64,000 nt of DNA from Tuwongella immobilis. GTDB lineage: Bacteria > Planctomycetota > Planctomycetia > Gemmatales > Gemmataceae. Position 1 is the first letter of the stretch. Each line of letters begins with the position of its first letter. Position numbers and translations under genes: made by a program. Below are positions 1-64,000 of this stretch, piece after piece. The stretch is taken from the NCBI RefSeq assembly GCF_901538355.1, contig NZ_LR593887.1:62001-126000 (forward strand). The letters are read 5' to 3'. The notes beneath the pieces are model-generated. The model did no database searches. It worked only from the letters and a program-made list of their open reading frames with translations, and had not been told where the DNA came from.

Positions 1-417
1 GTCGATGCCATCGAGTGGATTCACACCGGCTACCTGACCATGCCACCGCCTGAGCCTGCCGCATCGGGCATTGTCAGTTCGTTTTCGCTGCATCATCTCC
101 CCGATTTATGGAAGCCTGTGGCCTTGCTGCGGCTGCGCTCGTGGCTTGCACCCCATGGCCGATTGTGGCTGCACGATGTGATTGCCGAATCTGGCGATCC
201 CATCGAGATGCAATCCGCCGTCGCCGCATTCGTCGCCCGCCAGCACGCACTCGGCGGCGATTTCCTGCGCGAAGACGCCGAAGGCCATTTCCGCGACGAA
301 CATTCCACCTACGCCTGGATTCTGGAAGCGATGCTCACCACCGCCGGATTCCGAATCCTCTCCCGCGAGTTCGCCCAAGGCGTGATCGGCACCTACCGCT
401 GCGAACGGCTCGACTGA
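1..417 (+). CDS. SAM-dependent methyltransferase, C-terminal part (truncated by window edge)
   Basis: The reading frame is open from the first base and ends at TGA 415-417, so the N-terminus with the SAM-binding glycine motif lies outside the window. The visible 138 residues include an SFSLHHLPD stretch followed by LRSWLAPHGRLWLHDV. This is the post-II/post-III pattern of class I methyltransferases of the Methyltransf_11/25 type, where a conserved loop precedes the strand ending in DV. The C-terminal part (HSTYAWILEAMLTTAGFRI) fits the last helix and strand of the fold. The substrate cannot be told. An AT-rich palindrome follows the stop. The fold is fairly sure; the specific activity is not. 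Confidence 0.7.
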   Translation, partial: VDAIEWIHTGYLTMPPPEPAASGIVSSFSLHHLPDLWKPVALLRLRSWLAPHGRLWLHDVIAESGDPIEMQSAVAAFVARQHALGGDFLREDAEGHFRDEHSTYAWILEAMLTTAGFRILSREFAQGVIGTYRCERLD

Positions 418-433
418 ATCGGCGGGGGAGGGG

Positions 434-456
434 AACAATTCATCCGATGAATTGTT
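434..456. repeat. Perfect 11-bp inverted repeat, operator or terminator stem
   Basis: AACAATTCATC (434-444) and GATGAATTGTT (446-456) are perfect reverse complements around one central base. It lies 17 bp past the methyltransferase stop and about 22 bp upstream of the -35 box of the next gene. As RNA it would form a 10-bp AT-rich stem with a CCG loop but has no T-tract after it. As DNA it is a good-looking symmetric regulator site. Either role is inference. Confidence 0.5.
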
Positions 457-478
457 GCGAATCGAACTGCATGAATGC

Positions 479-507
479 TTGACGAAAATGGATGGCGTTC
501 TGATAAT
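479..507 (+). promoter_or_regulatory. Sigma-70-like promoter for the lipoprotein gene pair
   Basis: TTGACG (479-484) and GATAAT (502-507) are separated by 17 bp, and a T precedes the -10 box. Transcription would begin around 514, so the translation start at 542 fits and an upstream in-frame TTG at 452 does not. Confidence 0.6.
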
Positions 508-541
508 CAAGTGGATTCGCATCCAAAATCGGAGAACCCGT

Positions 542-1420
542 ATGCCCCGTCTCTGCCGATTCATCGTCACGTCCCTGGTGATGATGGTGTTTCTGACTGG
601 CTGCCGCGAAACGGTCAGCACCAATGTCGAAACGGTCGCACCACCACCTTCACCCGCAACTGAGCCGCCGAACGTGTCCGGCGCGGTGACCGCCGAAATC
701 GCCGATGCATGCATTTACATCGATCGATGTTTCAAACGACTCGAAGCGGAGCCTGAATCCGAATTGCCGAGCTTGCGCGTGGCATCGATCATCCAATCGG
801 CAGAACGCACCCTCCCGATTTTCTGGGGATTGGATCTTGCAAAAGTGCCTCCCGAATTGAAGCAGCGAATTGATGCGTATCCCGAAGCAATCGGCAAATG
901 GGTGGACCGCGTCAACGAAACGAAATCGAAGCAGGCACTTGAGGAGATTCAGAAGGTCGCCGACGCTCATTACACTTGGCGCGATCAGAATCAGGATCAG
1001 AAGTGGCAAGCCTACATCGAGCAAGATGAGAAGGTCATCAAAGAGATCCAGCAAGCCATGGCGCGGATTCAATCGGCCAAGGAACAAAAACTCGCGGAGA
1101 TCGTTCTGCTGGAACATCTGAAGCTGCTGAATCTGCACCGGACCAAGCAAGCGACCGCCTATCAAAAACAGGCGATCAAGCACTGCCATCAATTTGTAGA
1201 TTACTGCAATACTAATACGATTATCTCTGACGAAACGTTGTTTACCGAGTTTGCAAAGGCGGAGATCGAGAAGATTGACCCGACTATTCTCGGGTATCAC
1301 GCCCGGCGGATGTACGACATCGCTGTTGGAATGATGGAATCGAAACTCGGATACAAGAACAAAGCCAAATTCATGCTCGACCTTGCGGAGGCGGCTCGAT
1401 GGCCCTTAAGCGATTTATAA
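542..1420 (+). CDS. Predicted lipoprotein with helical body, unknown function
   Basis: The 292-residue protein starts with MPRLCRFIVTSLVMMVFLTGC, a lipoprotein signal with an LTGC lipobox, so it should be lipid-anchored in the envelope. The body after a short Pro-rich linker is rich in charged helices (Glu, Lys, Gln), with a long predicted coiled stretch around residues 125-190. No family is recognised. The start at 542 is chosen because it gives a complete signal peptide and sits about 28 nt after the predicted transcription start. The last 22 bases overlap the next gene, so the two are probably translationally coupled and work together. Confidence 0.75.
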   Translation: MPRLCRFIVTSLVMMVFLTGCRETVSTNVETVAPPPSPATEPPNVSGAVTAEIADACIYIDRCFKRLEAEPESELPSLRVASIIQSAERTLPIFWGLDLAKVPPELKQRIDAYPEAIGKWVDRVNETKSKQALEEIQKVADAHYTWRDQNQDQKWQAYIEQDEKVIKEIQQAMARIQSAKEQKLAEIVLLEHLKLLNLHRTKQATAYQKQAIKHCHQFVDYCNTNTIISDETLFTEFAKAEIEKIDPTILGYHARRMYDIAVGMMESKLGYKNKAKFMLDLAEAARWPLSDL

Positions 1421-2352
1421 TTGGCCTGATGCTGGCCTTTGTGCTGTGCTGGGTTCCCGGATGGGTGAGCGCGGTGAACGATCCCGTTCCGGTACCTGCG
1501 AACTCCGCAGCGATCACTGGCATTCGAGATGATCGCCAATTCGCGGACTTATACCGACGACGAAGCGACAGTACGCCAATTCCAACTTGGGCGAGCATTC
1601 CAAGTCTGGGGGGCAAATCCGCAAATGATGCGAACGTTCCGATCTATATTCCGAAATTCGATCAGTCCACCCTAAAGGATCTGGGGTTGATCGATACGAT
1701 GCTCGAAGCAATCGATGGAGAGATCCGCGCGGTATCGAAAATGGTTCCGCATCGTCGAAACTCCAATTCATTGGCGGGGCGGCGGAGTAGTCAGTTTTTG
1801 AAAACCATGGCCCGGCGGCTGCACGGAGCAGCGGTTCTCTGGAATGCCACGGATGTATTCCTGAATGGTGCGACTCCGGACATTGAGATGGCGGGGGTTC
1901 CGCTGTTACAAATCGGTGGAGCAGCAATTGGTGGAGCGATTGTCACGAGCGGGCTCTTTACCGCGGCGTACCTCTTCGGGACGGCTGGGACCGGGGTGGC
2001 GATCTCATCGCTCAGCGGGGCAGCTGCGACGAATGCAACCCTGGCTTGGCTGGGAGGTGGGACGATCGCGGCTGGTGGCGGCGGGATGGTCGCTGGAACT
2101 GCCTTGGTCGCAACCGGAGTCGGGATCGCCGTGATTGGCGCGACGTTGGCTGCAAAGCCGGTCTGGAACTATTTCGATCGACGCGAGCAGAACTCGATCA
2201 ATCACTTTGTCGAGCAAGCGTTAGCGAAATCGGAGTTGCTGGATTTTGAAGGCGGACTGGGGCACCAATTGTTCCGGGAACGCGCCGAAATCCAACGGTT
2301 GCTGGAACAGAAACAACGCGAATTGGCGACACTGCAACCACCCGCAAAGTAG
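1399..2352 (+). CDS. Secreted protein with long glycine/alanine-rich hydrophobic segment, unknown
   Basis: The 317-residue product begins with a signal sequence (residues 1-25, ending VSA). Residues about 165-255 form one or more Gly/Ala-rich hydrophobic stretches with glycine-zipper spacing. A charged, Gln/Glu-rich helical C-terminus follows. The pattern is that of a membrane-inserting segment delivered from the periplasmic side; colicin-like or pore-forming proteins and glycine-zipper outer-membrane proteins look similar, but no family is recognised. The gene overlaps the upstream lipoprotein gene by 22 bp, which suggests a lipoprotein/partner pair. Confidence 0.7.
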   Translation: MALKRFIIGLMLAFVLCWVPGWVSAVNDPVPVPANSAAITGIRDDRQFADLYRRRSDSTPIPTWASIPSLGGKSANDANVPIYIPKFDQSTLKDLGLIDTMLEAIDGEIRAVSKMVPHRRNSNSLAGRRSSQFLKTMARRLHGAAVLWNATDVFLNGATPDIEMAGVPLLQIGGAAIGGAIVTSGLFTAAYLFGTAGTGVAISSLSGAAATNATLAWLGGGTIAAGGGGMVAGTALVATGVGIAVIGATLAAKPVWNYFDRREQNSINHFVEQALAKSELLDFEGGLGHQLFRERAEIQRLLEQKQRELATLQPPAK

Positions 2353-2370
2353 ATCGGTCGATCGTCGGAG

Positions 2371-2412
2371 AACACATCCCCTTGGCTGAGGTTGCTTGGC
2401 CGAGGGGGTGTT
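2371..2412. terminator. Hairpin between convergent genes
   Basis: AACACATCCCCTTGGC (2371-2386) pairs with GCCGAGGGGGTGTT (2399-2412), allowing a 2-nt bulge and one G-U pair. It sits between two converging genes (ends 2352 and 2433), so it may end transcription in both directions. There is no clear T-tract. Confidence 0.5.
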
Positions 2413-2432
2413 GTCGGCGATTGGATGCGGGA

Positions 2433-2981
2433 TTACTCGTCGTCGTTGTCATCGTTGTCGAAGACTTCGGTTTCCATGGATCGGGCTTTGGCGCGGAGCG
2501 ATCGCGATTTCAGGAACAGGAACGCGGCACGAGCGAAGGCAATCATTCCGACGCTAGTTCCCACCACACCCACACCGAACCCTTTGATATTGCGATCCAC
2601 CGCACCGCCAATCACCAGCACCACACCCACACCGAAGAGCGGGGCACCGAATTTGAGTGCCGATTTCGCGCGAGCAATGCAATCGGTTGCTGCGGCACCG
2701 GGAGCTTGTTCGACGCAATCGGCAATGAGTTCTCGAACCCCGCGAAGCTCCCGTCGAGTCACATTGAATGGATGGGTGGTTTTCTTCCCCACAATCAGAA
2801 GGAAAGGCAGACTTCGGAGAAAACTCGGGAGGATGATTCGAGTGTTGACTTCGTCCGCCGAAATCCGCGTGACCACCACTTCGTCTTGATCCAAGAGCAC
2901 CAATCCGGACTGGACTCGCTTCAGCGTCCAGATTTCGTCCTGGTAATGATCGCCCGCGTAGGTCAATTCCACCCGACTCAT
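2433..2981 (-). CDS. Small membrane protein with acidic tail, tandem paralogue A
   Basis: This 182-residue protein begins MSRVELTYAGDHYQDEIWTL, and an N-terminal soluble part of about 105 residues is followed by two hydrophobic segments (about 115-135 and 137-158). The last residues are Asp/Glu-rich (DNDDNDDE). It is clearly homologous along its whole length to the next gene upstream (3042-3575), with the same MSRVELTYAG start, VVVTRI motif and acidic end. I do not recognise the family. Four Cys/charged positions between the halves are shared. Likely an integral membrane protein with the soluble part in the cytoplasm. Confidence 0.75.
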   Translation of the reverse strand: MSRVELTYAGDHYQDEIWTLKRVQSGLVLLDQDEVVVTRISADEVNTRIILPSFLRSLPFLLIVGKKTTHPFNVTRRELRGVRELIADCVEQAPGAAATDCIARAKSALKFGAPLFGVGVVLVIGGAVDRNIKGFGVGVVGTSVGMIAFARAAFLFLKSRSLRAKARSMETEVFDNDDNDDE

Positions 2982-3041
2982 GATGGCACTCCCCGACCGA
3001 TGACCGAGTCACGATGTTGCAAGGATTGTTGATCCGAAGGA

Positions 3042-3575
3042 TTATTCTTCGTCGGTGTCGTCATCGTCGTCGTTGGATTGGGCTTTGGCGCGGAGGGCTT
3101 GCGCTCGGAAGTAGAAGATCGCAGCGCGGGCGAACTGGATCAGGCCGAAGAGAACGCCCATGATCCCGGCAATCAGCGCGCGTTGGCTGCCACTCAGACC
3201 GGCGACGAACAACAGGATGCCAAAGCCGAAGAACGGGCCACCGTATTTGAGCGTGTTTTTGGCTCGGGAAATGCACTCCTCGGCAGCTCCTTCGGGGGCT
3301 TGCTCAATGCAGTCTTTGATCATCGCCTTCACGTCACGGGCTTCGGCGCGGGTCGCTTTGAACATGTGGCCGCGTTTCTTTCCCATGATGGTCAGGAACG
3401 GTGTGCTTTCCAGAAAGCTGGGCAGTTCGATGCGCGAGCTGGCTTCGGCGGCCGGAATCCGCGTGACCACCACACCTTCATGATCCAAAAGCACCAACCC
3501 CGAACGGACCCGCTTCAGCGTCCAGACTTCGTCCTTGTACTTTTCGCCTGCGTAGGTCAATTCCACCCGGCTCAT
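3042..3575 (-). CDS. Small membrane protein with acidic tail, tandem paralogue B
   Basis: This 177-residue paralogue of the gene at 2433-2981 begins MSRVELTYAGEKYKDEVWTL. It shares the TLKRV.SGLVLLD and VVVTRI blocks, the EQAP..AA..CI.RAK motif, two C-terminal hydrophobic segments and a terminal DDDDDTDEE acidic tail. The two genes are 60 bp apart in the same direction, so they arose by tandem duplication and are probably co-transcribed with this copy first. Function is unknown. Confidence 0.75.
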   Translation of the reverse strand: MSRVELTYAGEKYKDEVWTLKRVRSGLVLLDHEGVVVTRIPAAEASSRIELPSFLESTPFLTIMGKKRGHMFKATRAEARDVKAMIKDCIEQAPEGAAEECISRAKNTLKYGGPFFGFGILLFVAGLSGSQRALIAGIMGVLFGLIQFARAAIFYFRAQALRAKAQSNDDDDDTDEE

Positions 3576-3674
3576 GATGCCACTCCTGACCGATGATCGA
3601 GAATCAATCCGATTACGATGTTTTATCGATATGGTTGTCTCGTCAAGTCAGATGTCAAGGAACAAAATGAGAAT

Positions 3675-3701
3675 CCCGCCGGCTCAACATGCCATGGCGG
3701 G
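3675..3701 (-). terminator. Terminator-like hairpin after the HxlR regulator gene
   Basis: CCCGCC (3675-3680) and GGCGGG (3696-3701) form a 6-bp GC stem. Read on the minus strand it is followed by GATTCTCATTTTGTT, a moderately T-rich run. It lies 45 bp after the 3' end of the regulator gene (3746). Confidence 0.4.
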
Positions 3702-3745
3702 GAGGGGGCGGCCGATCGGAATGTTCCAATCGCGATGATGGGGCG

Positions 3746-4135
3746 TTAATTTGCGGGTGGGAGGATAGGCGGGACGGTGGTCGAAATGGCGGGGCGAGAC
3801 GGGGCCATGCGGGCTTCGGTGCCAGGGAGGTATTTCAGCCCCCATTGCATGATGGAGTCCAAGATCGGCAGCAGCGTTTTGCCGCGTTCCGTGAGTCGAT
3901 ACGCCTCGCGTCCCGAATGCGTCTCGCTGGGGAACTTTTCGATTAGGCCGTGTTCCGTGAGTCGGGTCAGGCGATCGCTCAGGATATTGGTGGCGATCCG
4001 CTCCGGGGAAGCGGCGAACTCCTTGAACAGCGATTTGCCACAGACGAGATCCCGAATAATCAGCAGCGTCCAACGATCGCCGAATAAATCCAGAGCACAA
4101 GCGATGGGACAGGGGGAACGGCGGCGTTCGCTCAT
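3746..4135 (-). CDS. HxlR-family winged-helix transcriptional regulator
   Basis: The 129-residue protein starts MSERRRSPCPIACALDLFGD and shows the HxlR (DUF24) signature: CPIACALDLFGDRWTLLIIRDL, the recognition-helix region SPERIATNILSDRLTRLTEHGLI, and the wing with YRLTERGKTLLPIL. The family binds DNA as a dimer; several members sense electrophiles or oxidants through an N-terminal Cys, and a Cys is present at residue 9 (SPCPIA). The start at 4135 is chosen because the family normally starts a few residues before the CPI motif. It is transcribed away from an iron-sulfur protein gene, with palindromes in the shared 100-bp gap, so it probably controls that gene and itself. Confidence 0.9.
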   Translation of the reverse strand: MSERRRSPCPIACALDLFGDRWTLLIIRDLVCGKSLFKEFAASPERIATNILSDRLTRLTEHGLIEKFPSETHSGREAYRLTERGKTLLPILDSIMQWGLKYLPGTEARMAPSRPAISTTVPPILPPAN

Positions 4136-4151
4136 GGCGTGGCCTTTCTCA

Positions 4152-4206
4152 TTGACAGCGGGTGCGATCCTTGCATAATGCAATCATATCGCTTGCGTTT
4201 TGCAAG
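4152..4206 (+). promoter_or_regulatory. Promoter with two palindromic operator candidates, HxlR/QueG-like divergon
   Basis: A plus-strand promoter is visible: TTGACA (4152-4157), 16 bp, CATAAT (4174-4179). A perfect palindrome TTGCATAATGCAA (4171-4183) covers the -10 box, and a second inverted repeat CTTGCGTTTTGCAAG (4192-4206) follows, sharing the TTGC/GCAA half-site. A dimeric repressor bound there would block RNA polymerase. The neighbouring HxlR protein is the obvious candidate; its binding is inference. Confidence 0.65.
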
Positions 4207-4235
4207 TGAGTTTCTCCAGTGGAGCGCCTCACCTC

Positions 4236-5567
4236 ATGAAATTGGAACACCACCCTACCGTATTGGAACTGCGCCGTCGGGAGAAGGGGACAACTCCGGA
4301 GCGCATCTCGGCGGCGGAGCTTCGGGAGTTCGCTTTGCGGGCTGGTGCGGATGATGCGGGGGTGATTGGCATCGATCGGCCCGAAATTGCCGATCAGCGG
4401 GACGAGATTTTGCATGCCTTTCCGAAGACGCGAGCGCTGGTGAGTTTGGTCTGCCGGATGCATCGTGAGCCGATTCGTTCGCCCAAGCGATCGATTGCGA
4501 ATCTGGAATTTCATCAATCGACAGATCATGTCAATGAAGTCGCCCGCACGTTGGTGCAATTGCTCGAAACGCGGGGAATTCGCTCGCTCAATCCGCCATC
4601 GGGATTTCCGATGGAGATGACCGAGTACCCCGGCAAAATCTGGGTCGTCTCGCACAAACCAGTCGCGGTGGCGGCGGGCATGGGACAGATGGGCATCCAT
4701 CGCAACGTGATTCATCCGCGATTCGGCAACTTCATTCTGCTGGGGACGGTGTTGGTGGCAGCCGAAATCGACGAGGAGCAGCAGGGGCGGGCGATTGATT
4801 TCAACCCGTGCCTGGGATGCAAATTGTGTGTGGCCGCCTGTCCGGTCGGGGCGATCAAACCGGATGGTCAGTTTGATCCCAGTGCGTGTCTGACGCACAA
4901 CTACCGCGAATTTATGGGTGGGTTTCTCGATTTCAGCAACCATGCACGCGGCAAGCACGATGCATCGGGCGATGCGGATCGCTGGGCGGATACCGAGACG
5001 GCATCGATGTGGCAGAGCCTGAGTTTCGGTGCGAATTACAAGGCAGCGTATTGCCTGGCGGTCTGTCCGGCGGGGGAAGAGGTCATCTCACCGTATTTGG
5101 ACAATCCGAAGGAATTTCGAGATGCCACCCTTCGGCCACTGGTCGAAAAGACCGAGACCATCTATGTGGTTCCACAATCCGATGCGGAGACATATGTGCA
5201 ACGACGATTCCCGCACAAGCGCATTCAGCGGGTGCCCGGAGTGCGACCGCGGACGATTGCCGGGTTCCTGCGTGGGATGTCAATCGTCTTCCAGTCGGGG
5301 AAGTCGGCAGGGTTGGATGCGGTGTACCACTTCCAATTCCATGGAGCCGAAACCGCCGAGGCGACGGTGACGATCCGCAATCAACGCATCACGATTGAAT
5401 CGGGGCTGATCGGCACGCCGACCATCCGAATCGTCGCCGATGCTCAAACCTGGATCGGATTTCTTCGCAAAGAGCGATCCATCGTCTGGGCGATGATTCG
5501 ACGAAAAGTTCGAGTCACGGGCTCGCTCCGATGGTTGTTGGCATTCGGAAAATGCTTCCCATCGTAA
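4236..5567 (+). CDS. QueG-like 4Fe-4S oxidoreductase with C-terminal SCP2-like domain
   Basis: The 443-residue protein has an N-terminal region resembling epoxyqueuosine reductase QueG (residues about 25-180, with the GQMGIHRNVIHPRFGN segment typical of the cobalamin/FeS reductase fold). A ferredoxin-type Cys motif follows at C192, C195, C198 and C202, with further Cys at C218, C273 and C277, enough for two [4Fe-4S] clusters. Residues about 325-443 look like an SCP2 sterol-carrier domain, which QueG lacks. I therefore do not call it QueG; a reductase acting on a lipid-like or hydrophobic substrate is possible. The start at 4236 (ATG, GGAG about 12 nt upstream) is preferred to a TTG at 4200 that lies inside the operator. 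Confidence 0.75.
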   Translation: MKLEHHPTVLELRRREKGTTPERISAAELREFALRAGADDAGVIGIDRPEIADQRDEILHAFPKTRALVSLVCRMHREPIRSPKRSIANLEFHQSTDHVNEVARTLVQLLETRGIRSLNPPSGFPMEMTEYPGKIWVVSHKPVAVAAGMGQMGIHRNVIHPRFGNFILLGTVLVAAEIDEEQQGRAIDFNPCLGCKLCVAACPVGAIKPDGQFDPSACLTHNYREFMGGFLDFSNHARGKHDASGDADRWADTETASMWQSLSFGANYKAAYCLAVCPAGEEVISPYLDNPKEFRDATLRPLVEKTETIYVVPQSDAETYVQRRFPHKRIQRVPGVRPRTIAGFLRGMSIVFQSGKSAGLDAVYHFQFHGAETAEATVTIRNQRITIESGLIGTPTIRIVADAQTWIGFLRKERSIVWAMIRRKVRVTGSLRWLLAFGKCFPS

Positions 5568-5914
5568 TCATCGACCAAGTCAATGGGCGACTTGAGCGAT
5601 TGTGCCGATTGTTGGGAATCTGCGATTCGCGGGGGCGATTTGACAGCGTGAGCAGCGATTTTGCATATTGGATATGTGGGTCGGAAATTCTGAAAAGACA
5701 GTTGGGTTGACAACGAGGCCGCGAATGTTGCAAATTTGTGGAAGCGTGTGAGATTCGCAGAATCATTTTCATGCGAATTCTCGGGAAAATCGGTCGATTT
5801 TCTCCCTATCCCGCACTTGATCGTGCTGGACCCGTTGACGAGTCTGACTAAGAATTACAAAGTCGTAATGTTTCGTGTCGAGTTGCCCCACCCACAAACC
5901 GTCGAAGGTTGCAC
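5568..5914. other. Intergenic region upstream of the exporter operon
   Basis: No gene is seen in these 347 bp. The base composition is AT-richer than the flanking genes. TTGACA occurs at 5706-5711 but no good -10 box lies 16-18 bp after it. TTGACG near 5840 is followed 15 bp later by TACAAA, a weak promoter candidate for the exporter genes. Nothing else was recognised. Confidence 0.4.
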
Positions 5915-8107
5915 ATGGATTCGGTTGCCCTCCTTGCCCGGTTGTGTCGTGTCTTGGAACTTCCGGTTCGAGAAGCGGATCTCGAACGCATTTGGCAACG
6001 GACGTTCCCCACGGCGGATGTGACAGAACAAAATTGGGCCGATCGCTTGAATGCGGCGGGCCGTGCGTTGGGGTTCCGGGTGTCGCCGATTCGGCTGCCG
6101 CTGGCCGACGCCGTCCGCGAAGCTGCCCCGGCATTCCCGCTCATCACCCGCATCAGCACCGAAGAGGGGCCGGATTGGTTGGTGTTGTTGGAAGGATTCG
6201 GGGGGACTGTCGAAGTCATCCGCTCCCGAAGTCCGCAAGAGCGTGAGACAATCTCGGTCAACGAACTAACCGCACTGGTTGGGCCGGGATTCGCCACCGC
6301 GCCGCTACTCTGGCAGATGGCCATTCCCAGCCAGCCGATGGACAATCTGCGATCGGCCAATCTCGACAGCCATGAGTCGGGGTACGCCGGCGAAGATGTG
6401 CAAGAGCAATCGGCTCATCATGTGATCGAACAATACGATCCCGAACATTCCAATCATCATGCGCACGGGAACGACCATCATGGCGAGCCTCGTCCGCTGA
6501 GCCGAATCTGGCAACTGTTGCGATTGGAGATGGGCGACATCTTCCGCATCGTGCTATTTGCGGTGGGCGTGGGCATTCTCTCGCTGGCGACACCGATTGC
6601 CATTGAAGCGTTGGTCAACACGGTCGCCAACGGTGTGGTGCTGCAACCGGTGATTGTGCTGTCGCTGGTCCTCCTGGGCTGCTTGATGCTGGCCGGGATG
6701 TTGCGATTGTTGCAGGTGTACATTATCGAATGTATCCAGAGGCGATTGTTCATCCGCGTTGCCGGGGATTTCGCCCAGCGATTTCCTCGCGTGCGACTGG
6801 AAGTGTACGAAACCAGTTTCGGCCCCGACTTGGCCAACCGCTTCTTTGATGTGGTCAAGGTGCAGAAGGCGGTTGCCACGCTGTTGCTCGATGGCGTCGC
6901 CATTGTCGTGGCCACCGTCGTGGGGATGAGCGTACTCGCGTTCTATCACCCGTATCTGATCGGCTTCGATATCGCGCTGTTGGTCGGGCTAGGCTTCTTG
7001 ATCTTCGTGTTGGGGCGCGGCGGGATTCGGACTGGCATCGCCGAATCGCAGATCAAGTACGACCTCGCCGCGTGGTTGGAAGAACCCGCGCGATTGCCCC
7101 GAAGCTTCAAGACTGGTCACGGGGAAAATCTGGCGGTGGTTCGAGCAAACGAATTGGCCCATGCGTATGTGCGGGCCCGTCGCCGTCACTTTGCGATTAT
7201 CTTCCGACAAACGTGGTTCGCCATTGGCCTGCAAGTGGTGACCAGCTCCACGCTATTGGGATTGGGCGGCTATCTGGTCATCATCCAAGAATTGACCATG
7301 GGCCAACTCATCGCGGCGGAGTTGATTATTTCGCTAATCGTTAGTTCGTTCAATAAGTTGGGCAAATATCTGGAGACGTTCTACGATCTCTGCGTTGGGG
7401 TCGAGAAGCTGGGGCATATTATTGACCTGCCGGTCGAGAACAAAGGCGGGCGATTGCTGCCGATGACGAGCATGGGCCTGGAAGTGCAAGCCGTCGATTT
7501 GGAAACCCGCCGTCATCAGCATTGGACGTTTCGTGTGAAGTCGAACGAGCGTCTGGCGATCGAGATGCCCGATGGGGTGCAGCCGCTCGGCGATTGGGTC
7601 ATCGGTTGGCGATTGCACCGACATGGGAAGCTGCTCTTGGACGGCATCGACATGCAAGATCTCGATCCGTTCTCGGTTCGCACGCAGGTTGCGGTGGTGG
7701 GCAATGACAGTCCGGTGGCCGGGACCGTGGAAGAGAATCTGCGGTTGGGCGGTGTCGAGGCGACCGAAGAAGAACTGCTGGCCGCGTTGCGAGCGGTGGG
7801 GCTGGGCGAGCGATTCGGGAATTCGAGTGAGAATTTGAATATGCAGTTGGTTCCGGCGAGTAATCGCTTGAATCCGGATGAGTATACTTTGTTACAATTG
7901 GCGCGTGCGTTGGTGTCGCGTCCCCGATTGTTGGTGATCGATGGTGCGCTGGACCGAATTGCGCCGCGAGCCGCCGCCTTGGTGCGCGGATTGCTGTGCG
8001 ATCGCAAGGCACCCTGGACGCTGATTCTGATTACCGCACGCCCCGAGTTGGCCTCGTGGTGTGATCGCAAACTCGTGGTGGATGCGTCAACTTCGGTGGA
8101 GGGATGA
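5915..8107 (+). CDS. ABC exporter-like protein with degenerate peptidase and nucleotide-binding domains
   Basis: The 730-residue protein has the layout of a type I secretion ABC exporter. It has an N-terminal domain like the C39 peptidase-like domain (1-130) without a catalytic Cys in place. A His-rich linker follows (168-192). The membrane domain (about 205-500) has hydrophobic spans near 208-232, 244-265, 322-343, 347-366, 430-455 and 464-478. The nucleotide-binding domain (515-730) is degraded. Where Walker A should be (about 547-560) the sequence is LAIEMPDGVQPLGD. The Q-loop Gln is Asn597. The LSGGQ region reads RLNPDEYT (651-658). Walker B is RLLVIDG with Gly instead of the catalytic Glu. 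The H-loop reads TARP with Ala for His. It should not hydrolyse ATP. Start: ATG 5915 with AAGG upstream. HlyD- and TolC-like genes follow. Confidence 0.85.
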   Translation: MDSVALLARLCRVLELPVREADLERIWQRTFPTADVTEQNWADRLNAAGRALGFRVSPIRLPLADAVREAAPAFPLITRISTEEGPDWLVLLEGFGGTVEVIRSRSPQERETISVNELTALVGPGFATAPLLWQMAIPSQPMDNLRSANLDSHESGYAGEDVQEQSAHHVIEQYDPEHSNHHAHGNDHHGEPRPLSRIWQLLRLEMGDIFRIVLFAVGVGILSLATPIAIEALVNTVANGVVLQPVIVLSLVLLGCLMLAGMLRLLQVYIIECIQRRLFIRVAGDFAQRFPRVRLEVYETSFGPDLANRFFDVVKVQKAVATLLLDGVAIVVATVVGMSVLAFYHPYLIGFDIALLVGLGFLIFVLGRGGIRTGIAESQIKYDLAAWLEEPARLPRSFKTGHGENLAVVRANELAHAYVRARRRHFAIIFRQTWFAIGLQVVTSSTLLGLGGYLVIIQELTMGQLIAAELIISLIVSSFNKLGKYLETFYDLCVGVEKLGHIIDLPVENKGGRLLPMTSMGLEVQAVDLETRRHQHWTFRVKSNERLAIEMPDGVQPLGDWVIGWRLHRHGKLLLDGIDMQDLDPFSVRTQVAVVGNDSPVAGTVEENLRLGGVEATEEELLAALRAVGLGERFGNSSENLNMQLVPASNRLNPDEYTLLQLARALVSRPRLLVIDGALDRIAPRAAALVRGLLCDRKAPWTLILITARPELASWCDRKLVVDASTSVEG

Positions 8108-8135
8108 GTCGTTAACCCGACAGTCATCAAAACGC

Positions 8136-9521
8136 ATGAATGCTCCGTTACAAGTCTCAACGCCGAGTGTGGTGAATCCGACGATCTTGCCTGCCATGTC
8201 CGAAGTGCGGACACCGCGGATCGCTCGGATTACCGGACGCTTATTGATTGCGTTCTTCCTGATCACGCCGATCATTCTGATCTTCGTTCCGTGGGTGCAA
8301 ACCATCCAGGCACGCGGGCGGGTGATTGCGTGGTTACCCACCGAACGGGAACAACCCGTCACGGCTCGCGTCTCCGGCCAGATTCGAAAATGGCACGTTA
8401 CGGAGACAGATCGAGTAAATGCCGGTGACCCGATTGTCGATATAGACGATACAGACGTTGAACTCGGCAGCCGATTAGCCGCTCAACGCGAATTTTTGCT
8501 CAACCGGAAGCTGGCTGTTACCAAGCAGTTGGAAGAACAATCGGATGTAGCCGCTTCGCAGACATCAGCCCGAGATGCGGCGGTTCGGGCGGCCCAAGCC
8601 TCGATGCAGGCCAGCGAACAATCGGTGCTGACCACCAAGGCATCGCTGCGAGCGGCGGAAGCGGTCGTCGCCTACGAAAGTGTCCGCTATAAGACGTTCG
8701 ATGAACTGTTGAAGAATCCCAAGGGTGGCTTGGAATCGGAACTGAATGTTCGTTCCGCATTTGCGACCCTGCGACGAGCCGAAGAAGATGTCGCGCGGTT
8801 GACCGAGGAAGTGAAGCGGGCCGAAGCGGGCGTCAAGCAAGCCTACGCCGCGTTTCGCAAGGCGGAAGCAGACGGGGCGGCATCGATCGCCACCGCGAAT
8901 GCGAACCTGGCCCGAACCGAACAAGACCTCAACGCCATTGAACGGGAATTGCAAGACATCGAGAATCGGATCGAACGCTACAAAGCGCGACTGCTGACCG
9001 CCCCGTGCGATGGCACCGTGCTGCGAATCGAACCGGATGCCTCGCAAGTGGGGCAGTATGTCAAAGAAGGCCAAGTGGTTTGCGTGATTGTGCCCGATAC
9101 CGCCACTCCCGTGGTGGAATTGTTTGTGAGCGGGGTGGATGCCCCGTTAGTTCCGCCGGAAAGCTCCACGGATGACTGGCCGCATGTGCGGTTGCAGTTC
9201 GAGGGGTGGCCGGCGGTTCAGTTTTCCGGGTACCCGCAAATGTCGATTGGAACTTTCGGCGGTCGAGTGTTTCGAATGGATCCGACGAATGTGCAGAATC
9301 AGTTCCGCATCTTGGTCAAACCGGATCAACTGTACGAACGAGATGATTGGCCCGATTCGATGTTCCTGCGACAAGGGAACGCGGCGATGGGATACATCCA
9401 ACTTCGCAGCGTGCCGTTGGGTTGGGAACTGTGGCGGCGGATGAACGGCTTCCCGGCGATGACTCCTCCGAAGGAATACAACAAGTCGGAGAAGGTGAAA
9501 CCGCCCAAACTGAAGGTGTAA
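8136..9521 (+). CDS. HlyD-type periplasmic adaptor (membrane fusion protein)
   Basis: The 461-residue protein has one N-terminal membrane span (about 34-53), the split lipoyl motif (VTARVSGQIRKWHVTETDRVNAGDPIVDID, 76-104) and a long helical hairpin (about 115-290, Ala/Glu/Arg-rich). The second lipoyl half contains LTAPCDGTVLRIEPDASQVG, and a beta-barrel C-terminus follows. This is the standard plan of adaptors linking an inner-membrane exporter to a TolC-type channel. It starts 28 bp after the exporter stop and ends 2 bp before the channel gene. A later ATG (8196) is possible, but 8136 keeps a normal spacing. Confidence 0.9.
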   Translation: MNAPLQVSTPSVVNPTILPAMSEVRTPRIARITGRLLIAFFLITPIILIFVPWVQTIQARGRVIAWLPTEREQPVTARVSGQIRKWHVTETDRVNAGDPIVDIDDTDVELGSRLAAQREFLLNRKLAVTKQLEEQSDVAASQTSARDAAVRAAQASMQASEQSVLTTKASLRAAEAVVAYESVRYKTFDELLKNPKGGLESELNVRSAFATLRRAEEDVARLTEEVKRAEAGVKQAYAAFRKAEADGAASIATANANLARTEQDLNAIERELQDIENRIERYKARLLTAPCDGTVLRIEPDASQVGQYVKEGQVVCVIVPDTATPVVELFVSGVDAPLVPPESSTDDWPHVRLQFEGWPAVQFSGYPQMSIGTFGGRVFRMDPTNVQNQFRILVKPDQLYERDDWPDSMFLRQGNAAMGYIQLRSVPLGWELWRRMNGFPAMTPPKEYNKSEKVKPPKLKV

Positions 9522-9523
9522 CC

Positions 9524-11227
9524 ATGAAGCGATGGACATGGACGTCCTGGCTACTCGGCATCAGCATGGGGTGCGGTCTGGCTCACGCCCAAGAGCCGGC
9601 CGCGTTGGCCCCCCCGATGTCGGGGGGAGCGAATCCTCCCAATGGGGCTGCCCAACCGAATCCGGTTCCGACTCCGCTGGGAATGCCCCGTCCGTTGGGG
9701 CAACCCGGTGCCGTTCCGCCGAATGGAGCGCTGCCTCCGGGCTTCCCCCAACCGGGTGGATTACCCCAACCGGTGATCCCGCCCCGAATCGGGATGCCGA
9801 ATTTCGCTCCGAATCCACGTCCACTACCCGAGCTTCCCGCGCCCGTGGCGGCACTGCCGCTGCGGGGGACGGAATACAGTCTCACCGACGGTCCGTTGGA
9901 TCTCGGCGAAGTTCTCAACTCCGTCGAACAATCTTACCCCACGCTATTGGCCGTCCTGCAAGAGCGAGCTGTGGCCGATGGCCGTCGCCTCTCGGCGATG
10001 GGGGCATTCGACACCAATCTGAAGGCGAATTCCTTGAATGTTCCTGCGGGAACGTATGAGAACAATCGCTTCGCCGTTGGGGTCGATCAAGCCTTCATGA
10101 ATAGCGGGGTCACCACCTTCGCTGGCTATCGCGGCGGATATGGCGACTTCCAGACCTATTATCTGGACCGCAAAACCGCATTGGGTGGCGAATTGAAAGC
10201 GGGCGTGTTGGTGCCGTTGCTAAAAGACAATGACATCGACAAACGCCGAGCGACGCTGTTCAAGGCCGATATCGATCGGGCATTGGTCGAACCATCGATC
10301 GAACGCCAACGATTGGATCTGCAACGGGCTGCCGCTCGCGCCTACTGGTTCTGGGTGGCGGCGGGCATCCGCGTCCGAATCGCCAAGGAACTCTACCAGC
10401 TTGCCCTGGAGCGAGATTCGCAATTGGCGGATCGCGTGGCTCGGGGCGCTCAGGCGGAAATCGAACGGGTTGACAATCAGCAGAATGTCGCGGCACGGGC
10501 GAGTCTGTTGGCCCAAGCCGAACAAGTGTTTCAGCAAGCGGCCATTGATTTGTCGCTGTTCCTTCGAGATTCGGCGGGTCGTGCGTTGATTCCGGCGGCG
10601 AGTCGGTTGCCGAAGATTGCCACGCCGCAACCGCTGCAGGGGGATCAGCTCGATCAGGCGATTCAACTCGCGTACCGATTGCGGCCCGAATTGGTGCGAC
10701 TGCGGTTGCAGCGAGACAAACTGCGGGTCGATTTGCGGCTCGCGGAAAATCAGATGCTCCCCGGTTTGAATCTCTACCTGACCGGCTCGCAGGATATGGG
10801 CTCTGGCAAGAGTTCGACCAGTGGTCCGAACGGTCTCGATCGCTCCGCGCTGGATACCGGGGTGGAGTTCTCCGTGCCGGTGCAACGACGCGAAGCCCGT
10901 GGGCAGATTATCTCCATCAATGCCCAGCTGGCGCAACTCAACCAACAGGAGCGACTTGCGATTGATGCCATTCGTGCCGAGGTGCAAAATTCGTGGACGT
11001 CGCTGGATCGCATCTACGAAGCCTGGCGGCAGACTAAGGCGCGGGTTGATTTGGCTCGCACGGTTGCCGAAGCGGAGCGGGAGCAGTTTCGACTCGGTCG
11101 ATCGACGATTCTAACCGTCACGCTGCGAGAGCAAGCCGCGTTCGATGCCGAGGTGAGTCTGATTCTGGCGGCGGCGGATTACTTCCGTTCGCTGGCCGAC
11201 TATCGGGCCGCGCTCGGAGTGCGCTAA
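9524..11227 (+). CDS. TolC-family outer membrane efflux protein
   Basis: The 567-residue protein has a signal peptide (1-22, MKRWTWTSWLLGISMGCGLA then HAQ) and an unusual Pro/Gly/Asn-rich segment (about 25-110). The OEP fold then shows two long alpha-helical repeats. LGEVLNSVEQSYPTLLAVLQ and AIQLAYRLRPELVRLRLQRD mark the two pseudo-repeats, and YRAALGVR ends the second. It should trimerise into the outer-membrane channel of the system. It starts 2 bp after the adaptor gene, so all three are co-transcribed. The Pro-rich extension is longer than usual for TolC proteins. Confidence 0.9.
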   Translation: MKRWTWTSWLLGISMGCGLAHAQEPAALAPPMSGGANPPNGAAQPNPVPTPLGMPRPLGQPGAVPPNGALPPGFPQPGGLPQPVIPPRIGMPNFAPNPRPLPELPAPVAALPLRGTEYSLTDGPLDLGEVLNSVEQSYPTLLAVLQERAVADGRRLSAMGAFDTNLKANSLNVPAGTYENNRFAVGVDQAFMNSGVTTFAGYRGGYGDFQTYYLDRKTALGGELKAGVLVPLLKDNDIDKRRATLFKADIDRALVEPSIERQRLDLQRAAARAYWFWVAAGIRVRIAKELYQLALERDSQLADRVARGAQAEIERVDNQQNVAARASLLAQAEQVFQQAAIDLSLFLRDSAGRALIPAASRLPKIATPQPLQGDQLDQAIQLAYRLRPELVRLRLQRDKLRVDLRLAENQMLPGLNLYLTGSQDMGSGKSSTSGPNGLDRSALDTGVEFSVPVQRREARGQIISINAQLAQLNQQERLAIDAIRAEVQNSWTSLDRIYEAWRQTKARVDLARTVAEAEREQFRLGRSTILTVTLREQAAFDAEVSLILAAADYFRSLADYRAALGVR

Positions 11228-11297
11228 CGAGTGCGCGAACGGGGGCGCTCCCGGCGACGCTACAGGGGGGACGATCGGCCGAATTCCTGACGATTTT

Positions 11298-11351
11298 GCC
11301 AAAGTCCAATCGGTTTCTGCGTTTCGTGCGCAAAATCGGTTGGGCTTTGGC
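11298..11351 (+). terminator. Long hairpin terminator after the exporter operon
   Basis: The arms 11298-11321 (GCCAAAGTCCAATCGGTTTC then TGCG) and 11329-11351 (CGCAAAATCGGTTGGGCTTT then GGC) pair over about 22 bp, with G-U wobbles and one bulged C. The 3' side is followed by GTTTCCATT, only weakly T-rich. Its place 70 bp after the TolC stop fits an operon terminator. Confidence 0.6.
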
Positions 11352-11411
11352 GTTTCCATTCCGAATAATCGATTATCCGCTCGCCCGCGGATAGATCCGG
11401 GAGGATGCACC

Positions 11412-12254
11412 ATGCGACGACGATCGATTCGGAATCTCTTCATCGGCTCCGTGAGTATCGTTCTGCTGAGTGGAACGTCGGTCTTTGGGCAAATCGTGCC
11501 CAATCGCCTGTTTCAACAACAGGGACTCAGCACCGTTCTGAATACCAGCCCACAATATGTGCCATCCACCGGAACGGGCTACCGACCTGCCGTGGTGCCG
11601 GGCTATCCGTCGGGCTATCGTCCGCCGTTTGTTCCGGGTTCGCCGACGGGGAAGCCGGGCTATCGTCCGCCAGGGGTGTGGGGCGGCGGGGGCGGTTTCT
11701 ATCCGGGTGTGGTGCCGGGGTGGGGGTGGTATGGTGCGGGATTCGGTGGTCAGACGAATATCATTGGCCCGACGGTGATTATTCAGGGGGGCGATGTCGG
11801 GGGCGGATCGGGGACGCTGAATCGACCGGCGTCGATCTTCCAAGACAATTCCTGGCGCACCGAAATGGCCCGAATCCAGAATTCGGTTGAGCGTGCGAAT
11901 GCGGCTCCGACTCCGGTCACGCCATCGCAACCGGCACCGGAACCGATCGTTCGCCCGACCAAAGCCAGCATTGTGCTGAATGTGCCGGATGGTGCCGAAG
12001 TCTATCTCGAAGGGCAATTGATGAAGGGGCAAACCGGCCCGGTACGGCGGTATGCCACACCGGAACTCCAGCCGGGCAAACCATATGTCTATGCGGTGGT
12101 GGTCGTTTGGCAGGAAGGCGAGCGCACGATTCGTCGAGAGCGGGAGATTCCGATTGAAGCGGGCGATCAAGTTCGCTTGACGTTTCAAGTGATCAATGAT
12201 TCGCCCATGGAACCGGAATCGGCCCCACTGCCTGCCCCGACTCGGATGCGGTGA
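11412..12254 (+). CDS. Secreted protein with TIGR03000-type domain
   Basis: The 280-residue protein has a signal peptide (1-26, ending SVFG), then a Gly/Pro/Tyr-rich repeat region (about 45-135, GYRP and PGY motifs). The C-terminal domain (about 185-265) carries the pattern KASIVLNVPDGAEVYLEGQL, RRYATPELQPGKPYVYAVVV and IPIEAGDQVRLTF. This matches TIGR03000, an uncharacterised beta-rich domain of planctomycetes. It is likely exported. It lies right after the exporter operon but beyond a strong hairpin, so it probably has its own promoter. The start at 11412 is the ATG that yields the signal peptide (GGAGG lies just upstream). Confidence 0.8.
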   Translation: MRRRSIRNLFIGSVSIVLLSGTSVFGQIVPNRLFQQQGLSTVLNTSPQYVPSTGTGYRPAVVPGYPSGYRPPFVPGSPTGKPGYRPPGVWGGGGGFYPGVVPGWGWYGAGFGGQTNIIGPTVIIQGGDVGGGSGTLNRPASIFQDNSWRTEMARIQNSVERANAAPTPVTPSQPAPEPIVRPTKASIVLNVPDGAEVYLEGQLMKGQTGPVRRYATPELQPGKPYVYAVVVVWQEGERTIRREREIPIEAGDQVRLTFQVINDSPMEPESAPLPAPTRMR

Positions 12255-12303
12255 GGCATCACAAGTCGGAGCTGATGGCCGGTGATCCGACTCGAAGCCA
12301 ATG

Positions 12304-12349
12304 TCGGCCAGAAGTGTTGGCCGACTGTCGGCCCGTGGCATTGGCCGAC
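12304..12349. terminator. Paired hairpins between convergent genes
   Basis: TCGGCCA (12304-12310) pairs with TGGCCGA (12318-12324), and GTCGGCC (12327-12333) with GGCCGAC (12343-12349). The units can also pair crosswise. They lie between the ends of two converging genes (12254 and 12360), which suggests a two-way terminator. No T-tract follows. Confidence 0.45.
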
Positions 12350-12359
12350 TGCGGTGCGG

Positions 12360-13028
12360 TCAGTTGGGACTAAAGGTGGGCGGAAACGGGCGATCCGATT
12401 TGGGGGTGAGGATGTCGAGCAGCATCCGTCCCCGCAGCAGCACATCCGTTTGTTCAAGCAGTGCTTGTTTCATCAGCAGTGGAATCGGCAGCGCGAACGC
12501 CAGAATATCCAGCAGCGTTCCCAGTGCCATCTCACCATCAAACATGGCTTCGAGTTGTTCCCGAGAGGCTTCGTTGCCTTGGAATCGCGGCATCACGGTT
12601 TCCCGCAATTTGCTGCGCATCTTCTGCCCGTGAGTTGGCTCGGGCATGATTCCATCTGCGATGAGATCGACACGTGCCGTTCGGTAGAGTCGATCGGTGG
12701 TGATTTCTTCCAGAATGCGGATGCGGCTGATCCCGCGTAAGAGTAGGTTATACCGTCCATCCGGGAGTTTCTGATCGACGATGACTTCCCCCAAGCAAGC
12801 GATTGCTTCGATGGGGGGGCGATCATCATAGGTTGGTTCCCAGCCTGGTTTGAGCAGGACCAGGGCAATCAGACGATCATCGGTGAGACAGTCGGCCATC
12901 AGTTGACGATATCGGGGTTCAAAAATGTGCAACGGTTGAACCCCATGGGGGAACATCACCAGACTCGGCAACGGGAATAACCGAGCCAGTCCAGAGAAGT
13001 TCGCCAATGCCGAAGAGTCATCGTTCAC
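12360..13028 (-). CDS. LON substrate-binding-domain protein (stand-alone Lon N domain)
   Basis: The 222-residue protein carries the Lon N-terminal (PUA-like) domain from about residue 15 to 200: LARLFPLPSLVMFPHGVQPL, HIFEPRYRQLMADCL, ALVLLKPGWE, GEVIVDQKLPDGRYNLLLRG and RIRILEE. There is no AAA+ or Ser-Lys protease domain, so it is not Lon itself. Stand-alone members are common in bacteria and are thought to bind protein substrates; their exact role is unknown. Its ATG overlaps the stop of the DUF309 gene (ATGA, 13025-13028), so the two are coupled. Confidence 0.85.
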   Translation of the reverse strand: MNDDSSALANFSGLARLFPLPSLVMFPHGVQPLHIFEPRYRQLMADCLTDDRLIALVLLKPGWEPTYDDRPPIEAIACLGEVIVDQKLPDGRYNLLLRGISRIRILEEITTDRLYRTARVDLIADGIMPEPTHGQKMRSKLRETVMPRFQGNEASREQLEAMFDGEMALGTLLDILAFALPIPLLMKQALLEQTDVLLRGRMLLDILTPKSDRPFPPTFSPN

Positions 13029-13477
13029 AGTGGTTCATCCATAGGTCGTTCGGGTTCCGGATCGCAGCTTGGGCCATTTGGCCAAGTGGTCGGCGGTGGT
13101 TGCAGCGCAATCCGGGGGAGCGGGCAGGTCGGGCCAGTCGCGAAACCCCACGATGATTCAGTCGCCAACCATGGGGCGAGGCATTGCTCCATGGCTTGCC
13201 AGAATGCCCCAATGTCGAGTCCCCAGTACGGAGATTCATAGCGGAGCATGTAGGCTCGAGCGGATTGGTAGAGTCGGGCGCATCCCGCGCGGTTTCCTCT
13301 ATTGGCATGGTAGATGGCGACTGCGGCCTGAATCAACCCTTGCACGAATCGGCGCGGTTCCGCAGGGCAATCTCGCCAAAGTTCTTCCCAAATTTCATGT
13401 GCTTCAAAAAATTCGCCCCGATTAAATTCCAGGATTCCGCGTAAGTAGCGGGCATCGTATTCCTCTGGAGTGGTCAT
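13025..13477 (-). CDS. DUF309-family protein
   Basis: The 150-residue protein has the DUF309 helical core: RYLRGILEFNRGEFFEAHEI, WEELWRDCP, RRFVQGLIQAAVAIYHANRG. The FEAHE.WE and QGLIQ.A.A motifs are diagnostic. The C-terminal 40 residues are Pro-rich and lie outside the domain. The start at 13477 is chosen because AGGA lies about 9 nt upstream; an ATG at 13510 has no ribosome-binding site. The function of DUF309 is not known. It is the first gene of a two-gene unit with the LON-domain gene and diverges from a GspF gene 78 bp away. Confidence 0.85.
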   Translation of the reverse strand: MTTPEEYDARYLRGILEFNRGEFFEAHEIWEELWRDCPAEPRRFVQGLIQAAVAIYHANRGNRAGCARLYQSARAYMLRYESPYWGLDIGAFWQAMEQCLAPWLATESSWGFATGPTCPLPRIALQPPPTTWPNGPSCDPEPERPMDEPL

Positions 13478-13555
13478 TCGATTATCCTGTACGGTGTCAA
13501 GCTCAGTCATGCGGGTCGGCAACGCGGGGTAGGTTCCGCTCAGGAGTTCGCCGCT

Positions 13556-14593
13556 ATGGGAGTTTCGTCGATTGCATCCTTGTCGGCCGTGCAACAATGG
13601 TGCCGTGCCTTCCGTCATGGCTTGGGAGCCGGCGTTTCGTTGACCCGAATCCTCTCCCAACAGGCCGAGAAAGGTCCGGCCAAGTTGCGACCCATCGCCG
13701 CACGATTACTCCCGCGCATTGATGCCGGAGAATCGTTGACCGATGCCTTGGCGCCGGAAAAACAGGCGTTCCCACCCATGTTCTTGGATTTAATCTCCAT
13801 TGGCGAGCAAACCGGCCATTTGCCCGAAATCGCACGCGAATTGGAAGAATATTTCCAATTGCAGGTCCAACTCCGACGCAACTTCTACCAGAAAATCACC
13901 TGGCCCGTCTTCCAATTTGTCGCCGCAATTGGCATCATCGCGGGGCTTTATGTCATTCTTGGAATTATCGCGGAGTCGAACCAAAGTCAACCCATGGATC
14001 CGCTCGGCCTGGGGGTGACCGGAATTCCCGGAGCGATTCTCTTCCTCAGCTTCGTCGGCGGGGGAATCGCGGCGCTGGTGGCGGGCTATTGGCTGTTGAC
14101 GCGCGGCATGCGCGGGCGAGTCTGGTTGGAGCAAACGCTGTTGCGCATCCCCGGAGTTGGGCCGTGCCTGGAAGCCATTGCCCTGCAACGCTTTTGCCTG
14201 GCGATGCATCTGACGCTGAACACGGGCATTCGCGTCGATCAAGCCTTGCGACGATCGTTGCGGGCATCGGGCAACGCGGTGTTCCAATCGCAGGAAGAGA
14301 CATTGGCCAAGGGCGTCCGAAAGGGCAATCCCCTCACCAAAGTGTTGAGTAAAGCGGCGGGATTTCCTCCCGAGTTTGTCGATATTGTCCAGGTGGGCGA
14401 AGAGTCGGGCGATCTCCCTGAGGTGTTGCAACGACAATCCGAGCATTATCGGGAAGAAGCAACCCGACGGTTGACCGGCCTGACGCAGTCGGCGAGCTTC
14501 GGCGTCTGGTTGTTTGTCGCCATTTTGATGATCGTGGCAATCTTCCGGATGGCGAATCTGTATCTGGGGGCATTGGGGCAATTCGCGGGATGA
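13556..14593 (+). CDS. Type II secretion/type IV pilus platform protein (GspF/PilC family)
   Basis: The 345-residue protein contains the duplicated T2SSF domain. The first repeat (about 15-135) has FRHGLGAGVSLTRILSQ and SIGEQTGHLPEIARELEEYF. The second (about 210-330) has LTLNTGIRVDQALRRSL and VGEESGDLPEVLQRQSEHY. The repeats are separated and followed by membrane segments (about 118-142, 157-185, 315-335). Family members are inner-membrane platforms for type II secretion or pilus assembly. No ATPase, pseudopilin or secretin gene is nearby, so partners must be encoded elsewhere. Confidence 0.85.
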   Translation: MGVSSIASLSAVQQWCRAFRHGLGAGVSLTRILSQQAEKGPAKLRPIAARLLPRIDAGESLTDALAPEKQAFPPMFLDLISIGEQTGHLPEIARELEEYFQLQVQLRRNFYQKITWPVFQFVAAIGIIAGLYVILGIIAESNQSQPMDPLGLGVTGIPGAILFLSFVGGGIAALVAGYWLLTRGMRGRVWLEQTLLRIPGVGPCLEAIALQRFCLAMHLTLNTGIRVDQALRRSLRASGNAVFQSQEETLAKGVRKGNPLTKVLSKAAGFPPEFVDIVQVGEESGDLPEVLQRQSEHYREEATRRLTGLTQSASFGVWLFVAILMIVAIFRMANLYLGALGQFAG

Positions 14594-14722
14594 CCGCCGA
14601 ACCTGCGATGATGTCGCGGATGGAATCCGACCAACTGATGAACATGCCGAGGAATTTCCGACAGCGAGCGCGGATCGTCTCCGCGGCAGGTTGGATTCCA
14701 TCGGATGAAAGGAACGCCAATC

Positions 14723-15364
14723 ATGGGCAAAATCTTCGCTAATTTGATCGATTTTATGGAGAGCGAAGAGTGGCGGTATGAAATCCTCGAAGGCGAGAAC
14801 ACGCTGCGATTTCATGTGAAAGTGAAATCCGGTCGGCTGACCTGCTACGCCGAAGCATTCGAGGAACAATGCTGGGTGCTGATTCATTCGTATCTGCCGG
14901 TCAACGCTTCGGAAGAACGCCGGTCTCGCGTCATGGAATTCATCACGCGGGCCAACTGGGGCATGCGCATTGGCAACTTCGAGTTGGATCTCAGCGATGG
15001 CGAAATTCGCTACAAGACCAGCATCGATGTCGAAGGGGGCAATCTCGTCAACAAGATGATTGACAATCTGCTCCAGGCCAATCTTTCGACCATGGATCGG
15101 TACTACAATGGTCTGATGGAGTGTATCTATTCCGATAAATCGCCCGAGTCGATCATCCGCGCCATCGAAGGGACCAACTCCGCGAATCGGCCGCGCAGCG
15201 ATGGTGCGAAAACCGAAGACGATGACGACGATGATTCGGATGAACTGTTCAGCGATTCTGGGGATATGCCATTCCTCGAACGCGAATTGGATACCGACGA
15301 CGACGATGAGGATGACGATGAAGACGATTCCGAAGCGGGGGAAAGCGGACGGGAGCGTTCGTAA
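14723..15364 (+). CDS. YbjN-domain protein with long acidic tail
   Basis: The 213-residue protein has a YbjN-like (type III secretion chaperone-like) domain over residues about 1-140: LRFHVKVKSGRLTCYAEAFE, WVLIHSYLPVNASEERRSRV and FITRANWGMRIGNFELDLSD. Residues 165-205 are almost entirely Asp and Glu in two blocks, an unusual extension. The ATG at 14723 is preferred over 14705 because AAAGGA sits about 10 nt upstream. YbjN proteins are often linked to stress adaptation, but the role here is open. Confidence 0.8.
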   Translation: MGKIFANLIDFMESEEWRYEILEGENTLRFHVKVKSGRLTCYAEAFEEQCWVLIHSYLPVNASEERRSRVMEFITRANWGMRIGNFELDLSDGEIRYKTSIDVEGGNLVNKMIDNLLQANLSTMDRYYNGLMECIYSDKSPESIIRAIEGTNSANRPRSDGAKTEDDDDDDSDELFSDSGDMPFLERELDTDDDDEDDDEDDSEAGESGRERS

Positions 15365-15535
15365 CTCCGCTCGCCCAATCGGGTTGGGAGATGGGTTGCG
15401 AATCGGATTGCACATGGTTTCGGGTGGGGGATTTCGGGAGTAGAAATCCTCCCGGTCAGGCGGGATGCCTACAATCGATGCAGGGGACACAGGCGTGATG
15501 CTCCCCGCGAGCGGCTTCGATTTCGAGAGGATCCC

Positions 15536-16723
15536 ATGGCACGTGATCGATCATTTGCGGATGATGACTTCCCGGAACCGCGTCCCCATCCGATTGCTCC
15601 CTGGGCGGCGGTCCTGGGGCCGAGTCTGTTGGTGCTCGCGGTGTTGGCCGGGCTGTTTTTCTTCGTCCGCACCAGCCGCGAACGCCCCAGCCTGATTCCC
15701 GACGCGCAATTGCGGGAAACCACCCCGCGCATTTCGTTCAACGATATTGAGAAAGCCCGAATCGCGCTCTTCAAGACCATCAAACCCAGCGTGGTCAATG
15801 TCGATACGCTCTTGGTCCAACGCACATTCAACTTCGGGGTCATCGAGCAGCAACAAGGCACCGGCTCCGGCTTCGTCTGGAATAAGCAGGGGCACATTGT
15901 CACGAACTTTCACGTGATTCAGGATGCAATCGTGAAGGATCGTCGGCTGACGGTGCGCGTCGTGATGGCCGATCGCAGCAAATGGAATGCCCGATTCGTG
16001 GCCGCGTCGCCGGATGTCGATTTGGCCGTGCTGCAAATCGATGCCCCCGAAGATCAGTTGGTTCCCATCAAAGTCGGTACCTCCCACGATCTTGAAGTCG
16101 GGCAAGATGTCTTTGCGGTGGGCAATCCGTTTGGTCAAAACCTGACGCTGACTACGGGGGTGATTAGCTCGACTGACCGCGAAATCCAATCCCCGACCGA
16201 TCGTCCGATTACCGGTGCCATCCAGACCGACGCCGCTCTGAATCCCGGCAACTCCGGTGGGCCGCTGTTGGATTGGGACGGTCGCCTGATCGGCGTGAAC
16301 ACGGCCATCACCACCACCACTGGCGGCAGTGTCGGCATCGGCTACGCCATTCCGGTGGACACCGTCAACGAGGTGGTGACTCGCCTCATCCGCGAAGGGC
16401 GAGACCCGCGCCCCACGCTTGGAATCGTTGCCCTGCGGGAACAACTCACCCGCGATCTGGGCATCGCCGAGGGGGTGATGATTCAGGAAGTCCGCCCGAA
16501 CAGCGCCGCCGAAGAAGCGGGACTCCAGGGGATTCGCAAAAATCCGTTCACGGGTGCGATTATTAAGGGCGACATCATCACCGCCATCAACAACGAAGCG
16601 GTGACATCGCTGCGCGATCTGCAAAAGGTGCTCGAAAAATTCAAAGTGGGTCAGAAAGTGACCATCACGATTCTTCGGGAAGGGCAAGAACTCACCGTCA
16701 CCGGAACACTCAAGGGATTGTGA
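15536..16723 (+). CDS. HtrA/DegP-like serine protease (S1C) with one PDZ domain
   Basis: The 395-residue protein has an N-terminal membrane anchor (about 24-44). The trypsin-like domain carries the triad His126 (TNFHVI), Asp162 (DVDLAVL) and Ser240 (NPGNSGGP). A single PDZ domain follows (about 295-390, GVMIQEVRPNSAAEEAGLQG, IIKGDIITAINN). It should degrade or refold damaged proteins at the periplasmic face. The layout is like DegS (anchor, protease, one PDZ). It ends 14 bp inside the converging phosphatase gene. Confidence 0.95.
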   Translation: MARDRSFADDDFPEPRPHPIAPWAAVLGPSLLVLAVLAGLFFFVRTSRERPSLIPDAQLRETTPRISFNDIEKARIALFKTIKPSVVNVDTLLVQRTFNFGVIEQQQGTGSGFVWNKQGHIVTNFHVIQDAIVKDRRLTVRVVMADRSKWNARFVAASPDVDLAVLQIDAPEDQLVPIKVGTSHDLEVGQDVFAVGNPFGQNLTLTTGVISSTDREIQSPTDRPITGAIQTDAALNPGNSGGPLLDWDGRLIGVNTAITTTTGGSVGIGYAIPVDTVNEVVTRLIREGRDPRPTLGIVALREQLTRDLGIAEGVMIQEVRPNSAAEEAGLQGIRKNPFTGAIIKGDIITAINNEAVTSLRDLQKVLEKFKVGQKVTITILREGQELTVTGTLKGL

Positions 16724-17252
16724 ACGGATCATCGTCTTCGTCTTGTCGCAGCAATCCCAATTGGCCGAGCATGCGTTCCAACTCCTGCCACGCCGATTCG
16801 GGATTGCCATATTCCACCCGCAGGAATGGAATCTTGGTCGCCGCCGCAGCATGGGCCTCTTCGTCCGAATCGCCGATACTCGCCAGCACCCAATGCTCCA
16901 TGGCAATCTTCGCATGAGCATCCCGCTTGTGCTGCCGCGAGGATTGCCAAGTCGGACAGTAATGCACCCGATTCCAGCCGGGCAAGCGATGCTCGGCCAG
17001 AAATCGCTCGGTCGCCGGGCGAGTCGATTCCGGGCGGGCGGTGACATAGTAGACCGTCAGTCGAGGGCGATGAATCGCTTGCAGCACGCCCACCGCCAGC
17101 AGAATTGGTACATCAAATTCCGTGGCAATTGTCTCATCAATATCGCAAATCAGCGCCGGTGGCCGGGTGTAAGTCGGCGGCCAATCCGCTGACAGTGACG
17201 GTGATCTCGGGGGCGACTCCGAATTGGGCTGGTGCTGGTGATCGTGGCTCAT
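16710..17252 (-). CDS. HAD-superfamily phosphatase-like protein
   Basis: The 180-residue protein shows the HAD motifs: motif I CDIDETIAT (Asp37, Asp39, Thr41), motif II YVTARPE, and motif IV SIGDSDEEA, with a small cap between. It resembles the HAD family acid phosphatase (class IIIB)/LNS2-like group. The substrate is unknown. The start at 17252 is the ATG that overlaps the upstream gene's stop (ATGA, 17249-17252); an N-terminal His/Pro/Ser-rich stretch precedes the domain. The 3' end overlaps the HtrA gene by 14 bp on the other strand. Confidence 0.75.
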   Translation of the reverse strand: MSHDHQHQPNSESPPRSPSLSADWPPTYTRPPALICDIDETIATEFDVPILLAVGVLQAIHRPRLTVYYVTARPESTRPATERFLAEHRLPGWNRVHYCPTWQSSRQHKRDAHAKIAMEHWVLASIGDSDEEAHAAAATKIPFLRVEYGNPESAWQELERMLGQLGLLRQDEDDDPFTIP

Positions 17253-18010
17253 TCGGCAAACTCCGATCGCGGGCCGAGTGATTCCGCCGATTGACATGGG
17301 CCAAAGTGCCAATCGCGCAGGAAGGCATCGACAAATTCCGGGGCGAAATCTTTGCTCAACAATTTCCGACCGGGCGAATGCTCGAAGTGATGCTGCTTGT
17401 ACGCCAGCACTGCGGGATGCTCAGGTGCGGATTCGCGGGATGATTTGTTTGAGTGATCGGCAAGGCATGCCGGGGCATACCACCCTTCGACGGCCAAGCG
17501 CAGATAGTCGGCATAGGCTTGTCGCAATTGTGGAAGTCGGTCCAAATCGCAGGCGCTGCAAAGTGCCCAGGGGGTGCCGATCTCCCGGAACCATTCTGGG
17601 ACTTCCTCGCGTTCGGGGAAAATCGGTTGCCAGCGGGCCGCGAGCGGGGCAAACTGGTGTTGAAGCGATGCGAATAACTCCGGCTGAGCGCCCGCGACTT
17701 CGACATCGAGCACCGCCAAATGACATCGGCCCGAGACTACCACCCACTCGGCGCCGAAAATGGGGAGCCGATCCGCCGCGACAACCGGATAAATCATCAG
17801 CGTGGCAACATCAATGCGGCTCGATTGCACGCGGCTGTAGCGAACATTGATGCTCCGCCGAGCGTCCACCCAGCCATCGCTGACAATCTGCATGCCCGTC
17901 GAGCGAACGTGGCGATATTCAGCCGGGCGAAATTCGCGCTGCAATTGGCAGTCGGCTAGCAATCGCCACGCGTCGGGAAGCGTCCAACCAACCTGATCGA
18001 ACATCGGCAT
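17249..18010 (-). CDS. Probable ferredoxin-dependent bilin reductase (PcyA/HY2 family)
   Basis: The 253-residue length is typical of the family. The central block IDVATLMIYP, LPIFGAEWVVV and HLAVLDVEV (residues 66-104) matches the substrate-binding core of bilin reductases. The C-terminal block YADYL, LAYKQHHFEHSPGRKLLSKD and FVDAFLRDWHF (167-236) matches the usual Y.....DP.R..L...FG....... FLF pattern. The family reduces biliverdin with electrons from ferredoxin. By eye-made alignment, the residue matching PcyA His88 is Thr70 and that matching Asp105 is Glu88, so product specificity may differ or activity be altered. No heme oxygenase gene is nearby. The HAD gene follows with a 4-bp overlap. 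Assignment is likely, not certain. Confidence 0.62.
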   Translation of the reverse strand: MPMFDQVGWTLPDAWRLLADCQLQREFRPAEYRHVRSTGMQIVSDGWVDARRSINVRYSRVQSSRIDVATLMIYPVVAADRLPIFGAEWVVVSGRCHLAVLDVEVAGAQPELFASLQHQFAPLAARWQPIFPEREEVPEWFREIGTPWALCSACDLDRLPQLRQAYADYLRLAVEGWYAPACLADHSNKSSRESAPEHPAVLAYKQHHFEHSPGRKLLSKDFAPEFVDAFLRDWHFGPCQSAESLGPRSEFAE

Positions 18011-18060
18011 TTACTCAGATGGGGAACCGATCGGAACCGAATCGGATCGAAAGGGCCACG

Positions 18061-18489
18061 ATGATGCACCGAATTGGGGGAATCCCGCTGATCCTTGCCA
18101 TACTCGTTAGTATGGTCGGCTGTTCGCCGGAGATCAAGCCGGTCCAGATCACCGGGAAACTGGTCGTGCATGGCAATCCCTACACGGTCGGATTTACCGA
18201 GCAAGTCTTCGTTGTTCTCATCTCGGTAAGCGGGTTGCGGGCCGAAGCGCGGGTCGGACCCGACGCCAGTTTCACCGTGCAGGGGCCGTTGAAGGGGGCG
18301 ATTCCGGCGGGGTTCTACCGCGTTGCCATCACCACCAAGCCGATTCCCGGCGCGGACCCCACCGAAGAACAGGCGATGAAGTTCGATGATTTCCACCCTT
18401 CGAAATCGCCGCTGTCCATTGAGGTCGGGCCGACGCCGATCCAGACGTTGACGATTGACCTGGGCAAAAAGTCGGTCGCGCTTCAGTGA
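18061..18489 (+). CDS. Predicted lipoprotein with Ig-like/transthyretin-like fold
   Basis: The 142-residue protein begins MMHRIGGIPLILAILVSMVGC, a lipoprotein signal with a VGC lipobox. The rest (ITGKLVVHGNPYTVG, SFTVQGPLKGAIPAGFYRVA, TLTIDLGKK) has the beta-strand pattern of carboxypeptidase regulatory-like domains found in many planctomycete lipoproteins. AAGGG upstream supports the start at 18061. It is divergent from the bilin reductase gene and its end overlaps the converging LarA-like gene by 7 bp. Function unknown. Confidence 0.7.
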   Translation: MMHRIGGIPLILAILVSMVGCSPEIKPVQITGKLVVHGNPYTVGFTEQVFVVLISVSGLRAEARVGPDASFTVQGPLKGAIPAGFYRVAITTKPIPGADPTEEQAMKFDDFHPSKSPLSIEVGPTPIQTLTIDLGKKSVALQ

Positions 18490-19853
18490 TGGCCTGCCGA
18501 TCGACGAGCGCGGACGCAATTGGGGAACAATTGCTCTTGCATGAGATTGCCATGCGTATCAAACGGCATCGGTCGGAGTTCGTCGAGAATTTCGATTCCG
18601 GGCATCTGCCTCGCTAGCTCCAGCAGCGGCGCGGTGATGGCCATCTCGGCGACCTCGAGCGTGCTTGGCACAATCGCCAGCTTGACCTTCGCCAGATCCG
18701 GCTGCCAGCACGTGTCGAGCGCCACTTCGATCGCCTCCCGATCGGTCGGATAGCCAAACGGCAATTTGCTTCGCCACAGGCAGCGCGCCGTCAGCACATT
18801 CATGCGCGTGATCGCCGAATCGATCGACGCCAGGAATCGATCGGTGGTGAGATCGGCCAAGCCAATCCCCACGCCATTGCCGTGACTCTCGGGCGACAGT
18901 TCGAGCGCGACGATGCGGGTGATCTTCGGCGACGCTGGTTCCATATCCGCTGCCGTTTCGATGAGATAACGACCGATCACATTCGGATCCATTCCCGACC
19001 CGGAATAATTCTTGCCCACTTCGCCGACAATCAGCGTATCGATTTGCTCGAACGGCAAGCGGCCCATGATGTTGCGGCTATGCTCCAATAGCTCCGGCTC
19101 CCGCTGCCAGACGGTCTCGCGGTCCAACACTTCCAGATGGGCGGTTTCTTCTTGGGCATTTTCCAGCACGGCCAACCCACCCAGAAACGGCGTGCGTTCA
19201 ATCAGCACTTTGCCCGTTTCGGGGATCATATCCCGCAACCCTCGCACGCCAAAGCGATGATGCTGGGATGCGCCATCGCGTTTGCCCAGACCAATCACCA
19301 GCATTTTGATGAGGCCCGATTCAAACTGCCCATGAAAGTCCGTGTGCGGCTTCACACGCGCAATCAGCACCAACCCATCGGCCCGCATCGCATTGCGATC
19401 GAAATAGCACGGCTCGCCCCAGGCATTTTGTCCAACGACATCGACATCCATCTCCGTGACAATCGGCACACCCAGCCGTTCTTCCGTAAGTCCATAACTG
19501 GCAAGGACTTCGCGCTGGCCTTCTGCTGTGGCCCCACCATGCGAACCCATCGCGCCAATCAGGAACGGCTCGGCTCCCCGTTCGCGGATGGCTTGGATGG
19601 TCGCCTGCGTGAGCAAGAATAAGTTGGCGATGCCACGACTGCCGACGCCGACGGCGATTCGCTGGCCGGGCTGGATGCGTTGCCACGTGGGGGACTCGCG
19701 CCAGCAGCGCAGCGTTTGAGCGGTCAGGTGCGGAAGGGCGGGGATGGTCGGCGTTTGGCGAATGCGGGCGATCAGCGGCAGGTCCACAACAAGCACCTCG
19801 GGAGAGCGGGGCGTTGACTCGGCCAATCGAGCATACCGCCCCGGCTTCCGCAT
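18483..19853 (-). CDS. LarA-like (lactate racemase N-domain, DUF2088) protein
   Basis: The 456-residue protein carries the LarA N-terminal signature: IAVGVGSRGIANLFLLTQAT, GAMGSHGGATAEGQ, RVKPHTDFHGQFESGLIKML and VIGLGKRDGA. In lactate racemase LarA this domain holds the nickel-pincer cofactor. This protein belongs to a subgroup with a different C-terminal half, so racemase activity should not be assumed. No larB, larC or larE gene is nearby. The N-terminus is uncertain; 19853 is the first ATG, but the conserved part begins about 23 residues later. Confidence 0.75.
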   Translation of the reverse strand: MRKPGRYARLAESTPRSPEVLVVDLPLIARIRQTPTIPALPHLTAQTLRCWRESPTWQRIQPGQRIAVGVGSRGIANLFLLTQATIQAIRERGAEPFLIGAMGSHGGATAEGQREVLASYGLTEERLGVPIVTEMDVDVVGQNAWGEPCYFDRNAMRADGLVLIARVKPHTDFHGQFESGLIKMLVIGLGKRDGASQHHRFGVRGLRDMIPETGKVLIERTPFLGGLAVLENAQEETAHLEVLDRETVWQREPELLEHSRNIMGRLPFEQIDTLIVGEVGKNYSGSGMDPNVIGRYLIETAADMEPASPKITRIVALELSPESHGNGVGIGLADLTTDRFLASIDSAITRMNVLTARCLWRSKLPFGYPTDREAIEVALDTCWQPDLAKVKLAIVPSTLEVAEMAITAPLLELARQMPGIEILDELRPMPFDTHGNLMQEQLFPNCVRARRSAGHH

Positions 19854-19891
19854 TCGCAATGCAAAAATTCACAAGCAGTTGCGGCCGATGC

Positions 19892-19934
19892 GGACATGGG
19901 GCCAGTCTGGTGTGGACATGGTGCCAGTCGGGTG
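19892..19934. repeat. 22-bp tandem direct repeat, two copies
   Basis: GGACATGGGGCCAGTCTGGT (from 19892) recurs as GGACATGGTGCCAGTCGGGT (from 19914), with two differences. It lies in the 167-bp gap between two minus-strand genes, next to a terminator-like hairpin. Nothing else in the gap was recognised. Confidence 0.6.
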
Positions 19935-19945
19935 CCGAAACGCCA

Positions 19946-19976
19946 CACCGCCTCGAGAGTGACTCCCGAGGCGGTG
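19946..19976 (-). terminator. Hairpin after the DUF1559-like gene
   Basis: CACCGCCTCG (19946-19955) and CGAGGCGGTG (19967-19976) are perfect complements, and GAG/CTC in the loop can extend the stem. It lies 45 bp after the 3' end of the DUF1559-like gene. The T-tract is missing, so it is a strong hairpin of uncertain termination strength. Confidence 0.55.
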
Positions 19977-20020
19977 CGAGATGATGCCGATTTTGACACC
20001 AATTCCGATATGCGGAACGA

Positions 20021-23000
20021 TTACTTCTTCGCGCCAGCGGCGTTCAGTTCGGCTTTGCCGGTCTGCTTGGGAGCGAATTGGTCAAGATCCTTGAGATCCT
20101 TTTCGCCGCCTCGAATGGTGGCGATCGATCGCACGATGGCATCGGGCGTGTTACCCTTCAGAATGCGAATCGAGCCATCCGCCATCAGCACGATGGTTCC
20201 GTCTTGTCCGGGGACTTTGGTATTGAACGGTGCCATGGAGCGATTTTCCGGCACACCCGCGACAGTCGCCCCGCCATGGATCCACGGCCGCGAATAAGTC
20301 GGCGGCACCTGAATGACATAAGCGGTGTTGCTCAGACCGTCGGTAATGTCGGTCAGCTTGATGTCGCGATCGTTGCCGAACATCCCGGCTCGCGGGTCGT
20401 TGGCGGGGAGATACGCCGCATTTTCGCCGACACCGGCCACACCCACAAAGTGCGTCGCGCCCAGCTCACGCCCCTTGGATTGCGGCAACCGGGCCCGCCA
20501 CGTGTTGGGAGCGTAGCGCGGATCCAGGAAGTACGGCACCCAGGCTTCGCCGATGGCCAGATTCACATCATCCGACCACGACTTCTGACGATCCACCGCC
20601 CGCGACAGCGAATCCATGCCCAAGTGCGGCAGCATTTCCACCATCCAGCTCACCCGTTGGTTGGGCGGGTAGGGGAGTTGATACCGCTTGGGGGTGCTCA
20701 ACCGGGGATACGCCGCCCGTGGCAGCGAACCCGGACTCGACTTCGATTGCAGCTTCTGTGCGGTGCCCGCCATATCTTGCCACACCAGCGAGCCGCTTCG
20801 CAGCAGCGACTTGCCCTTTTGCATGGCCAGGAAGCTTCGCACACGCGGCGAAATCTTCGAGGCATACGCCTTTTCCCAATCGACATTCGCCTTCATGGTG
20901 ACGATCTTATCGAAGGACGAAAATGTCAAGAATGACTTGGGTTGCGGCACTTCGTAGCCTTGGCCATAGCCGCCCGGCATGCCCGGATAACCACCTTCGC
21001 CTTCAAAGGCGCCTGGCCGACCACCGCCGCGCGGTCCGAATCCGCCGGGGCCCATTGGTCCCATCGGTCCAAATCCGCCGGGGCCCATCGGTCCAAATCC
21101 GCCGGGTGACAACGGGCCAGGGCCGCCACCTTCACCCGGTTTGGCACCGCCGCGACCACCGCCGCCTGCGCCCATCGGCATCATTCCAGGCGGGTAGCCT
21201 GCGCCGCCGGGGCCGCCCGGTCCCATCGGTCCCATCGGTCCCATCGGTCCGAATCCTCCGGGGGGATAACCGGAACCGCCGGGTCCCATCGGTCCCATGG
21301 GGCCGAATCCGCCGGGGCCGTAACCGCTGCCATCACCGGCATTTGCGGCTTCGGTCAGGATTTGCACCGGATCGCCAAGGAATTCCGACAACGGTGTGAG
21401 AAATTCGTTGGGGATTTGTTGCGTCTTGGTCACGAGTTCCGCTGCCGCGGTCGAATCGCTCAGTTCGATGGCGAACAGGGCTTCGAGTTTCGCCGAGGTC
21501 AACAGATGCACTGCCGTTCCAACGGCCAACAGATCCACCTGCTTGCCATCCGCCCCCTTGGGAATCGTGTTCGCAGGCAGAAGCGCACTTGCCCCACGTA
21601 AGGTTTCCTTCTGCGGTTCGGTGTGCACGGCAAAGGCGACGAGCGGCTGCTCATTCGGGGCTGGTTGCAGCGAATTCAACATCGATTTGAGCGTCGGGTG
21701 AACCGTGCGATAGTACGGATTATTGGTGAACAGCAGCGATTTATCCAGCGCCGGGGCACCACCTTGCCCACCGGGACCCATCGGACCGATTCCACCAGGG
21801 GCCATTCCCGGAGCCATCGCGCCCGGTGTCAGCGTGGCACCCATCGGGGCACCACCCGCCGCCGCTGGTGCGAGCGTTGCGCCCATCGGAGCCGCACCGC
21901 GACCCGCTCCACGACCTTGGGCGACATCATCCGGCATTCCACCGCCACCCGGCGGAGTCATCATCATTGGATTGCCAGGGCCACCCGGACCCATGGGCAT
22001 CATTCCAGGGGGATAGCCCGCGCCCATCGGCGAACCCGCCGCACCACCCGAACTCGATTCGCTTTCGCCGGTGCTGGTCAGTTGTGTCAGAAACTTCGGC
22101 TGAGCGTTGTTTTGCAGGAAGGTCTTCATGACTTCCGCATGTGCGATGACGATCGTTTGCGGATCCAGGAGGCAGAGCGTGATCGGGGCTTCGCTGCCAG
22201 CGGCCGTTTGCGGCAATGGAATCGACGCGAGTAATTCTTGTTCGATGAACTTGGAGAGCGAATCGAATAGTTCGGTTTTGCGAATGACATACGATACCCG
22301 ACCGAGAATCGTTTGGGCACCGCCCAGATCGAATTTCGTTCGCAGTTGCGCAAAGTCAACGGGCCGCGTGGTTTGGATCACCGTGAACATCGAATTCGGA
22401 CGAGCGGCCAGGGAAACCAGGATATTTCGGAAGTTCCGGGAATTCAGATCGGAGGACCGAGTCAGGTAATCATCCACGCCGGTAACGCGGTCGCTAAACA
22501 GGGTCGCCCCCAGCGGCGTGAACGGGAATTTATCCATGTTCAGACTGATGACCGCTTGGGTATCGTTGGGCAACAAATTGGTGACATCTTTGAGCACCGG
22601 GCCGGCAGGTGGGGCGACCGGCGGTGCAGGTTGCGATGGGTCGGTTTGTTCGCCATTCTGTTCGGGATCAGTCGTCTCTTCACCGTTGGAAGGAACGCTG
22701 GGAGAACCGCTGGAATTGGTGTTGCTGGCGACCGTCGTTCCGCTGGAGCCAGTGCCCGACGAGCCACCCCCGCCGGACGAGGAGCCACCACCCATGAGGA
22801 CGACCACGCCGCCGACGAGCAGCAGCAGGGCGACCACGCCGATCACTGCGCCGATGACGACGTTGTTATTGCCCTTTTTCTTTTTGGATTTTTTGGGCGC
22901 ATCGTCTTCATCATCATCCACGACCGCGACTTGCGGCTTGGCTTTGGGCTTGGCGTCGCTGTTGGCTTTGTCGAGCGCGGCGGAGACGCTCTTGGGTTTG

Positions 23001-23191
23001 GCTTTGGCCGGGGCAGCGTCCACGACGTCGTCGCTTTCGCCGTCGGTCTCCACATCATCTGGGGCCGTCACCAAGAAGCGGAATTTGCACTTGGGACAGT
23101 CGATTTTCTTGCCAATGGTAGCCTCGGCCTTGATCGGGACCATGGCATCACAACTGGGGCAAGGTATTTTGAACGGCGTAAACGCGGCCAT
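20021..23191 (-). CDS. DUF1559-type planctomycete protein with zinc ribbon and collagen-like Gly-Pro-Met repeats
   Basis: The 1056-residue protein opens with a zinc ribbon (C11PSC14 and C32PKC35). A Lys/Asp-rich linker and one membrane span (about 111-133) follow, then a Gly/Ser/Thr spacer. A domain with PNDTQAVISLNMDKFPFTPLG (about 215 onward) comes next. Two regions of GPMGPGG/GFGPMGP repeats lie at bases about 21770-22030 and 21000-21320. The C-terminal part (about 800-1030) is DUF1559-like: NQRVSWMVEMLPHLGMD, DITDGLSNTAYVIQ and TIVLMADGSIRI, the last matching the usual H/D-G end motif. DUF1559 proteins usually begin with a pilin-like signal; here a cytoplasmic zinc ribbon replaces it. Role unknown, probably envelope. 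Confidence 0.8.
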   Translation of the reverse strand: MAAFTPFKIPCPSCDAMVPIKAEATIGKKIDCPKCKFRFLVTAPDDVETDGESDDVVDAAPAKAKPKSVSAALDKANSDAKPKAKPQVAVVDDDEDDAPKKSKKKKGNNNVVIGAVIGVVALLLLVGGVVVLMGGGSSSGGGGSSGTGSSGTTVASNTNSSGSPSVPSNGEETTDPEQNGEQTDPSQPAPPVAPPAGPVLKDVTNLLPNDTQAVISLNMDKFPFTPLGATLFSDRVTGVDDYLTRSSDLNSRNFRNILVSLAARPNSMFTVIQTTRPVDFAQLRTKFDLGGAQTILGRVSYVIRKTELFDSLSKFIEQELLASIPLPQTAAGSEAPITLCLLDPQTIVIAHAEVMKTFLQNNAQPKFLTQLTSTGESESSSGGAAGSPMGAGYPPGMMPMGPGGPGNPMMMTPPGGGGMPDDVAQGRGAGRGAAPMGATLAPAAAGGAPMGATLTPGAMAPGMAPGGIGPMGPGGQGGAPALDKSLLFTNNPYYRTVHPTLKSMLNSLQPAPNEQPLVAFAVHTEPQKETLRGASALLPANTIPKGADGKQVDLLAVGTAVHLLTSAKLEALFAIELSDSTAAAELVTKTQQIPNEFLTPLSEFLGDPVQILTEAANAGDGSGYGPGGFGPMGPMGPGGSGYPPGGFGPMGPMGPMGPGGPGGAGYPPGMMPMGAGGGGRGGAKPGEGGGPGPLSPGGFGPMGPGGFGPMGPMGPGGFGPRGGGRPGAFEGEGGYPGMPGGYGQGYEVPQPKSFLTFSSFDKIVTMKANVDWEKAYASKISPRVRSFLAMQKGKSLLRSGSLVWQDMAGTAQKLQSKSSPGSLPRAAYPRLSTPKRYQLPYPPNQRVSWMVEMLPHLGMDSLSRAVDRQKSWSDDVNLAIGEAWVPYFLDPRYAPNTWRARLPQSKGRELGATHFVGVAGVGENAAYLPANDPRAGMFGNDRDIKLTDITDGLSNTAYVIQVPPTYSRPWIHGGATVAGVPENRSMAPFNTKVPGQDGTIVLMADGSIRILKGNTPDAIVRSIATIRGGEKDLKDLDQFAPKQTGKAELNAAGAKK

Positions 23192-23350
23192 CCGACGTCT
23201 CCGAGTGCGAAAGGCGAAAAGCCAGGCAAGAACCTGCTGCCATCATACCCCAGGACGGGGGGATACTGCAAACCGATTCCCTGCAACCGAATGAACCCGT
23301 ATCACAATAACGATCCGAATGAATCGGATGTTGGCGCAATCCGGGGGAGA

Positions 23351-24601
23351 TTAACGCACTTTTAATAATTCGATTTCAAAAATCAGCGTCGAGTTGGCGG
23401 GAATCTTGCCCATGTCGCGTTGGCCGTAGCCCAGCAGTGGCGGGACAGTGAGGCGACGCTTGCCGCCGACTTTCATGCCCGAGAGCCCTTGTTCCCACCC
23501 CTGAATGACTTGACCGCTACCCAATCGGAAGGTGAACGGCTTGCCACGCGGAACGCTGGAATCAAACACTTCGCCATTGGTGAGCGTGCCGGTGTAGTGC
23601 ACATCCAGCGTTTTGCCCGGTTCCGCGATTGCGCCATCGCCAATCGTCAAGTCTTCAATCTTCATCTCAAACGATTGATTGGGCAGGGCTTTCGGAATAA
23701 TTCGGGCCGGTTCGGTGAGTTTATTGGCGGGATCGGCGGCGCTGAGGATGATCTCGCCACGGAAGGCACTCATCGTTTGCGGGGTGAAGCGAAGCGTCGC
23801 GGCGTCGGCGTTGGGTTCCAACTTGGCCAGCGCTTGCGGAACCGCGACAGTCAGATGACTCGCCAGGCTTTCGAGCGTTACACGGCGATTTTGCCCCGCC
23901 TCGCCCAGAATGCCCGACACCACTTGATCGTAGAACACACTGTGTTTCTGATCCGGTAATTCGCGTGTGGCTTGACCTTCTGCCGTGCTGATAATCACCG
24001 TCGTGTTTTGCGGCGGCGGTGGCAAAGCGGGGCAGGTGGTGCGTTGCAACAGCGCGGCGGATTCCGGGGAGTCGGCTGCGTTCGCATGCACGCCATCCAG
24101 CAGCAGCACCTTGGCCCGTGCGGGACACTCTTTGTCCAACCATTGATACAATTCGGATAACGGCAGCAAACTGTTGGGATCGCTGAGTTTGCCGTCTCGC
24201 ATCGCCAGATATAACCCCGCTTCGGGCTTGGACTTGAGTTCGACCAGATGCCCGGCGAAGGCGATTAGCAGCAGATCATCGGGACGCAAATCTTGGCTGT
24301 AGCGCTTCAGCTGCGCTCGCACATTGGCCACCGTGGGCTGCATGGCTTGCCATTGATTTTGCTTGGCAAAACTGGGGGTCATGACCCGAAGTTGATCGTC
24401 GGGAATTCCGGTCAACGGCAGCACACGCGCCAGCCGCTCCAGGTCGGATTCGGCATATTTCAGCGACGTTAGTCCGCTTTCGGGCAGCGTGTCCACGCCG
24501 ACCAGCATGGCGTAGCGTCGCCCGGGTTCGGAGGGGAGCAGCAACACCACAATCATGCCGACAAACAGAATCGCCAACATCCACAAGGAACGCGTGCGCA
24601 T
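23351..24601 (-). CDS. Caspase-like pseudopeptidase fused to FKBP peptidyl-prolyl isomerase
   Basis: The 416-residue protein has an N-terminal membrane anchor (about 8-23). A caspase-like (C14) domain follows (about 28-240), starting [20 protein letters not shown]. The catalytic His is kept (His118 in FAGHLVE), but the Cys of LLLDACHSG is replaced: the sequence reads [11 protein letters not shown], Val171 at the Cys position. It should therefore be proteolytically dead. The C-terminal domain (about 315-416) is a complete [40 protein letters not shown] and [20 protein letters not shown]. The FKBP part closely resembles the adjacent single-domain FKBP, so the fusion probably arose by local duplication. 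It should face the periplasm. Confidence 0.8.
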
Positions 24602-24771
24602 GGTCAGGTTGCTCCGGGCATGCGAAATTCAATCGCGTGGTTTGCGAATCCAGGAAATCGAATGATCCGGATTTTGGATCATTCCAAGTTGCCGGGAATC
24701 CGTCGAGAGCGTGATTCCACGGCAGGTGGTGGCTTGCGGTGAGGCGTTGCGCCGCGAGAGGGCGCGATTGG

Positions 24772-25116
24772 TCAGCTGACGCCGAGCAGTTCGACTTCAA
24801 AAATCAGCGTGGCATTGGGGGGAATCACGCCGGGATAGCCGCGCGGGCCATAGGCGAGATCGCCGGGGATGGTGAGCTTGCGTTTGCCGCCGACTTTCAT
24901 GCCGGCCACGCCTTCGTCCCAGCCTTTGATGACTTGGCCTGCGCCGAGTTTGAAGGTGAACGGTCGGCGACGATCCAAGCTGGAATCGAACTTGCTGCCA
25001 TCGGTGAGGGTGCCGGTGTAGTGAACTTCGACGGCCTTGCCCGCGACGGCTTCGGTGCCGGTGCCCACGACCAATTCTTCGTAAACCAGGCCCGATGCGG
25101 TGGTGATGCTGCTCAT
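24772..25116 (-). CDS. FKBP-type peptidyl-prolyl cis-trans isomerase
   Basis: The 114-residue single-domain FKBP starts [20 protein letters not shown]. The signature [56 protein letters not shown] is intact and full-length. There is no signal peptide, so it is cytoplasmic and helps protein folding by isomerising X-Pro bonds. It lies 170 bp upstream of the caspase-FKBP fusion on the same strand. The start at 25116 gives the usual family N-terminus; an ATG at 25137 is less likely. Confidence 0.93.
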
Positions 25117-25310
25117 CCGTGTCTCTTTTGATGTCAATCTGTTGGTGTGGGACCGTGCGACCCGATCCTCGCAAGGGTATTCTACGACCTCTCCGCGACA
25201 CTGTCCGCAGCAACTGCTTGATTCATGTCACGCAGAGCCGTGCACTGATCCAAATTCATGCGACGACTTCATCATACAGCGGGTGGCAGTGACTGAAGAC
25301 GTTCACTCGC

Positions 25311-25339
25311 TTGACTCTTTAGTTTTTCCTCGATAATAT
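25311..25339 (+). promoter_or_regulatory. Sigma-70-like promoter of the AIPR gene
   Basis: TTGACT (25311-25316) and TAATAT (25334-25339) are 17 bp apart. The sequence between here and the start codon contains CTAGTAAGTTGCTAG (25365-25379), an imperfect palindrome, and a partly matching AGCAAGTTGC, so an operator is possible. Confidence 0.55.
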
Positions 25340-25420
25340 ATAGCAAGTTGCGTCATTCGTGCCCTAGTAAGTTGCTAGAGGAATTCAACACGGTGCGTGA
25401 CAGAAATTAAGGAATCTATG

Positions 25421-26566
25421 ATGAGCAAATCAACGTTGCAAACGCCCACGTATCCATTTGCATTTTTCAATTGTCGGAATATCTCCTGCCCAGAAGATCA
25501 AGCATCAAAGCGTAAAGTTATCGTTGGCTACGCACCTTCAACGTCATTTTTTGAACTCGATGATAACGAAAATGTTCGCGAATATTTAGTTGATGCTGTT
25601 GGGAAACTCAAGCAACGACCAACACTGGTGCATCTTTCAATACGAAACACGCTCGCTGAACGGCCTGAGGATTTTTCCGTTCTGAATAACGGCATTTGTA
25701 TTACGGCACATAAATGTCAAATTGATGAGGCGAAGAGGTTACTCATTCTCACCAAACCGAGCATCATCAATGGTTCTCAGACCCAAGGGGAACTCAAACG
25801 GTTTTATGCTGCCAATCCCAATGCGCTGCCCGTTTCGGTAAAATTCGAAATCATCGTTACGGATGATACTGGGATTATCGCCGAAGTGGCGATTGCGAGG
25901 AACTTCCAGAATGATGTGCGAGCAATTTCGATTGCTGGCCGTCGTGGAAAATTTGATCAGTTGGAAGAAGCATTGCAAACAGGAAATCCAAACCTCAAAC
26001 TTCGACGTACTGAAACTGATTTGTCTGATGAATACCTTGATACTGAGAAATTGCTTCAAGTTCTTTTTGCTCTTGTTCCAGATGAATTAGCTATCGGTGC
26101 GTGTTCTGGCTTAAAGAATAAGACCTTTGCATACAGTCAAAAAGCGAAATGTCTAAAGCTCTTCGAACAGATGCAGAAATGTGATAGTATAGAACAACGC
26201 GATGTCTATCAATTTTTCTTAGATGTTGCTTATTCAGCTTGGACTCTCTACGAAAAATGGCAGACACACCAAGGATTTCAGGGGACGGGCCTCCGTTCAA
26301 TTGTACGTGGTGAGAACCGAGAGATCAGTCATGTTCCCGATGGAATCATTTTCCCAATCATCGCCGCTCATTCAGCGTTTTGTAAACGCGATGAAGTGTG
26401 GAAATTGGAAGTTCCAGATTCTTTTGATGCGAGTTTGATTCAAGCCGCTGTGGATGACTACAAAGATGTTGCTGATCATAATCCACAAACGATGGGCAAA
26501 AAACAGGCGTGTTATCGGCGTCTACTGGATCTTTCACGGCTTTATGCAAGACTTGCAAAGAACTAA
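25421..26566 (+). CDS. AIPR-family protein (abortive infection phage resistance)
   Basis: The 381-residue protein shows the AIPR core. VLNNGICITA (NNG at 89-91), PSIINGSQTQGEL (NGSQT at 117-121) and VAIARNFQNDVRAISIAGRR (157-175) match the family's NNG, NG.QT and A...N.Q..I motifs. AIPR proteins come from abortive-infection phage defence; their biochemical action is not well defined. The gene is much richer in A/T and uses different codons (AAT, AAA, TTT, GAT) from its neighbours, a sign of recent transfer. It stands alone with its own promoter and terminator. The start at 25421 has AAGGA 7 nt upstream; the adjacent ATG at 25418 is also possible. Confidence 0.8.
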   Translation: MSKSTLQTPTYPFAFFNCRNISCPEDQASKRKVIVGYAPSTSFFELDDNENVREYLVDAVGKLKQRPTLVHLSIRNTLAERPEDFSVLNNGICITAHKCQIDEAKRLLILTKPSIINGSQTQGELKRFYAANPNALPVSVKFEIIVTDDTGIIAEVAIARNFQNDVRAISIAGRRGKFDQLEEALQTGNPNLKLRRTETDLSDEYLDTEKLLQVLFALVPDELAIGACSGLKNKTFAYSQKAKCLKLFEQMQKCDSIEQRDVYQFFLDVAYSAWTLYEKWQTHQGFQGTGLRSIVRGENREISHVPDGIIFPIIAAHSAFCKRDEVWKLEVPDSFDASLIQAAVDDYKDVADHNPQTMGKKQACYRRLLDLSRLYARLAKN

Positions 26567-26601
26567 TTTGTTCTGATCGCATTTGATTTTGATGTCAAAT
26601 T

Positions 26602-26645
26602 AGCCAGTTCAAGGAATCGTTCTGTTCCTTGGACTGGCTTTTGTC
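26602..26645 (+). terminator. Strong intrinsic terminator of the AIPR gene
   Basis: AGCCAGTTCAAGGAA (26602-26616) pairs with TTCCTTGGACTGGCT (26625-26639) over 15 bp, with one G-U pair and an 8-nt loop, followed by TTTTGT. It is the only classic stem plus T-tract terminator on the plus strand here, in line with the gene's foreign origin. Confidence 0.85.
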
Positions 26646-26824
26646 GTTGAAGTCTGAACTATCTAACGCGTCTGGGGCTAATCGATGTTTCTTTGGTCGA
26701 AGTCGTAATGAAACCGGGGGATTCAATTTGGCAAGTCTGGGCGATGGTTGCTATCCTAAAGGTACGCCACGTGTCACTGCGTGGTGCATCGATTCGCGCC
26801 AGCCTTTTCAGGAATCCTTCGATT

Positions 26825-29800
26825 ATGCTGCCTCGTTGTTTTGCTGCCTTGCTTTGCATGATCGGGACGATCCCGGTGGCGGCAGAGGAGCCGATTCGGT
26901 TCCCTCGCACACCTAGTCTCTCCCCCGACGCAAAAACGGTTGCGTTCAGCTACCGTGGTGATATTTGGACCGTCCCCAGCGAAGGGGGCATGGCCCGACC
27001 GTTGACCCAGCACGAAGCCCATGATGTCTATCCGGTGTTTAGCCCGGATGGCAAATGGATCGCGTTTTCGTCCAATCGTTTCGGCAGTTACGACGTGTTC
27101 GTGATGCCTGTGGTGGGAGGCCGACCCACGCGGCTGACCTTCGATTCCAATGCGGATGTGGTTCGCGGTTGGACGGCGGATAGCAAGAATATCCTGTTCC
27201 GATCGTCGCGCGCGATTAGCTACCCTTCCGCGACGGAAACCTATTCGATTCCGTTGACTGGCGGCGCGGAAACGCAGTTGCCGGCCAAGGATGCCAAAGA
27301 ATTGACGCTGGCACCGGATGGCTCGATGGTGTTTGTGCGTGGTTCGGGCGACTCGGTTCGCAAGGGCTATCGCGGATCGTCGAATGATGATCTGTGGCTG
27401 GCCGGGCCGGGGGGCAAGAATCCCCGGAAATTCACGACCTTCGACGGGCAAGACATTCATCCGATCTTTGCACCCAATGGTCGGGCATTGTACTACGTCA
27501 GCGAGAAGTTCGGCACGCCGGGCAATATCGTCTCGCAAGCCATGCAGCCCACGCCCGAAGGCTTTGTGCCCACGGGAGATGCGACGCCGTTGACGCAGCA
27601 CAAAGATGACGCTGTGCGCGAGATGCATCTGGCGGCCAATGGATCGGCGATTGTTTATGAGTGCGGCACCGATATTCACATCGTCAACACGAGTGACAAG
27701 GCCAGCCGCAAGCTGAAGATCTTGGCCTATGCCGACGACAAAACCAATCCCGAACGCACGACGACCTATTCCCGCGATATCAGCGAATACGAAATTTCGC
27801 CGGATGAAAAGAGTGTCGCGTTCGTGGTCCGAGGCGAAATTTTTCTGACGCCTGTGGGGAGCTCGGCACCCGCCAAGCAGCTCACCGATTGGCCCGGAAA
27901 TGATGGGCAACTCGCCTGGGCACCCGATGGCAAATCGCTGGTGTTTGTCTCGGATCGCGGGGTGACGGAAGATTTGTATGTGCTCAAGGCCGATCCCGAT
28001 GGTCCGTTGGCGGCGGCGAGCAAATTCGTCATCAAACGGCTGACCAACACGGCGGAACCCGAAGGGGCCGTGAGCTTTAGCCCGGATGGCAAGCGCATTG
28101 TGTTCATCGCCGATGGTCGGCTCAAGTCGATTGCCGCCGATGGAACCGATCCCAAAACGCTAGTCGATGAGCCGCAAGTGGGCGAATACGAATGGTCGCC
28201 CGATGGCAAGTGGATGGTCGTGGGCCGCACCGATGGCTCGCTGGGAACGGAATTGTATCTGATGCCCAGCAGCGGTGGCGAAATGACCAACCTGACCCGG
28301 TATGCGACGCGGAATTCGTCGGCGACGTGGAGCAAATCGGGCCATAAACTCGCGTTCCTGAGCGATCGTCGCAGCCAAGTCGGATTGTATGTGATGAGCC
28401 TGCAAAAGCCGGGTGCCGACGCCAAGCAGACGACCTTCGACCTGGATGAAGTCCACCTGCGGGTGAACCGCATCACCACGCAATCGGTCGGAAGTGTGTC
28501 GATTACGCCGGATGGATCGCGGGTGGTTTATGCGGCGTCGGCGGCGGGTTCAACTCCCGGAGCCGGGGAAGAAAGCGATCTCTGGGTGGCCAGCGCCGAA
28601 GGTCGGTCGATGACTCGGCTGACGACCGGCAACCTGGGGCCGCGTGCCTTCCGATTCAATCGCAGTGGCACGGCGGTGTTCTTCCTCAGTCGCGCGGGAG
28701 AATTGCGCGTCGTTCCGTTGGGCGGAAGCCGTGGGCCGATCGGCGCAGTGGCCGGTGGGCCAGCGTCGGGTGGTCCTGGTGGACCCGGTGGGCCGGGCGG
28801 CTCAAGCGGGCCGATGGGAAGCAGCTCGGCCAGCGCGCCGGCGGGCGAACCCGGACGCATTCCGTTGACCGCACGATTGACCACGAACACCACCGCGGAA
28901 TTCCTGGCGACGTTCGATCAAGGCTGGCGGATTCTCGCCGATGGCTTCTATGATTCGACGTTCCATGGTACGGATTGGAACAAAGTCCGCGAGAAGTTGC
29001 GACCGGCCGTTGAGCATATCACCGACGTGGAAGATTTCTACGCGCTGGTGCAAATCATGCTCGGCGAACTGAACGCATCGCACCTGGGCATTAGCGGTCG
29101 CACCCGTCAGGCCAACCCGGACGATTCGACGGCGGATCTTGGCTTGCTGTTCGATCCGCTGTTCGCGGGACCGGGGCTGAAGGTGCTGGAAGTGGTGCGT
29201 CGTGGCCCGGCAGACCGCGTGGGCATCGAATTCAAGCCCGGCGATGTCATCACCCACCTCGACGATGTCGAACTGGGGCCGACAGTCAACGTCAGCAAGC
29301 TGCTCAACGGCAAATCGGGGAGCACCATTACCGTGAAGGTGGTGAATCCGACCCAACCGAAGGCCGCGCCGCGAACGATGAAACTGACTGCCGGTTCGCG
29401 GGCGCAAATGGCACCGCTGATGTACGCGCGCTGGGTGCGCCAGAATGAAGAGATGGTGGCCAAACTCTCCAAGGGGTCGCTGGGCTACATTCACATTCCG
29501 AGCATGGACGAAAACGGCCTGGAAGCGTTCGTTCGTTCGTTGTATTCGGATAACTTCAACAAGGATGCGATTGTTCTGGATGTCCGGTATAATGGCGGTG
29601 GCTTTACGCACGATCAAGTGCTGAACTACCTGACCGGCAAGCCGCACACGATCTTCCGCAACCGTTCGGGTGGGGAAGGGACCGTGATGCGGAATTACGA
29701 TCGCAAGTGGAGCAAGCCGCTGATTCTGCTGACCAACCATCGATCGTATTCGGATGCGGAAATCTTCCCGCATGCGTTCCGCACGCTGGGGTTGGGCAAA

Positions 29801-30163
29801 CTGGTGGGCACTCCCACGAGTGGCGCGGTGATTGGCACGGTGCAGCGTCGGTTGCTGGATGGCTCCAGCTTCCGCTTGCCGCGAACCGGCGTCTTCACCG
29901 TGCAGGGCGTGAACATGGAAAAGGAAGGCGTGAAACCGGATTATCTGGTGGAAACGACTTCGGAAGATGTGCTGGCCGGGCGCGATCCGCAGATTTCCAA
30001 GGCGGTGGAAGTGCTTCTGGGCGAAGTTTCGGCCTGGAAGAAAGCGAACCCCACGCCGAATACGACCGCGCCCAAGCCGACGATCAGCAGCACGTCGCCC
30101 ATGCCTAAGCCCGCCACGGATGGGGCCAAGGGGGCTGCGGCGGCTCCGAGTCCGACCAAGTAA
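26825..30163 (+). CDS. Secreted tricorn-type protease (beta-propeller, PDZ, S41 peptidase)
   Basis: The 1112-residue protein has a signal peptide (1-21, ending VAA). Beta-propeller repeats follow (about 25-640, recurring SPDGK.I.F and W.PDGK motifs). A Gly/Pro/Ser-rich linker lies at about 650-695, then a helical core, a PDZ domain (about 785-860, GLKVLEVVRRGPADRVGIEF) and the S41 catalytic domain. Catalytic residues line up with archaeal tricorn: Ser752-His753 (LNASHLGIS), nucleophile Ser976-Asp977 (RSYSDAEIF) and Glu1032 (NMEKEGVKPD). Tricorn breaks down peptides; here it acts outside the cytoplasm. The start at 26825 is the ATG giving the signal peptide, with AGGA upstream. The C-terminal 50 residues are Thr/Pro/Ala-rich. 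Confidence 0.88.
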   Translation: MLPRCFAALLCMIGTIPVAAEEPIRFPRTPSLSPDAKTVAFSYRGDIWTVPSEGGMARPLTQHEAHDVYPVFSPDGKWIAFSSNRFGSYDVFVMPVVGGRPTRLTFDSNADVVRGWTADSKNILFRSSRAISYPSATETYSIPLTGGAETQLPAKDAKELTLAPDGSMVFVRGSGDSVRKGYRGSSNDDLWLAGPGGKNPRKFTTFDGQDIHPIFAPNGRALYYVSEKFGTPGNIVSQAMQPTPEGFVPTGDATPLTQHKDDAVREMHLAANGSAIVYECGTDIHIVNTSDKASRKLKILAYADDKTNPERTTTYSRDISEYEISPDEKSVAFVVRGEIFLTPVGSSAPAKQLTDWPGNDGQLAWAPDGKSLVFVSDRGVTEDLYVLKADPDGPLAAASKFVIKRLTNTAEPEGAVSFSPDGKRIVFIADGRLKSIAADGTDPKTLVDEPQVGEYEWSPDGKWMVVGRTDGSLGTELYLMPSSGGEMTNLTRYATRNSSATWSKSGHKLAFLSDRRSQVGLYVMSLQKPGADAKQTTFDLDEVHLRVNRITTQSVGSVSITPDGSRVVYAASAAGSTPGAGEESDLWVASAEGRSMTRLTTGNLGPRAFRFNRSGTAVFFLSRAGELRVVPLGGSRGPIGAVAGGPASGGPGGPGGPGGSSGPMGSSSASAPAGEPGRIPLTARLTTNTTAEFLATFDQGWRILADGFYDSTFHGTDWNKVREKLRPAVEHITDVEDFYALVQIMLGELNASHLGISGRTRQANPDDSTADLGLLFDPLFAGPGLKVLEVVRRGPADRVGIEFKPGDVITHLDDVELGPTVNVSKLLNGKSGSTITVKVVNPTQPKAAPRTMKLTAGSRAQMAPLMYARWVRQNEEMVAKLSKGSLGYIHIPSMDENGLEAFVRSLYSDNFNKDAIVLDVRYNGGGFTHDQVLNYLTGKPHTIFRNRSGGEGTVMRNYDRKWSKPLILLTNHRSYSDAEIFPHAFRTLGLGKLVGTPTSGAVIGTVQRRLLDGSSFRLPRTGVFTVQGVNMEKEGVKPDYLVETTSEDVLAGRDPQISKAVEVLLGEVSAWKKANPTPNTTAPKPTISSTSPMPKPATDGAKGAAAAPSPTK

Positions 30164-30181
30164 GCGAGGGAGTCCATCAAC

Positions 30182-30871
30182 GTGAGCGTTCCAAAACTCC
30201 GGGAACTCTACGAGCAACTTCCGCAGGCGCGTCAAAGCGACGATGCAGAAGATTGGGCCGTCCGCATGCGGGGTGCCTATGCGGATTTCAAGGAGCAAGT
30301 GCTGCGTCGCTACACCGAGGGAACGCTTCAGCGGCTCCTGACCAGCGACGACAACTTGACTCGGCGGGCGGCGGTGGACGCACTGGGATTGATTGGTTCC
30401 ATGGCCTGCGTTCGCGATTTGGCGGAACGGCTCCATGACGAAGATCCGATCATCGTTGGCATGACCGAGCAAGCACTCTGGACGATTTGGTTTCGCGGCG
30501 ATTCACCCGAGGAAGCCGATCGTCTGGATGGGATTCTGCGATTGGAGAATCCGCGACGGGTGCTGACGGGGTTGGATGAACTCGTGGCGCGCTCGCCGAA
30601 TTTCGCGGAGGCCATCAATCAGCGGGCGATTGTCTATTTTGGGATGAAAGACTACGCCCGTTCGATCGACGATTGTCGCCGCGTGTTGCAGTTGAATCCG
30701 CACCATTTCGGGGCACAAGCCGGAATGGGGCAGTGCTATCTGAAACTGCGACACTGGCGGGATGCGCTCCATGCCTTTGAATTGGCGTTGCGAATTCATC
30801 CGGGCATGGACGGCGTGAAGGAAAATATTCGGCTCCTTCGAGAAGCGATTGGCGAAGATCCGACGGATTGA
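30182..30871 (+). CDS. HEAT-repeat plus TPR protein
   Basis: The 229-residue protein has HEAT-like helices (about 50-110, LTRRAAVDALGLIGSMACVR, ALWTIWFRG) followed by tetratricopeptide repeats (about 135-220). The TPR pattern is clear: AEAINQRAIVYFGMKDYARS, then AQAGMGQCYLKLRHWRDALH and AFELALRIHP. Such proteins are scaffolds for protein contacts. The start is GTG at 30182, with GAGGGAG about 9 nt upstream. It begins 18 bp after the protease gene, so co-transcription is likely. Specific role unknown. Confidence 0.8.
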   Translation: MSVPKLRELYEQLPQARQSDDAEDWAVRMRGAYADFKEQVLRRYTEGTLQRLLTSDDNLTRRAAVDALGLIGSMACVRDLAERLHDEDPIIVGMTEQALWTIWFRGDSPEEADRLDGILRLENPRRVLTGLDELVARSPNFAEAINQRAIVYFGMKDYARSIDDCRRVLQLNPHHFGAQAGMGQCYLKLRHWRDALHAFELALRIHPGMDGVKENIRLLREAIGEDPTD

Positions 30872-30946
30872 CCGGGATTCGCTCGCCCGTGAGTTGAAGA
30901 CTCGTGAGCCGATGGACTGTGGCCGATTCGGCAAAGGAATTCCAGC

Positions 30947-31957
30947 ATGGATGCGATGGCGTTTCTCTCCAAACCCGGCAAGCAAGTGCAGCCCATTTAT
31001 GTGGTCTGCGGCGATGAGGATTTTCTCAAGCGGCGGGCGTTGGCGGTCATCGAGAAAATCGTTCTCGAAGATGCCGACCCCGCCTTTGCCATGACTACCT
31101 ATGTCGCCGATGCTGCGGATTTCTCCACCATTCGCAACGAGTTGGATACGCGACCATTTCTGGCCCCACGTCGGCTGGTGATTGTGGAACAAGCGGATCC
31201 GTTTGTCTCGGAGCATCGCCCCAAGCTGGAAAAGCTGGTCGCCAGTCCGGGCACCAGCGGCGTGCTAGTTTTGGAAGTCCGCACCTGGCCCGCGACGACG
31301 AAACTCGCCAAGCAGGTGCCCGACGCTGCCACCATCGTCTGCAAAGCCCCCACCGCGCAAAAACTCTTCGGCTGGTGTACCGATTGGTGCAAGTCGAATT
31401 ATAACAAGAAGTTAAGTCCCGCCGCCGGGCATATGCTCATCGAATTAGTCGGCCCGCAAATGGGGTTGCTCGACGCGGAATTGGCCAAGCTGGCCATTTA
31501 TGTGGGCGATCAGCCGATTATCGAAGAAAAAGACGTGGATGCGCTGATTGGCCGCAGTCGATCGGCCAACGTCTTCAAAATTCTCGACGCCGTCGGCGAG
31601 GGGAAGCCCGGCGATGCGCTCACGATTCTCGGCGAACTATTCGAGGAAGGCGAAGACCCCATTGCGATTCTCGGCGCGCTCGGATCGCAACTGCGGAAGT
31701 TGGCTAAGGCGGGCAGCCTGATGCGGATTGGCTATTCCGTGGATGAGGCGATGGAAGATGCGGGGGTGGCCAAGTGGCCCGCCGCCCGAGATTCCGCCCG
31801 AAAACAATTGCAGCATCTGGGGCAATCCCGCGTTGACAAGCTGTTTGCGTGGCTCCTGGAGACCGATTTGGGCATGAAAGGGGGCAGCGCTTTGCCGCCT
31901 CGATTGGTCCTGGAGCGGCTGTTGGTGCAATTGGCCAAGCCTGGTTCGGCCGCTTGA
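30947..31957 (+). CDS. holA: DNA polymerase III delta subunit
   Basis: The 336-residue protein matches HolA in length and plan. The N-terminal domain has PIYVVCGDEDFLKRRALAVI, and the middle has VDALIGRSRSANVFKILDAV. The C-terminal collar region has ALTILGELFEEGEDPIAILG and LGSQLRKLAKA. Delta is the wrench of the clamp loader that opens the beta ring. In this family the Walker motifs are missing, as here. ATG at 30947 fits the expected N-terminus. It lies 75 bp after the HEAT/TPR gene. Confidence 0.9.
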   Translation: MDAMAFLSKPGKQVQPIYVVCGDEDFLKRRALAVIEKIVLEDADPAFAMTTYVADAADFSTIRNELDTRPFLAPRRLVIVEQADPFVSEHRPKLEKLVASPGTSGVLVLEVRTWPATTKLAKQVPDAATIVCKAPTAQKLFGWCTDWCKSNYNKKLSPAAGHMLIELVGPQMGLLDAELAKLAIYVGDQPIIEEKDVDALIGRSRSANVFKILDAVGEGKPGDALTILGELFEEGEDPIAILGALGSQLRKLAKAGSLMRIGYSVDEAMEDAGVAKWPAARDSARKQLQHLGQSRVDKLFAWLLETDLGMKGGSALPPRLVLERLLVQLAKPGSAA

Positions 31958-32243
31958 TGGGACGGTGATTGGTTGCGTAGGCAGCGAATCATCCGAATTG
32001 TCCGACCATTTCCCCGAATTCTTCCGCTTGCAAGGGCAATCCGGCGGGAAATTTCCGATTGTTTTCATCTGGAGAATGCCGGGAGTTTTCCTGGTTTCTC
32101 TTGGGTGCCCTCTCGTGCAGACTTCCCAGGTTTCGGCATAACTCCGCGGTCAGAATCCCACTTGCGGCGAATATTTCGCACGGTATATCGCCGCCTCCCA
32201 GTGAATGGATTCACGGGATGACCTTCAGCACGGAGATGGGCTG

Positions 32244-32825
32244 ATGCCCCAGGCCGATGCCACGCTACGACCAACGGATTTGCTCGGACCCGATGCCGCC
32301 CGCATTTGGCAGCAACTGCTCGATCGCTACACCCCGGCGCTGTCTCGCTGGGCGAGTCGCAACGGGTGGCAGCCTGCCGATGTCGCGGACTTGGTTCAGC
32401 AAGTATTCATGCGATTCTGGGAGCAACTCGCCACCAGCAAAGCGGAGGAAATTGCCATCCGCCCCGCACTGCGGCAACTCCGCCGCACGGTGATGAAGGA
32501 GTTCCGGCAACGGCGACCGCAGGATCAGACCGCCACGGTGAACTGGTCCGAACTCTCGCTGCATCAGGGGGAAGGCTCGGCATTCCAACTCTGCCGCGAT
32601 CCCCGACGCCGACTCCGCTTCACCCGCATGTTGCGCCGCCTGCAATGGGAATTCGAGCCGGCCACCTGGCAAGCCTTCTGGGATACCACCGTGAAGCGCC
32701 ATCCCGTGGCCCGCGTGGCGATTGCCCTGGGCTGGCCCAAGACCGAAGTGGCCGTGGCCCGGTATCGCGTGCGGCAGCGACTGCTGAAGTTGCTCAAACG
32801 CATGCGCCGCCGCCCGGAGCGCTAA
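32244..32825 (+). CDS. ECF-type RNA polymerase sigma factor
   Basis: The 193-residue protein has region 2 (IWQQLLDRYTPALSRWASRN then ADVADLVQQVFMRFWEQL) with the usual region 2.2 pattern. Region 4 (ATWQAFWDTTVKRHPVARVA then IALGWPKTEVAVARYRVRQR) has the helix-turn-helix. It is Arg-rich at the C-terminus. Its target genes and anti-sigma partner are not evident; no membrane anti-sigma factor lies next to it. The start at 32244 has GGAG about 10 nt upstream. Confidence 0.85.
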   Translation: MPQADATLRPTDLLGPDAARIWQQLLDRYTPALSRWASRNGWQPADVADLVQQVFMRFWEQLATSKAEEIAIRPALRQLRRTVMKEFRQRRPQDQTATVNWSELSLHQGEGSAFQLCRDPRRRLRFTRMLRRLQWEFEPATWQAFWDTTVKRHPVARVAIALGWPKTEVAVARYRVRQRLLKLLKRMRRRPER

Positions 32826-32870
32826 TCCAGCCCAAAATGCGCGGCAGGAATGGCCCATCCAATGCAGATC

Positions 32871-32917
32871 GCCCGAAATTCCCAGACGTGTCGATGACCG
32901 TCGGCGGAGTTTCGGGC
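32871..32917. terminator. Hairpin between convergent sigma-factor and pheT genes
   Basis: GCCCGAAATTCC (32871-32882) pairs with GGAGTTTCGGGC (32906-32917) over 12 bp, with one G-U pair. It sits between the ends of two converging genes, so it could stop transcription from both sides. Confidence 0.55.
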
Positions 32918-32945
32918 GATGTCGATTTCGCGGCGTGAAATGCGA

Positions 32946-35456
32946 TTAATCTTTGCCGCGAATGCTCGCATTCAGCGATTTCCGCAGATGGGCTTCAATC
33001 GCCTGATGCGTCTTATCCAATTCCTTGTCGCTCAGCGTGCGATCGCTTGCCTGGTAGGTCAACGCATACGCCAGCGACTTTTTCCCATCGGCAATGCTCG
33101 ACCCCTGATAGACATCGAACAGCCGCACATCTCGCAGCAGCGCTCCACCGGCTTGGCGCAACTCGGCTTCGACCTGCTCGGCGGTCACCGATTCGCTCAC
33201 CACCACGGCCATATCCCGCAGCGCGGCCGGGAATGTCGGCACCGGCTGATACGCATACCGCACCGGAACTGCCGCCAAGAGTGCATCCAGATCCAACTCG
33301 GCGACCAACACTTGTCGATCGGTCAGATCGTATCGCTTCGCCGTGGTCGGGTGCAGTTCGCCCAGCGTGCCAATCACCGTGCCGGCGACGACTAACTCCG
33401 CCGCACGCCCCGGATGCAGATAGGCAATCTCGCGGTTGGCCCGGAAGGTGGCCGCCGGAATATGCAACTCGTGCAGCAGCGTCTCGATGACCCCCTTCAA
33501 ATCGAAGAAGTCGAGCGCGGCCGGCTTCTGGCCCAGCGGATCGTCCCACGCCGAGACACTGCGACGCCCACACAGCGCAATCGCCACGCGCCGCTTTTCC
33601 GCCGGGAGTTTCTCATTCGCAACCGCATGATAGACTTGGCCGATTTCGTACAGACAAACGCGGTCTTGATGCTTCAGATTTCGCACCAATCCCTCAAAGA
33701 GGCTCGGCAGCAGCAGTTGCCGCATCACCCGACGCTCGGCGGAAAGCGGGTTGAGCAGTTCGACATACGGCCCCACCGTCACGCCCAGCAACGCCTCATA
33801 TTCCGGCGTGGTCAATGCGTAGTGAATGACTTCGTCCAACCCGGCATCGGCCAGCAAATCGCGGACTCGTTCTTCGCCTTCCAGCGCGGGATTGCCCTTT
33901 TGCGGCGGCAATTCGGCAGACAATCGCGTCATCGGCAGGCGGTCATATCCCGAAATTCGCGCCAATTCTTCGATCAAATCGGCGGCACCCGCTTGAATGT
34001 CGAGCCGATTTTGCGGCACCGTCACCTTCCACCCGGTGGCCGTCGATTCCAGTTGGAATTCCAACGCGGTCAGCACCCGTTCCACTTCGGCATCGTCGAT
34101 TGCGAATCCGAGCACTCGTGCGATTTCCGCACGGGGGAAATCGATCACCTGCACCGGCGGTTGGGCCGGGTAGACATCGACGATGCCCGGCGCAACTTGC
34201 CCATCGCCATAGGTTTGCATCAACGCACACGCGCGATCCGATGCCTGCACCACCAGCGCGGGATGAATCCCCTTGCTGAATCGCGTGCTGGCATCGGAGA
34301 TCAGATTCAGCGATTTCATCGTGCGGCGAATGCTGACGAAATCGAAATTCGCCGATTCCAGCAAAATGTTCTTCGAGTCATCGGTGACTTGGGTTTCCAA
34401 GCCCCCCTTGATCCCGGCCAACGCGATCGGCCCGGCCGTGTCGGCGATCACCAGCATGTCGGGTTTCAGTTCGCGTTCGACCTCGTCCAACGTCACCAGT
34501 TTTTCGCCCGCTTTGGCCGCGCGTACGATGATTGTCGGCACCTGGCCGCCGGCCCGCTTGACCAGCACATCGTAGTCAAACGCATGCAACGGCTGGCCAG
34601 TTTCCAGCATGACAAAGTTGGTGATGTCCACCAGATTCTTGATGGGCCGCATTCCGGCGTATTGCAGCCGATAGCGCATCAATTCCGGGGCGGGGCGGAT
34701 GGTGCAGTTGCGAATCAGTCGGGCCGTGTAGCGGGCACACAGGGCGGGATTGTCGATCTCCACGCGCACCGCTTCGCTCACCGGGGCACCCACGGCGGTA
34801 ATCGGGGTTGCGGGGACGGTCACCGTCTGGCTGGTCAGAGCCGCAACTTCGCGGGCGATCCCCAGCATCGACAGACAGCGGGCCATATTCGGCAGCACAT
34901 CCGGCGAAATGACGATATCGCCGATGTAATCTTGCAGCGGCACCCCCACTGGGGCATCCGCGTCCAGAATGATGATGCCGTCGTGATCCTCGTGGATGCC
35001 CAGCTCAAACGCCGAGCAAACCATCGAATCGCTCGGCACACCGCGCAGCATCGTCGGCTTCAATTCGGAGAGCTTTTTCGGGGTCGCGTGGCCATCGAAC
35101 AGCACCGACCCGGTCAGCCCGAGAATCACCTTCTGCCCAACATCGCCTACCGCGATATTCGGGGCACCCGTGACCACCACTTTCGGTTCCGCGGCGCCGT
35201 ATTCGAGCTTCACCAATTTCAGCTTGTCGGCGTTGGGGTGTTTCGTGACTTCCAGCACCTGAGCGGTCACGATTTTGTCACGGTCCCAAACCGGAGAAAT
35301 GTCTTCCGGCTTGACCTTCAGCCCTGGCGGGCAGGGCAGACCGTACAACCGAAACCCACTGACTTCCAGCCCCGCCAGGGTCAATCGTTCGATCAGTTCG
35401 GCCACCGGCATTTCCACCGGCACATAATCGCGCAGCCACCGAAGCGGGACGTTCAT
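32946..35456 (-). CDS. pheT: Phenylalanine-tRNA ligase beta subunit
   Basis: The 836-residue protein starts MNVPLRWLRDYVPVEMPVAE, the standard PheT opening. An EMAP-II-like tRNA-binding domain (about 42-165, AQVLEVTKHPNADKLKLVKL) is followed by B3/B4 and B5 domains (INNFVMLET-type block read here as VDITNFVMLETGQPLHAFDY). The catalytic-like core follows, and the anticodon-binding FDX-ACB domain lies at the end (about 740-836, YQPVPTFPAALRDMAVVV). It pairs with PheS to charge tRNA-Phe. pheS is not in the window, so the usual pheS-pheT linkage is broken here. The start at 35456 is fixed by the conserved N-terminus. Confidence 0.96.
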   Translation of the reverse strand: MNVPLRWLRDYVPVEMPVAELIERLTLAGLEVSGFRLYGLPCPPGLKVKPEDISPVWDRDKIVTAQVLEVTKHPNADKLKLVKLEYGAAEPKVVVTGAPNIAVGDVGQKVILGLTGSVLFDGHATPKKLSELKPTMLRGVPSDSMVCSAFELGIHEDHDGIIILDADAPVGVPLQDYIGDIVISPDVLPNMARCLSMLGIAREVAALTSQTVTVPATPITAVGAPVSEAVRVEIDNPALCARYTARLIRNCTIRPAPELMRYRLQYAGMRPIKNLVDITNFVMLETGQPLHAFDYDVLVKRAGGQVPTIIVRAAKAGEKLVTLDEVERELKPDMLVIADTAGPIALAGIKGGLETQVTDDSKNILLESANFDFVSIRRTMKSLNLISDASTRFSKGIHPALVVQASDRACALMQTYGDGQVAPGIVDVYPAQPPVQVIDFPRAEIARVLGFAIDDAEVERVLTALEFQLESTATGWKVTVPQNRLDIQAGAADLIEELARISGYDRLPMTRLSAELPPQKGNPALEGEERVRDLLADAGLDEVIHYALTTPEYEALLGVTVGPYVELLNPLSAERRVMRQLLLPSLFEGLVRNLKHQDRVCLYEIGQVYHAVANEKLPAEKRRVAIALCGRRSVSAWDDPLGQKPAALDFFDLKGVIETLLHELHIPAATFRANREIAYLHPGRAAELVVAGTVIGTLGELHPTTAKRYDLTDRQVLVAELDLDALLAAVPVRYAYQPVPTFPAALRDMAVVVSESVTAEQVEAELRQAGGALLRDVRLFDVYQGSSIADGKKSLAYALTYQASDRTLSDKELDKTHQAIEAHLRKSLNASIRGKD

Positions 35457-35631
35457 ATCAGCCTCTTCGCAAGTCGCACCGGCAGGTTCGCCACCTGTTC
35501 GCCACAGGGGGCACCCGCACGGAATCCATCTACCCAATTGGAGATTATCCTACCGGGAAGACGCGATTCTGTCCGCTGGGTTCGAGGTTGGAACGCGGAT
35601 TCTTGCGAAACTCATGCACCAAGACGGGCAA

Positions 35632-38600
35632 TCACGGCAATCGCGTAGACATGGGATCTTCCAGCCGGTTTTCCAGAAGTCGCGGAAGTCGCTCGATATC
35701 AGCGCCGATCACGCTCAAGTCGGCACTGCCCAGCTTTATCGGCGGCGGTGTCACCGAAATCAGCCGAAAGTCGTCTGGTTGAACGGTCAGCAGCGTGTTT
35801 CGGTCGTTCAGCGGCAGTCGAAGTCGGAATTTGATTGCGCCAAACGGCCGACCCGTTTCGTGTGTCAGCGATAACCACCGATCGATGTCATACGGCTTCA
35901 GCGGCATCGATTCGGTATTTTCCGGCGAAACTTGAATGAGTGTCGGTTGATTGGAGTAGCCATAGATATTCTGCCGGGCGTTCTTCCAGACGAGCAGTTC
36001 CCGTTCCTGCACCGCAGAGTCGGATTCCAGTCGGTCGAAGCGGATAAACGCCGTCGCGGGGTTGCTCGCCGGGGCGAACAAACAGCCGGTCGCCTCCACA
36101 TGCAGTGGCACCAGCCCCAGCAAATTCATGCCGACACGTTCCAGCCGAGGCAGCGCTTGCAGATGCGCCAAATGCTCGGTCAAAAACGTCGTCACTCGAT
36201 TCAATTTCACCTGCGCGAATTTCGCGGGGGGCATCTTGCTGGCGGGATCGACTCGCAGCAGCGAACCATCCAACGCCACCAGCGATTGGTCCAATTCCAG
36301 CTCAAATGGCCGACTCGGGCGGACGGTGAGGAAATCGCCGCGGCCCCGCACCCAGCTATTTTCCATGTGAATGCGCGGATCCACTCGCGTATCCAACGTG
36401 CTATTGGGCGTCGTATCAATCAGCGACAGAATTGTTGGCCGCGCATCATCTTGCGATTCGAGCGTAATGATGCAATTGCGCAACGTGCAATCGCCCGAGC
36501 CGTTGATGCTCACCAGCGCAGTTGTCGTTTCCGGTCGGGTCGAATCGGCCCGCAGGCTGATTTGCAGATTTTCCAACGTCAATTTGCTTTCCGCCAGTTG
36601 GAACATGGCTTTGCTTTTCGACTTGGTCGTTCGCGCAAAACCAAGCACCGGAAAGGAACCCGACGCCGGTTTGAGCGTGACTTCGTACCCGACGCGGCTG
36701 AGGTCTTGCGGCTCAATTTCCAGCCAACCGTTGTGCCGAATCTGAATCTCATCCCCCGGTTGGGCACTGGCAAACGCTTCGGCCAACGAACGAAAGACGC
36801 CATCCTCCGCACGATCTCGCCCCAGCGGATCCCAAATCTTCACCTTCCCCGGTCCCGATTTCGCCACGCCAACTTTGGGCAACGGCAAATCGTACAGCCG
36901 CGAACCGAGCAGATCCATGGCACCAAGCACCCCTTCGCCGATGCGCGGTGGCGGCAGCGGCGCACGCAGTGCGGCATCATCAATGCGAACGCGAAACGAC
37001 TTTTCCGGGGTCAAATCCGGGTCGAGCGGATTTGCTTCCGCCCACGGCGAATTGCCAAGCAGAATCGCTGCTGGATCGGAAATCGCACGATTCTCTTCTC
37101 GGATATTCTGGATCGGTTCAATGCGTTTGCCAATGCGTGCCGCCGACACTTGGTAATACCCATTCTTGAGCGGCTTGCCATTGCGTCGCAACGGTCGATA
37201 GCGGGTGTTGTCGGAAAGTTCGCCAATTTGCCGAATCATCACCGCCGTCCGCGCGGGTTCCGGTTCGGGCATGCCGGGCATGGTCAGCGTCGGCGTCGGA
37301 ATTTCTGGCGGCAACACGCTGGTGAACAGGCAATGCCCCACTTCAATGGTGCAGCCGATCCGCGAATCGAGTTCCACCACCGCGCCCGCTTCATGAACCG
37401 TGGAGCAGCGTTCGAGCGTGATCGCACTGGATGCATTGATGGTCGAACGAGCGGCGTTGCGATCCAATTCCCGCACCCGGAAGAGGGCATTACTCGGGCC
37501 AAATGCACAATCTCGCGCTTCGACGAGCGATTGTTGATCCAGCTCCACGGCCACCGCACCCGGGCCGAAGTAGCATTGTTCCATCTTCAAGAATGGCGAA
37601 TCACCCGTATTTAACCCTGGTGTGGGATTGGGTTTACGGCCGATCATCACCGCTGCCGCATACGAGATGGCACCAGGAATCGAACCGGGATCGGCCACAA
37701 ACGTGCAGCGATCCAGTTCAATCTGATCCATGCCAATGACTTGAATGGCCGCCGCTTCCGCAAGCGATTCGCCTGGCGTGACAATTTCAAAATGCAAGCC
37801 GCGAAGGATCGCCTGCGTGCGATTTTCGCGTCCCGATTTTCCACGCAAGGTCAACGCCATCGGTCGGCCCAACCCGGAATCGACGGGCGCATACGCAAGT
37901 TTGATTAACGGCGGATCGGAAGGATCGCTCCCTTCGAGAATCAAACGCTGGCCTTCGAACATCGCCATCGCCAGACCGCCATCGGTGAGATCGTAGACGC
38001 CCGGCTGTAGGCGGAGATGCACGACCGGTTGCCGAATGCGATCCAATAGTTCCGAGACCGTCGAGATGTTCTGCGGGGTCAGCGGAAGATTCGCCGGCAT
38101 CGGGTTATTCGGGAGCGGCACCGGCGGATTCGCCGCAACTCCTGTCGGATTCGGTGGTTCCGGAGCGGGAGTGGCCCCAATCGCACTCCCACCCGCGACG
38201 CGGTCGTTGGACCACAACGGCGGGTTCGTGTCATCGACCAAGGCGCGAGAATCGCCAAATCCGCCAGTCAGAAAGATGACGGCAATGGTCGCCAGAATCG
38301 CCGCCAGTGCGACAATCGGCGACAATCGCGGGGGTGGCGGCAGCGGCGTGGGATCGTACATCGACGAACCAGCCGCGACAATCCGAGGATCGTTCGGGAG
38401 TTGGTCCGCCGGCATCTGCAATTGGTTGGCTACCGACAGCAAATGTGCAATCAACTCTTCCGGCCGCTGATATCGATCTTCCGGTCGTTTGGCCATCATC
38501 CGCCCGAGAATCGCCGTGAGTTCATCGGGCAAATCAGGCCGTAACGTGCGGGGATCCAACGGGTTCCGATGCTGATGGAAGTGCAATTTCTTCGCGGCGG

Positions 38601-39546
38601 TCCCTTCCGGAACGGGCGATTGACCTGTGAGAATGTGGTAGAATGTGCAGCCAAGCGAATAGATGTCCGAGCGACTATCCGCAGAGCGAGGTTCGAGCGC
38701 TTGTTCCGGCGAGATATAATCGAAGGTGCCCAGGGTGACGCCCGATTGGGTCAAGCCACCATCGACGCTCGTTTGCGGGTCGAGGTTTCGGGCCAAGCCC
38801 ATATCGACAATCTTGGCTTTTCCATCGGGGGTAATCAGAATATTCGATGGTTTGATGTCCCGGTGGACAACCCCGCGTTGCATCGCATGGGCAAGCCCGG
38901 TCGCAATTTGCAGCAAATACGACACCGATTCCGGGACTGGCAATGGTCCCCGACGATCGAGCAAAATTTTGAGATTATCACCTTCGACAAATTCAAACGC
39001 AATGAAGTGCAATCCCTGATCTTCGCCGCAAAAATAGACCCGGGCGACATTCTCGTGATCCAACCGCGCGGCGGCCCGACCTTCCTGTTTGAAGCGGGTG
39101 ATATTTTCGGGATCGACCGCCATTTCCGGCGGCAAAATCTTCAGTGCAACAATCCGCCCCAGATCCAAATCGCGTGCCCGAATTACCGCCGCCATGCCAC
39201 CCACGCCCACCGGCTCGATCAGCTCGAAATGACCCAACCGTCGTCCCTGAAGGCTTTTATTCAGCAGCGTCTCGGGTGCAATCGGTCGATGGGCATTCGA
39301 TGAGATAATCGTCGGGGTTTCGTCGTCTTGCTCCACCGCAGGCACACCGTCTTTGGGCGTAATCGCCGATGGGGAGACGGGTTGCGGAGTGGGGCCAAGG
39401 GAATCGAGCGGCTCGGAACTGACCAATGGTTGGATGCGCGACTGGGTACTACCCGATGAAATCGGGCTCGTTCCGTCCTGCGGAATCGCTGGGGGACGGC
39501 GAGTCGAGGTCGAACCTTTGGGATCGGGCGTCGATGGAGTCATCAT
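35632..39546 (-). CDS. Membrane Ser/Thr protein kinase with beta-helix ectodomain
   Basis: The 1304-residue protein has a disordered N-terminal tail (1-100) and a Hanks-type kinase domain (about 106-370). The Gly loop is GVGGMAAV (113-120), with Lys136, catalytic HRDIKPSN (228-235), DMG at 248-250 in place of DFG, and SPEQ at 279-282. One membrane span lies at about 409-427. The 870-residue exterior part shows right-handed parallel beta-helix features (about 500-760 and 880-1130, recurring LRG..FEI, LERC and LRNCIITLES units). Such repeats usually bind carbohydrate or protein. This fits a receptor-like kinase sensing something outside the membrane. The start MM is at 39546. Confidence 0.85.
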   Translation of the reverse strand: MMTPSTPDPKGSTSTRRPPAIPQDGTSPISSGSTQSRIQPLVSSEPLDSLGPTPQPVSPSAITPKDGVPAVEQDDETPTIISSNAHRPIAPETLLNKSLQGRRLGHFELIEPVGVGGMAAVIRARDLDLGRIVALKILPPEMAVDPENITRFKQEGRAAARLDHENVARVYFCGEDQGLHFIAFEFVEGDNLKILLDRRGPLPVPESVSYLLQIATGLAHAMQRGVVHRDIKPSNILITPDGKAKIVDMGLARNLDPQTSVDGGLTQSGVTLGTFDYISPEQALEPRSADSRSDIYSLGCTFYHILTGQSPVPEGTAAKKLHFHQHRNPLDPRTLRPDLPDELTAILGRMMAKRPEDRYQRPEELIAHLLSVANQLQMPADQLPNDPRIVAAGSSMYDPTPLPPPPRLSPIVALAAILATIAVIFLTGGFGDSRALVDDTNPPLWSNDRVAGGSAIGATPAPEPPNPTGVAANPPVPLPNNPMPANLPLTPQNISTVSELLDRIRQPVVHLRLQPGVYDLTDGGLAMAMFEGQRLILEGSDPSDPPLIKLAYAPVDSGLGRPMALTLRGKSGRENRTQAILRGLHFEIVTPGESLAEAAAIQVIGMDQIELDRCTFVADPGSIPGAISYAAAVMIGRKPNPTPGLNTGDSPFLKMEQCYFGPGAVAVELDQQSLVEARDCAFGPSNALFRVRELDRNAARSTINASSAITLERCSTVHEAGAVVELDSRIGCTIEVGHCLFTSVLPPEIPTPTLTMPGMPEPEPARTAVMIRQIGELSDNTRYRPLRRNGKPLKNGYYQVSAARIGKRIEPIQNIREENRAISDPAAILLGNSPWAEANPLDPDLTPEKSFRVRIDDAALRAPLPPPRIGEGVLGAMDLLGSRLYDLPLPKVGVAKSGPGKVKIWDPLGRDRAEDGVFRSLAEAFASAQPGDEIQIRHNGWLEIEPQDLSRVGYEVTLKPASGSFPVLGFARTTKSKSKAMFQLAESKLTLENLQISLRADSTRPETTTALVSINGSGDCTLRNCIITLESQDDARPTILSLIDTTPNSTLDTRVDPRIHMENSWVRGRGDFLTVRPSRPFELELDQSLVALDGSLLRVDPASKMPPAKFAQVKLNRVTTFLTEHLAHLQALPRLERVGMNLLGLVPLHVEATGCLFAPASNPATAFIRFDRLESDSAVQERELLVWKNARQNIYGYSNQPTLIQVSPENTESMPLKPYDIDRWLSLTHETGRPFGAIKFRLRLPLNDRNTLLTVQPDDFRLISVTPPPIKLGSADLSVIGADIERLPRLLENRLEDPMSTRLP

Positions 39547-39927
39547 ACTAGCGCACCGGGGTAGCGCGAAGAGGGAAGAGACTCCCCGCGGTCAAGCGAT
39601 CCAGTTGCACTCGTTGCACGTCAGGCAAGAGCACCCGACGGAGGCATCCGAGCCGTCATGTGTTGCAGAGGGGCTACATCCTTGCTGCAGCGCTCCCGGA
39701 TTGGGGAACTTGATGAAACCGCGACTTCGTCGCGTCCAGAACGGTTCGACATGGACAGTTCCCCCATCTATGTAGACTATAACGTCATGCGAGAAGGAAA
39801 GTCAATTCGCTCGACGGCTTTTCTCGGCGTTTCCCACGCGATTCGCCTGCGGATTCTGAGGCAGCGATGCTTCCGAAGTTTGGAATTGGCAAGGGGATGG
39901 GTGTCCGCGAGCTAAGGAATCATTCAG
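39547..39927. other. Divergent promoter region between kinase and pyrD genes
   Basis: These 381 bp separate two divergent genes. A TATAAC-like -10 candidate lies around 39777-39782, without a convincing -35 box. An 85-codon reading frame in this stretch has no homology that I recognise and poor coding character. Nothing else was found. Confidence 0.4.
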
Positions 39928-40854
39928 ATGATGTTATCCGTACAATTGGGACGACTGACGCTGCGAAATCCCATTCTGACAGCCTCGGGGACGTTTGGAT
40001 ATGCTCGAGAAATGGAAGGCTTGGTCGATTTTTCGCAATTAGGCGGGATTGTTCCCAAGACGGTCACCCGATCGCCGCGCATTGGCAATCCGCCGCCGCG
40101 CACCGTGGAAACTGCGTCGGGCATGCTCAATGCCATTGGCTTGGATAATGACGGGTTGGATTATTTCCTGGATCATCATTTGCCGTATCTTCGAACACTT
40201 CCAACATCGATTATTGGGAACATCGCGGGGAAAACCGAAGAGGAATTCCTGTCGATGGCCGATCAGGTGGCCAATTCAACGGGGTTGGCCGCGTTGGAAC
40301 TGAATCTTTCGTGTCCGAATGTTTCGGGAGGCGTTGATTTTGCCATTGATCCGAGTGTGACCAAGCGCATTGTGCGAGCGGTGCGGGATCGCTGCTCGCT
40401 GCCGATCATCGCCAAGCTGACGCCGAATATCCAAGATGTGGTGCCCATTGCCCGAGCGGCGGCGGATGGCGGGGCCGATGCTGTCTCGCTGGTCAACACC
40501 TTTCTCGGAATCGCCGTCGATTGGCGCAAACGCAAGCCCATCTTGGGGAACGGCACCGGCGGGCTATCCGGGCCGGCCATCAAGCCGCTCGCGCTGCGGG
40601 TCGTCTGGCAAGTCGCACGTCAGCGAATTCTGCCGATTATTGGAATTGGTGGCATTGCGAACATTGATGATGTCATGGAATTTCTCGTCGCCGGTGCTTC
40701 CGCAGTGCAAGTTGGCACCGTAAACTTCTACGATCCAACGGCTTCCGTCCGAATCGTCCAGCAACTTCCCGACGCACTCAAGGAGTTGAAAGCCGAGTCT
40801 GTCGCCGAGATTGTCGGCTCCATGCACCCGGCCCCCGCTCCCACCTGCGGCTGA
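39928..40854 (+). CDS. pyrD: Dihydroorotate dehydrogenase, class 1B catalytic subunit
   Basis: The 308-residue protein is a full-length class 1 enzyme with the catalytic Cys129 in [13 protein letters not shown]. The FMN-binding segments are intact (TASGTFGYA at the start, [28 protein letters not shown]). It oxidises dihydroorotate to orotate in pyrimidine synthesis. Class 1B enzymes work with an electron-transfer subunit (PyrK), which is not in the window. The start ATG 39928 has AAGGAA 8 nt upstream; a second ATG follows directly. Confidence 0.93.
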
Positions 40855-40866
40855 GGCTCGCTACGA

Positions 40867-42744
40867 TCAGGCGACCAATCGCGGGACCGCGCCGCTGCCT
40901 TCCGAAGTGCCCGCGCTGGAGATTCGCAACGCCTGCTGCAATTGTTCGCTCAGTGTGGCAATCTGATGTTGGAACTGCTGACATAGGCTGTCCATTGCCT
41001 GTTCGCGTTCCTGCCAGGCTGCCGCAAAGGCTTGCGATAACTGCTGTTGCGCCGATTGAAGCCAAAATCCGGCCTGCTGCATCGTCCATCGATCGGCTGC
41101 AGTGGTCCAGGATTCCATCTGCTGGACCAACTGGGCAGTCCACTGCGTGACGTCGGATTCGAGGCGCGCCCGCTCATGGTCCAGACAATCTTCTCGATTT
41201 TGGAGGGATTGCAGGACACGCGCTCGTTCGCGGGCCAACCAGCGCTCGTGGCGGATGAGTTGGCGTCGGGCCGAGTCGGGGACCGTCGCAAGCCAAGATT
41301 GGCGGGTCTTTTCGAGCGCAACCGTTTGTTCGGCAAGCTGTTGCCGCTCAGCCTGCACGGTTTGCTCCAACTCTTCCCAACGATAGCGGGCATCGAGCCA
41401 TTCTTGACGGTAGTGGTCGTGCCGTTGGAGCGTCGCACGCACAAATGCTCGCTCGTGTCGGCGAATCTCGGCAAGGTGGGCCACAGCGGATTCTAACCAG
41501 CGTTCGCGGGATGCGAGTTCCGCCATTCGGAATTCCCACTCCGATTGTTGTCGGATCGCATTCCGTTTGACCGCGAGTGCGGCGGATTCGACTTTTCGCG
41601 CAAGTCCTTGAAGCCACAGTTGTTGCCGTAGGACGGATTTGCGTTGAGCGGTGATTTCGAGCACTTCCGAGCGAACTTGCGAATGCTGCTGATCGAGTTG
41701 ATCCTCGACCGATTCAAACGCATCGCCCAATGTTTCCATCTCCCGCACCGTGTCGCAGAGTCCTTGCTGCCACTCTCCCTGATGGGCGGCGAGTTTGCCT
41801 AACTGTTCGACGAGGATGCGTCGATGATCGGAGAGAAATTCCGAGAATTGCCGTAACTCGTTTTCCCGCTGTTGGATGCGTTCGAGTTTTGTTCGATATT
41901 CGGCATCCGATTCCCCCGATGAATCGCTCGATTGATCGACCACCGGGGACGGTGCATCGGCCGGTTTCATGGCCGCGCGACGCAGTTGCTGCAACTCGCT
42001 CAGTTGGGACCGCTCGGCGAGAATGCGTTGTTCCAATGCTGATTGTTCGCGGACTAACTGTTGAATGCTCTCTTGTGCGAGATGCCGTTGGGCGGCGAAG
42101 CTCTGCATTTCGACGGCCAATTGTTCGCCTTGGCGTCGGAGTTGTTCTTCCCGCTGCGAGACGGATTGCTCCCGCTCCCGGACATGGGCGAGCAGGGCGG
42201 CTTCCCGGTTGGAAAATTCGGTCTGGTTTGCCGCAACCTGTTCCTGATACGCAGTTTGCAGCGACTGTGATTGTGCTAGCGTCGATTCGAGCTTGGCCCG
42301 GTCGTGATTCAATCGGGCTTCGCGAGCGTCGAGTTCGGCTTGTCGGCGATCGTGTGCTTGCCGACGCGAATCCCAATGACGGTGCCAGCGTTTGATGAAC
42401 CGCTGTCGGAGTGCGTGAATGCGATCACGCTCGGCGAGCGTCTCGCGGTGAGCGGCCTCGGCTTCGGCGAGTTGACGATCGATATCCGCTTGTGCGGCTT
42501 CGAGTTGCGCCAGTGTGGCGGTGCGTTCTTCGCGATGCGCTGCTCGGGCCGACCGCAATTCTTGCAGCAGGGCTTCGAGTCGGGCTTGGCGATTCTGAAA
42601 ATGGCTGGCGAGCTGCTGTTCGTGTTCATCCAACGATTGTTGGCGTTGCTGCAACCGCCATTCTTCTTCCGTGAGCGCGGCTTGTTGGGCGACCACCGCG
42701 GCGGCCAGGATGCGAAGGGCATTTCGATCGGCGGTGGAATCCAT
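40867..42744 (-). CDS. Long coiled-coil protein, unknown
   Basis: The 625-residue protein is helical almost throughout, with very high Gln, Glu, Arg and Ala content and heptad-like spacing (LQQRQQSLDEHEQQLASHFQ, RELREEQLRRQGEQLA-type stretches). It has no signal peptide, no membrane span and few Gly or Pro except around residues 260-280 (Ser/Asp-rich). It is likely a cytoplasmic rod or scaffold, similar in look to SMC-arm or filament-forming proteins, but no ATPase head is present. No family is assigned. It ends 12 bp from the converging pyrD gene. Confidence 0.75.
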   Translation of the reverse strand: MDSTADRNALRILAAAVVAQQAALTEEEWRLQQRQQSLDEHEQQLASHFQNRQARLEALLQELRSARAAHREERTATLAQLEAAQADIDRQLAEAEAAHRETLAERDRIHALRQRFIKRWHRHWDSRRQAHDRRQAELDAREARLNHDRAKLESTLAQSQSLQTAYQEQVAANQTEFSNREAALLAHVREREQSVSQREEQLRRQGEQLAVEMQSFAAQRHLAQESIQQLVREQSALEQRILAERSQLSELQQLRRAAMKPADAPSPVVDQSSDSSGESDAEYRTKLERIQQRENELRQFSEFLSDHRRILVEQLGKLAAHQGEWQQGLCDTVREMETLGDAFESVEDQLDQQHSQVRSEVLEITAQRKSVLRQQLWLQGLARKVESAALAVKRNAIRQQSEWEFRMAELASRERWLESAVAHLAEIRRHERAFVRATLQRHDHYRQEWLDARYRWEELEQTVQAERQQLAEQTVALEKTRQSWLATVPDSARRQLIRHERWLARERARVLQSLQNREDCLDHERARLESDVTQWTAQLVQQMESWTTAADRWTMQQAGFWLQSAQQQLSQAFAAAWQEREQAMDSLCQQFQHQIATLSEQLQQALRISSAGTSEGSGAVPRLVA

Positions 42745-42830
42745 ACATTCGGCTCCTCAAGTGGGGTCGATATAACCGGCATGGTTTATCATCGGCCCAG
42801 CCTGGGAAAAAGTTCAGTTCAAAACGAAAA

Positions 42831-42878
42831 CCGCCGACGTGGCCTTCCTCCCAATTCGGGAGAATGGCCGGTCGGCGG
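42831..42878 (-). terminator. Intrinsic terminator of trxA
   Basis: CCGCCGACGTGGCC (42831-42844) pairs with GGCCGGTCGGCGG (42866-42878), and an inner CTCCC/GGGAG stem fills the loop. On the minus strand the stem is followed by TTTTCGTTTT, so it is a good terminator 30 bp after the thioredoxin stop. Confidence 0.8.
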
Positions 42879-42908
42879 CGCGATGAGGTGGCGTTCCACC
42901 AATCGGAA

Positions 42909-43247
42909 TTAGCCGTTGAGGGCGTTATTCAGCATGGTGGCGAGCTTGGCTTCGGGGACAACGCCGACGACCGAGTCAACGGGTTGCTCGCCGCCCTTGA
43001 AGACGAGAATGCGGGGAATCGAGCTGATGCCATAGCGGGTGGCCAGCGCGGAATTTTCGTCCACGTTCAGCTTGCCCACTTTCGCCTTGCCCGCGAATTG
43101 ATCGGCCAGGCGATCAATGATCGGCGTCAGCATGCGGCACGGTCCGCACCAGGGGGCCCAGAAATCGACCAGAACCGGCACATCGCTGTTGATGACTTCG
43201 GCTTCGAAGTTGTCATCGGTGATTTCGACAACGTTTTGGCTCGCCAT
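42909..43247 (-). CDS. trxA: Thioredoxin
   Basis: The 112-residue protein has the active site [11 protein letters not shown] and the conserved cis-Pro segment [12 protein letters not shown], with full family length and no signal peptide. It reduces protein disulfides in the cytoplasm. Start: ATG at 43247 ([18 protein letters not shown]), with GGAG about 11 nt upstream. It has its own terminator. Confidence 0.95.
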
Positions 43248-43412
43248 GTTTCTATCTCCAGAATCAACACGTGGAAAACATCTCGGGATTATTGTAGCCA
43301 GCGATCGGTTGAAAACCACCAGGTTCCTCGGTTCCATTCAACTGGCTACGGATGCAAGGTTGGATGAAGACTCGGCAAAAAAGATTCATGAAAGAAATTC
43401 GCTCGTTTCGGC

Positions 43413-43441
43413 TTGACGACTCCAAAAGTAGCCCCTAAAAA
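43413..43441 (+). promoter_or_regulatory. Possible promoter of the tRNA-Glu gene
   Basis: TTGACG (43413-43418) and TAAAAA (43436-43441) are 17 bp apart, about 80 bp upstream of the tRNA. The -10 box is a weak match. Confidence 0.4.
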
Positions 43442-43520
43442 AAGGATGTCGAAAGCGATGAGACGACTCGAAGAGAAACGAAAGCAATCGAATCTCGAGT
43501 CTCACTGCAATCAACAACAT

Positions 43521-43592
43521 GGCCCTATCGTCTAACGGTTAGGACACAGCCCTTTCAAGGCTGTAACACGGGTTCGAATCCCGTTAGGGTCA
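43521..43592 (+). tRNA. tRNA-Glu (UUC anticodon)
   Basis: The 72-nt sequence folds as a cloverleaf. The acceptor stem is GGCCCTA with TAGGGTC (one G-U pair), and the anticodon stem is CAGCC/GGCTG around the loop CTTTCAA. The anticodon is TTC at 43554-43556. The T-arm is ACGGG TTCGAAT CCCGT, and the discriminator base is A43592. No CCA is encoded. Confidence 0.95.
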
Positions 43593-43644
43593 CTCTCCCC
43601 ACCACAACTTGACGACTCACCACCCCACAACCGGGAGCGACACC

Positions 43645-44274
43645 TTGAGCGGTGACAAAACCTGGCTGCTGTATGTGCTTCTCGCAGGCCTTTCCTGGGG
43701 TACTTACGTCCCACTGATTTTTTACGGCGGAACCGAACTCGGGGGCAAACCCTCCGCACGGCTCATGGCCATTCTTTGCGTGGGAATCGCCTACTTCGTC
43801 ATCGCAGTGCTGTTCCCATTGGGGTTGTTCCTCAGCGGGAAGGAACAATGGCCCGAAATGCGGACCAACGGCTTGCTCTTTTCTGGCTTGGCCGGGGTCG
43901 CTGGGGCGGTTGGTGCCATCTGCGTGATTTTCGCCACGAAAGCGGCGGTCGCCGCAGCCAAGGGCGAAGGGCTGGATCCATCCACCTTCAAAATGTACAT
44001 TGCTCCGCTGATTTTCTCGCTGGCACCACTCATCAATGTGCTGGTGAGTTTGGTTTGGCATCCAAACACGGAAACGGCGTTCCACTTTGAACTGAAATCC
44101 TTGCCAGGATGGAAGTTATGGGTGGGTGTGCTTCTGGTGGCTGCGGGGACATTCTTGGTGCTGTTCTCCAAGGAAGAATCCGAAGGCAAACCAAAAGCCG
44201 CTGCTCCCAGCGCTGCCCCGGCAGTGGCTGCGACGTCGGCTCCCGCTCCCACGGAACCCCCTGCCAAATCATGA
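43645..44274 (+). CDS. Multi-span membrane protein, DMT/EamA-like
   Basis: The 209-residue protein has about five to six hydrophobic spans. It begins TWLLYVLLAGLSWGTYVPLI, a pattern seen in small-molecule permeases of the drug/metabolite (sugar-GRP) group, with further spans at about 40-60, 80-100, 120-140 and 155-172. The C-terminus is a 35-residue Ala/Pro/Lys-rich tail. It is half the usual size for a GRP-type permease, so it may act as a dimer. TTG at 43645 is chosen as start because GGGAG lies 7 nt upstream. The next gene overlaps its stop (ATGA). Confidence 0.65.
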   Translation: MSGDKTWLLYVLLAGLSWGTYVPLIFYGGTELGGKPSARLMAILCVGIAYFVIAVLFPLGLFLSGKEQWPEMRTNGLLFSGLAGVAGAVGAICVIFATKAAVAAAKGEGLDPSTFKMYIAPLIFSLAPLINVLVSLVWHPNTETAFHFELKSLPGWKLWVGVLLVAAGTFLVLFSKEESEGKPKAAAPSAAPAVAATSAPAPTEPPAKS

Positions 44275-44717
44275 CTGCGACGCCGGAACCACTCTCGGCG
44301 GCTGAGGCCGTCGAGCGATGCAACCTCGTCCTTGCTCATGCCTGGATGATCCGCACGTTTCTCAAGCATGCGGATGATGTTCAGGAAGTTCCGGAAATGC
44401 TCGAAGTCCCCCGCTTGCTGTTCGACACCATTCGCGCGGTCGAACCAGCTCGCGAGCGTGGGGACTATGCCGAGTACCTTCGCCGACTTCGCGGCAAACT
44501 TTCCAAAATTCGCAAAGTCTCGGAAATGTTCTCCCGCGAATTCCGCAACTACTCCGTCCACACCAATTTCGAAATGGCCGCCCTTTCGCTGCAAGGCGTC
44601 GTCAAACACCTCGAAGCAATCTTCGCCCACCCCATCGAATATCCCCCCGCACCGACCGATCCCCCACCCACTGACACTGCACCGACTGACGCTGCATCCG
44701 AATCGCAGGATTCGTGA
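44271..44717 (+). CDS. Small hypothetical protein, helical
   Basis: The 148-residue protein overlaps the preceding membrane-protein stop by 4 bp (ATGA at 44271-44274), so it is translationally coupled to it. The first 115 residues form amphipathic helices (AVERCNLVLAHAWMIRTFLK, YLRRLRGKLSKIRKVSEMFS). The tail is Pro/Thr/Ala-rich. It has no signal peptide and is probably cytoplasmic. No family recognised. Confidence 0.65.
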   Translation: MTATPEPLSAAEAVERCNLVLAHAWMIRTFLKHADDVQEVPEMLEVPRLLFDTIRAVEPARERGDYAEYLRRLRGKLSKIRKVSEMFSREFRNYSVHTNFEMAALSLQGVVKHLEAIFAHPIEYPPAPTDPPPTDTAPTDAASESQDS

Positions 44718-44817
44718 TGCGGTCCCGCGATTGAGGTGAAGGAATCGGTGCGGTTCTGCGATGGAGCGGTGGACCAGGTCGATTCCTTCGGGATGCGAAT
44801 GTCGTGGAAATTTGTGA

Positions 44818-45330
44818 TTATTTGCCGTTCATGCGAATGACGGCTTCTTTGCTGGCCGAATCCGCGGGGAAGAGTTTTTTCAGCTTTGAGGTATCGACCT
44901 GTTTCACCTGGGGGAATTGCTTGGTGAATTCGGGGTTTTTCAACAGCGATGGCAATTCTTTTTTCAGCGATTCCATTTGAGCGGTTGGTTTGGGTTTGTC
45001 CAGATTCCAGGCACATTCCAGCAACACGCCAGCACTGGCTTGTCCTTCGCCGAAGATAATCGTATTGCCCGATACCGAGAAGCCGATAAACACAAACGCT
45101 GTCATGTACGGGCTTTTGGGTTTGGTTCCCAGCGCCGCCACATCAACCACAATCGGGCACATGCCGGCTTCCAATTTGGTCAATGGGCTGAGTCGCGTGC
45201 TCAGACTGCCGCAGGCTTGTAACTTGATGGTGCATTCCACATCGTCTGCCCGCACGGCTGAGGTGCTCAGTAGCCCCAGCAGGATCGCCAGCGCGGAAAC
45301 TCGCAGGTGGTGGTGGTGCAGAAATCGCAT
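44818..45330 (-). CDS. Secreted hypothetical protein
   Basis: The 170-residue protein has a signal peptide (1-28, MRFLHHHHLRVSALAILLGL then LSTSAVRA) and a beta-rich body with three Cys. Segments such as MTAFVFIGFSVSGNTIIFGE and a Lys-rich C-terminus are seen. It is likely periplasmic. I do not recognise a family. Confidence 0.65.
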   Translation of the reverse strand: MRFLHHHHLRVSALAILLGLLSTSAVRADDVECTIKLQACGSLSTRLSPLTKLEAGMCPIVVDVAALGTKPKSPYMTAFVFIGFSVSGNTIIFGEGQASAGVLLECAWNLDKPKPTAQMESLKKELPSLLKNPEFTKQFPQVKQVDTSKLKKLFPADSASKEAVIRMNGK

Positions 45331-45450
45331 GATTGTTGCTCCAAACGGGTGCTAAATTCGATCAAGCAAAGATTGATTCGCCGGGCCATCTCGCCGATTG
45401 CCGATCCCAGCTTGGTATTTCGCCGGGATCGTCCAAAATTCCGCGATCGC

Positions 45451-46767
45451 TCAGTGGCGCAATCGCGGAATGAGGTCCATCAGAATGCGATGCTGGAATC
45501 GCAGCACGCACGATTCTTGAAATTGCCGCACACCGTAGATCCACGCCATCAGAATGAGACTTAATAATAGACTGACGAGCGTCGTATCAAAGGCGGTACC
45601 CAGGCTGAGCGAAACCGTCTGAATCGCCTCGCGCTGGAGTTCGCTATTCTGCGTGACCATGTCGCCAGCGCTCAGCAGGGCGGAACCGACCCCCAGAACG
45701 GTACCGACGAAGCCCAAACTGGGAATCGCGTAGGCCAGATAGAGCAGCGATCCCATCTCGGAATCGATGCGGCGGAGTCGGTGTTGCACGTACTGATCCA
45801 GTGCGCCAGCGGCTTGGTTGCGGTCGCGGATGTTGTTGGCCTTCAGTTCGCCAAGCAGGTAGCCATCGTAGGTCACGCGGAGCATTTCCGAGGCGAGACA
45901 ATGACCATGGCTGGGGCGCGGCGTGTGAATGCGCTCCAACTCGGCGACAATCTGATTCCCAAACAGGCAATACTCGTTGGATTCTCGCGCGGCTTCCAAG
46001 CGAACGCCCTGCGTGGAATCGACGAAGGGGAATAACCCTTCCGGTTGGTTGGATGCTTGTGCGACCGAGCGGAATCGACGTGCGGCCCGTTCCTCGAAGA
46101 CGACGCCTTCGACCCAGCGACGCAGCACGATCATCATGGCCATCACAAAGGCCACGGTGGTCAGCCATTGCACCCAGCCGTTGACCCAGCGCATGACGCG
46201 GAAGGGCACCCAGCGCATGATTTCGCCGTAGGTGTTGCCGAAGTGCCGCAGCAGCACCTCGCGGGCTTGGTCATCATCGGGAAAGGTGGGGCGGCCAAGC
46301 GATTCGGGATTCGTCGCAGATTGAGAGGGGGCATCTCGATCTTGAAACAGCAATCGTCGCAGCGATCGCTCGCGGAGCATCCCTTGGATGGGCACACCCA
46401 GCGCGGTGGCCACACGATCGAACGGATCCAAGTCGCTGGTCTGAAACAAGTTGTGGAGAAAATCGTCGGTGCGGGCATCGTTCGCGGCCCAGGCGGTTTT
46501 CGACAGCAGATCGATACTGTTGAGATCGTCCTGGCGAATGCCCAGCCGCGTGGGGTCGAGTTGACCCGACGAGTTGAGCAGCGATTTCAGGCCGGGCACG
46601 CCTTTTTCGTTCCAGATGAGGTCGGATCGAATCCACTGCACGCCTATTTTCCGCATGGCGGAATTGATCGCCAACAGCTCGAAATTCGCCATCAAGCCGC
46701 CCAATAGCACGAGCAGAATGACCCAATTGGGCATGGCGAAGATGCGGCGTTTCAGAAATCGCGTCAT
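45451..46767 (-). CDS. MotA/TolQ/ExbB-like proton channel protein
   Basis: The 438-residue protein has an N-terminal span (about 13-31), a large soluble part, and further spans near 195-215, 340-362 and 388-410. The C-terminal part carries the MotA_ExbB pattern: LLYLAYAIPSLGFVGTVLGV followed by GTAFDTTLVSLLLSLILMAW, with Thr residues where ExbB/TolQ have channel threonines. This family forms the pentameric stator that uses the proton gradient to drive an ExbD/TolR-type partner. It is much longer than ExbB (about 240 aa). Its ATG overlaps the previous gene's stop (46764-46767). It is the last gene of the five-gene unit that begins with the giant protein. Confidence 0.8.
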   Translation of the reverse strand: MTRFLKRRIFAMPNWVILLVLLGGLMANFELLAINSAMRKIGVQWIRSDLIWNEKGVPGLKSLLNSSGQLDPTRLGIRQDDLNSIDLLSKTAWAANDARTDDFLHNLFQTSDLDPFDRVATALGVPIQGMLRERSLRRLLFQDRDAPSQSATNPESLGRPTFPDDDQAREVLLRHFGNTYGEIMRWVPFRVMRWVNGWVQWLTTVAFVMAMMIVLRRWVEGVVFEERAARRFRSVAQASNQPEGLFPFVDSTQGVRLEAARESNEYCLFGNQIVAELERIHTPRPSHGHCLASEMLRVTYDGYLLGELKANNIRDRNQAAGALDQYVQHRLRRIDSEMGSLLYLAYAIPSLGFVGTVLGVGSALLSAGDMVTQNSELQREAIQTVSLSLGTAFDTTLVSLLLSLILMAWIYGVRQFQESCVLRFQHRILMDLIPRLRH

Positions 46768-47585
46768 GATCGAGACTCCGACGGGGTGAGTCGTTCCGCA
46801 ACGAGTTGTTCGATGGTGTCATCTGCCAGATGTTGCTCCGGTGGCAGCCATGCCGTGGAATTGGTCCGCGGTGGCGCGATCATCGCACGGGGAAGGGCTG
46901 CGCGATGCTCCGGGGGCACCTGATTCAAGTCGATGACCAATCGGACCGGATGCCGATTCTGGAGCGGGCGATGCCACGCTGCATGGAGCGAATTCCACCG
47001 TTCCGGAACCGCCAAAAATTGTGGCACCAGCGATTCCGGCAGATGCTGAGCGGGAATCCACCCGTGATGCAACACGTTTAACTGCATGGGGTTGGGGTGA
47101 TTCGGCGGCCAGACGATGATGCGGAGTTGCGCCAATTGCAGGAGACATTCGGCCAGGGATTCGGGTACGAGTTCTGTAAACTTGGCGGGGATGCGGTTGG
47201 CCCAACCGATCGGGGATTCATCGAGTGCGGCTTCGAGCGACTGCGGAGCGGTGAGTGCCTGATGCAGCAGCCAGGAGCAGAATTCACGCATCGGGCGATG
47301 CGGCCACCGATAGAGCGCATGCCTCCGAGCAAAGCAATCGGCGGCATGCGACCACGCCATCGCCAAGAAATCCGGCGAATCTGTATCGATATCAACGGTC
47401 GGATTGCACGCCTCGTCCAGCGATTGCAGCGTGAGAAATCGCCACTGCGGATGGGCGGTCACAAGCGGTTCCGGCGATTGAAGCAGTCGCGTGGTTGCCT
47501 GCGAATTCACCGGCAGATCCACGGTTGTGTGCCGACGCAGGCGATGACAGCCGCTATTGGGGAACAAATACCAGTTCATGGTCAT
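46764..47585 (-). CDS. Soluble hypothetical protein of the giant-protein operon
   Basis: The 273-residue protein has no signal peptide and no membrane span. It is rich in Trp, Pro, His and Leu (MTMNWYLFPNSGCHRLRRHT at the start), with a helical core (about 90-175). It overlaps its upstream neighbour by 4 bp (ATGA, 47582-47585) and its downstream neighbour by 4 bp, which argues for a job in the same machine, perhaps as a cytoplasmic factor. No family recognised. Confidence 0.65.
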   Translation of the reverse strand: MTMNWYLFPNSGCHRLRRHTTVDLPVNSQATTRLLQSPEPLVTAHPQWRFLTLQSLDEACNPTVDIDTDSPDFLAMAWSHAADCFARRHALYRWPHRPMREFCSWLLHQALTAPQSLEAALDESPIGWANRIPAKFTELVPESLAECLLQLAQLRIIVWPPNHPNPMQLNVLHHGWIPAQHLPESLVPQFLAVPERWNSLHAAWHRPLQNRHPVRLVIDLNQVPPEHRAALPRAMIAPPRTNSTAWLPPEQHLADDTIEQLVAERLTPSESRS

Positions 47586-48766
47586 TTGGCGGCTCTCGAT
47601 TGCGGGGCGGCCTGTGGCGCGGGTGCGGGTGCGGGTTCGGGGGGATAGCCGCCGATCCACACGCCGGGCAGATAATCCGATTCGGCGGGTAACTGGCGAG
47701 CGTAACCGGCAGCGCCGAGAATCAGCCCCTCGCCGATGCCGATGCGAGGATCGAGAATCGCGGGCAACTGCCGAAATAATCCTGGCTGACGGGCCGAATC
47801 GGCGAGCGGATAGCGGGCAATCGGCGGCAGCGCGGTATCGTCAACCCAGGTCAGCACAAATGTGGGCACCCAATTCGCTTCCGTCTGGAAGCTGGTGCGC
47901 TCTCGAAAGCGAATCGATTTCGGGCCTGGCGTTTGAGGCAACGGGTAATGATTGGGCCAACTCGGGAGCCACAAATCGGGCCAATAGAGTTGATTCATCC
48001 GCTGCTGATCCTGGGCACGGGTACTGTTTGCCGGGCGCTTGGCCTGAATCGCCTCGACCTGCAATTCCTGGCGAATGAGCGGCATTCCCGCTCCGTCTGG
48101 CCAGTACGCATCGGCGAAGGTCGCCTGCGTTTGATATCGAGCGGAGCCGGGCCACCCGCTGGAATCGATCCGCAGCCACGCCTCGGCCGTCTGCGTGGCA
48201 TCGGGGCGTTTGGTGCGATTGAGCTGGAAAAAGTACCACCCCTCGGCCAATTCCGACAGGGCCGCATCCACCAGAATCGCCAAATATTGACGCGGCCCCA
48301 CGGTGCGAATGCCGACGACCTCGTACCGCAAATGCGCTCGCGCTTGCGAATCGAACATGGTCAGCCGACGTTGCCCCTGAGCGAGGCGCGGCGAGCCGTT
48401 GGAAATGCCGAGCGGATCGTCACTGGTGACGGCGGAATCGACCTTCAAGGTCGGCAGTTTCAGCGAATACGGCACGCGGGCATCGGTTTGTGCTTGCGAG
48501 ACCGATCGGTGCCGAATCGACAGTTCGATTTCATGCGCCTCCGCAATCGCATCGGCTTGCGGGCTGCCGGGGGCGATTCGGACATTCGGAATGGTGACAT
48601 CGATCCACACCCCGGCGGAGACGGTCAAGAATCGCTCCTTGGCCCCGGCGATACTGGGCCGGGACATGCTGGCGATGAGCAAAAACGAAATCAGAATCGC
48701 GCCGCCCAGGGCACAGCAGAGCAGATCCAGCACGCTCATCGAAAAGACGCGAATGACTTTGGCCAT
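47582..48766 (-). CDS. ExbD/TolR-like single-span protein, copy 2
   Basis: The 394-residue protein has one N-terminal membrane helix, reading MAKVIRVFSMSVLDLLCCAL then GGAILISFLLIAS. Asp14 stands at the membrane entry, where ExbD/TolR have the essential proton-carrying Asp. The rest (about 40-394) is exported, beta-rich and Pro-rich, with a Pro/Ala/Gln tail. It shares the MDLLCCALGG-type segment with the next gene but little else, so the two are distant paralogues. It starts 2 bp after the upstream stop. The ExbD relationship rests on the helix, Asp and context. Confidence 0.65.
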   Translation of the reverse strand: MAKVIRVFSMSVLDLLCCALGGAILISFLLIASMSRPSIAGAKERFLTVSAGVWIDVTIPNVRIAPGSPQADAIAEAHEIELSIRHRSVSQAQTDARVPYSLKLPTLKVDSAVTSDDPLGISNGSPRLAQGQRRLTMFDSQARAHLRYEVVGIRTVGPRQYLAILVDAALSELAEGWYFFQLNRTKRPDATQTAEAWLRIDSSGWPGSARYQTQATFADAYWPDGAGMPLIRQELQVEAIQAKRPANSTRAQDQQRMNQLYWPDLWLPSWPNHYPLPQTPGPKSIRFRERTSFQTEANWVPTFVLTWVDDTALPPIARYPLADSARQPGLFRQLPAILDPRIGIGEGLILGAAGYARQLPAESDYLPGVWIGGYPPEPAPAPAPQAAPQSRAAK

Positions 48767-48768
48767 GA

Positions 48769-50145
48769 TTACCGGGCACCTCCCGGCGCTTCGACTGGCG
48801 GTGCGACTGGCGCTGGGACTGGCGCTGGGACTGGCGGGGCGACTGGGCCAAACCAGACGGGCCGATCCGCCGATAATTCCGCAGGAGATTCCCCCGCCTG
48901 CGGCACCCAACTTCGTTGCCCCCACGGTGGTGTGGAGACGGTCAGCCGAATTGGCACGCGGCGATCCAGCGGCAGATTCGGATCGGTCCCGCCCAATGCC
49001 TGGCCGTAGCGTCTCACGCGAGCCAGCGCTTGGCTGGCATTCGGAAAGCTCTCCGCAATCGGCCCCGAGAGAAGATCCTCCCATTCGAGCCGCTCCTGTG
49101 GGGATGCGCTGCCGGGGAGTTTCCGGTTCGATTGCTCCAACGCCTGCTCAATGGCCTGGAGCATCTGGTTGACTTGCTTCGTGTGCTCTTGCGGAGGCGG
49201 GTTGATTGGCAACAGCGGCACAATCTGTTCCCACCACAGTTTCAACAGGCGTTGATCGCGTGGCGAAATCGCCTGCGGGTCGAAGCCTTTCAGCCAGGTG
49301 ATCCGCTCGAACATGCCGACGGTTTCACGGCGCATCGGTTGCAGATCGCTCATCGACTTCGGAATTGGCCGCGTCAACATCATTGTGACGGGGCGACCGG
49401 CGGAGCGCGGGGGCGTGCGGCCGGGTTTGACTTCGGTTTGCTGCGTATGCACCTCCAACGGAGCGAATTGGCCCATCGCCCATGTCAATTCGTCCTGCAA
49501 GGCGTTGAGTTGTTGTTCCAATCCGCGCGGGTTTAAGACGCTCACCTCGAATCGCCAGAAGGCATCGTGCCGTTTCAGGAGTGTCTGGGAATTCAAGCGT
49601 GCGAATTGATCGGCCAGTAGCGATCGACCCCGTGGAATCGTCAATTCAATGAGCGATCCTTGATCCGTGATCGATCGGGTGAAGAATCCGACGAATCGCT
49701 CGCTGGGTGGGACCGCATCCGCGCGGGGCGGCCCATTCGCCGGTTGTGCCAGATTCTCGGCGGGATTCATGGGGCGATTCCCGGGCGGGCGAATCGACTG
49801 CAAGCGCAAAATCGGCGCGGATTGCGTGATGGCGAACTCCTGCTGGGCGGTCAGCGCGTTGGCTTCCAATCGCGGCGGAAATGCCCGCAACTGCACGGGG
49901 TAACGGGTTCGCCCGTTGATGTGCAAACGAACAATCATTGGTTCGGGTGGCGACCGTTGGAACCCGATATCGGTAGGTACCAGCTTCCTTGCTTCGGGTT
50001 CCTTGGCGGGCAGATCGCTGCTCTTGCTGCGAATGCTGCTCACCAGGCTGGCGAAGAACAGCAACAGCAGCAACAGCCCGCCGAGCGCACAACAGATTAG
50101 ATCGATGAACGAGAGATTCATCGTGTCGATTTCTCGGTCGCTCAT
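48769..50145 (-). CDS. ExbD/TolR-like single-span protein, copy 1
   Basis: The 458-residue protein begins MSDREIDTMNLSFIDLICCA followed by LGGLLLLLLFFASLVSS, one membrane helix with Asp15 at its start, as in ExbD and TolR. The exported part (about 45-458) has Pro-rich linkers, a beta-rich middle and a helical section (about 310-400, QMLQAIEQALEQSNRKL). It ends in a Pro/Val/Ala repeat (PVPAPVPAPVAPPVEAP). It is far larger than ExbD (about 140 aa). The ATG overlaps the giant gene's stop (ATGA, 50142-50145). Confidence 0.65.
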   Translation of the reverse strand: MSDREIDTMNLSFIDLICCALGGLLLLLLFFASLVSSIRSKSSDLPAKEPEARKLVPTDIGFQRSPPEPMIVRLHINGRTRYPVQLRAFPPRLEANALTAQQEFAITQSAPILRLQSIRPPGNRPMNPAENLAQPANGPPRADAVPPSERFVGFFTRSITDQGSLIELTIPRGRSLLADQFARLNSQTLLKRHDAFWRFEVSVLNPRGLEQQLNALQDELTWAMGQFAPLEVHTQQTEVKPGRTPPRSAGRPVTMMLTRPIPKSMSDLQPMRRETVGMFERITWLKGFDPQAISPRDQRLLKLWWEQIVPLLPINPPPQEHTKQVNQMLQAIEQALEQSNRKLPGSASPQERLEWEDLLSGPIAESFPNASQALARVRRYGQALGGTDPNLPLDRRVPIRLTVSTPPWGQRSWVPQAGESPAELSADRPVWFGPVAPPVPAPVPAPVAPPVEAPGGAR

Positions 50146-53100
50146 CGGCCTCGTCCCATCGGATTCGCGGATTGAAACAACCCGCGCGGGTCGGCTTGAT
50201 AGCCGAGCGATGTCGCTGCCCCGGCCTTCCATCGGTCTGCCAGCGAGATCACATCGCGGCTCAGTTGCAGCACAATTTCCCGTGGCTGCGTGAGTTGCTG
50301 AATCTGCGGCGGTGTTTTCAGACGATCCGCTTCGAGTCGGGCGAGAATTGTCTTCATTTCGGTGATGTATCGATCCGACGCTCCGGATGGGGTCGAGAAT
50401 CCCAGGTCGATGTTCCCCTGATCGGCGGTACCGGGGCCGAAAAGGTACCCCCCGCCGTGCGGACTGGGGCCGATCCACCAGATGGTATGCTGGGCCGGTT
50501 GCACGCGACTTCGGGCAATGAAATCGGCTTGGACCATGGGCTGTTCCGCCGCGAAGAATGCTTTCAAATTGGAATCGCGTGGCAATGCAAACTTGCGCCA
50601 GGGAACGCCGGGGATATTCGGATGTTTGGCCTGATCCACCAGCAAGTTCGCGTTCCATGCCCCCGAGTGCTTCACCGGCGGAAGCGATACCAGCAGCACC
50701 GGCGCATCCACCGGCGTATTCATCGGCGCATTCGCATTCAACGGTGCGTTCATCGGCGCATTAGCTTGAGCTTGCGGCTTGGGTCGCACGAGTTGCCAGC
50801 GGGGTTTCACGGGGGCATCCAGTTGCATCAATTCCCGCACCAAGGTCGGTTGTTTCAGCCAGGTTTGGCCTTGCAGGAACGCCGGCGTGGGGGCATCCAA
50901 TGCGAGAAGCGGTTCCTGGGTATGCCAATCCTGACCCGAAAATGGGGCGATGAGTTCGGTGCCGAAGTCCGGTTTGGTCGAGGCCGCCGCCGGTTTCCCC
51001 CCGGTAATGCCCAGCCACAGTGGATACCGGGGCGGCGATTGCGGCGATTCTTCGCTGAGAAATGCAAACCGCGGGTCCGATTGCTTCGCGGCATCATCGT
51101 GCAGTTCCAAGATGGTCACTTTCTGGAAGGCGACCACCGCGGAATTCCCACGCAGGAAGGCCGGTTGCGCACTCGATTGCCGCAGATACGACTGCAATTC
51201 CGGCGGGCAGGCAATCCGCTCCGTGAAATACGGCTCCTCGTTGAGCAGGCGGATGGTCCGATGATCGCGGGACAAGGTCAGCCATCGCAAATGCGGCTGG
51301 TTCTGCGATTCGGTGGACAGCCAATAGACGCCGTTCGCCGCATTTTTGAAACTGTCCAGCATCGCCTGGCGACCGAATGATAGCGCATTGTTCGACCAGA
51401 ACGCATCTTGCGGAAACTGCCCGGCATCGATGGGCGTTTTGCCGTCGGGCAGTGTCGCCAGGAACGGGGCGAACGATGAATCCTTGGTGAGATACCAGAA
51501 CGGATACGGCGCATTCTCGCCCATGGATTTCACCCAGTCCGACAATTTCGCCGCAGTCATGACCACCCGAGCGAGCAGGATCGGCGTTTCCGCATCCGGG
51601 CTGACATCGCGGATCTCCAATGCGGTGGGATCGTTGCGGAGCATTTTCCCGAAGCCAACGGCGCCGCGCACCATCGTCGTCTGTTTCCGATTGGCCGAAA
51701 TGCGAATCAGCCAGCCTTGCCCCTTCGGCTCGATGGGGCCATCCTGCACCAGATACCGTGCCCCGTCGCTGGCCGCCGCCATGGGTGCGCTCCCGGGCGC
51801 GCCAGCCGGAGCAGATGGCGTGGGCGCAGGTGTGGCGTTGGCGGCGGGTTTGGGCGGCATCGGCGGCAGAATCAGCCAGGGGGTATCGGGCGTAGGATGC
51901 TCCAACCATTGTTGAATCAACGCGCTCGCTTTCGCCAGCTCCACCGGTCGTGTGAGCCACTCATTGGCGGCGTCCCACTGGGCGGCACCGGTCATCGCCA
52001 ACGGCTGAATCGTGCGATGATTGCCGACAATCCACAACGGCCCCGCCGAAATCGCCGCTTCATTTGCGGGATTCTGCGGATTTTGGGGATTCTGCGGCTT
52101 CGCGGTCGGCGGCAGATCCTTGGCACGCACCGCCAGCAGATAGTACGGCGGTTGGGTGGTCGTCCACGCCGATTCGAGATTTGCCCCGGCGTGCTGCAAT
52201 ACCGCTTCCAGCGATGCCCCCGTCGCGGCAGCCATCAACCCATCCGCTTCCTGAATGTCGCCTTGCTCGGTCTCGGAAATCACAATCAACCGATCGCCTT
52301 GACGGAAGATTGCTTCCCAGCGGATGCCTTGCTGCCGCAATCGAAGCGGTTCCAGCGGGCGATTCTGCTGCACGACTCGCCGATGAATCGCCTCGTAGAA
52401 TTTCGCGTGCGATGGGAACGATTCCGATTTCAACAGCGGTGCCAAATCCGGCGGAATCGCCTGCAAATTCCGGAGGGCGAACAGCGTCGGGGCGGTGGCA
52501 TCGCGGGGGTGAATCTGCCAGAGCGGATACGGCGTCAGTCGGCCAACCGGGGCCGCCGCCATCGCCTGCTTGAGCGAATTGGCATCCAGCGTGAGCAGGA
52601 CGGAATCCCCCGCACGCTTAAATTTGAAGCCGGGCACCTCACGTTTCGCAGCTGCCGGGTCGTTTCGCAGGAACCCGCCGAGTTGGTCTTGCATCCATTC
52701 CGGCAGCGGCAATTCGATCTCCCGTTTTGCCTGCGGGCCGTTCCCGATTTGCGTGGGAATGACGGTCAATTTCGCTTGGCCAGTTTTCCCACGATCGATG
52801 CCGAGAATATCACCAGGCTCGGCTGGTAATTCCGTCAACGGCCAGAAATTGCGTTGATTCAATCGCGGCGGCAGATCCGGATGCAGGCTCCAACGCTCCG
52901 CATTCATCCACGAATTTCGCACCGCTGGCGACAATCGCTGCACGTTGCGATCAAACGGTGCATACGCTCGCCCATCGGCAGTAATCAACCACCAGGGGTA
53001 ACGCGGGAACCGGGGATCATCCAGCAGTTGTTTACCCAATTGTTGCGAGACCGTCACTGCAGCCAAGGTCTTTTTGCCACCCACTTCGGTGAAGATCCCA

Positions 53101-56100
53101 TACCAGATGGTCCCAGCTTCCATCTGGAATTGCGGATTCGTTAATGTGTAGTTCGCATCATACGACTGACGCGGGATTTGCTGCGATTGATATTTCCCGA
53201 CAACTGTGCCGAAATGCTGCGGATACCGCTGTCCCAACGCGACTTGCAGCGACGCAATCGCCGCGGCTTCGGGCGTGAGTTGCCGCAGTTGTGGATTCTT
53301 GGGATGCGCTCGCAGCATCGGCACATTTGCCGGGAGCCGAATCATCGCGGCGGTGACCCGTTCGATGTAGAAGATGTTGTCGTGGTGCAGCCGCGAATGA
53401 TTCTGCATGGCGAGAATCCCCGGCTGCAAGCCGCCCATCGGCGCATCCCACGCCAGCACCACATAGCCGTTGACGTAACTCCCCAGCGACAACGACATTT
53501 GCGCTGGATTCGCCACCAAAAACGGTGAATTCTGATTCAGCAGTGCGCGCCGTTGGGCAGGAGTGAACATCGGCCAAACGGCAACTTCATCATCCAGCTT
53601 ATGCCAGGGGTGTCCTTGCTTCCAAATGATGCGAATCAGATGCGGTGGAATCGGCACCCCGTTCCAATGTGGGGCATACGGTACATACGGATTGCCATCG
53701 ACGCCCACCGGATCGCTGGTGATGATCGGCGGCGGCGCAATCGGATTCGGCGGCACCGGCGCGGGCACCGGGACCGGCTTTGGCGGCGGCGGTCCAGGCG
53801 GCGGACCGGGCGGCGGATCTAGCAATTGGATCGTCGGAATGACCGGGGCATACGAATTGTCCGAATTCGCAGTCCACGTCAGCAGCCCCATTTTTTCCGC
53901 CGTCGCGCCGATTGGCCCGGTGAACTGCACCGAGACGGTCGAAGGTGGGCCATTCGTGCTGAAGAAAATCCCCTTCAGATGGAGCGATCCGAAGCCGGAT
54001 TCCAATTCCTTGAACTGAGGATTGCTGGCAATCATGTCGGCAGCACCGAAATCGGCTCGCAGTGTGACGATGCGCTTGCTGCTCAATTCCTGCACCCGGA
54101 GAAAGCGTTGATTGTTGAGCGTGTAGAAGGTGGAGACATAATCTTTGCCGGAATCGCCGGGGACATGTTGAACCGTGGCACCCGCCGGCAGTTCGAGCGC
54201 GGGCGGCCCATCGGCAAACGAATCGGCTTTGCCATCGCCTTGGCTTTCGGAGTTGCCGGTACCATCCGGCCCTTCGCCGCCTTCGCCATCGCCACCCGGC
54301 CCAATCGGTGAGCCGATGCTAATGTTGAAATTCCCCTTCAGCAGTTCGAGTAGGCCGCGAATCAACTGCGCGGGATTGAGCAATTCCAGCAGACGTTTGG
54401 CGATTCGGCCCGGATCGAATGCCGCCGCGTAGGGGAAGGTGAACGTCGCTTTCACGATCAGCACCGCCGCCCGCAATTTGGCCCGCGAGGTGTTCAGATC
54501 CGCACCCAGCGAGACGAGATCCCCCAACCCGGGCAGCCCCGCCGAGGCTTGGGCATCCAGCGCCGTCTTGGACAAACTTCCCGGAATGCGGAAATTCGCC
54601 GAGGCGCGGGCAATGTACAGATTGATATTTCCCGCGACTTCCAGCCGCGTGCCGGGAATATCCAGCAGCAGCTTCGCCGTGGCGACATCGCAGCCCAATA
54701 GCCGAGCGAGCAGTTCGCCATCGAATCGAGCCGCTTTGCCATCGAGAACGACATTTGCCTTGAGCAGAATGATTTTCGACAGCAGTTCGTTGGTGGTGAA
54801 TCCCTGGCTGATTCGGGCGGCGGGGAAGTCGATTTCGCCAAATGAACGTGCCACCCCGAAGCCAAAGATATTCAGCGAGGAATCCATCCGTAGCGAGCCA
54901 ATTTTTTCAAGCGGCATCGAAAAGACGCCGTCGAGGTGGATGATTCGGCCCACCACTTCCGCCTTCACCAGCGTCAGTTTGCCGCGAATGCGGATGCGCT
55001 TGCCGGCCCGCTCGTAGCCACCGCCCAGGCTATACACTTCCAGCGGTCCGACGATAATCGACACCGGGAAGAGAATGTCGATTCCATCCGGCGGCATCAC
55101 TCCGCTGGGCGAGACGCCGATATTTTTCGCATGCAGGCTTAGCCCACCGAAGCCATCGCCCAGAAACGACAGGCCCAATGTGGCATCGAATCGGAATCCG
55201 CGTGGGAGCTGATTCGCCCCTTCGATGACGTCGATATTGTCGAATTTCAACGCGCCATCGCTGATCCAATCCGAGAATTCGCCCAACGCCAGCGACAATA
55301 CCCCCTTGAGTTGCGCCTTCAATTGCTGTTTCACGTCGGTCAGGCCGTCAATGCAGAATTGATTGTCTGCAATCACGATGTCGGCGGCGACTCGCACTGG
55401 CGGCGAATCGGACAGCGTTAGACTAATCGGAATGCGAACGCGGAAGCGGTTCCCGTCTTTCTCCAGTCGCGGAACCTGCACGCTAAGCCGCACCCCGTCG
55501 GCCAGCCGCAGATTCACTCCCGGCAGCCGATCCAGAAGCGGGTTGACAATCGCCAACGCCCATTCTTCCATGCGGGCGGAAGGGTGAATGCGAATGCCGC
55601 GAACCGTCGTCCGCTCAATCACCCCCGGAACTTCCAGCGTTGCATCCACACTCAGATAGCCATCTTCGAGCGATCGGGTGTCGTCGATTCGGAAGCACGA
55701 TTGCAGCCCCGTTTTGGCCAGCACCCACCGCGCCAATAACCATGGGCGATGAATCTTCGCTTTCGAGAAATCCGGTAGCCCGATCCGATTGTCTTGAATC
55801 GAGAGAATGTGGATGTCCGTGATGGTCAGCAGCGCGTCGCTATCCGGCTCGTTCTCGGTGATTTGCTGGAAGCGGTCATCGCGAAACAGGGTCTTCAGCG
55901 TCGCGGTAATCCGCTTGGTGGCGGGTTCCAGATGCGGGATCACCGTCACGGTCTCGCCCAGCAGCGAAATCGTGATGGTCTTGGGAAGCTGATCCGTGAC
56001 CGCAACTGTCGCCTGATTCACGAGTTCCTGCTTGAATTGCTTCACCCAGGCATCGTTGACCTGGACATCGATTTTGCCCGCTCGCAGATCCACCTGCATG

Positions 56101-59100
56101 GTGGCGATCGCTTGTTTCGGCAAGGCGATCTTCTGACCCGCCAGTTCGATCGCTTGCTTCGTGGTATTGGCGACCAGATTCCACCCGAACATCGTGGGTT
56201 GCTTCCCGGCCCGGTCGCTCGGTTTGATTTCCACGCTCACGCCAGCGATGCGCAGGCCATTCAGCACGGAATTCACCTTCTCGGTGATGAGCCGTTCCGC
56301 GCCGGTTCCGATGCGTGTGGCGATTGTCTCCAGAATCGGCCCGCTTTCCAGTTGGAATTTGCCTGCTGCGCTCAGTTTGGCACTCCACATCGTCGGTTCC
56401 AGCAGTTCATCCACTGCGACGGTGCCGATGATGACAATCGCTCGATTCGCGGGTTGATACTGGGCCAGTTCCAGCCCGACCGAGACAATTCCCAGCCGCT
56501 GTTGGAATTGGCTGAGATTCGATTGAATGATGCGGTTGACCTCCCCGGCGATGGTCTCGCCGAGTTTGTCCACCACGACATCCAGTGCGTTGGTGCGGAT
56601 TCCATCCAGTTGAATGGCGAACGACTGTTGCGATTTACCCATCGGCCAGCGAATTTCCAGCCCGCGAAGCTGCACGGTAACCGTGCGATCCAACAGGGTG
56701 AATTTGGCCTCCGCGCTCAGCAGTAGCCGCTCCAGGGTGAGGTCTGGCATCCCCACCAGCCGCACTTGCAGCCCGCCGAGATCCAGCTTTTTCAGCAGTT
56801 GCTGTTCGAGCCACGCGGTCAGCGGGACCATCAGCGGCGCGGTGTCGATGCTGGCTCGGGACAGGTCCAATCCGCCGCGACCGATTCGCACACCACGCAC
56901 GGTAAGCGCTTGGGGCGGTTGTGCCGGAATCACGCCGTTGGTGAATTTCCCCAAGGCTTCCAGCAACCCGGAAATCTGCCCATCGATGGCGATTCCGCCC
57001 GGTTCGGGGGTGATTTGCGAGAGCGTCAACGTCATTGGACCAATGCCGAATTGCATCGGTTTGAGCATGGCGATGACGGTTTTCCAGCCATCGAATTGCA
57101 CCGTCGGCTTTCCGCTGGCGGTCAGCACGACATGCCCCAACGGAATGCCGTCTTTGGGCAACGGTTGCAGCAAATTGGGCAACTGCTGAGCGGTTCGCTG
57201 CGAATCCAGCCGGAATTCGATGCGCACGCCCAATTTCGCCCAATCGATGCTCTGCCATTGGCCCGCTTGTGGGAGTCCCTGCCATTGGATGGCAATGTCG
57301 ATTGGCAACACCGATTGCAATTCCGACAGGGCTTGCAGGCCCGGAACGCGGTCGGCGAGTTTGGCCATCCAGGCATCGACGGGCAAATCCACGCCCGGCT
57401 CGATTCCCGCCGCCAACTGCAACCCATCGCCGTTGAACAGAAACGCGGTCGGTCGTTGGGCGGGGTCGGCGATGGTTTCCCGCATCGCCTTGTCGCTGGG
57501 TCGCAGGGCGATGGTGATTCCGCCGGGCAACATCAGATCCGCATCGAAGCGGATGCCGTATTCGTGAGTTTTCCCCCGAATTTGCTGCATGCGGGCCTGA
57601 TACGCCTGGGTGCGATCCGCAAATTGAGCCTCCGTTTCGGTGTTGCTTCGCTGCGGAACTTCCGGCCAGAAGGTGATGCGGCCCCCGTGCGGATCGCCGG
57701 CCCGTCGGTAGTAGCGGCACCACGTCACGCGGGTGATTCGCAACTGCAATGGGGCATCGCCCGCCGCCGCGTTCGGGGCAAACAACGGGATCGGATGATT
57801 CCGCAGCGTCGAAGCCAGCGCTTCAGGCTGTAAAAACAGCCCCGATTCATCGGCAACCATCGCATTGGCCGGGGCCGCGCGAAAGGCCCGATTCAGCGCA
57901 TCGGTAATCGCGTAGGTGATGCCGAGCCGTTCTTGAACGACGCGATTTCCGGTGCGCAGCAGTTGCGATTCGAGTTGCTTCCAAGTTTCGGGCGGAATCT
58001 GCAAGCCGTCGCCGGAAATCAGGAACGGAATGGCGATGTTCAACTCCGCAATCGGCGGATGCTTCAGTCGGCAGACCCCCTTCAACGAGAGATTCAGCCG
58101 CTGATTCCGCCATTCGAGATGCGGGTCGAGTTGTTGCAGTTGAATGGCCCACGCCTTGGGCGCCAGCAGCGTGTTGCTGTCGAGTTTCTTCGGGGATTGG
58201 CCCGGTGGCAGATTCGATGCGGTCGCATTCGTGGGTGTGGATGCGTCGGCGTTGGTTTTCTCGACGAATTCCATGGTCAACGGCAAGCCGAGTTTGGCGA
58301 TTCCTTCGGAGAGATGTTGCTCGAAGTTGGCCGAGGATGTGAGCCGAATCGTGCCGGTTTGCCACGCGATTTTCCCGGCATTTTGGCTTAGCGCCAGCGA
58401 ATCACAATCGACGCGGAACGGAATCGGCCCCGCCACCGCCAGCGTTGCGGCATAGCTGACAAGCATCGGCTGTGGCGTGTTTTTTTGCCGCTTCAGCGTC
58501 ACCCGCACGCGCTCCGTGCCCAGGTTGAGCGTCTCCGGAAAGGCCATGGCGATGCCACGCAGCAATTCTGGCAGGAATTGCTCGACGCGGAGATTCGACA
58601 AGGCAATGTCGAATTCCAACGGCGATTCCGCGCCAGGGGGCGTCCAGCGACCTTGGATGCGCCACCCGGCTTGACTCCACCGCATGGCCGAGAGATGCAA
58701 TCCCAGTTGCGATTCGATTTCCTGGATCGGCATCCACGCGCTCAGCAGCGTCATCGGGGCGACGATTTGTACGCGTGGCAACTGCTGGGGCAGCAGCGAT
58801 TCCAGCGAATCGCCGAGTTTCGGCAATCGGGTCAGCAGCACGCCGTCGATCCGCACTTCGACCGCGGTTTGGCCCAATTTCAGGGTGCCGCTGCCGCGTA
58901 ATTCCAACGGAAGCTGTTGCCAGTTCGGTTCTTCCAATCGGAATGTCGCCGCCAATCCGGGGGCCAACGTCAGGGTGTGCGGTTGGGCCAGCCATTGTTT
59001 GGCGCTGGCGAGAATGGCGTTGGCTTTAGCGGTTTGTGCCTGAATCCAGGGGAGTTTGCCGAGGGCTTCCTGAATGGCCGTCCGGTTGGCAAGGGACCAA

Positions 59101-62100
59101 TCGCGGCCGTTCCAGGTGAATTCGACCGGGGTGGGGAATTCCGGGATGGCAATGCGGGTTTTGACCTGCAACGGTGGGGCGATTTCCACCTGCACCATGT
59201 CGCTGGGCCAAGTGGCCAAGAGTGTGCGGAATTCCGGCTGTGCGGTCAGACCCGCAAGTTGTTGCAACGCCAGGGCTTGCAGTTGTCGCCGGGTATCCTC
59301 CCCGATTCGGGCCAACTGCAATTCAATCCAGTTGAAATCGATGATGCCCGCCGGGGTGCGAATCGGCAAGGTGCGCAATCGGTCGAGCGACCATCCGCGA
59401 ATCGCTTCCAAATCCGCCCAGTCGCTGCTCCATTGGCCGAGTTCCAATCGCACTTCCGGCTTGCCGTTGCGGATGCGAATGCTCCCTTGGAGTTTGGCCC
59501 GAACTTGTTGTGGCAGCGATGTTTGCAGCTTCTCCAGCATCGCTTGCAGTGTCGCCGGATTTCCCCATTGGCTGCAATCCGCCGGTCGCCAATCGGTGCC
59601 GAATCGCTGCAATCGGAGTGCGATTCCGCCCTTTAACGTCGCTTGGATGGCTTGCCCGCCGTCGAGCAATTGCAGTCGCTCAATTGCGGGAAATCCCAAC
59701 GAATCGAGTGTGTGTTGAATGGTTTGTTGGACCGCAGGCGCTTCGAGCGATGTCTGCAATCGGGCGGTCCATTCCGCGAGCGATTGCGCAGCGCCGGCAA
59801 AGCGCACTTCCCACGAATTGCCCGCCGCCGATCGCTGGATGGACACGGTGACGCGAGGCAGAGGCACCCCCGCAATCGGGGTAGATTTTTCGCTCGTGGT
59901 CATGTCGGCAATCAGCTCCATTTGCAGCGATTGCTCTCGGATTTCCAGCTTGGCGATCTTGCCCGGAATCGGCGTCGGCAGGCCGCTGAGCCACTCGCGC
60001 ACCGCCGGAAGGGTGGCCGGATGCTGCGCCACCGTCACGAGGCGCAACGATTGGCCATTGGCCGCCAGCACCGCCGTGATTTCCAGCGGAATTCCCGTGG
60101 AGGCCGTCTGTTCGATGCTGCCGGCGTCGTTTGGCCGATTGCGATGCGTGCGAAACTCCAGCGTGGCGAGCAATCGCAGACGTGCGGGCATCTCGGCGGT
60201 GGCGGGTTCCGGTTTCAGGCTGTCCGGAATCGGCGTCAACGCAAAGCCAAGGTGCGTTAACGGTTGCAATTGCGCCAGCGATCGCATCTGTTCGAGTTGC
60301 TGCCACTGTTCGAGTTGATCGACGATGTCTGCCGGGGTGGGGTTTGCGGGCAGATGTGTGCCCAATTCGTTGGCCAATTCCGGAGCGGCATCGCGAAGTT
60401 TATCCCAGCTTACCGGAGCGGGAACAGCCCAGGAATCGAAGACACGCAGGCGGCGAAGGGCGGCTTCTTCCGGGGCGGAAATTTGCTCCAGCCAACGGGC
60501 GTGTGCATCGTTTGCAGCCCGTTTTTGGGCGTCCAGCAGTCGCTGTTGCACTGTTGGCGATTGCAGCCATTCGGTTTCGGATTCCAGTAATGCGAGTCGC
60601 GTTTCCAGGTGCGAGCGCAATTCGGCAGCAGACGCGGTGCGAAATTGTTCCGCCAGTGTGCGAAGCGATGGATCTTCCTGAAGAATCTTCGCCAAGGCTT
60701 CGCTGCGGGCCTTGCGGGTGGCGGCGATGCGCTGCTTCAAGAATGCCTGCGTCGCAGCGGGGAAAAACGCCGGGGCGGATGGTAATTTCCCCGCCGTTTG
60801 TTGGGCACGAATCGCATCCACCTGCGCGATCATCCCTTGGTAGGCAATCTTTCCCAAAAAGATCGTCCATGGCTGATTCCATCGACTTTGAATCTGTCGA
60901 TCTGCGGCAGCGCCTTCGGCCTGATTTTTCAGCTGCGCGAACCAGTCCGCCAGCGAGATCCGCACTTTCGCCAATGGCGGTTGCGAGTCCAGACGCGGCT
61001 CCTTCAATTGCCGATCCATCGCGTCCCGATGTTCCCCCCAGATGCGGGGGAGCAGATCGTCGGTGTTGCCGGTCAGGTCGGTCGTGAGTTGCTTCCAGGA
61101 ATGCCAGCGATTGTTCGGGTCGGCCAGGATATTCGCCGCTTGCCACGTCAACGCCGACGTGATGCGTTCATGCGTTTCGCTGCCCCACGATTCGCTATAC
61201 AGCACCGCCAGAATGCCGAGATGCTGATAGAAGGTTCCTTCGTTGGAACTTGCATCCAACGGAGATTTCTCGAACGATTCCGCCAGTTGACGAAACGCAT
61301 CCTGCGGCGGCAGGGATTCAATGAGGCTGCGCAATTGATTCGTTTCGACTTCGGAAATCCGGTTGAAAATTTTCCCGTTGAGGATCTTCAGTTGTTGCGC
61401 CAAATGCGCGGATTCCGCCTGAATCCCCTGAATTCGCTGGTTGATGTTCACCGTTTGCAGCCGCTGCCATTCCATCTGCGGCGAACGGATCGGCGGCGCG
61501 GTTGCGGGTGGGGTGGTTGAGTCGGCGGATGAATTCGCTGGCGGATTCGCTGGCGGATTGGATTCGGAGGCATCCGCATCCACAGCCAGCGATTGCGAGA
61601 TTTCCCGCGAATCAAACAGCACCCGACGGACTTTTTGCCGCTGCTGTTCGACATCGTCCGTTTCCGCCATTTGTTGCAGTTGCCGGGCCTGGGCACGCAG
61701 TGCCGCTTCGCGATGCGTGGCCTCCGCAGTTGGGCCGGTGGGGCCGGTCGGTGACGGTGGCGCGGCGTCGCCTTGGGCAGTCATTTGCGGATAGGCGTTG
61801 CCCCGTTCCACCTCGATCCGCGGGGATTGAGCCGCCATCAACTGCCGAGTCGGCGACGGCAACGGCAACGGATCGACCGCGATGGGTGGCGTCCGCGATG
61901 GTGTCTCCGAGTTGGGCGACTTCTGCGGCGGGAGCGTGGCCGACGAATCACTCGATTTCGCTTGGGGTTGCGTCAAATTGGGGGCGGGATGGGGACCATT
62001 CAGGAACAGCACCAACAGCCCTGCCAGAGTGGCCAAAATGAGCACGACGACGAGGATGTTGGACTGCCCCTGCGATGCGTTGCTCGGTTCCTTGCTCGGT

Positions 62101-62150
62101 TTGTTCGTCGGTTCGGAAGACGAAGAATGGGCATCCTGCGATGGATTCAT
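50142..62150 (-). CDS. Giant 4002-residue membrane-anchored envelope protein
   Basis: The protein starts with a short Ser-rich cytoplasmic tail and one membrane helix (about 31-50, ILVVVLILATLAGLLVLFLN), so nearly all of it lies outside the inner membrane. Residues about 60-230 are Pro/Ser-rich. Residues 230-620 are helical and Gln/Glu-rich. Residues about 650-2600 form an immense run of alternating beta strands and short amphipathic helices. That pattern recalls AsmA/TamB-type lipid-transport proteins, but no specific match is claimed. An Asp/Gly-rich stretch (about 2615-2650) and a Pro-rich linker (about 2775-2800) separate it from the C-terminal third. That third has at least four loosely repeated modules with a YP.W motif. 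Two ExbD-like proteins and an ExbB-like protein follow. Function unknown. Confidence 0.85.
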   Translation of the reverse strand: MNPSQDAHSSSSEPTNKPSKEPSNASQGQSNILVVVLILATLAGLLVLFLNGPHPAPNLTQPQAKSSDSSATLPPQKSPNSETPSRTPPIAVDPLPLPSPTRQLMAAQSPRIEVERGNAYPQMTAQGDAAPPSPTGPTGPTAEATHREAALRAQARQLQQMAETDDVEQQRQKVRRVLFDSREISQSLAVDADASESNPPANPPANSSADSTTPPATAPPIRSPQMEWQRLQTVNINQRIQGIQAESAHLAQQLKILNGKIFNRISEVETNQLRSLIESLPPQDAFRQLAESFEKSPLDASSNEGTFYQHLGILAVLYSESWGSETHERITSALTWQAANILADPNNRWHSWKQLTTDLTGNTDDLLPRIWGEHRDAMDRQLKEPRLDSQPPLAKVRISLADWFAQLKNQAEGAAADRQIQSRWNQPWTIFLGKIAYQGMIAQVDAIRAQQTAGKLPSAPAFFPAATQAFLKQRIAATRKARSEALAKILQEDPSLRTLAEQFRTASAAELRSHLETRLALLESETEWLQSPTVQQRLLDAQKRAANDAHARWLEQISAPEEAALRRLRVFDSWAVPAPVSWDKLRDAAPELANELGTHLPANPTPADIVDQLEQWQQLEQMRSLAQLQPLTHLGFALTPIPDSLKPEPATAEMPARLRLLATLEFRTHRNRPNDAGSIEQTASTGIPLEITAVLAANGQSLRLVTVAQHPATLPAVREWLSGLPTPIPGKIAKLEIREQSLQMELIADMTTSEKSTPIAGVPLPRVTVSIQRSAAGNSWEVRFAGAAQSLAEWTARLQTSLEAPAVQQTIQHTLDSLGFPAIERLQLLDGGQAIQATLKGGIALRLQRFGTDWRPADCSQWGNPATLQAMLEKLQTSLPQQVRAKLQGSIRIRNGKPEVRLELGQWSSDWADLEAIRGWSLDRLRTLPIRTPAGIIDFNWIELQLARIGEDTRRQLQALALQQLAGLTAQPEFRTLLATWPSDMVQVEIAPPLQVKTRIAIPEFPTPVEFTWNGRDWSLANRTAIQEALGKLPWIQAQTAKANAILASAKQWLAQPHTLTLAPGLAATFRLEEPNWQQLPLELRGSGTLKLGQTAVEVRIDGVLLTRLPKLGDSLESLLPQQLPRVQIVAPMTLLSAWMPIQEIESQLGLHLSAMRWSQAGWRIQGRWTPPGAESPLEFDIALSNLRVEQFLPELLRGIAMAFPETLNLGTERVRVTLKRQKNTPQPMLVSYAATLAVAGPIPFRVDCDSLALSQNAGKIAWQTGTIRLTSSANFEQHLSEGIAKLGLPLTMEFVEKTNADASTPTNATASNLPPGQSPKKLDSNTLLAPKAWAIQLQQLDPHLEWRNQRLNLSLKGVCRLKHPPIAELNIAIPFLISGDGLQIPPETWKQLESQLLRTGNRVVQERLGITYAITDALNRAFRAAPANAMVADESGLFLQPEALASTLRNHPIPLFAPNAAAGDAPLQLRITRVTWCRYYRRAGDPHGGRITFWPEVPQRSNTETEAQFADRTQAYQARMQQIRGKTHEYGIRFDADLMLPGGITIALRPSDKAMRETIADPAQRPTAFLFNGDGLQLAAGIEPGVDLPVDAWMAKLADRVPGLQALSELQSVLPIDIAIQWQGLPQAGQWQSIDWAKLGVRIEFRLDSQRTAQQLPNLLQPLPKDGIPLGHVVLTASGKPTVQFDGWKTVIAMLKPMQFGIGPMTLTLSQITPEPGGIAIDGQISGLLEALGKFTNGVIPAQPPQALTVRGVRIGRGGLDLSRASIDTAPLMVPLTAWLEQQLLKKLDLGGLQVRLVGMPDLTLERLLLSAEAKFTLLDRTVTVQLRGLEIRWPMGKSQQSFAIQLDGIRTNALDVVVDKLGETIAGEVNRIIQSNLSQFQQRLGIVSVGLELAQYQPANRAIVIIGTVAVDELLEPTMWSAKLSAAGKFQLESGPILETIATRIGTGAERLITEKVNSVLNGLRIAGVSVEIKPSDRAGKQPTMFGWNLVANTTKQAIELAGQKIALPKQAIATMQVDLRAGKIDVQVNDAWVKQFKQELVNQATVAVTDQLPKTITISLLGETVTVIPHLEPATKRITATLKTLFRDDRFQQITENEPDSDALLTITDIHILSIQDNRIGLPDFSKAKIHRPWLLARWVLAKTGLQSCFRIDDTRSLEDGYLSVDATLEVPGVIERTTVRGIRIHPSARMEEWALAIVNPLLDRLPGVNLRLADGVRLSVQVPRLEKDGNRFRVRIPISLTLSDSPPVRVAADIVIADNQFCIDGLTDVKQQLKAQLKGVLSLALGEFSDWISDGALKFDNIDVIEGANQLPRGFRFDATLGLSFLGDGFGGLSLHAKNIGVSPSGVMPPDGIDILFPVSIIVGPLEVYSLGGGYERAGKRIRIRGKLTLVKAEVVGRIIHLDGVFSMPLEKIGSLRMDSSLNIFGFGVARSFGEIDFPAARISQGFTTNELLSKIILLKANVVLDGKAARFDGELLARLLGCDVATAKLLLDIPGTRLEVAGNINLYIARASANFRIPGSLSKTALDAQASAGLPGLGDLVSLGADLNTSRAKLRAAVLIVKATFTFPYAAAFDPGRIAKRLLELLNPAQLIRGLLELLKGNFNISIGSPIGPGGDGEGGEGPDGTGNSESQGDGKADSFADGPPALELPAGATVQHVPGDSGKDYVSTFYTLNNQRFLRVQELSSKRIVTLRADFGAADMIASNPQFKELESGFGSLHLKGIFFSTNGPPSTVSVQFTGPIGATAEKMGLLTWTANSDNSYAPVIPTIQLLDPPPGPPPGPPPPKPVPVPAPVPPNPIAPPPIITSDPVGVDGNPYVPYAPHWNGVPIPPHLIRIIWKQGHPWHKLDDEVAVWPMFTPAQRRALLNQNSPFLVANPAQMSLSLGSYVNGYVVLAWDAPMGGLQPGILAMQNHSRLHHDNIFYIERVTAAMIRLPANVPMLRAHPKNPQLRQLTPEAAAIASLQVALGQRYPQHFGTVVGKYQSQQIPRQSYDANYTLTNPQFQMEAGTIWYGIFTEVGGKKTLAAVTVSQQLGKQLLDDPRFPRYPWWLITADGRAYAPFDRNVQRLSPAVRNSWMNAERWSLHPDLPPRLNQRNFWPLTELPAEPGDILGIDRGKTGQAKLTVIPTQIGNGPQAKREIELPLPEWMQDQLGGFLRNDPAAAKREVPGFKFKRAGDSVLLTLDANSLKQAMAAAPVGRLTPYPLWQIHPRDATAPTLFALRNLQAIPPDLAPLLKSESFPSHAKFYEAIHRRVVQQNRPLEPLRLRQQGIRWEAIFRQGDRLIVISETEQGDIQEADGLMAAATGASLEAVLQHAGANLESAWTTTQPPYYLLAVRAKDLPPTAKPQNPQNPQNPANEAAISAGPLWIVGNHRTIQPLAMTGAAQWDAANEWLTRPVELAKASALIQQWLEHPTPDTPWLILPPMPPKPAANATPAPTPSAPAGAPGSAPMAAASDGARYLVQDGPIEPKGQGWLIRISANRKQTTMVRGAVGFGKMLRNDPTALEIRDVSPDAETPILLARVVMTAAKLSDWVKSMGENAPYPFWYLTKDSSFAPFLATLPDGKTPIDAGQFPQDAFWSNNALSFGRQAMLDSFKNAANGVYWLSTESQNQPHLRWLTLSRDHRTIRLLNEEPYFTERIACPPELQSYLRQSSAQPAFLRGNSAVVAFQKVTILELHDDAAKQSDPRFAFLSEESPQSPPRYPLWLGITGGKPAAASTKPDFGTELIAPFSGQDWHTQEPLLALDAPTPAFLQGQTWLKQPTLVRELMQLDAPVKPRWQLVRPKPQAQANAPMNAPLNANAPMNTPVDAPVLLVSLPPVKHSGAWNANLLVDQAKHPNIPGVPWRKFALPRDSNLKAFFAAEQPMVQADFIARSRVQPAQHTIWWIGPSPHGGGYLFGPGTADQGNIDLGFSTPSGASDRYITEMKTILARLEADRLKTPPQIQQLTQPREIVLQLSRDVISLADRWKAGAATSLGYQADPRGLFQSANPMGRGR
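50690..50765. repeat. Short degenerate tandem repeat inside the giant gene
   Basis: A run of 5-residue units (NAPMNAPLNANAPMNTPVDA) is encoded here, close to residues 3795-3820. It is a low-complexity linker in the giant protein. A similar NPQNPQNPQN run lies near base 52080. Confidence 0.6.
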
Positions 62151-62902
62151 GTCTGCTTCTCATGGGCCACAGATGGGATCGACCCCGCCACTACTCTACA
62201 AAGTTGGTTAGTTGGTTGGGCGTTGAATTTTGAGGATTTCCGAAGAATTTTGCGCGAACCGATTCTGGAGTACCATTCGATTGGTCGCCGTCATGATTGC
62301 ACCCATTTCTCGAAGAATCGCCCCGGGTGTTGTGCCAGCGCCCCAGTTGGGGTTACGCATCAAATGGGGATTGTGACGATGAATCCGACAGAAAATCTTG
62401 CGAGAATTCCGAGCAATGACGACGGAAACGATATCGCCCAGGGGAATGCCCTGGGCGGTGCGGGGTGTGCGCGAAGTGGTGCGCGAAGGGATGTCGCGGC
62501 GGCGTGCTTGCAGCGATCGCGAGGTTCCTGCCGACCAGACCAACGATTCCGCACGCGAGTCGGAGAGCGAAAGAATCCGCTTAGCCGTCGCTACCTTCGT
62601 GGTGAGTCGGTGGGGTGTTTGCATGGGGATCTGGGGCTTCTGCTCCTTCGGTCAGGGGCCGACCGAAGAAGGCGTTCCAGTCAACGACTTCGATGCCAGC
62701 GACGAACTGCAGCACTTCCCGCAGTTCGCCGGTGTCTTGGTCGGTTTGCTAGAAGGTTCCCGATTGGCTCCGGGGTGATGAGCATGATCGGGATGTTCGC
62801 AAGGATTGGTCTTGGCATGCTGGGTGAGCTCCGAATCTGGGAGAGTTTCACGCCCCGACATCAGGTGCAGCGTTTGGATCTGCGTGTCTGAAGTTTTACT
62901 CA
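62151..62902. other. Long region without a recognised gene
   Basis: These 752 bp include the 5' region of the giant-protein operon. GAGAAG about 5 nt before the start at 62150 may be its ribosome-binding site. A perfect 9-bp hairpin CGCCCAGGG-GAATG-CCCTGGGCG lies at 62435-62457, and an 8-bp one (CTTCGGTC/GACCGAAG) at 62646-62668. Reading frames here (up to 126 codons) have no coding character that I trust. It may contain gene remnants. Confidence 0.4.
62435..62457. repeat. Perfect 9-bp inverted repeat with 5-nt loop
   Basis: CGCCCAGGG (62435-62443) and CCCTGGGCG (62449-62457) flank GAATG. It lies in non-coding DNA upstream of the giant operon; it could be a terminator stem or part of a small RNA, but no T-tract follows. 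Confidence 0.5.
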
Positions 62903-63268
62903 TTACCAGATCGAGAATTCTTTGTCGTACCCCTGCGGGTGGAAGATGGTGTAGTCTAACCATTCGTGGTTGTCCGTCTCCCACGAAATGCTTCGCACGA
63001 CGACGGCCGCGTTCAACAATCGAAGGCTGGCTAGCTCGCTCAAGACCAAGTCAAAGGCCCGCTGCCAGTCGTCGTCCCGGATGTCGAACACAAACAAGTT
63101 GATTTTTCCGCCGCCGTAGTCGTGGCCGTCATACTGTCCCAGCCCGTTCTCGGATAGCAGCGGTGCGAGCATGTCGGCGGCGTGCATGGCTCCGTGGATC
63201 CGCTCTGCCGGGAACTGCACGATCATCGCGACCGTGTCACGAACGCGTTGTCCTTGCTCATGTTCCAT
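62903..63268 (-). CDS. Small hypothetical protein, possible immunity-type, cassette 3
   Basis: The 121-residue protein starts MEHEQGQRVRDTVAMIVQFP and contains NLFVFDIRDDDWQRAFDLVL and a Trp/Tyr-rich end. It has no signal or membrane span. The short soluble alpha/beta look is common in bacterial immunity proteins, but no family is recognised. Its start codon and ribosome-binding site (GGAGGG, 9 nt upstream) lie in a 99-bp spacer found again before the next gene. Start at 63268 is set by that site. Confidence 0.65.
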   Translation of the reverse strand: MEHEQGQRVRDTVAMIVQFPAERIHGAMHAADMLAPLLSENGLGQYDGHDYGGGKINLFVFDIRDDDWQRAFDLVLSELASLRLLNAAVVVRSISWETDNHEWLDYTIFHPQGYDKEFSIW

Positions 63269-63363
63269 CCGAAAGCCCTCCGTCGCTGAACGATCCAAAC
63301 TCAGCAGCCCGATTCGTTCGGCGACTGCCCGGAACGACGATTATCTGCAGTGCCTGATTGGGC
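63265..63363. repeat. 99-bp spacer repeat, copy 1
   Basis: This 99-bp unit matches 63783-63881 at 94 positions. All differences fall in the last third. Read on the minus strand it supplies the end of one gene, the ribosome-binding site GGAGGG, and the ATG of the next gene. Confidence 0.85.
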
Positions 63364-63786
63364 GTCTGTCGGCTCGCCTGTGCAGACGAACGGGGGCGCA
63401 CCACTCGCCGGCCATATCACGATTGGCCCGCACTCGGCGGCGATTCGCTCCGCGACCGACGCCACGAGGGTAGCGGTACCGCCCCGGAACTCCAACTGAC
63501 ACGGCGAGTCTTCGGTGGTTACCTCAACCAGGCTGATCTCTGTCCCCGACCCAGCCGGGCGGGTGTTGCCGGTGCCCGGCGGGCTGAGGTCGATGCGAAT
63601 GAGTTGCTTCTCGGGCCGCCGCCGCACCGTGGCCTCCAGCCCTGGCACACTGCGAACGGCCAACAGCACTTGTCGGGGAGTCAGTGGCCGCGGCATGCCA
63701 AGCTGGGCCGGGGGCCGCACCCCGAACGACGCCAGTTCGGCGATGTTGTCGGCGGAGAGTGGCATCACAAGGTACAATTCCGCCAT
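63301..63786 (-). CDS. Small hypothetical protein, possible immunity-type, cassette 2
   Basis: The 161-residue protein starts MAELYLVMPLSADNIAELAS and has an alpha/beta pattern ending near CGPIVIWPASGAPPFVC. The last 21 or so residues (SGTADNRRSGQSPNESGC end) are encoded by the 99-bp spacer repeat, so the true protein probably once ended earlier and reads through into the spacer. No family recognised. The start at 63786 is fixed by GGAGGG in the second repeat copy. Confidence 0.65.
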   Translation of the reverse strand: MAELYLVMPLSADNIAELASFGVRPPAQLGMPRPLTPRQVLLAVRSVPGLEATVRRRPEKQLIRIDLSPPGTGNTRPAGSGTEISLVEVTTEDSPCQLEFRGGTATLVASVAERIAAECGPIVIWPASGAPPFVCTGEPTDAQSGTADNRRSGQSPNESGC

Positions 63787-63881
63787 CCGAAAGCCCTCCG
63801 TCGCTGAACGATCCAAACTCAGCAGCCCGATTCGTTCGGCGACTGCCCGGAACGAGTATCATCTGTAGTGCCTGGTTGGGC
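63783..63881. repeat. 99-bp spacer repeat, copy 2
   Basis: This is the second copy of the unit at 63265-63363. Here the upstream gene's stop codon (63882-63884) falls exactly at the outer edge of the repeat, so the boundaries of the unit are clear. Confidence 0.85.
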
Positions 63882-64000
63882 CTACTTTTTTTCTTCCCGG
63901 AATGGGCGACCGAGCAGGGTGTACCCCGCCTTGGCGCGACTCAATTGAGCTGGCGATACCCGCTGTTCGCATGCCTCCAGGAATGCGTTCAGCCCAGGTA
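63882..64000 (-). CDS. C-terminal end of a gene, cassette 1 (truncated by window edge)
   Basis: The minus-strand frame is open from the window edge and stops at TAG 63882-63884. It encodes 38 residues including LNAFLEACEQRVSPAQLSRA and a basic end (GRPFREEKK). Sequence is too short for a family. It is the most upstream member of the cassette row. Confidence 0.55.
   Translation of the reverse strand, partial: PGLNAFLEACEQRVSPAQLSRAKAGYTLLGRPFREEKK

Follow-up and report, generated by a model that had tools for sequence, protein, structure and literature searches.

A tripartite ABC-exporter-fold family with eroded ATPase motifs in Tuwongella immobilis and other bacteria, and its possible link to inorganic carbon

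The window analysed here is a stretch of 64,000 bp covering bases 62001-126000 of the single-contig 6.69 Mb genome of Tuwongella immobilis. It contains an operon for an ABC-exporter-fold protein with a degenerate nucleotide-binding domain (NBD), an HlyD-type adaptor and a TolC-type outer membrane factor. With a confidence somewhat better than even, the trio is read as a tripartite ABC-fold conduit which no longer needs ATP hydrolysis and works with bicarbonate or CO2 handling, its substrate being putative. Members of the family occur in many bacteria, mostly planctomycetes. The features of the operon are given in window coordinates, with motif residues numbered from the TTG.

5915..8107, + strand: ABC-exporter-fold protein with degenerate NBD, starting at ATG 5915 (730 aa) or alternatively at TTG 5909 (732 aa); C39-like N-terminal domain at about residues 1-155, membrane domain at about 196-505, NBD at about 524-725
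7553..7606, + strand: lost Walker A site, residues 549-566, reading EMPDGV--QPLG; the Lys is gone and two residues are deleted
7922..7960, + strand: Walker B; Asp678 retained, catalytic Glu679 replaced by Gly, family-specific Asp682
8136..9521, + strand: HlyD-type periplasmic adaptor of 461 aa; HlyD_3 match above the Pfam cut-off
9524..11227, + strand: TolC-type outer membrane factor; OEP match above the Pfam cut-off

The ABC frame (5909/5915-8107) has no internal stop. The HlyD start lies 28 bases after the ABC stop and the TolC ATG lies 2 bases after the HlyD stop. HlyD and TolC partners are encoded in one operon with the ABC gene, as in type I secretion. An earlier note on this DNA had called the frame intact and the partners normal, and both statements held. 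A promoter and terminator scan gave no more signals than shuffled sequence. The operon is preceded at 4200-5567 by a gene for an iron-sulphur protein resembling QueG, whose C-terminus is weakly SCP2-like. It is followed immediately, at 11340-12254 and on the same strand, by a gene for a TIGR03000 planctomycete-domain protein.

The ABC protein matched Pfam ABC_membrane at 23.9 bits and ABC_tran at 16.7 bits, both under the cut-off. Its best NCBIfam model was type_I_sec_LssB at 114.6 bits against a cut-off of 693.1. The HlyB and PrtD models scored 83.7 and 64.7 bits, the curated type I secretion ABC models (TIGR03375, TIGR01846 and TIGR01842) stayed below their cut-offs, and no cut-off was reached among the best 25 NCBIfam models listed. 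The match to the PCAT1 profile spanned profile positions 41 to 708. The AlphaFold model had a mean pLDDT of 83 and a pTM of 0.81, and its best full-length structure matches were PCAT1 and HlyB. The best PDB matches were exporters, with a Z of about 24, about 410-420 residues aligned and an rmsd of about 3-4. A fold search with residues 193-732 returned exporters only among the matches listed. On this model the protein is predicted to have the whole type IV ABC exporter fold, its six-helix membrane domain being fused to the NBD, in agreement with the earlier description of a preserved membrane domain and domain plan.

ATP turnover is the defining property of ABC exporters. The window copy was aligned to seven intact or near-intact exporters. 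Besides the Walker A and Glu changes listed above, its Q-loop region reads VVGNDS with the Gln absent, its signature region reads LNPDE with no LSGGQ, and the H-loop His is replaced by Ala. The five losses first noticed by eye were thereby confirmed, and the Walker B Asp is the sole ATPase motif residue left. The aligned position of the C39 catalytic Cys holds Ser, so the domain lacks the catalytic residue of a peptidase, as had also been claimed. This loss is ordinary for HlyB-type exporters according to a passage of PMC8277102. Within its branch the window copy stands at the extreme, and the other Gemmataceae there mostly retain Walker A.

Among 294 genomes of the phylum 35 matched the ABC protein at E <= 1e-20, 29 of these at more than 250 bits. 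In its own bacterial family, the Gemmataceae, 48 of 95 genomes matched, one at 78 bits only. A scan of named genomes found at least 570 relatives, of which 80 were kept. These come from Planctomycetota, Verrucomicrobiota, Acidobacteriota, Myxococcota, Methylococcales and others, many being MAGs whose labels are possibly wrong. Motifs were counted in 122 non-redundant members (138 collected, 133 with a complete NBD), with five incomplete-NBD members and 11 near-duplicates left out. The Walker A Lys was present in 100 members and the Walker B Asp in 119. The catalytic Glu position was Glu in 32 and Gly in 63. The H-loop His was found in 21 members and the signature Ser with the second Gly in 36, and the canonical Q-loop column was empty in 121. 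All motifs but the Q-loop were kept by 15 members. The full set was present in none of the 122, and the intact orthologues that would have spoken against the earlier note were therefore not found among them. The idea that orthologues share the losses stood in part: the losses are largely shared, but the Walker A Lys was kept by most members and the Glu and His by the smaller numbers given. One Gemmataceae subclade (L083, L085, L087, L089-L092, L094, L096 and L098) lacks the Q-loop but still has Walker A, LSLGQ, Glu and His. Genome G309 has two trios on different contigs (L214 and L241), the first without Glu and His (L073).

These counts bear on whether catalysis has been relocated, the NBD of an ordinary ATP-driven exporter hydrolysing ATP through other residues such as Asp682. 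Most members retain the Walker A Lys and Walker B Asp, and the Asp682 position beside Walker B is near-invariant (Asp in 118 of 122). Glu and His are retained together in 17 members, which may hydrolyse ATP and so count against the hydrolysis-free reading. Relocated or residual catalysis is nevertheless considered unlikely, as the signature and H-loop are also lost in most members and the Walker A Lys is absent in the window copy and 22 others tested.

Motif erosion is recurrent across the family, because the catalytic states changed many times on the membrane-domain tree. The minimum number of state changes was 14 for Glu, 10 for His and 16 for Walker A, on a tree with very long outgroup branches and an unsure root. 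The grouping into nine lineages was made by judgement from names and tree. Mean identity within the family was 0.53 in the membrane domain versus 0.38 in the NBD. In intact exporters the order was reversed (0.195 and 0.42), a rough comparison given the small mixed paralogous set. The dN/dS values come from the 45 closest of 676 pairs, with saturated-dS pairs left out. The NBD dN/dS was 0.025-0.25 in close family pairs without Glu and His; the window gene had no close enough relative. In the subclade retaining Glu and His the NBD dN/dS reached 0.3-0.74 in low-dS pairs, which counts against the preferred reading.

A pseudogene, sequencing error or frameshift was rejected since the frame is open and the losses are shared with relatives. 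The low NBD ratios of closely related pairs that lack Glu and His likewise favour the original view that the gene is not a decaying pseudogene. Slow decay, in which function is being lost lineage by lineage, would match the many parallel motif changes and the better conservation of the membrane domain relative to the NBD. It is very improbable in view of the open frames, the intact operons, the low dN/dS that close pairs show in both domains and the tens of membrane-domain positions that are near-invariant across phyla. Near-invariant charges, predicted from helix positions to lie in the membrane, were compared between the family and 30 intact exporters. For example, D354 was present in 91% of the family versus 0, R424 in 97% versus 0, R433 in 93% versus 3% and E471 in 97% versus 0.

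The trio is conserved as a unit. Of 148 loci, 141 have an HlyD orthologue; the other seven end 1.2 kb or less downstream. HlyD and TolC were both present in 124 of 148, most of the remaining loci being cut by contig ends. Two options had been offered for the complex, a heterodimer with an active ABC protein or a complex that is not ATP-driven. In a heterodimer the degenerate half would pair with an intact exporter encoded elsewhere, and the partner would hydrolyse ATP as in TmrAB and TM287/288. Intact ABC exporters do exist in the T. immobilis genome, two groups of intact exporters are found in most of the planctomycetes compared, and heterodimers with a degenerate half are a well-known arrangement (PMC7756269). 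However, the ABC gene is accompanied by HlyD and TolC genes of its own, and no second exporter gene besides the trio was recurrent at the loci. Across the 11 genomes compared, the family itself was the only exporter group found to reach 40% identity in every one, among the 30 of 48 matches examined. A heterodimer is thus rather doubtful, and because that option gained no support the non-ATP-driven complex is favoured of the two. In L175 a second ABC gene lies in tandem; it was rejected as an exporter half, being by eye a MacB-like fused ABC and permease.

Another ATPase could also act as motor, for example the secondary SecA_DEAD protein described for planctomycete HlyD-bearing loci. In PMC4452313, SecA_DEAD is described with HlyD, M50 and GAF proteins, a module which resembles the trio in having planctomycete type I secretion-like parts without a normal ABC motor and differs from it in genes and locus. 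The T. immobilis genome has two SecA_DEAD genes, 18 kb apart.

C1:5307355-5308608: SecA_DEAD gene
C1:5326914-5328104: SecA_DEAD gene

These lie at 5.31 and 5.33 Mb and the trio at 0.07 Mb, and the loci described in PMC4452313 are without an ABC transporter; a motor of this kind is hardly to be expected. A secondary SecA was rejected for the window locus, which has no SecA_DEAD gene.

The neighbouring genes point towards inorganic carbon and away from protein secretion. No conserved substrate gene was recognised among the recurrent neighbour clusters of the loci. Clusters identified by eye as kinases, DUF1501-like proteins and two-component proteins were found in control regions too. The most frequent neighbours of a non-generic kind were genes for a LysR regulator, for small winged-helix regulators and for inorganic-carbon functions. 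At least one inorganic-carbon gene (SbtA, DabAB, SulP, carbonic anhydrase or PEP carboxylase) was present in 20 of 147 loci, the window excluded, and in 0 of 38 control stretches. The stretches vary in length, contig ends truncating many of them; the controls comprise 703 kb of sequence, taken from same-phylum genomes at positions hand-picked at round coordinates. In 17 of the 20 carbon-bearing loci at least one carbon gene was on the trio strand. Pfam matches confirmed the identity of the carbon genes (Sbt_1, P-II like, DabA, Proton_antipo_M, SulP, Pro_CA and PEPcase). SbtA or DabA occurred in 13 loci versus 0.21 expected from the genome-wide density in 39 trio genomes. The carbon families were picked after viewing clusters in the first 108 loci, and 40 Gemmataceae loci served as a replicate. 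In the replicate a carbon gene was present in 5 of 40 loci, and SbtA or DabA in 3 versus 0.07 expected. The arrangements included the following.

L220: SbtA, carbonic anhydrase, ABC, HlyD, TolC
L153: SulP, carbonic anhydrase, ABC, HlyD, TolC
L159: SbtA, SbtB, ABC, HlyD, TolC
L045 and L046: DabB, DabA, (S30AE), ABC, HlyD, TolC
L219 and L242: carbonic anhydrase, ABC, HlyD, TolC

A functional link is likely because unrelated uptake systems adjoin the same trio in different phyla. The member beside carbonic anhydrase in L242 retains Glu and His, which counts against the preferred reading. No carbon gene was present in the stretch examined at 127 of 147 loci, and none was found in the 64 kb window by the models used. 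These models did detect the DabA and SbtA of the T. immobilis genome, in stretches L289 and L290, as positive controls; both genes are far from the trio. For the window copy a carbon link would be one by homology to the other members. DabA was present in 18 of 29 trio genomes versus 21 of 265 others, and within the class there was no co-occurrence (12 of 17 trio genomes versus 3 of 4 others). Sbt_1 showed no association with the trio at genome level (6 of 29 versus 40 of 265). An NhaR-type LysR gene was present in 20 of 147 loci versus 1 of 38 controls, often divergent and directly upstream (e.g. L124:199-1137), and the LysR neighbour passed the NCBIfam NhaR cut-off in both of two tested. A small S30AE-like gene of the ribosome hibernation type was repeatedly seen upstream of the trio (L045:7513-7860 and L135:3288-3632).

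In the preferred reading an inner-membrane ABC-exporter-fold dimer, assumed to be a homodimer, would join the HlyD adaptor and TolC duct into an envelope conduit with type I secretion architecture. The NBD would be retained as a structural, perhaps nucleotide-sensing part. Repeated loss of the motor, with the membrane path, adaptor and duct remaining constrained, suggests a task without ATP turnover. Conduction or ion coupling would fit because the near-invariant charged residues are absent or rare in intact exporters. A small solute may move down its own gradient or be coupled to an ion gradient, the direction of transport being assumed, with a role in inorganic-carbon or linked pH/Na+ homeostasis. 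Because the membrane potential would drive an anion outward through a passive path, uptake seems less plausible than a role as valve or exchanger for bicarbonate or base.

CFTR has the ABC-exporter fold with one impaired site and conducts chloride and bicarbonate. A bacterial counterpart would be a gradient-driven, perhaps nucleotide-gated conduit for an anion (bicarbonate or a counter-ion), crossing both membranes with HlyD and TolC, serving carbon and pH homeostasis in several phyla and having given up hydrolysis. This further step is speculative and distinctly unlikely; the membrane-domain charges and carbon-gene neighbours are indirect hints of such conductance. The two share the fold and an impaired site, whereas CFTR is eukaryotic, is full-length and has one working site, and the channel activity here is putative.

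Type I secretion systems (HlyB/HlyD/TolC, LssB/LapB) share with the trio the three-part set, the HlyD and TolC partners, the type IV exporter fold and a C39-like N-terminal domain without Cys. They differ in that here the NBD catalytic motifs are lost or degenerate, no substrate gene is recurrent and carbon genes adjoin. Heterodimeric exporters with one degenerate site (TmrAB, TM287/288, TAP) likewise keep a degenerate NBD by selection; here no active partner was found at the loci or among the matches examined, and a homodimer would have both sites degenerate. If the preferred reading is true, exporter architecture can work without its motor, and a widespread family keeps the fold and tripartite assembly while repeatedly discarding catalytic residues. 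The neighbourhood would suggest an unrecognised component of bacterial bicarbonate handling. Among open PMC articles no paper was recognised as describing the ABC family or its carbon link. According to PMC13274458, acid-adapted Methylomicrobium album BG8 carried mutations in an adaptor gene (Metal_2567) and a TolC gene (Metal_2569) of what is apparently a second type I secretion cluster, which is possibly a member of the same family.

Follow-up and report, generated by a model that had tools for sequence, protein, structure and literature searches.

What might an ion-driven motor of the inner membrane do with a partner of several thousand residues? This question is raised by a unit of five genes in a 64,000-nucleotide stretch of the Tuwongella immobilis genome (6,690,754 bases on a single contig), referred to here as the window, in which the genes for an ExbB-type channel and two single-span proteins lie together with the gene for a giant protein. 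To our knowledge, ExbB/ExbD-type motors have few known driven partners, namely TonB, TolA and parts of gliding and secretion systems, and the TonB and TolA partners are about 240-420 residues long. Our analysis leads us to the view that the unit probably encodes an inner-membrane motor of the ion-driven 5:2 kind, coupled to a giant periplasmic protein that is anchored in the inner membrane.

Results

Organization of the five-gene unit

The open frames read from the sequence place all five genes on the minus strand as one unit (window positions 45451-62150; Table 1). The arrangement originally noted, a giant protein followed by two single-span proteins with an aspartate at the start of the helix, a soluble protein and a MotA/ExbB-type channel, was borne out by the frames, the helix predictions and Pfam, as were the lengths of the genes and the four junctions between them. 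Three of these junctions are ATGA overlaps (genes 1/2, 50145-50142; genes 3/4, 47585-47582; genes 4/5, 46767-46764), and genes 2 and 3 are separated by a 2-bp gap (TAA TC ATG). The five-gene unit is thereby confirmed as real, and its frames are not the product of chance because a second genome of the family (G090) carries counterparts in the same order.

Table 1. Features of the five-gene unit and its surroundings, in window positions
Feature	Position	Strand	Basis
Gene 1, giant, 4002 aa, one N-terminal helix, remainder predicted periplasmic	50142..62150	-	Open frame, helix prediction
Predicted membrane anchor, giant aa 32-50	62001..62057	-	Hydrophobic stretch ILVVVLILATLAGLLVLFL
Central strand-like region, giant aa ~401-2800	53751..60950	-	Hydrophobic alternation
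Modelled piece, giant aa 2130-2296, helix-3 strands-helix-5 strands-helix	55263..55763	-	AlphaFold2, single sequence
Proline-rich linker between central region and C-terminal part, giant aa 2779-2815	53706..53816	-	Translation read directly
C-terminal part of giant with six spaced Y-P-L-W-like motifs, aa ~2980-3920	50391..53213	-	Translation
Gene 2, ExbD-like, 458 aa, Asp15 at helix start	48769..50145	-	Frame, one predicted helix, G090 counterpart
Gene 3, second ExbD-like, 394 aa, Asp14 at helix start	47582..48766	-	Frame, one predicted helix, G090 counterpart
Gene 4, soluble protein, 273 aa	46764..47585	-	Frame
Gene 5, MotA/TolQ/ExbB-type channel, 438 aa	45451..46767	-	PF01618 match above cut-off
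MotA_ExbB domain match, gene 5 aa 312-411	45535..45834	-	Pfam
Possible sixth gene, 170 aa, signal-like N-terminus (candidate membership)	44818..45330	-	Translation; 120 bp downstream of the unit

A channel protein and two candidate axle subunits

The assignment of gene 5 to the MotA/ExbB-type channels is upheld by its match to the Pfam profile MotA_ExbB (PF01618; 2.2e-6, 27.8 bits against a cut-off of 22.9), and the protein contains the conserved motifs GFxGTVxGxG and LGxAFDTT. In contrast to the ExbB proteins of the TonB and Tol systems, it has an extra N-terminal helix and a segment of ~160 residues ahead of the usual helices. In a tree of ExbB proteins, the grouping of the window with G090 is firm (100/95) and the grouping with G011, another genome of our set, and Rhodopirellula is weak (83/82).

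Genes 2 and 3 display the layout of ExbD and TolR, with a single span, an adjoining ExbB gene and an acidic residue at the beginning of the helix (Asp15 in SFID-LICCALGG of gene 2, Asp14 in SVLD-LLCCALGG of gene 3). This acidic residue is kept in all aligned ExbD-like members and is changed only to Glu, which replaces Asp in the first ExbD-like helix of G090. The ExbD-like reading of the two genes therefore stands by layout and position but not by profile: neither gene matched ExbD (PF02472) at E<=1 in Pfam and NCBIfam, and searching the PDB with a profile of the ExbD-like helices recovered no chain of ExbD or TolR. Of the ExbB and ExbD profile matches on which the original prediction had been staked, only the former was thus obtained. 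However, the missing ExbD match is weak counter-evidence, since a study of the motor family reported that ExbD and TolR are typically below detection and assigned B subunits by gene neighbourhood (PMC12505986). Gene 4 has no Pfam match, and searches of genes 1-4 against Pfam, NCBIfam, PADLOC and PHROGs gave none above cut-off.

A giant protein with a strand-like central region

The giant shares the layout of the TonB and TolA partners in that a predicted N-terminal anchor is followed by a long, predicted periplasmic part and the gene lies beside ExbB/ExbD-like genes. No TonB_C or TolA domain was found in it with Pfam and NCBIfam, the protein had no match among Pfam, NCBIfam and PDB sequences, and phmmer detected no internal repeats beyond shuffles. 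Residues 401-2800 show hydrophobic alternation at 170 degrees (z 2.0-4.5 per 400-residue block against shuffles), and none above shuffles was seen in residues 1-400 and 2801-3600; the same measure gave z 1.8-5.7 for the genome's own AsmA-like protein. The alternation, a pattern in sequence that is no membership test for AsmA/TamB, is consistent with a beta-rich rod of elongated shape over residues ~400-2800.

Within this region, a 167-residue piece (residues 2130-2296) was modelled by AlphaFold2 from the single sequence with a pLDDT of 68.4 and a pTM of 0.62; a larger model of 861 residues (1740-2600) reached a pLDDT of 37 and was left out of interpretation. In the 167-residue model, helices alternate with antiparallel strands in helix-plus-meander units, with a helix every 60-75 residues. 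Comparison with PDB folds gave no match at E<=0.001, the best Foldseek match being CapZ at E 0.029, and the best VIA match (CapZ, Z 6.0) does not rise above noise; AsmA, TamB and TULIP chains were absent from the matches listed, which carries no weight against these folds.

The proposal that the giant is AsmA/TamB-like was consequently not sustained by profile or by fold. The AsmA (PF05170) and TamB (PF04357) profiles had no match in the giant, the AsmA match of the genome lies elsewhere in a separate frame of 1452 codons, and the modelled piece consists of helix-plus-meander units without a confident PDB match. We treat the label as a hypothesis that interprets the strand-like pattern. AsmA, TamB and YhdP do combine an inner-membrane anchor with a long, strand-rich periplasmic part, as predicted for the giant, but the giant differs from them in the lack of a profile match and in the helices that recur in its modelled piece, and we know of no ExbB/ExbD partner of these proteins. 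The TamB domain profile was found in none of 41 family genomes and in 6 of 14 control genomes.

Conservation within the family

Two of the 95 family genomes, G090 and that of the window itself, carry the giant together with the full unit. A first contig of G090 has, in order, the final 1057 residues of the giant, the pair of ExbD-like genes, a gene at the position of gene 4 and the beginning of the ExbB gene, whose end lies on a second contig. Similarity to G090 is 25% over 1133 residues for the C-terminus of the giant (E 6e-55), in which the six Y-P-L-W-like motifs are matched one to one, 28% for gene 2 (2e-36), 35% for gene 3 (1.5e-39) and 32% for gene 5 (2e-24), with a further 60% over 94 residues near the end of gene 5. 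The counterpart of gene 4 is one of position only, without significant similarity (E 0.72), and no match to the N-terminal or middle part of the giant was found in G090, where they may have been missed because the assembly is in ~1100 contigs. In G011, the same five-place layout is present with a 451-residue anchored protein replacing the giant. The expectation that the genes stay together in relatives was borne out, but in only two of the family genomes: the unit is conserved where present, yet rare.

A wider motor class with recurring giants

A profile built from the ExbD-like helices was searched in 392 genomes of the phylum and in a species-wide collection. Members were found in 17 of the 392 Planctomycetota genomes and, species-wide, in Planctomycetota, SAR324, Chloroflexota, Verrucomicrobiota, Acidobacteriota and Gammaproteobacteria. 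Of the members examined, nearly all adjoin an ExbB-type gene that contains GFxGTVxGxG and LGxAF[DN]xT motifs, and many occur as pairs, so that a scheme of one ExbB-type gene, one or two ExbD-like genes and a variable partner extends over several phyla. The last-helix motif of ExbB is also present in ExbB-type proteins of most family genomes and therefore marks a broad clade rather than the five-gene unit alone. Partners in this class include anchored proteins with PEGA and FGE-sulfatase domains, proteins with a coiled coil and FGE-sulfatase, FHA proteins and, in another type of operon, a protein with eight DUF4340 stretches. Because the partners differ across the class, these observations suggest that the motor serves as a general platform whose task depends on the partner.

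Giants of 2000-4370 residues lie beside such motors in three lineages, which lends support to the originally proposed pairing of giant and motor through two lineages beyond that of the window and G090. One of them comprises G163, in which a giant of 4370 residues lies beside ExbB and ExbD-like genes, and Rhodopirellula sallentina (L101), whose giant, cut by the contig, is 41% identical to the C-terminus of the G163 giant. The other comprises Sulfidibacter corallicola (~2100 residues) and an acidobacterial MAG (~2030 residues), with 28.5% identity along the length of the two giants. Every complete giant begins with an N-terminal hydrophobic helix, and a central strand-like region is common to the giants of the window, G163 and Sulfidibacter. 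A shared function cannot be assumed across lineages, since BLAST and hhalign gave no significant similarity between their giants.

Directly upstream of the giant, each acidobacterial unit has two small genes in the same orientation (L108 432-2011, L110 371-1875). Between the two species, identity is 33% for one product and 27% for the other; both products have a hydrophobic N-terminus, gave no Pfam match above cut-off and look, by eye, like lipid-binding TULIP folds. Other neighbours of ExbB-type genes were also noted. Within the family, at L128 5331-7000 (the window's own genome), L004 and L010, a gene for an ExbB-type protein of 272-330 residues adjoins a gene whose start resembles, by eye, Hsp70/actin-like ATPases, and the one such neighbour tested had no Pfam match. 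At L077-L079 and L085, an ExbB gene and two ExbD-like genes have a protein of actin-like appearance, again by eye, encoded between them. In Rhodopirellula sallentina (L101 7734-8408), the gene directly downstream of the motor genes encodes peptidoglycan-binding and Tlde1 domains.

Discussion

A proposed mechanism and its alternatives

ExbB-type proteins assemble as pentamers that enclose two axle helices and make use of ion flow (PMC9389320). By analogy, the product of gene 5 would form the channel ring, in the role of ExbB, TolQ or MotA, and the products of genes 2 and 3 would supply the two axle subunits, probably as a heterodimer; one acidic residue per subunit, embedded in the membrane, would be protonated and then released with the flow of ions. 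The giant would take the place of TonB or TolA as the driven partner, with its N-terminal helix beside the motor, its strand-rich rod across the periplasm and its C-terminal repeat domain close to the wall or the outer membrane, and gene 4 may encode a cytoplasmic assembly or regulatory factor. Candidates for what such a partner might pull or transport are lipid or polymer, or else mechanical work on the envelope; lipid transport is possible.

More specific readings of the task differ in how well they agree with the data. A mechanical or surface machine, in which the motor moves the giant so that it acts upon the wall, outer membrane or surface structures in the manner of AglRQS/Glt or GldLM and the six-motif C-terminal domain is the working end, is a possibility that we entertain tentatively. 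It agrees with the composition of one A and two B subunits, as in AglRQS, with the PEGA, FGE-sulfatase and DUF4340-repeat partners of the class, whose variety makes it seem that the task is set by the partner and not by the motor, and with the peptidoglycan-binding and Tlde1 gene next to the Rhodopirellula unit; however, homology to AglRQS was compared at the level of the general motor family only. The first reading of this locus favoured an AsmA-kind lipid bridge whose inter-membrane lipid flow is energised or gated by the motor, and this we now consider unlikely. The strand-like pattern over ~2000 residues, comparable to that of the genome's AsmA-like protein, would fit such a bridge, as would the absence of the TamB domain from the 41 family genomes, the TULIP-like appearance of the small acidobacterial proteins and the link between the Tol-Pal motor and outer-membrane lipid balance (Tan and Chng, 2025, as cited in PMC12977461). 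Against it stand the missing AsmA and TamB profile matches, the frequent helices of a modelled piece that has no confident match, the separate AsmA-like protein of the genome and the description of anterograde phospholipid transport in E. coli as diffusive and not energy dependent (PMC11226057). Its fuller form, in which an AsmA-like groove of the giants of Planctomycetota and Acidobacteriota would carry lipid or glycolipid, with flow or gating powered through the proton motive force by ExbB and an ExbD-like heterodimer, appears quite improbable to us.

The rarity and fast divergence of the unit and its sporadic spread over phyla would also suit a Zorya-like device for defence or envelope stress, built from a ZorA/ZorB motor and effectors. 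A PADLOC scan did return a weak match of gene 5 to ZorA (0.0021), as expected of any MotA-family protein, but, for the genes of the unit, none to ZorB, ZorC, ZorD or anything else in PADLOC, and we regard this explanation as very unlikely. We are just as sceptical that the giant is co-transcribed with the small motor and functionally separate from it; the giants do differ between lineages, but the genes overlap and giants repeatedly adjoin the same motor class. A motor coupled to the giant is the reading that we carry forward.

Relation to known systems

The unit resembles TonB-ExbB-ExbD and TolA-TolQ-TolR in its ExbB-type channel, its single-span subunits with an Asp at the start of the helix and its anchored partner reaching, as predicted, across the periplasm. 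It differs from them in having two different ExbD-like proteins without an ExbD profile match, an additional gene 4 and a partner of 4002 residues. The gliding motor AglR-AglQ-AglS of Myxococcus is likewise made of one A and two B-type subunits (PMC9389320), a likeness by subunit composition, and the question of a heterodimeric axle has been raised for AglQ and AglS (PMC9389320). Closer at hand, an operon of the family (L036 8537-16846, G004) encodes an ExbB of 511 residues, two single-span ExbD-like proteins and a membrane-anchored repeat partner, but this partner has 1306 residues with eight DUF4340 stretches, the ExbD-like motifs are other ones and there is no giant. The partners of AglRQS are the Glt proteins, and we know of no giant of the 4002-residue kind in that system. 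Zorya, too, has a MotA-family motor (ZorA-ZorB) in a multi-gene unit, from which the present unit differs by the lack of a ZorB, ZorC or ZorD match and by its giant, predicted periplasmic partner.

The original statement that no system of this make-up had been described holds within the literature searched. Outside bioRxiv, we found no paper that joins ExbB, ExbD, AsmA and TamB and none that joins AsmA-like proteins, TolQ and the proton motive force, and the main text of the Tuwongella immobilis proteome paper (PMC8567305) makes no mention of ExbB, ExbD, TolQ or MotA. The parts are of a known kind, that of ion-driven 5:2 motors, and the pairing of two ExbD-like genes with a giant partner is a variant for which we found no description in this literature. 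That partners of 2000-4400 residues recur with a two-axle-gene motor in three lineages suggests that motors of this class power tasks that have not yet been described. Moreover, this recurrence opens two questions to testing, namely whether such motors can have a heterodimeric axle and whether rods or bridges that span the envelope can be actively energised; if a lipid bridge driven by the proton motive force were true, it would represent a class of energised trans-envelope transporter.

Other features of the window

The 170-residue protein encoded downstream of the unit had no Pfam match above cut-off. Beyond it lies a tRNA-Glu gene on the plus strand (43521-43593). On the other side of the unit are two direct copies of 99 bases (63265-63363 and 63783-63881), 95% identical and 518 bases apart, with short partial matches only elsewhere in the genome; each copy overlaps the start of a small minus-strand frame.
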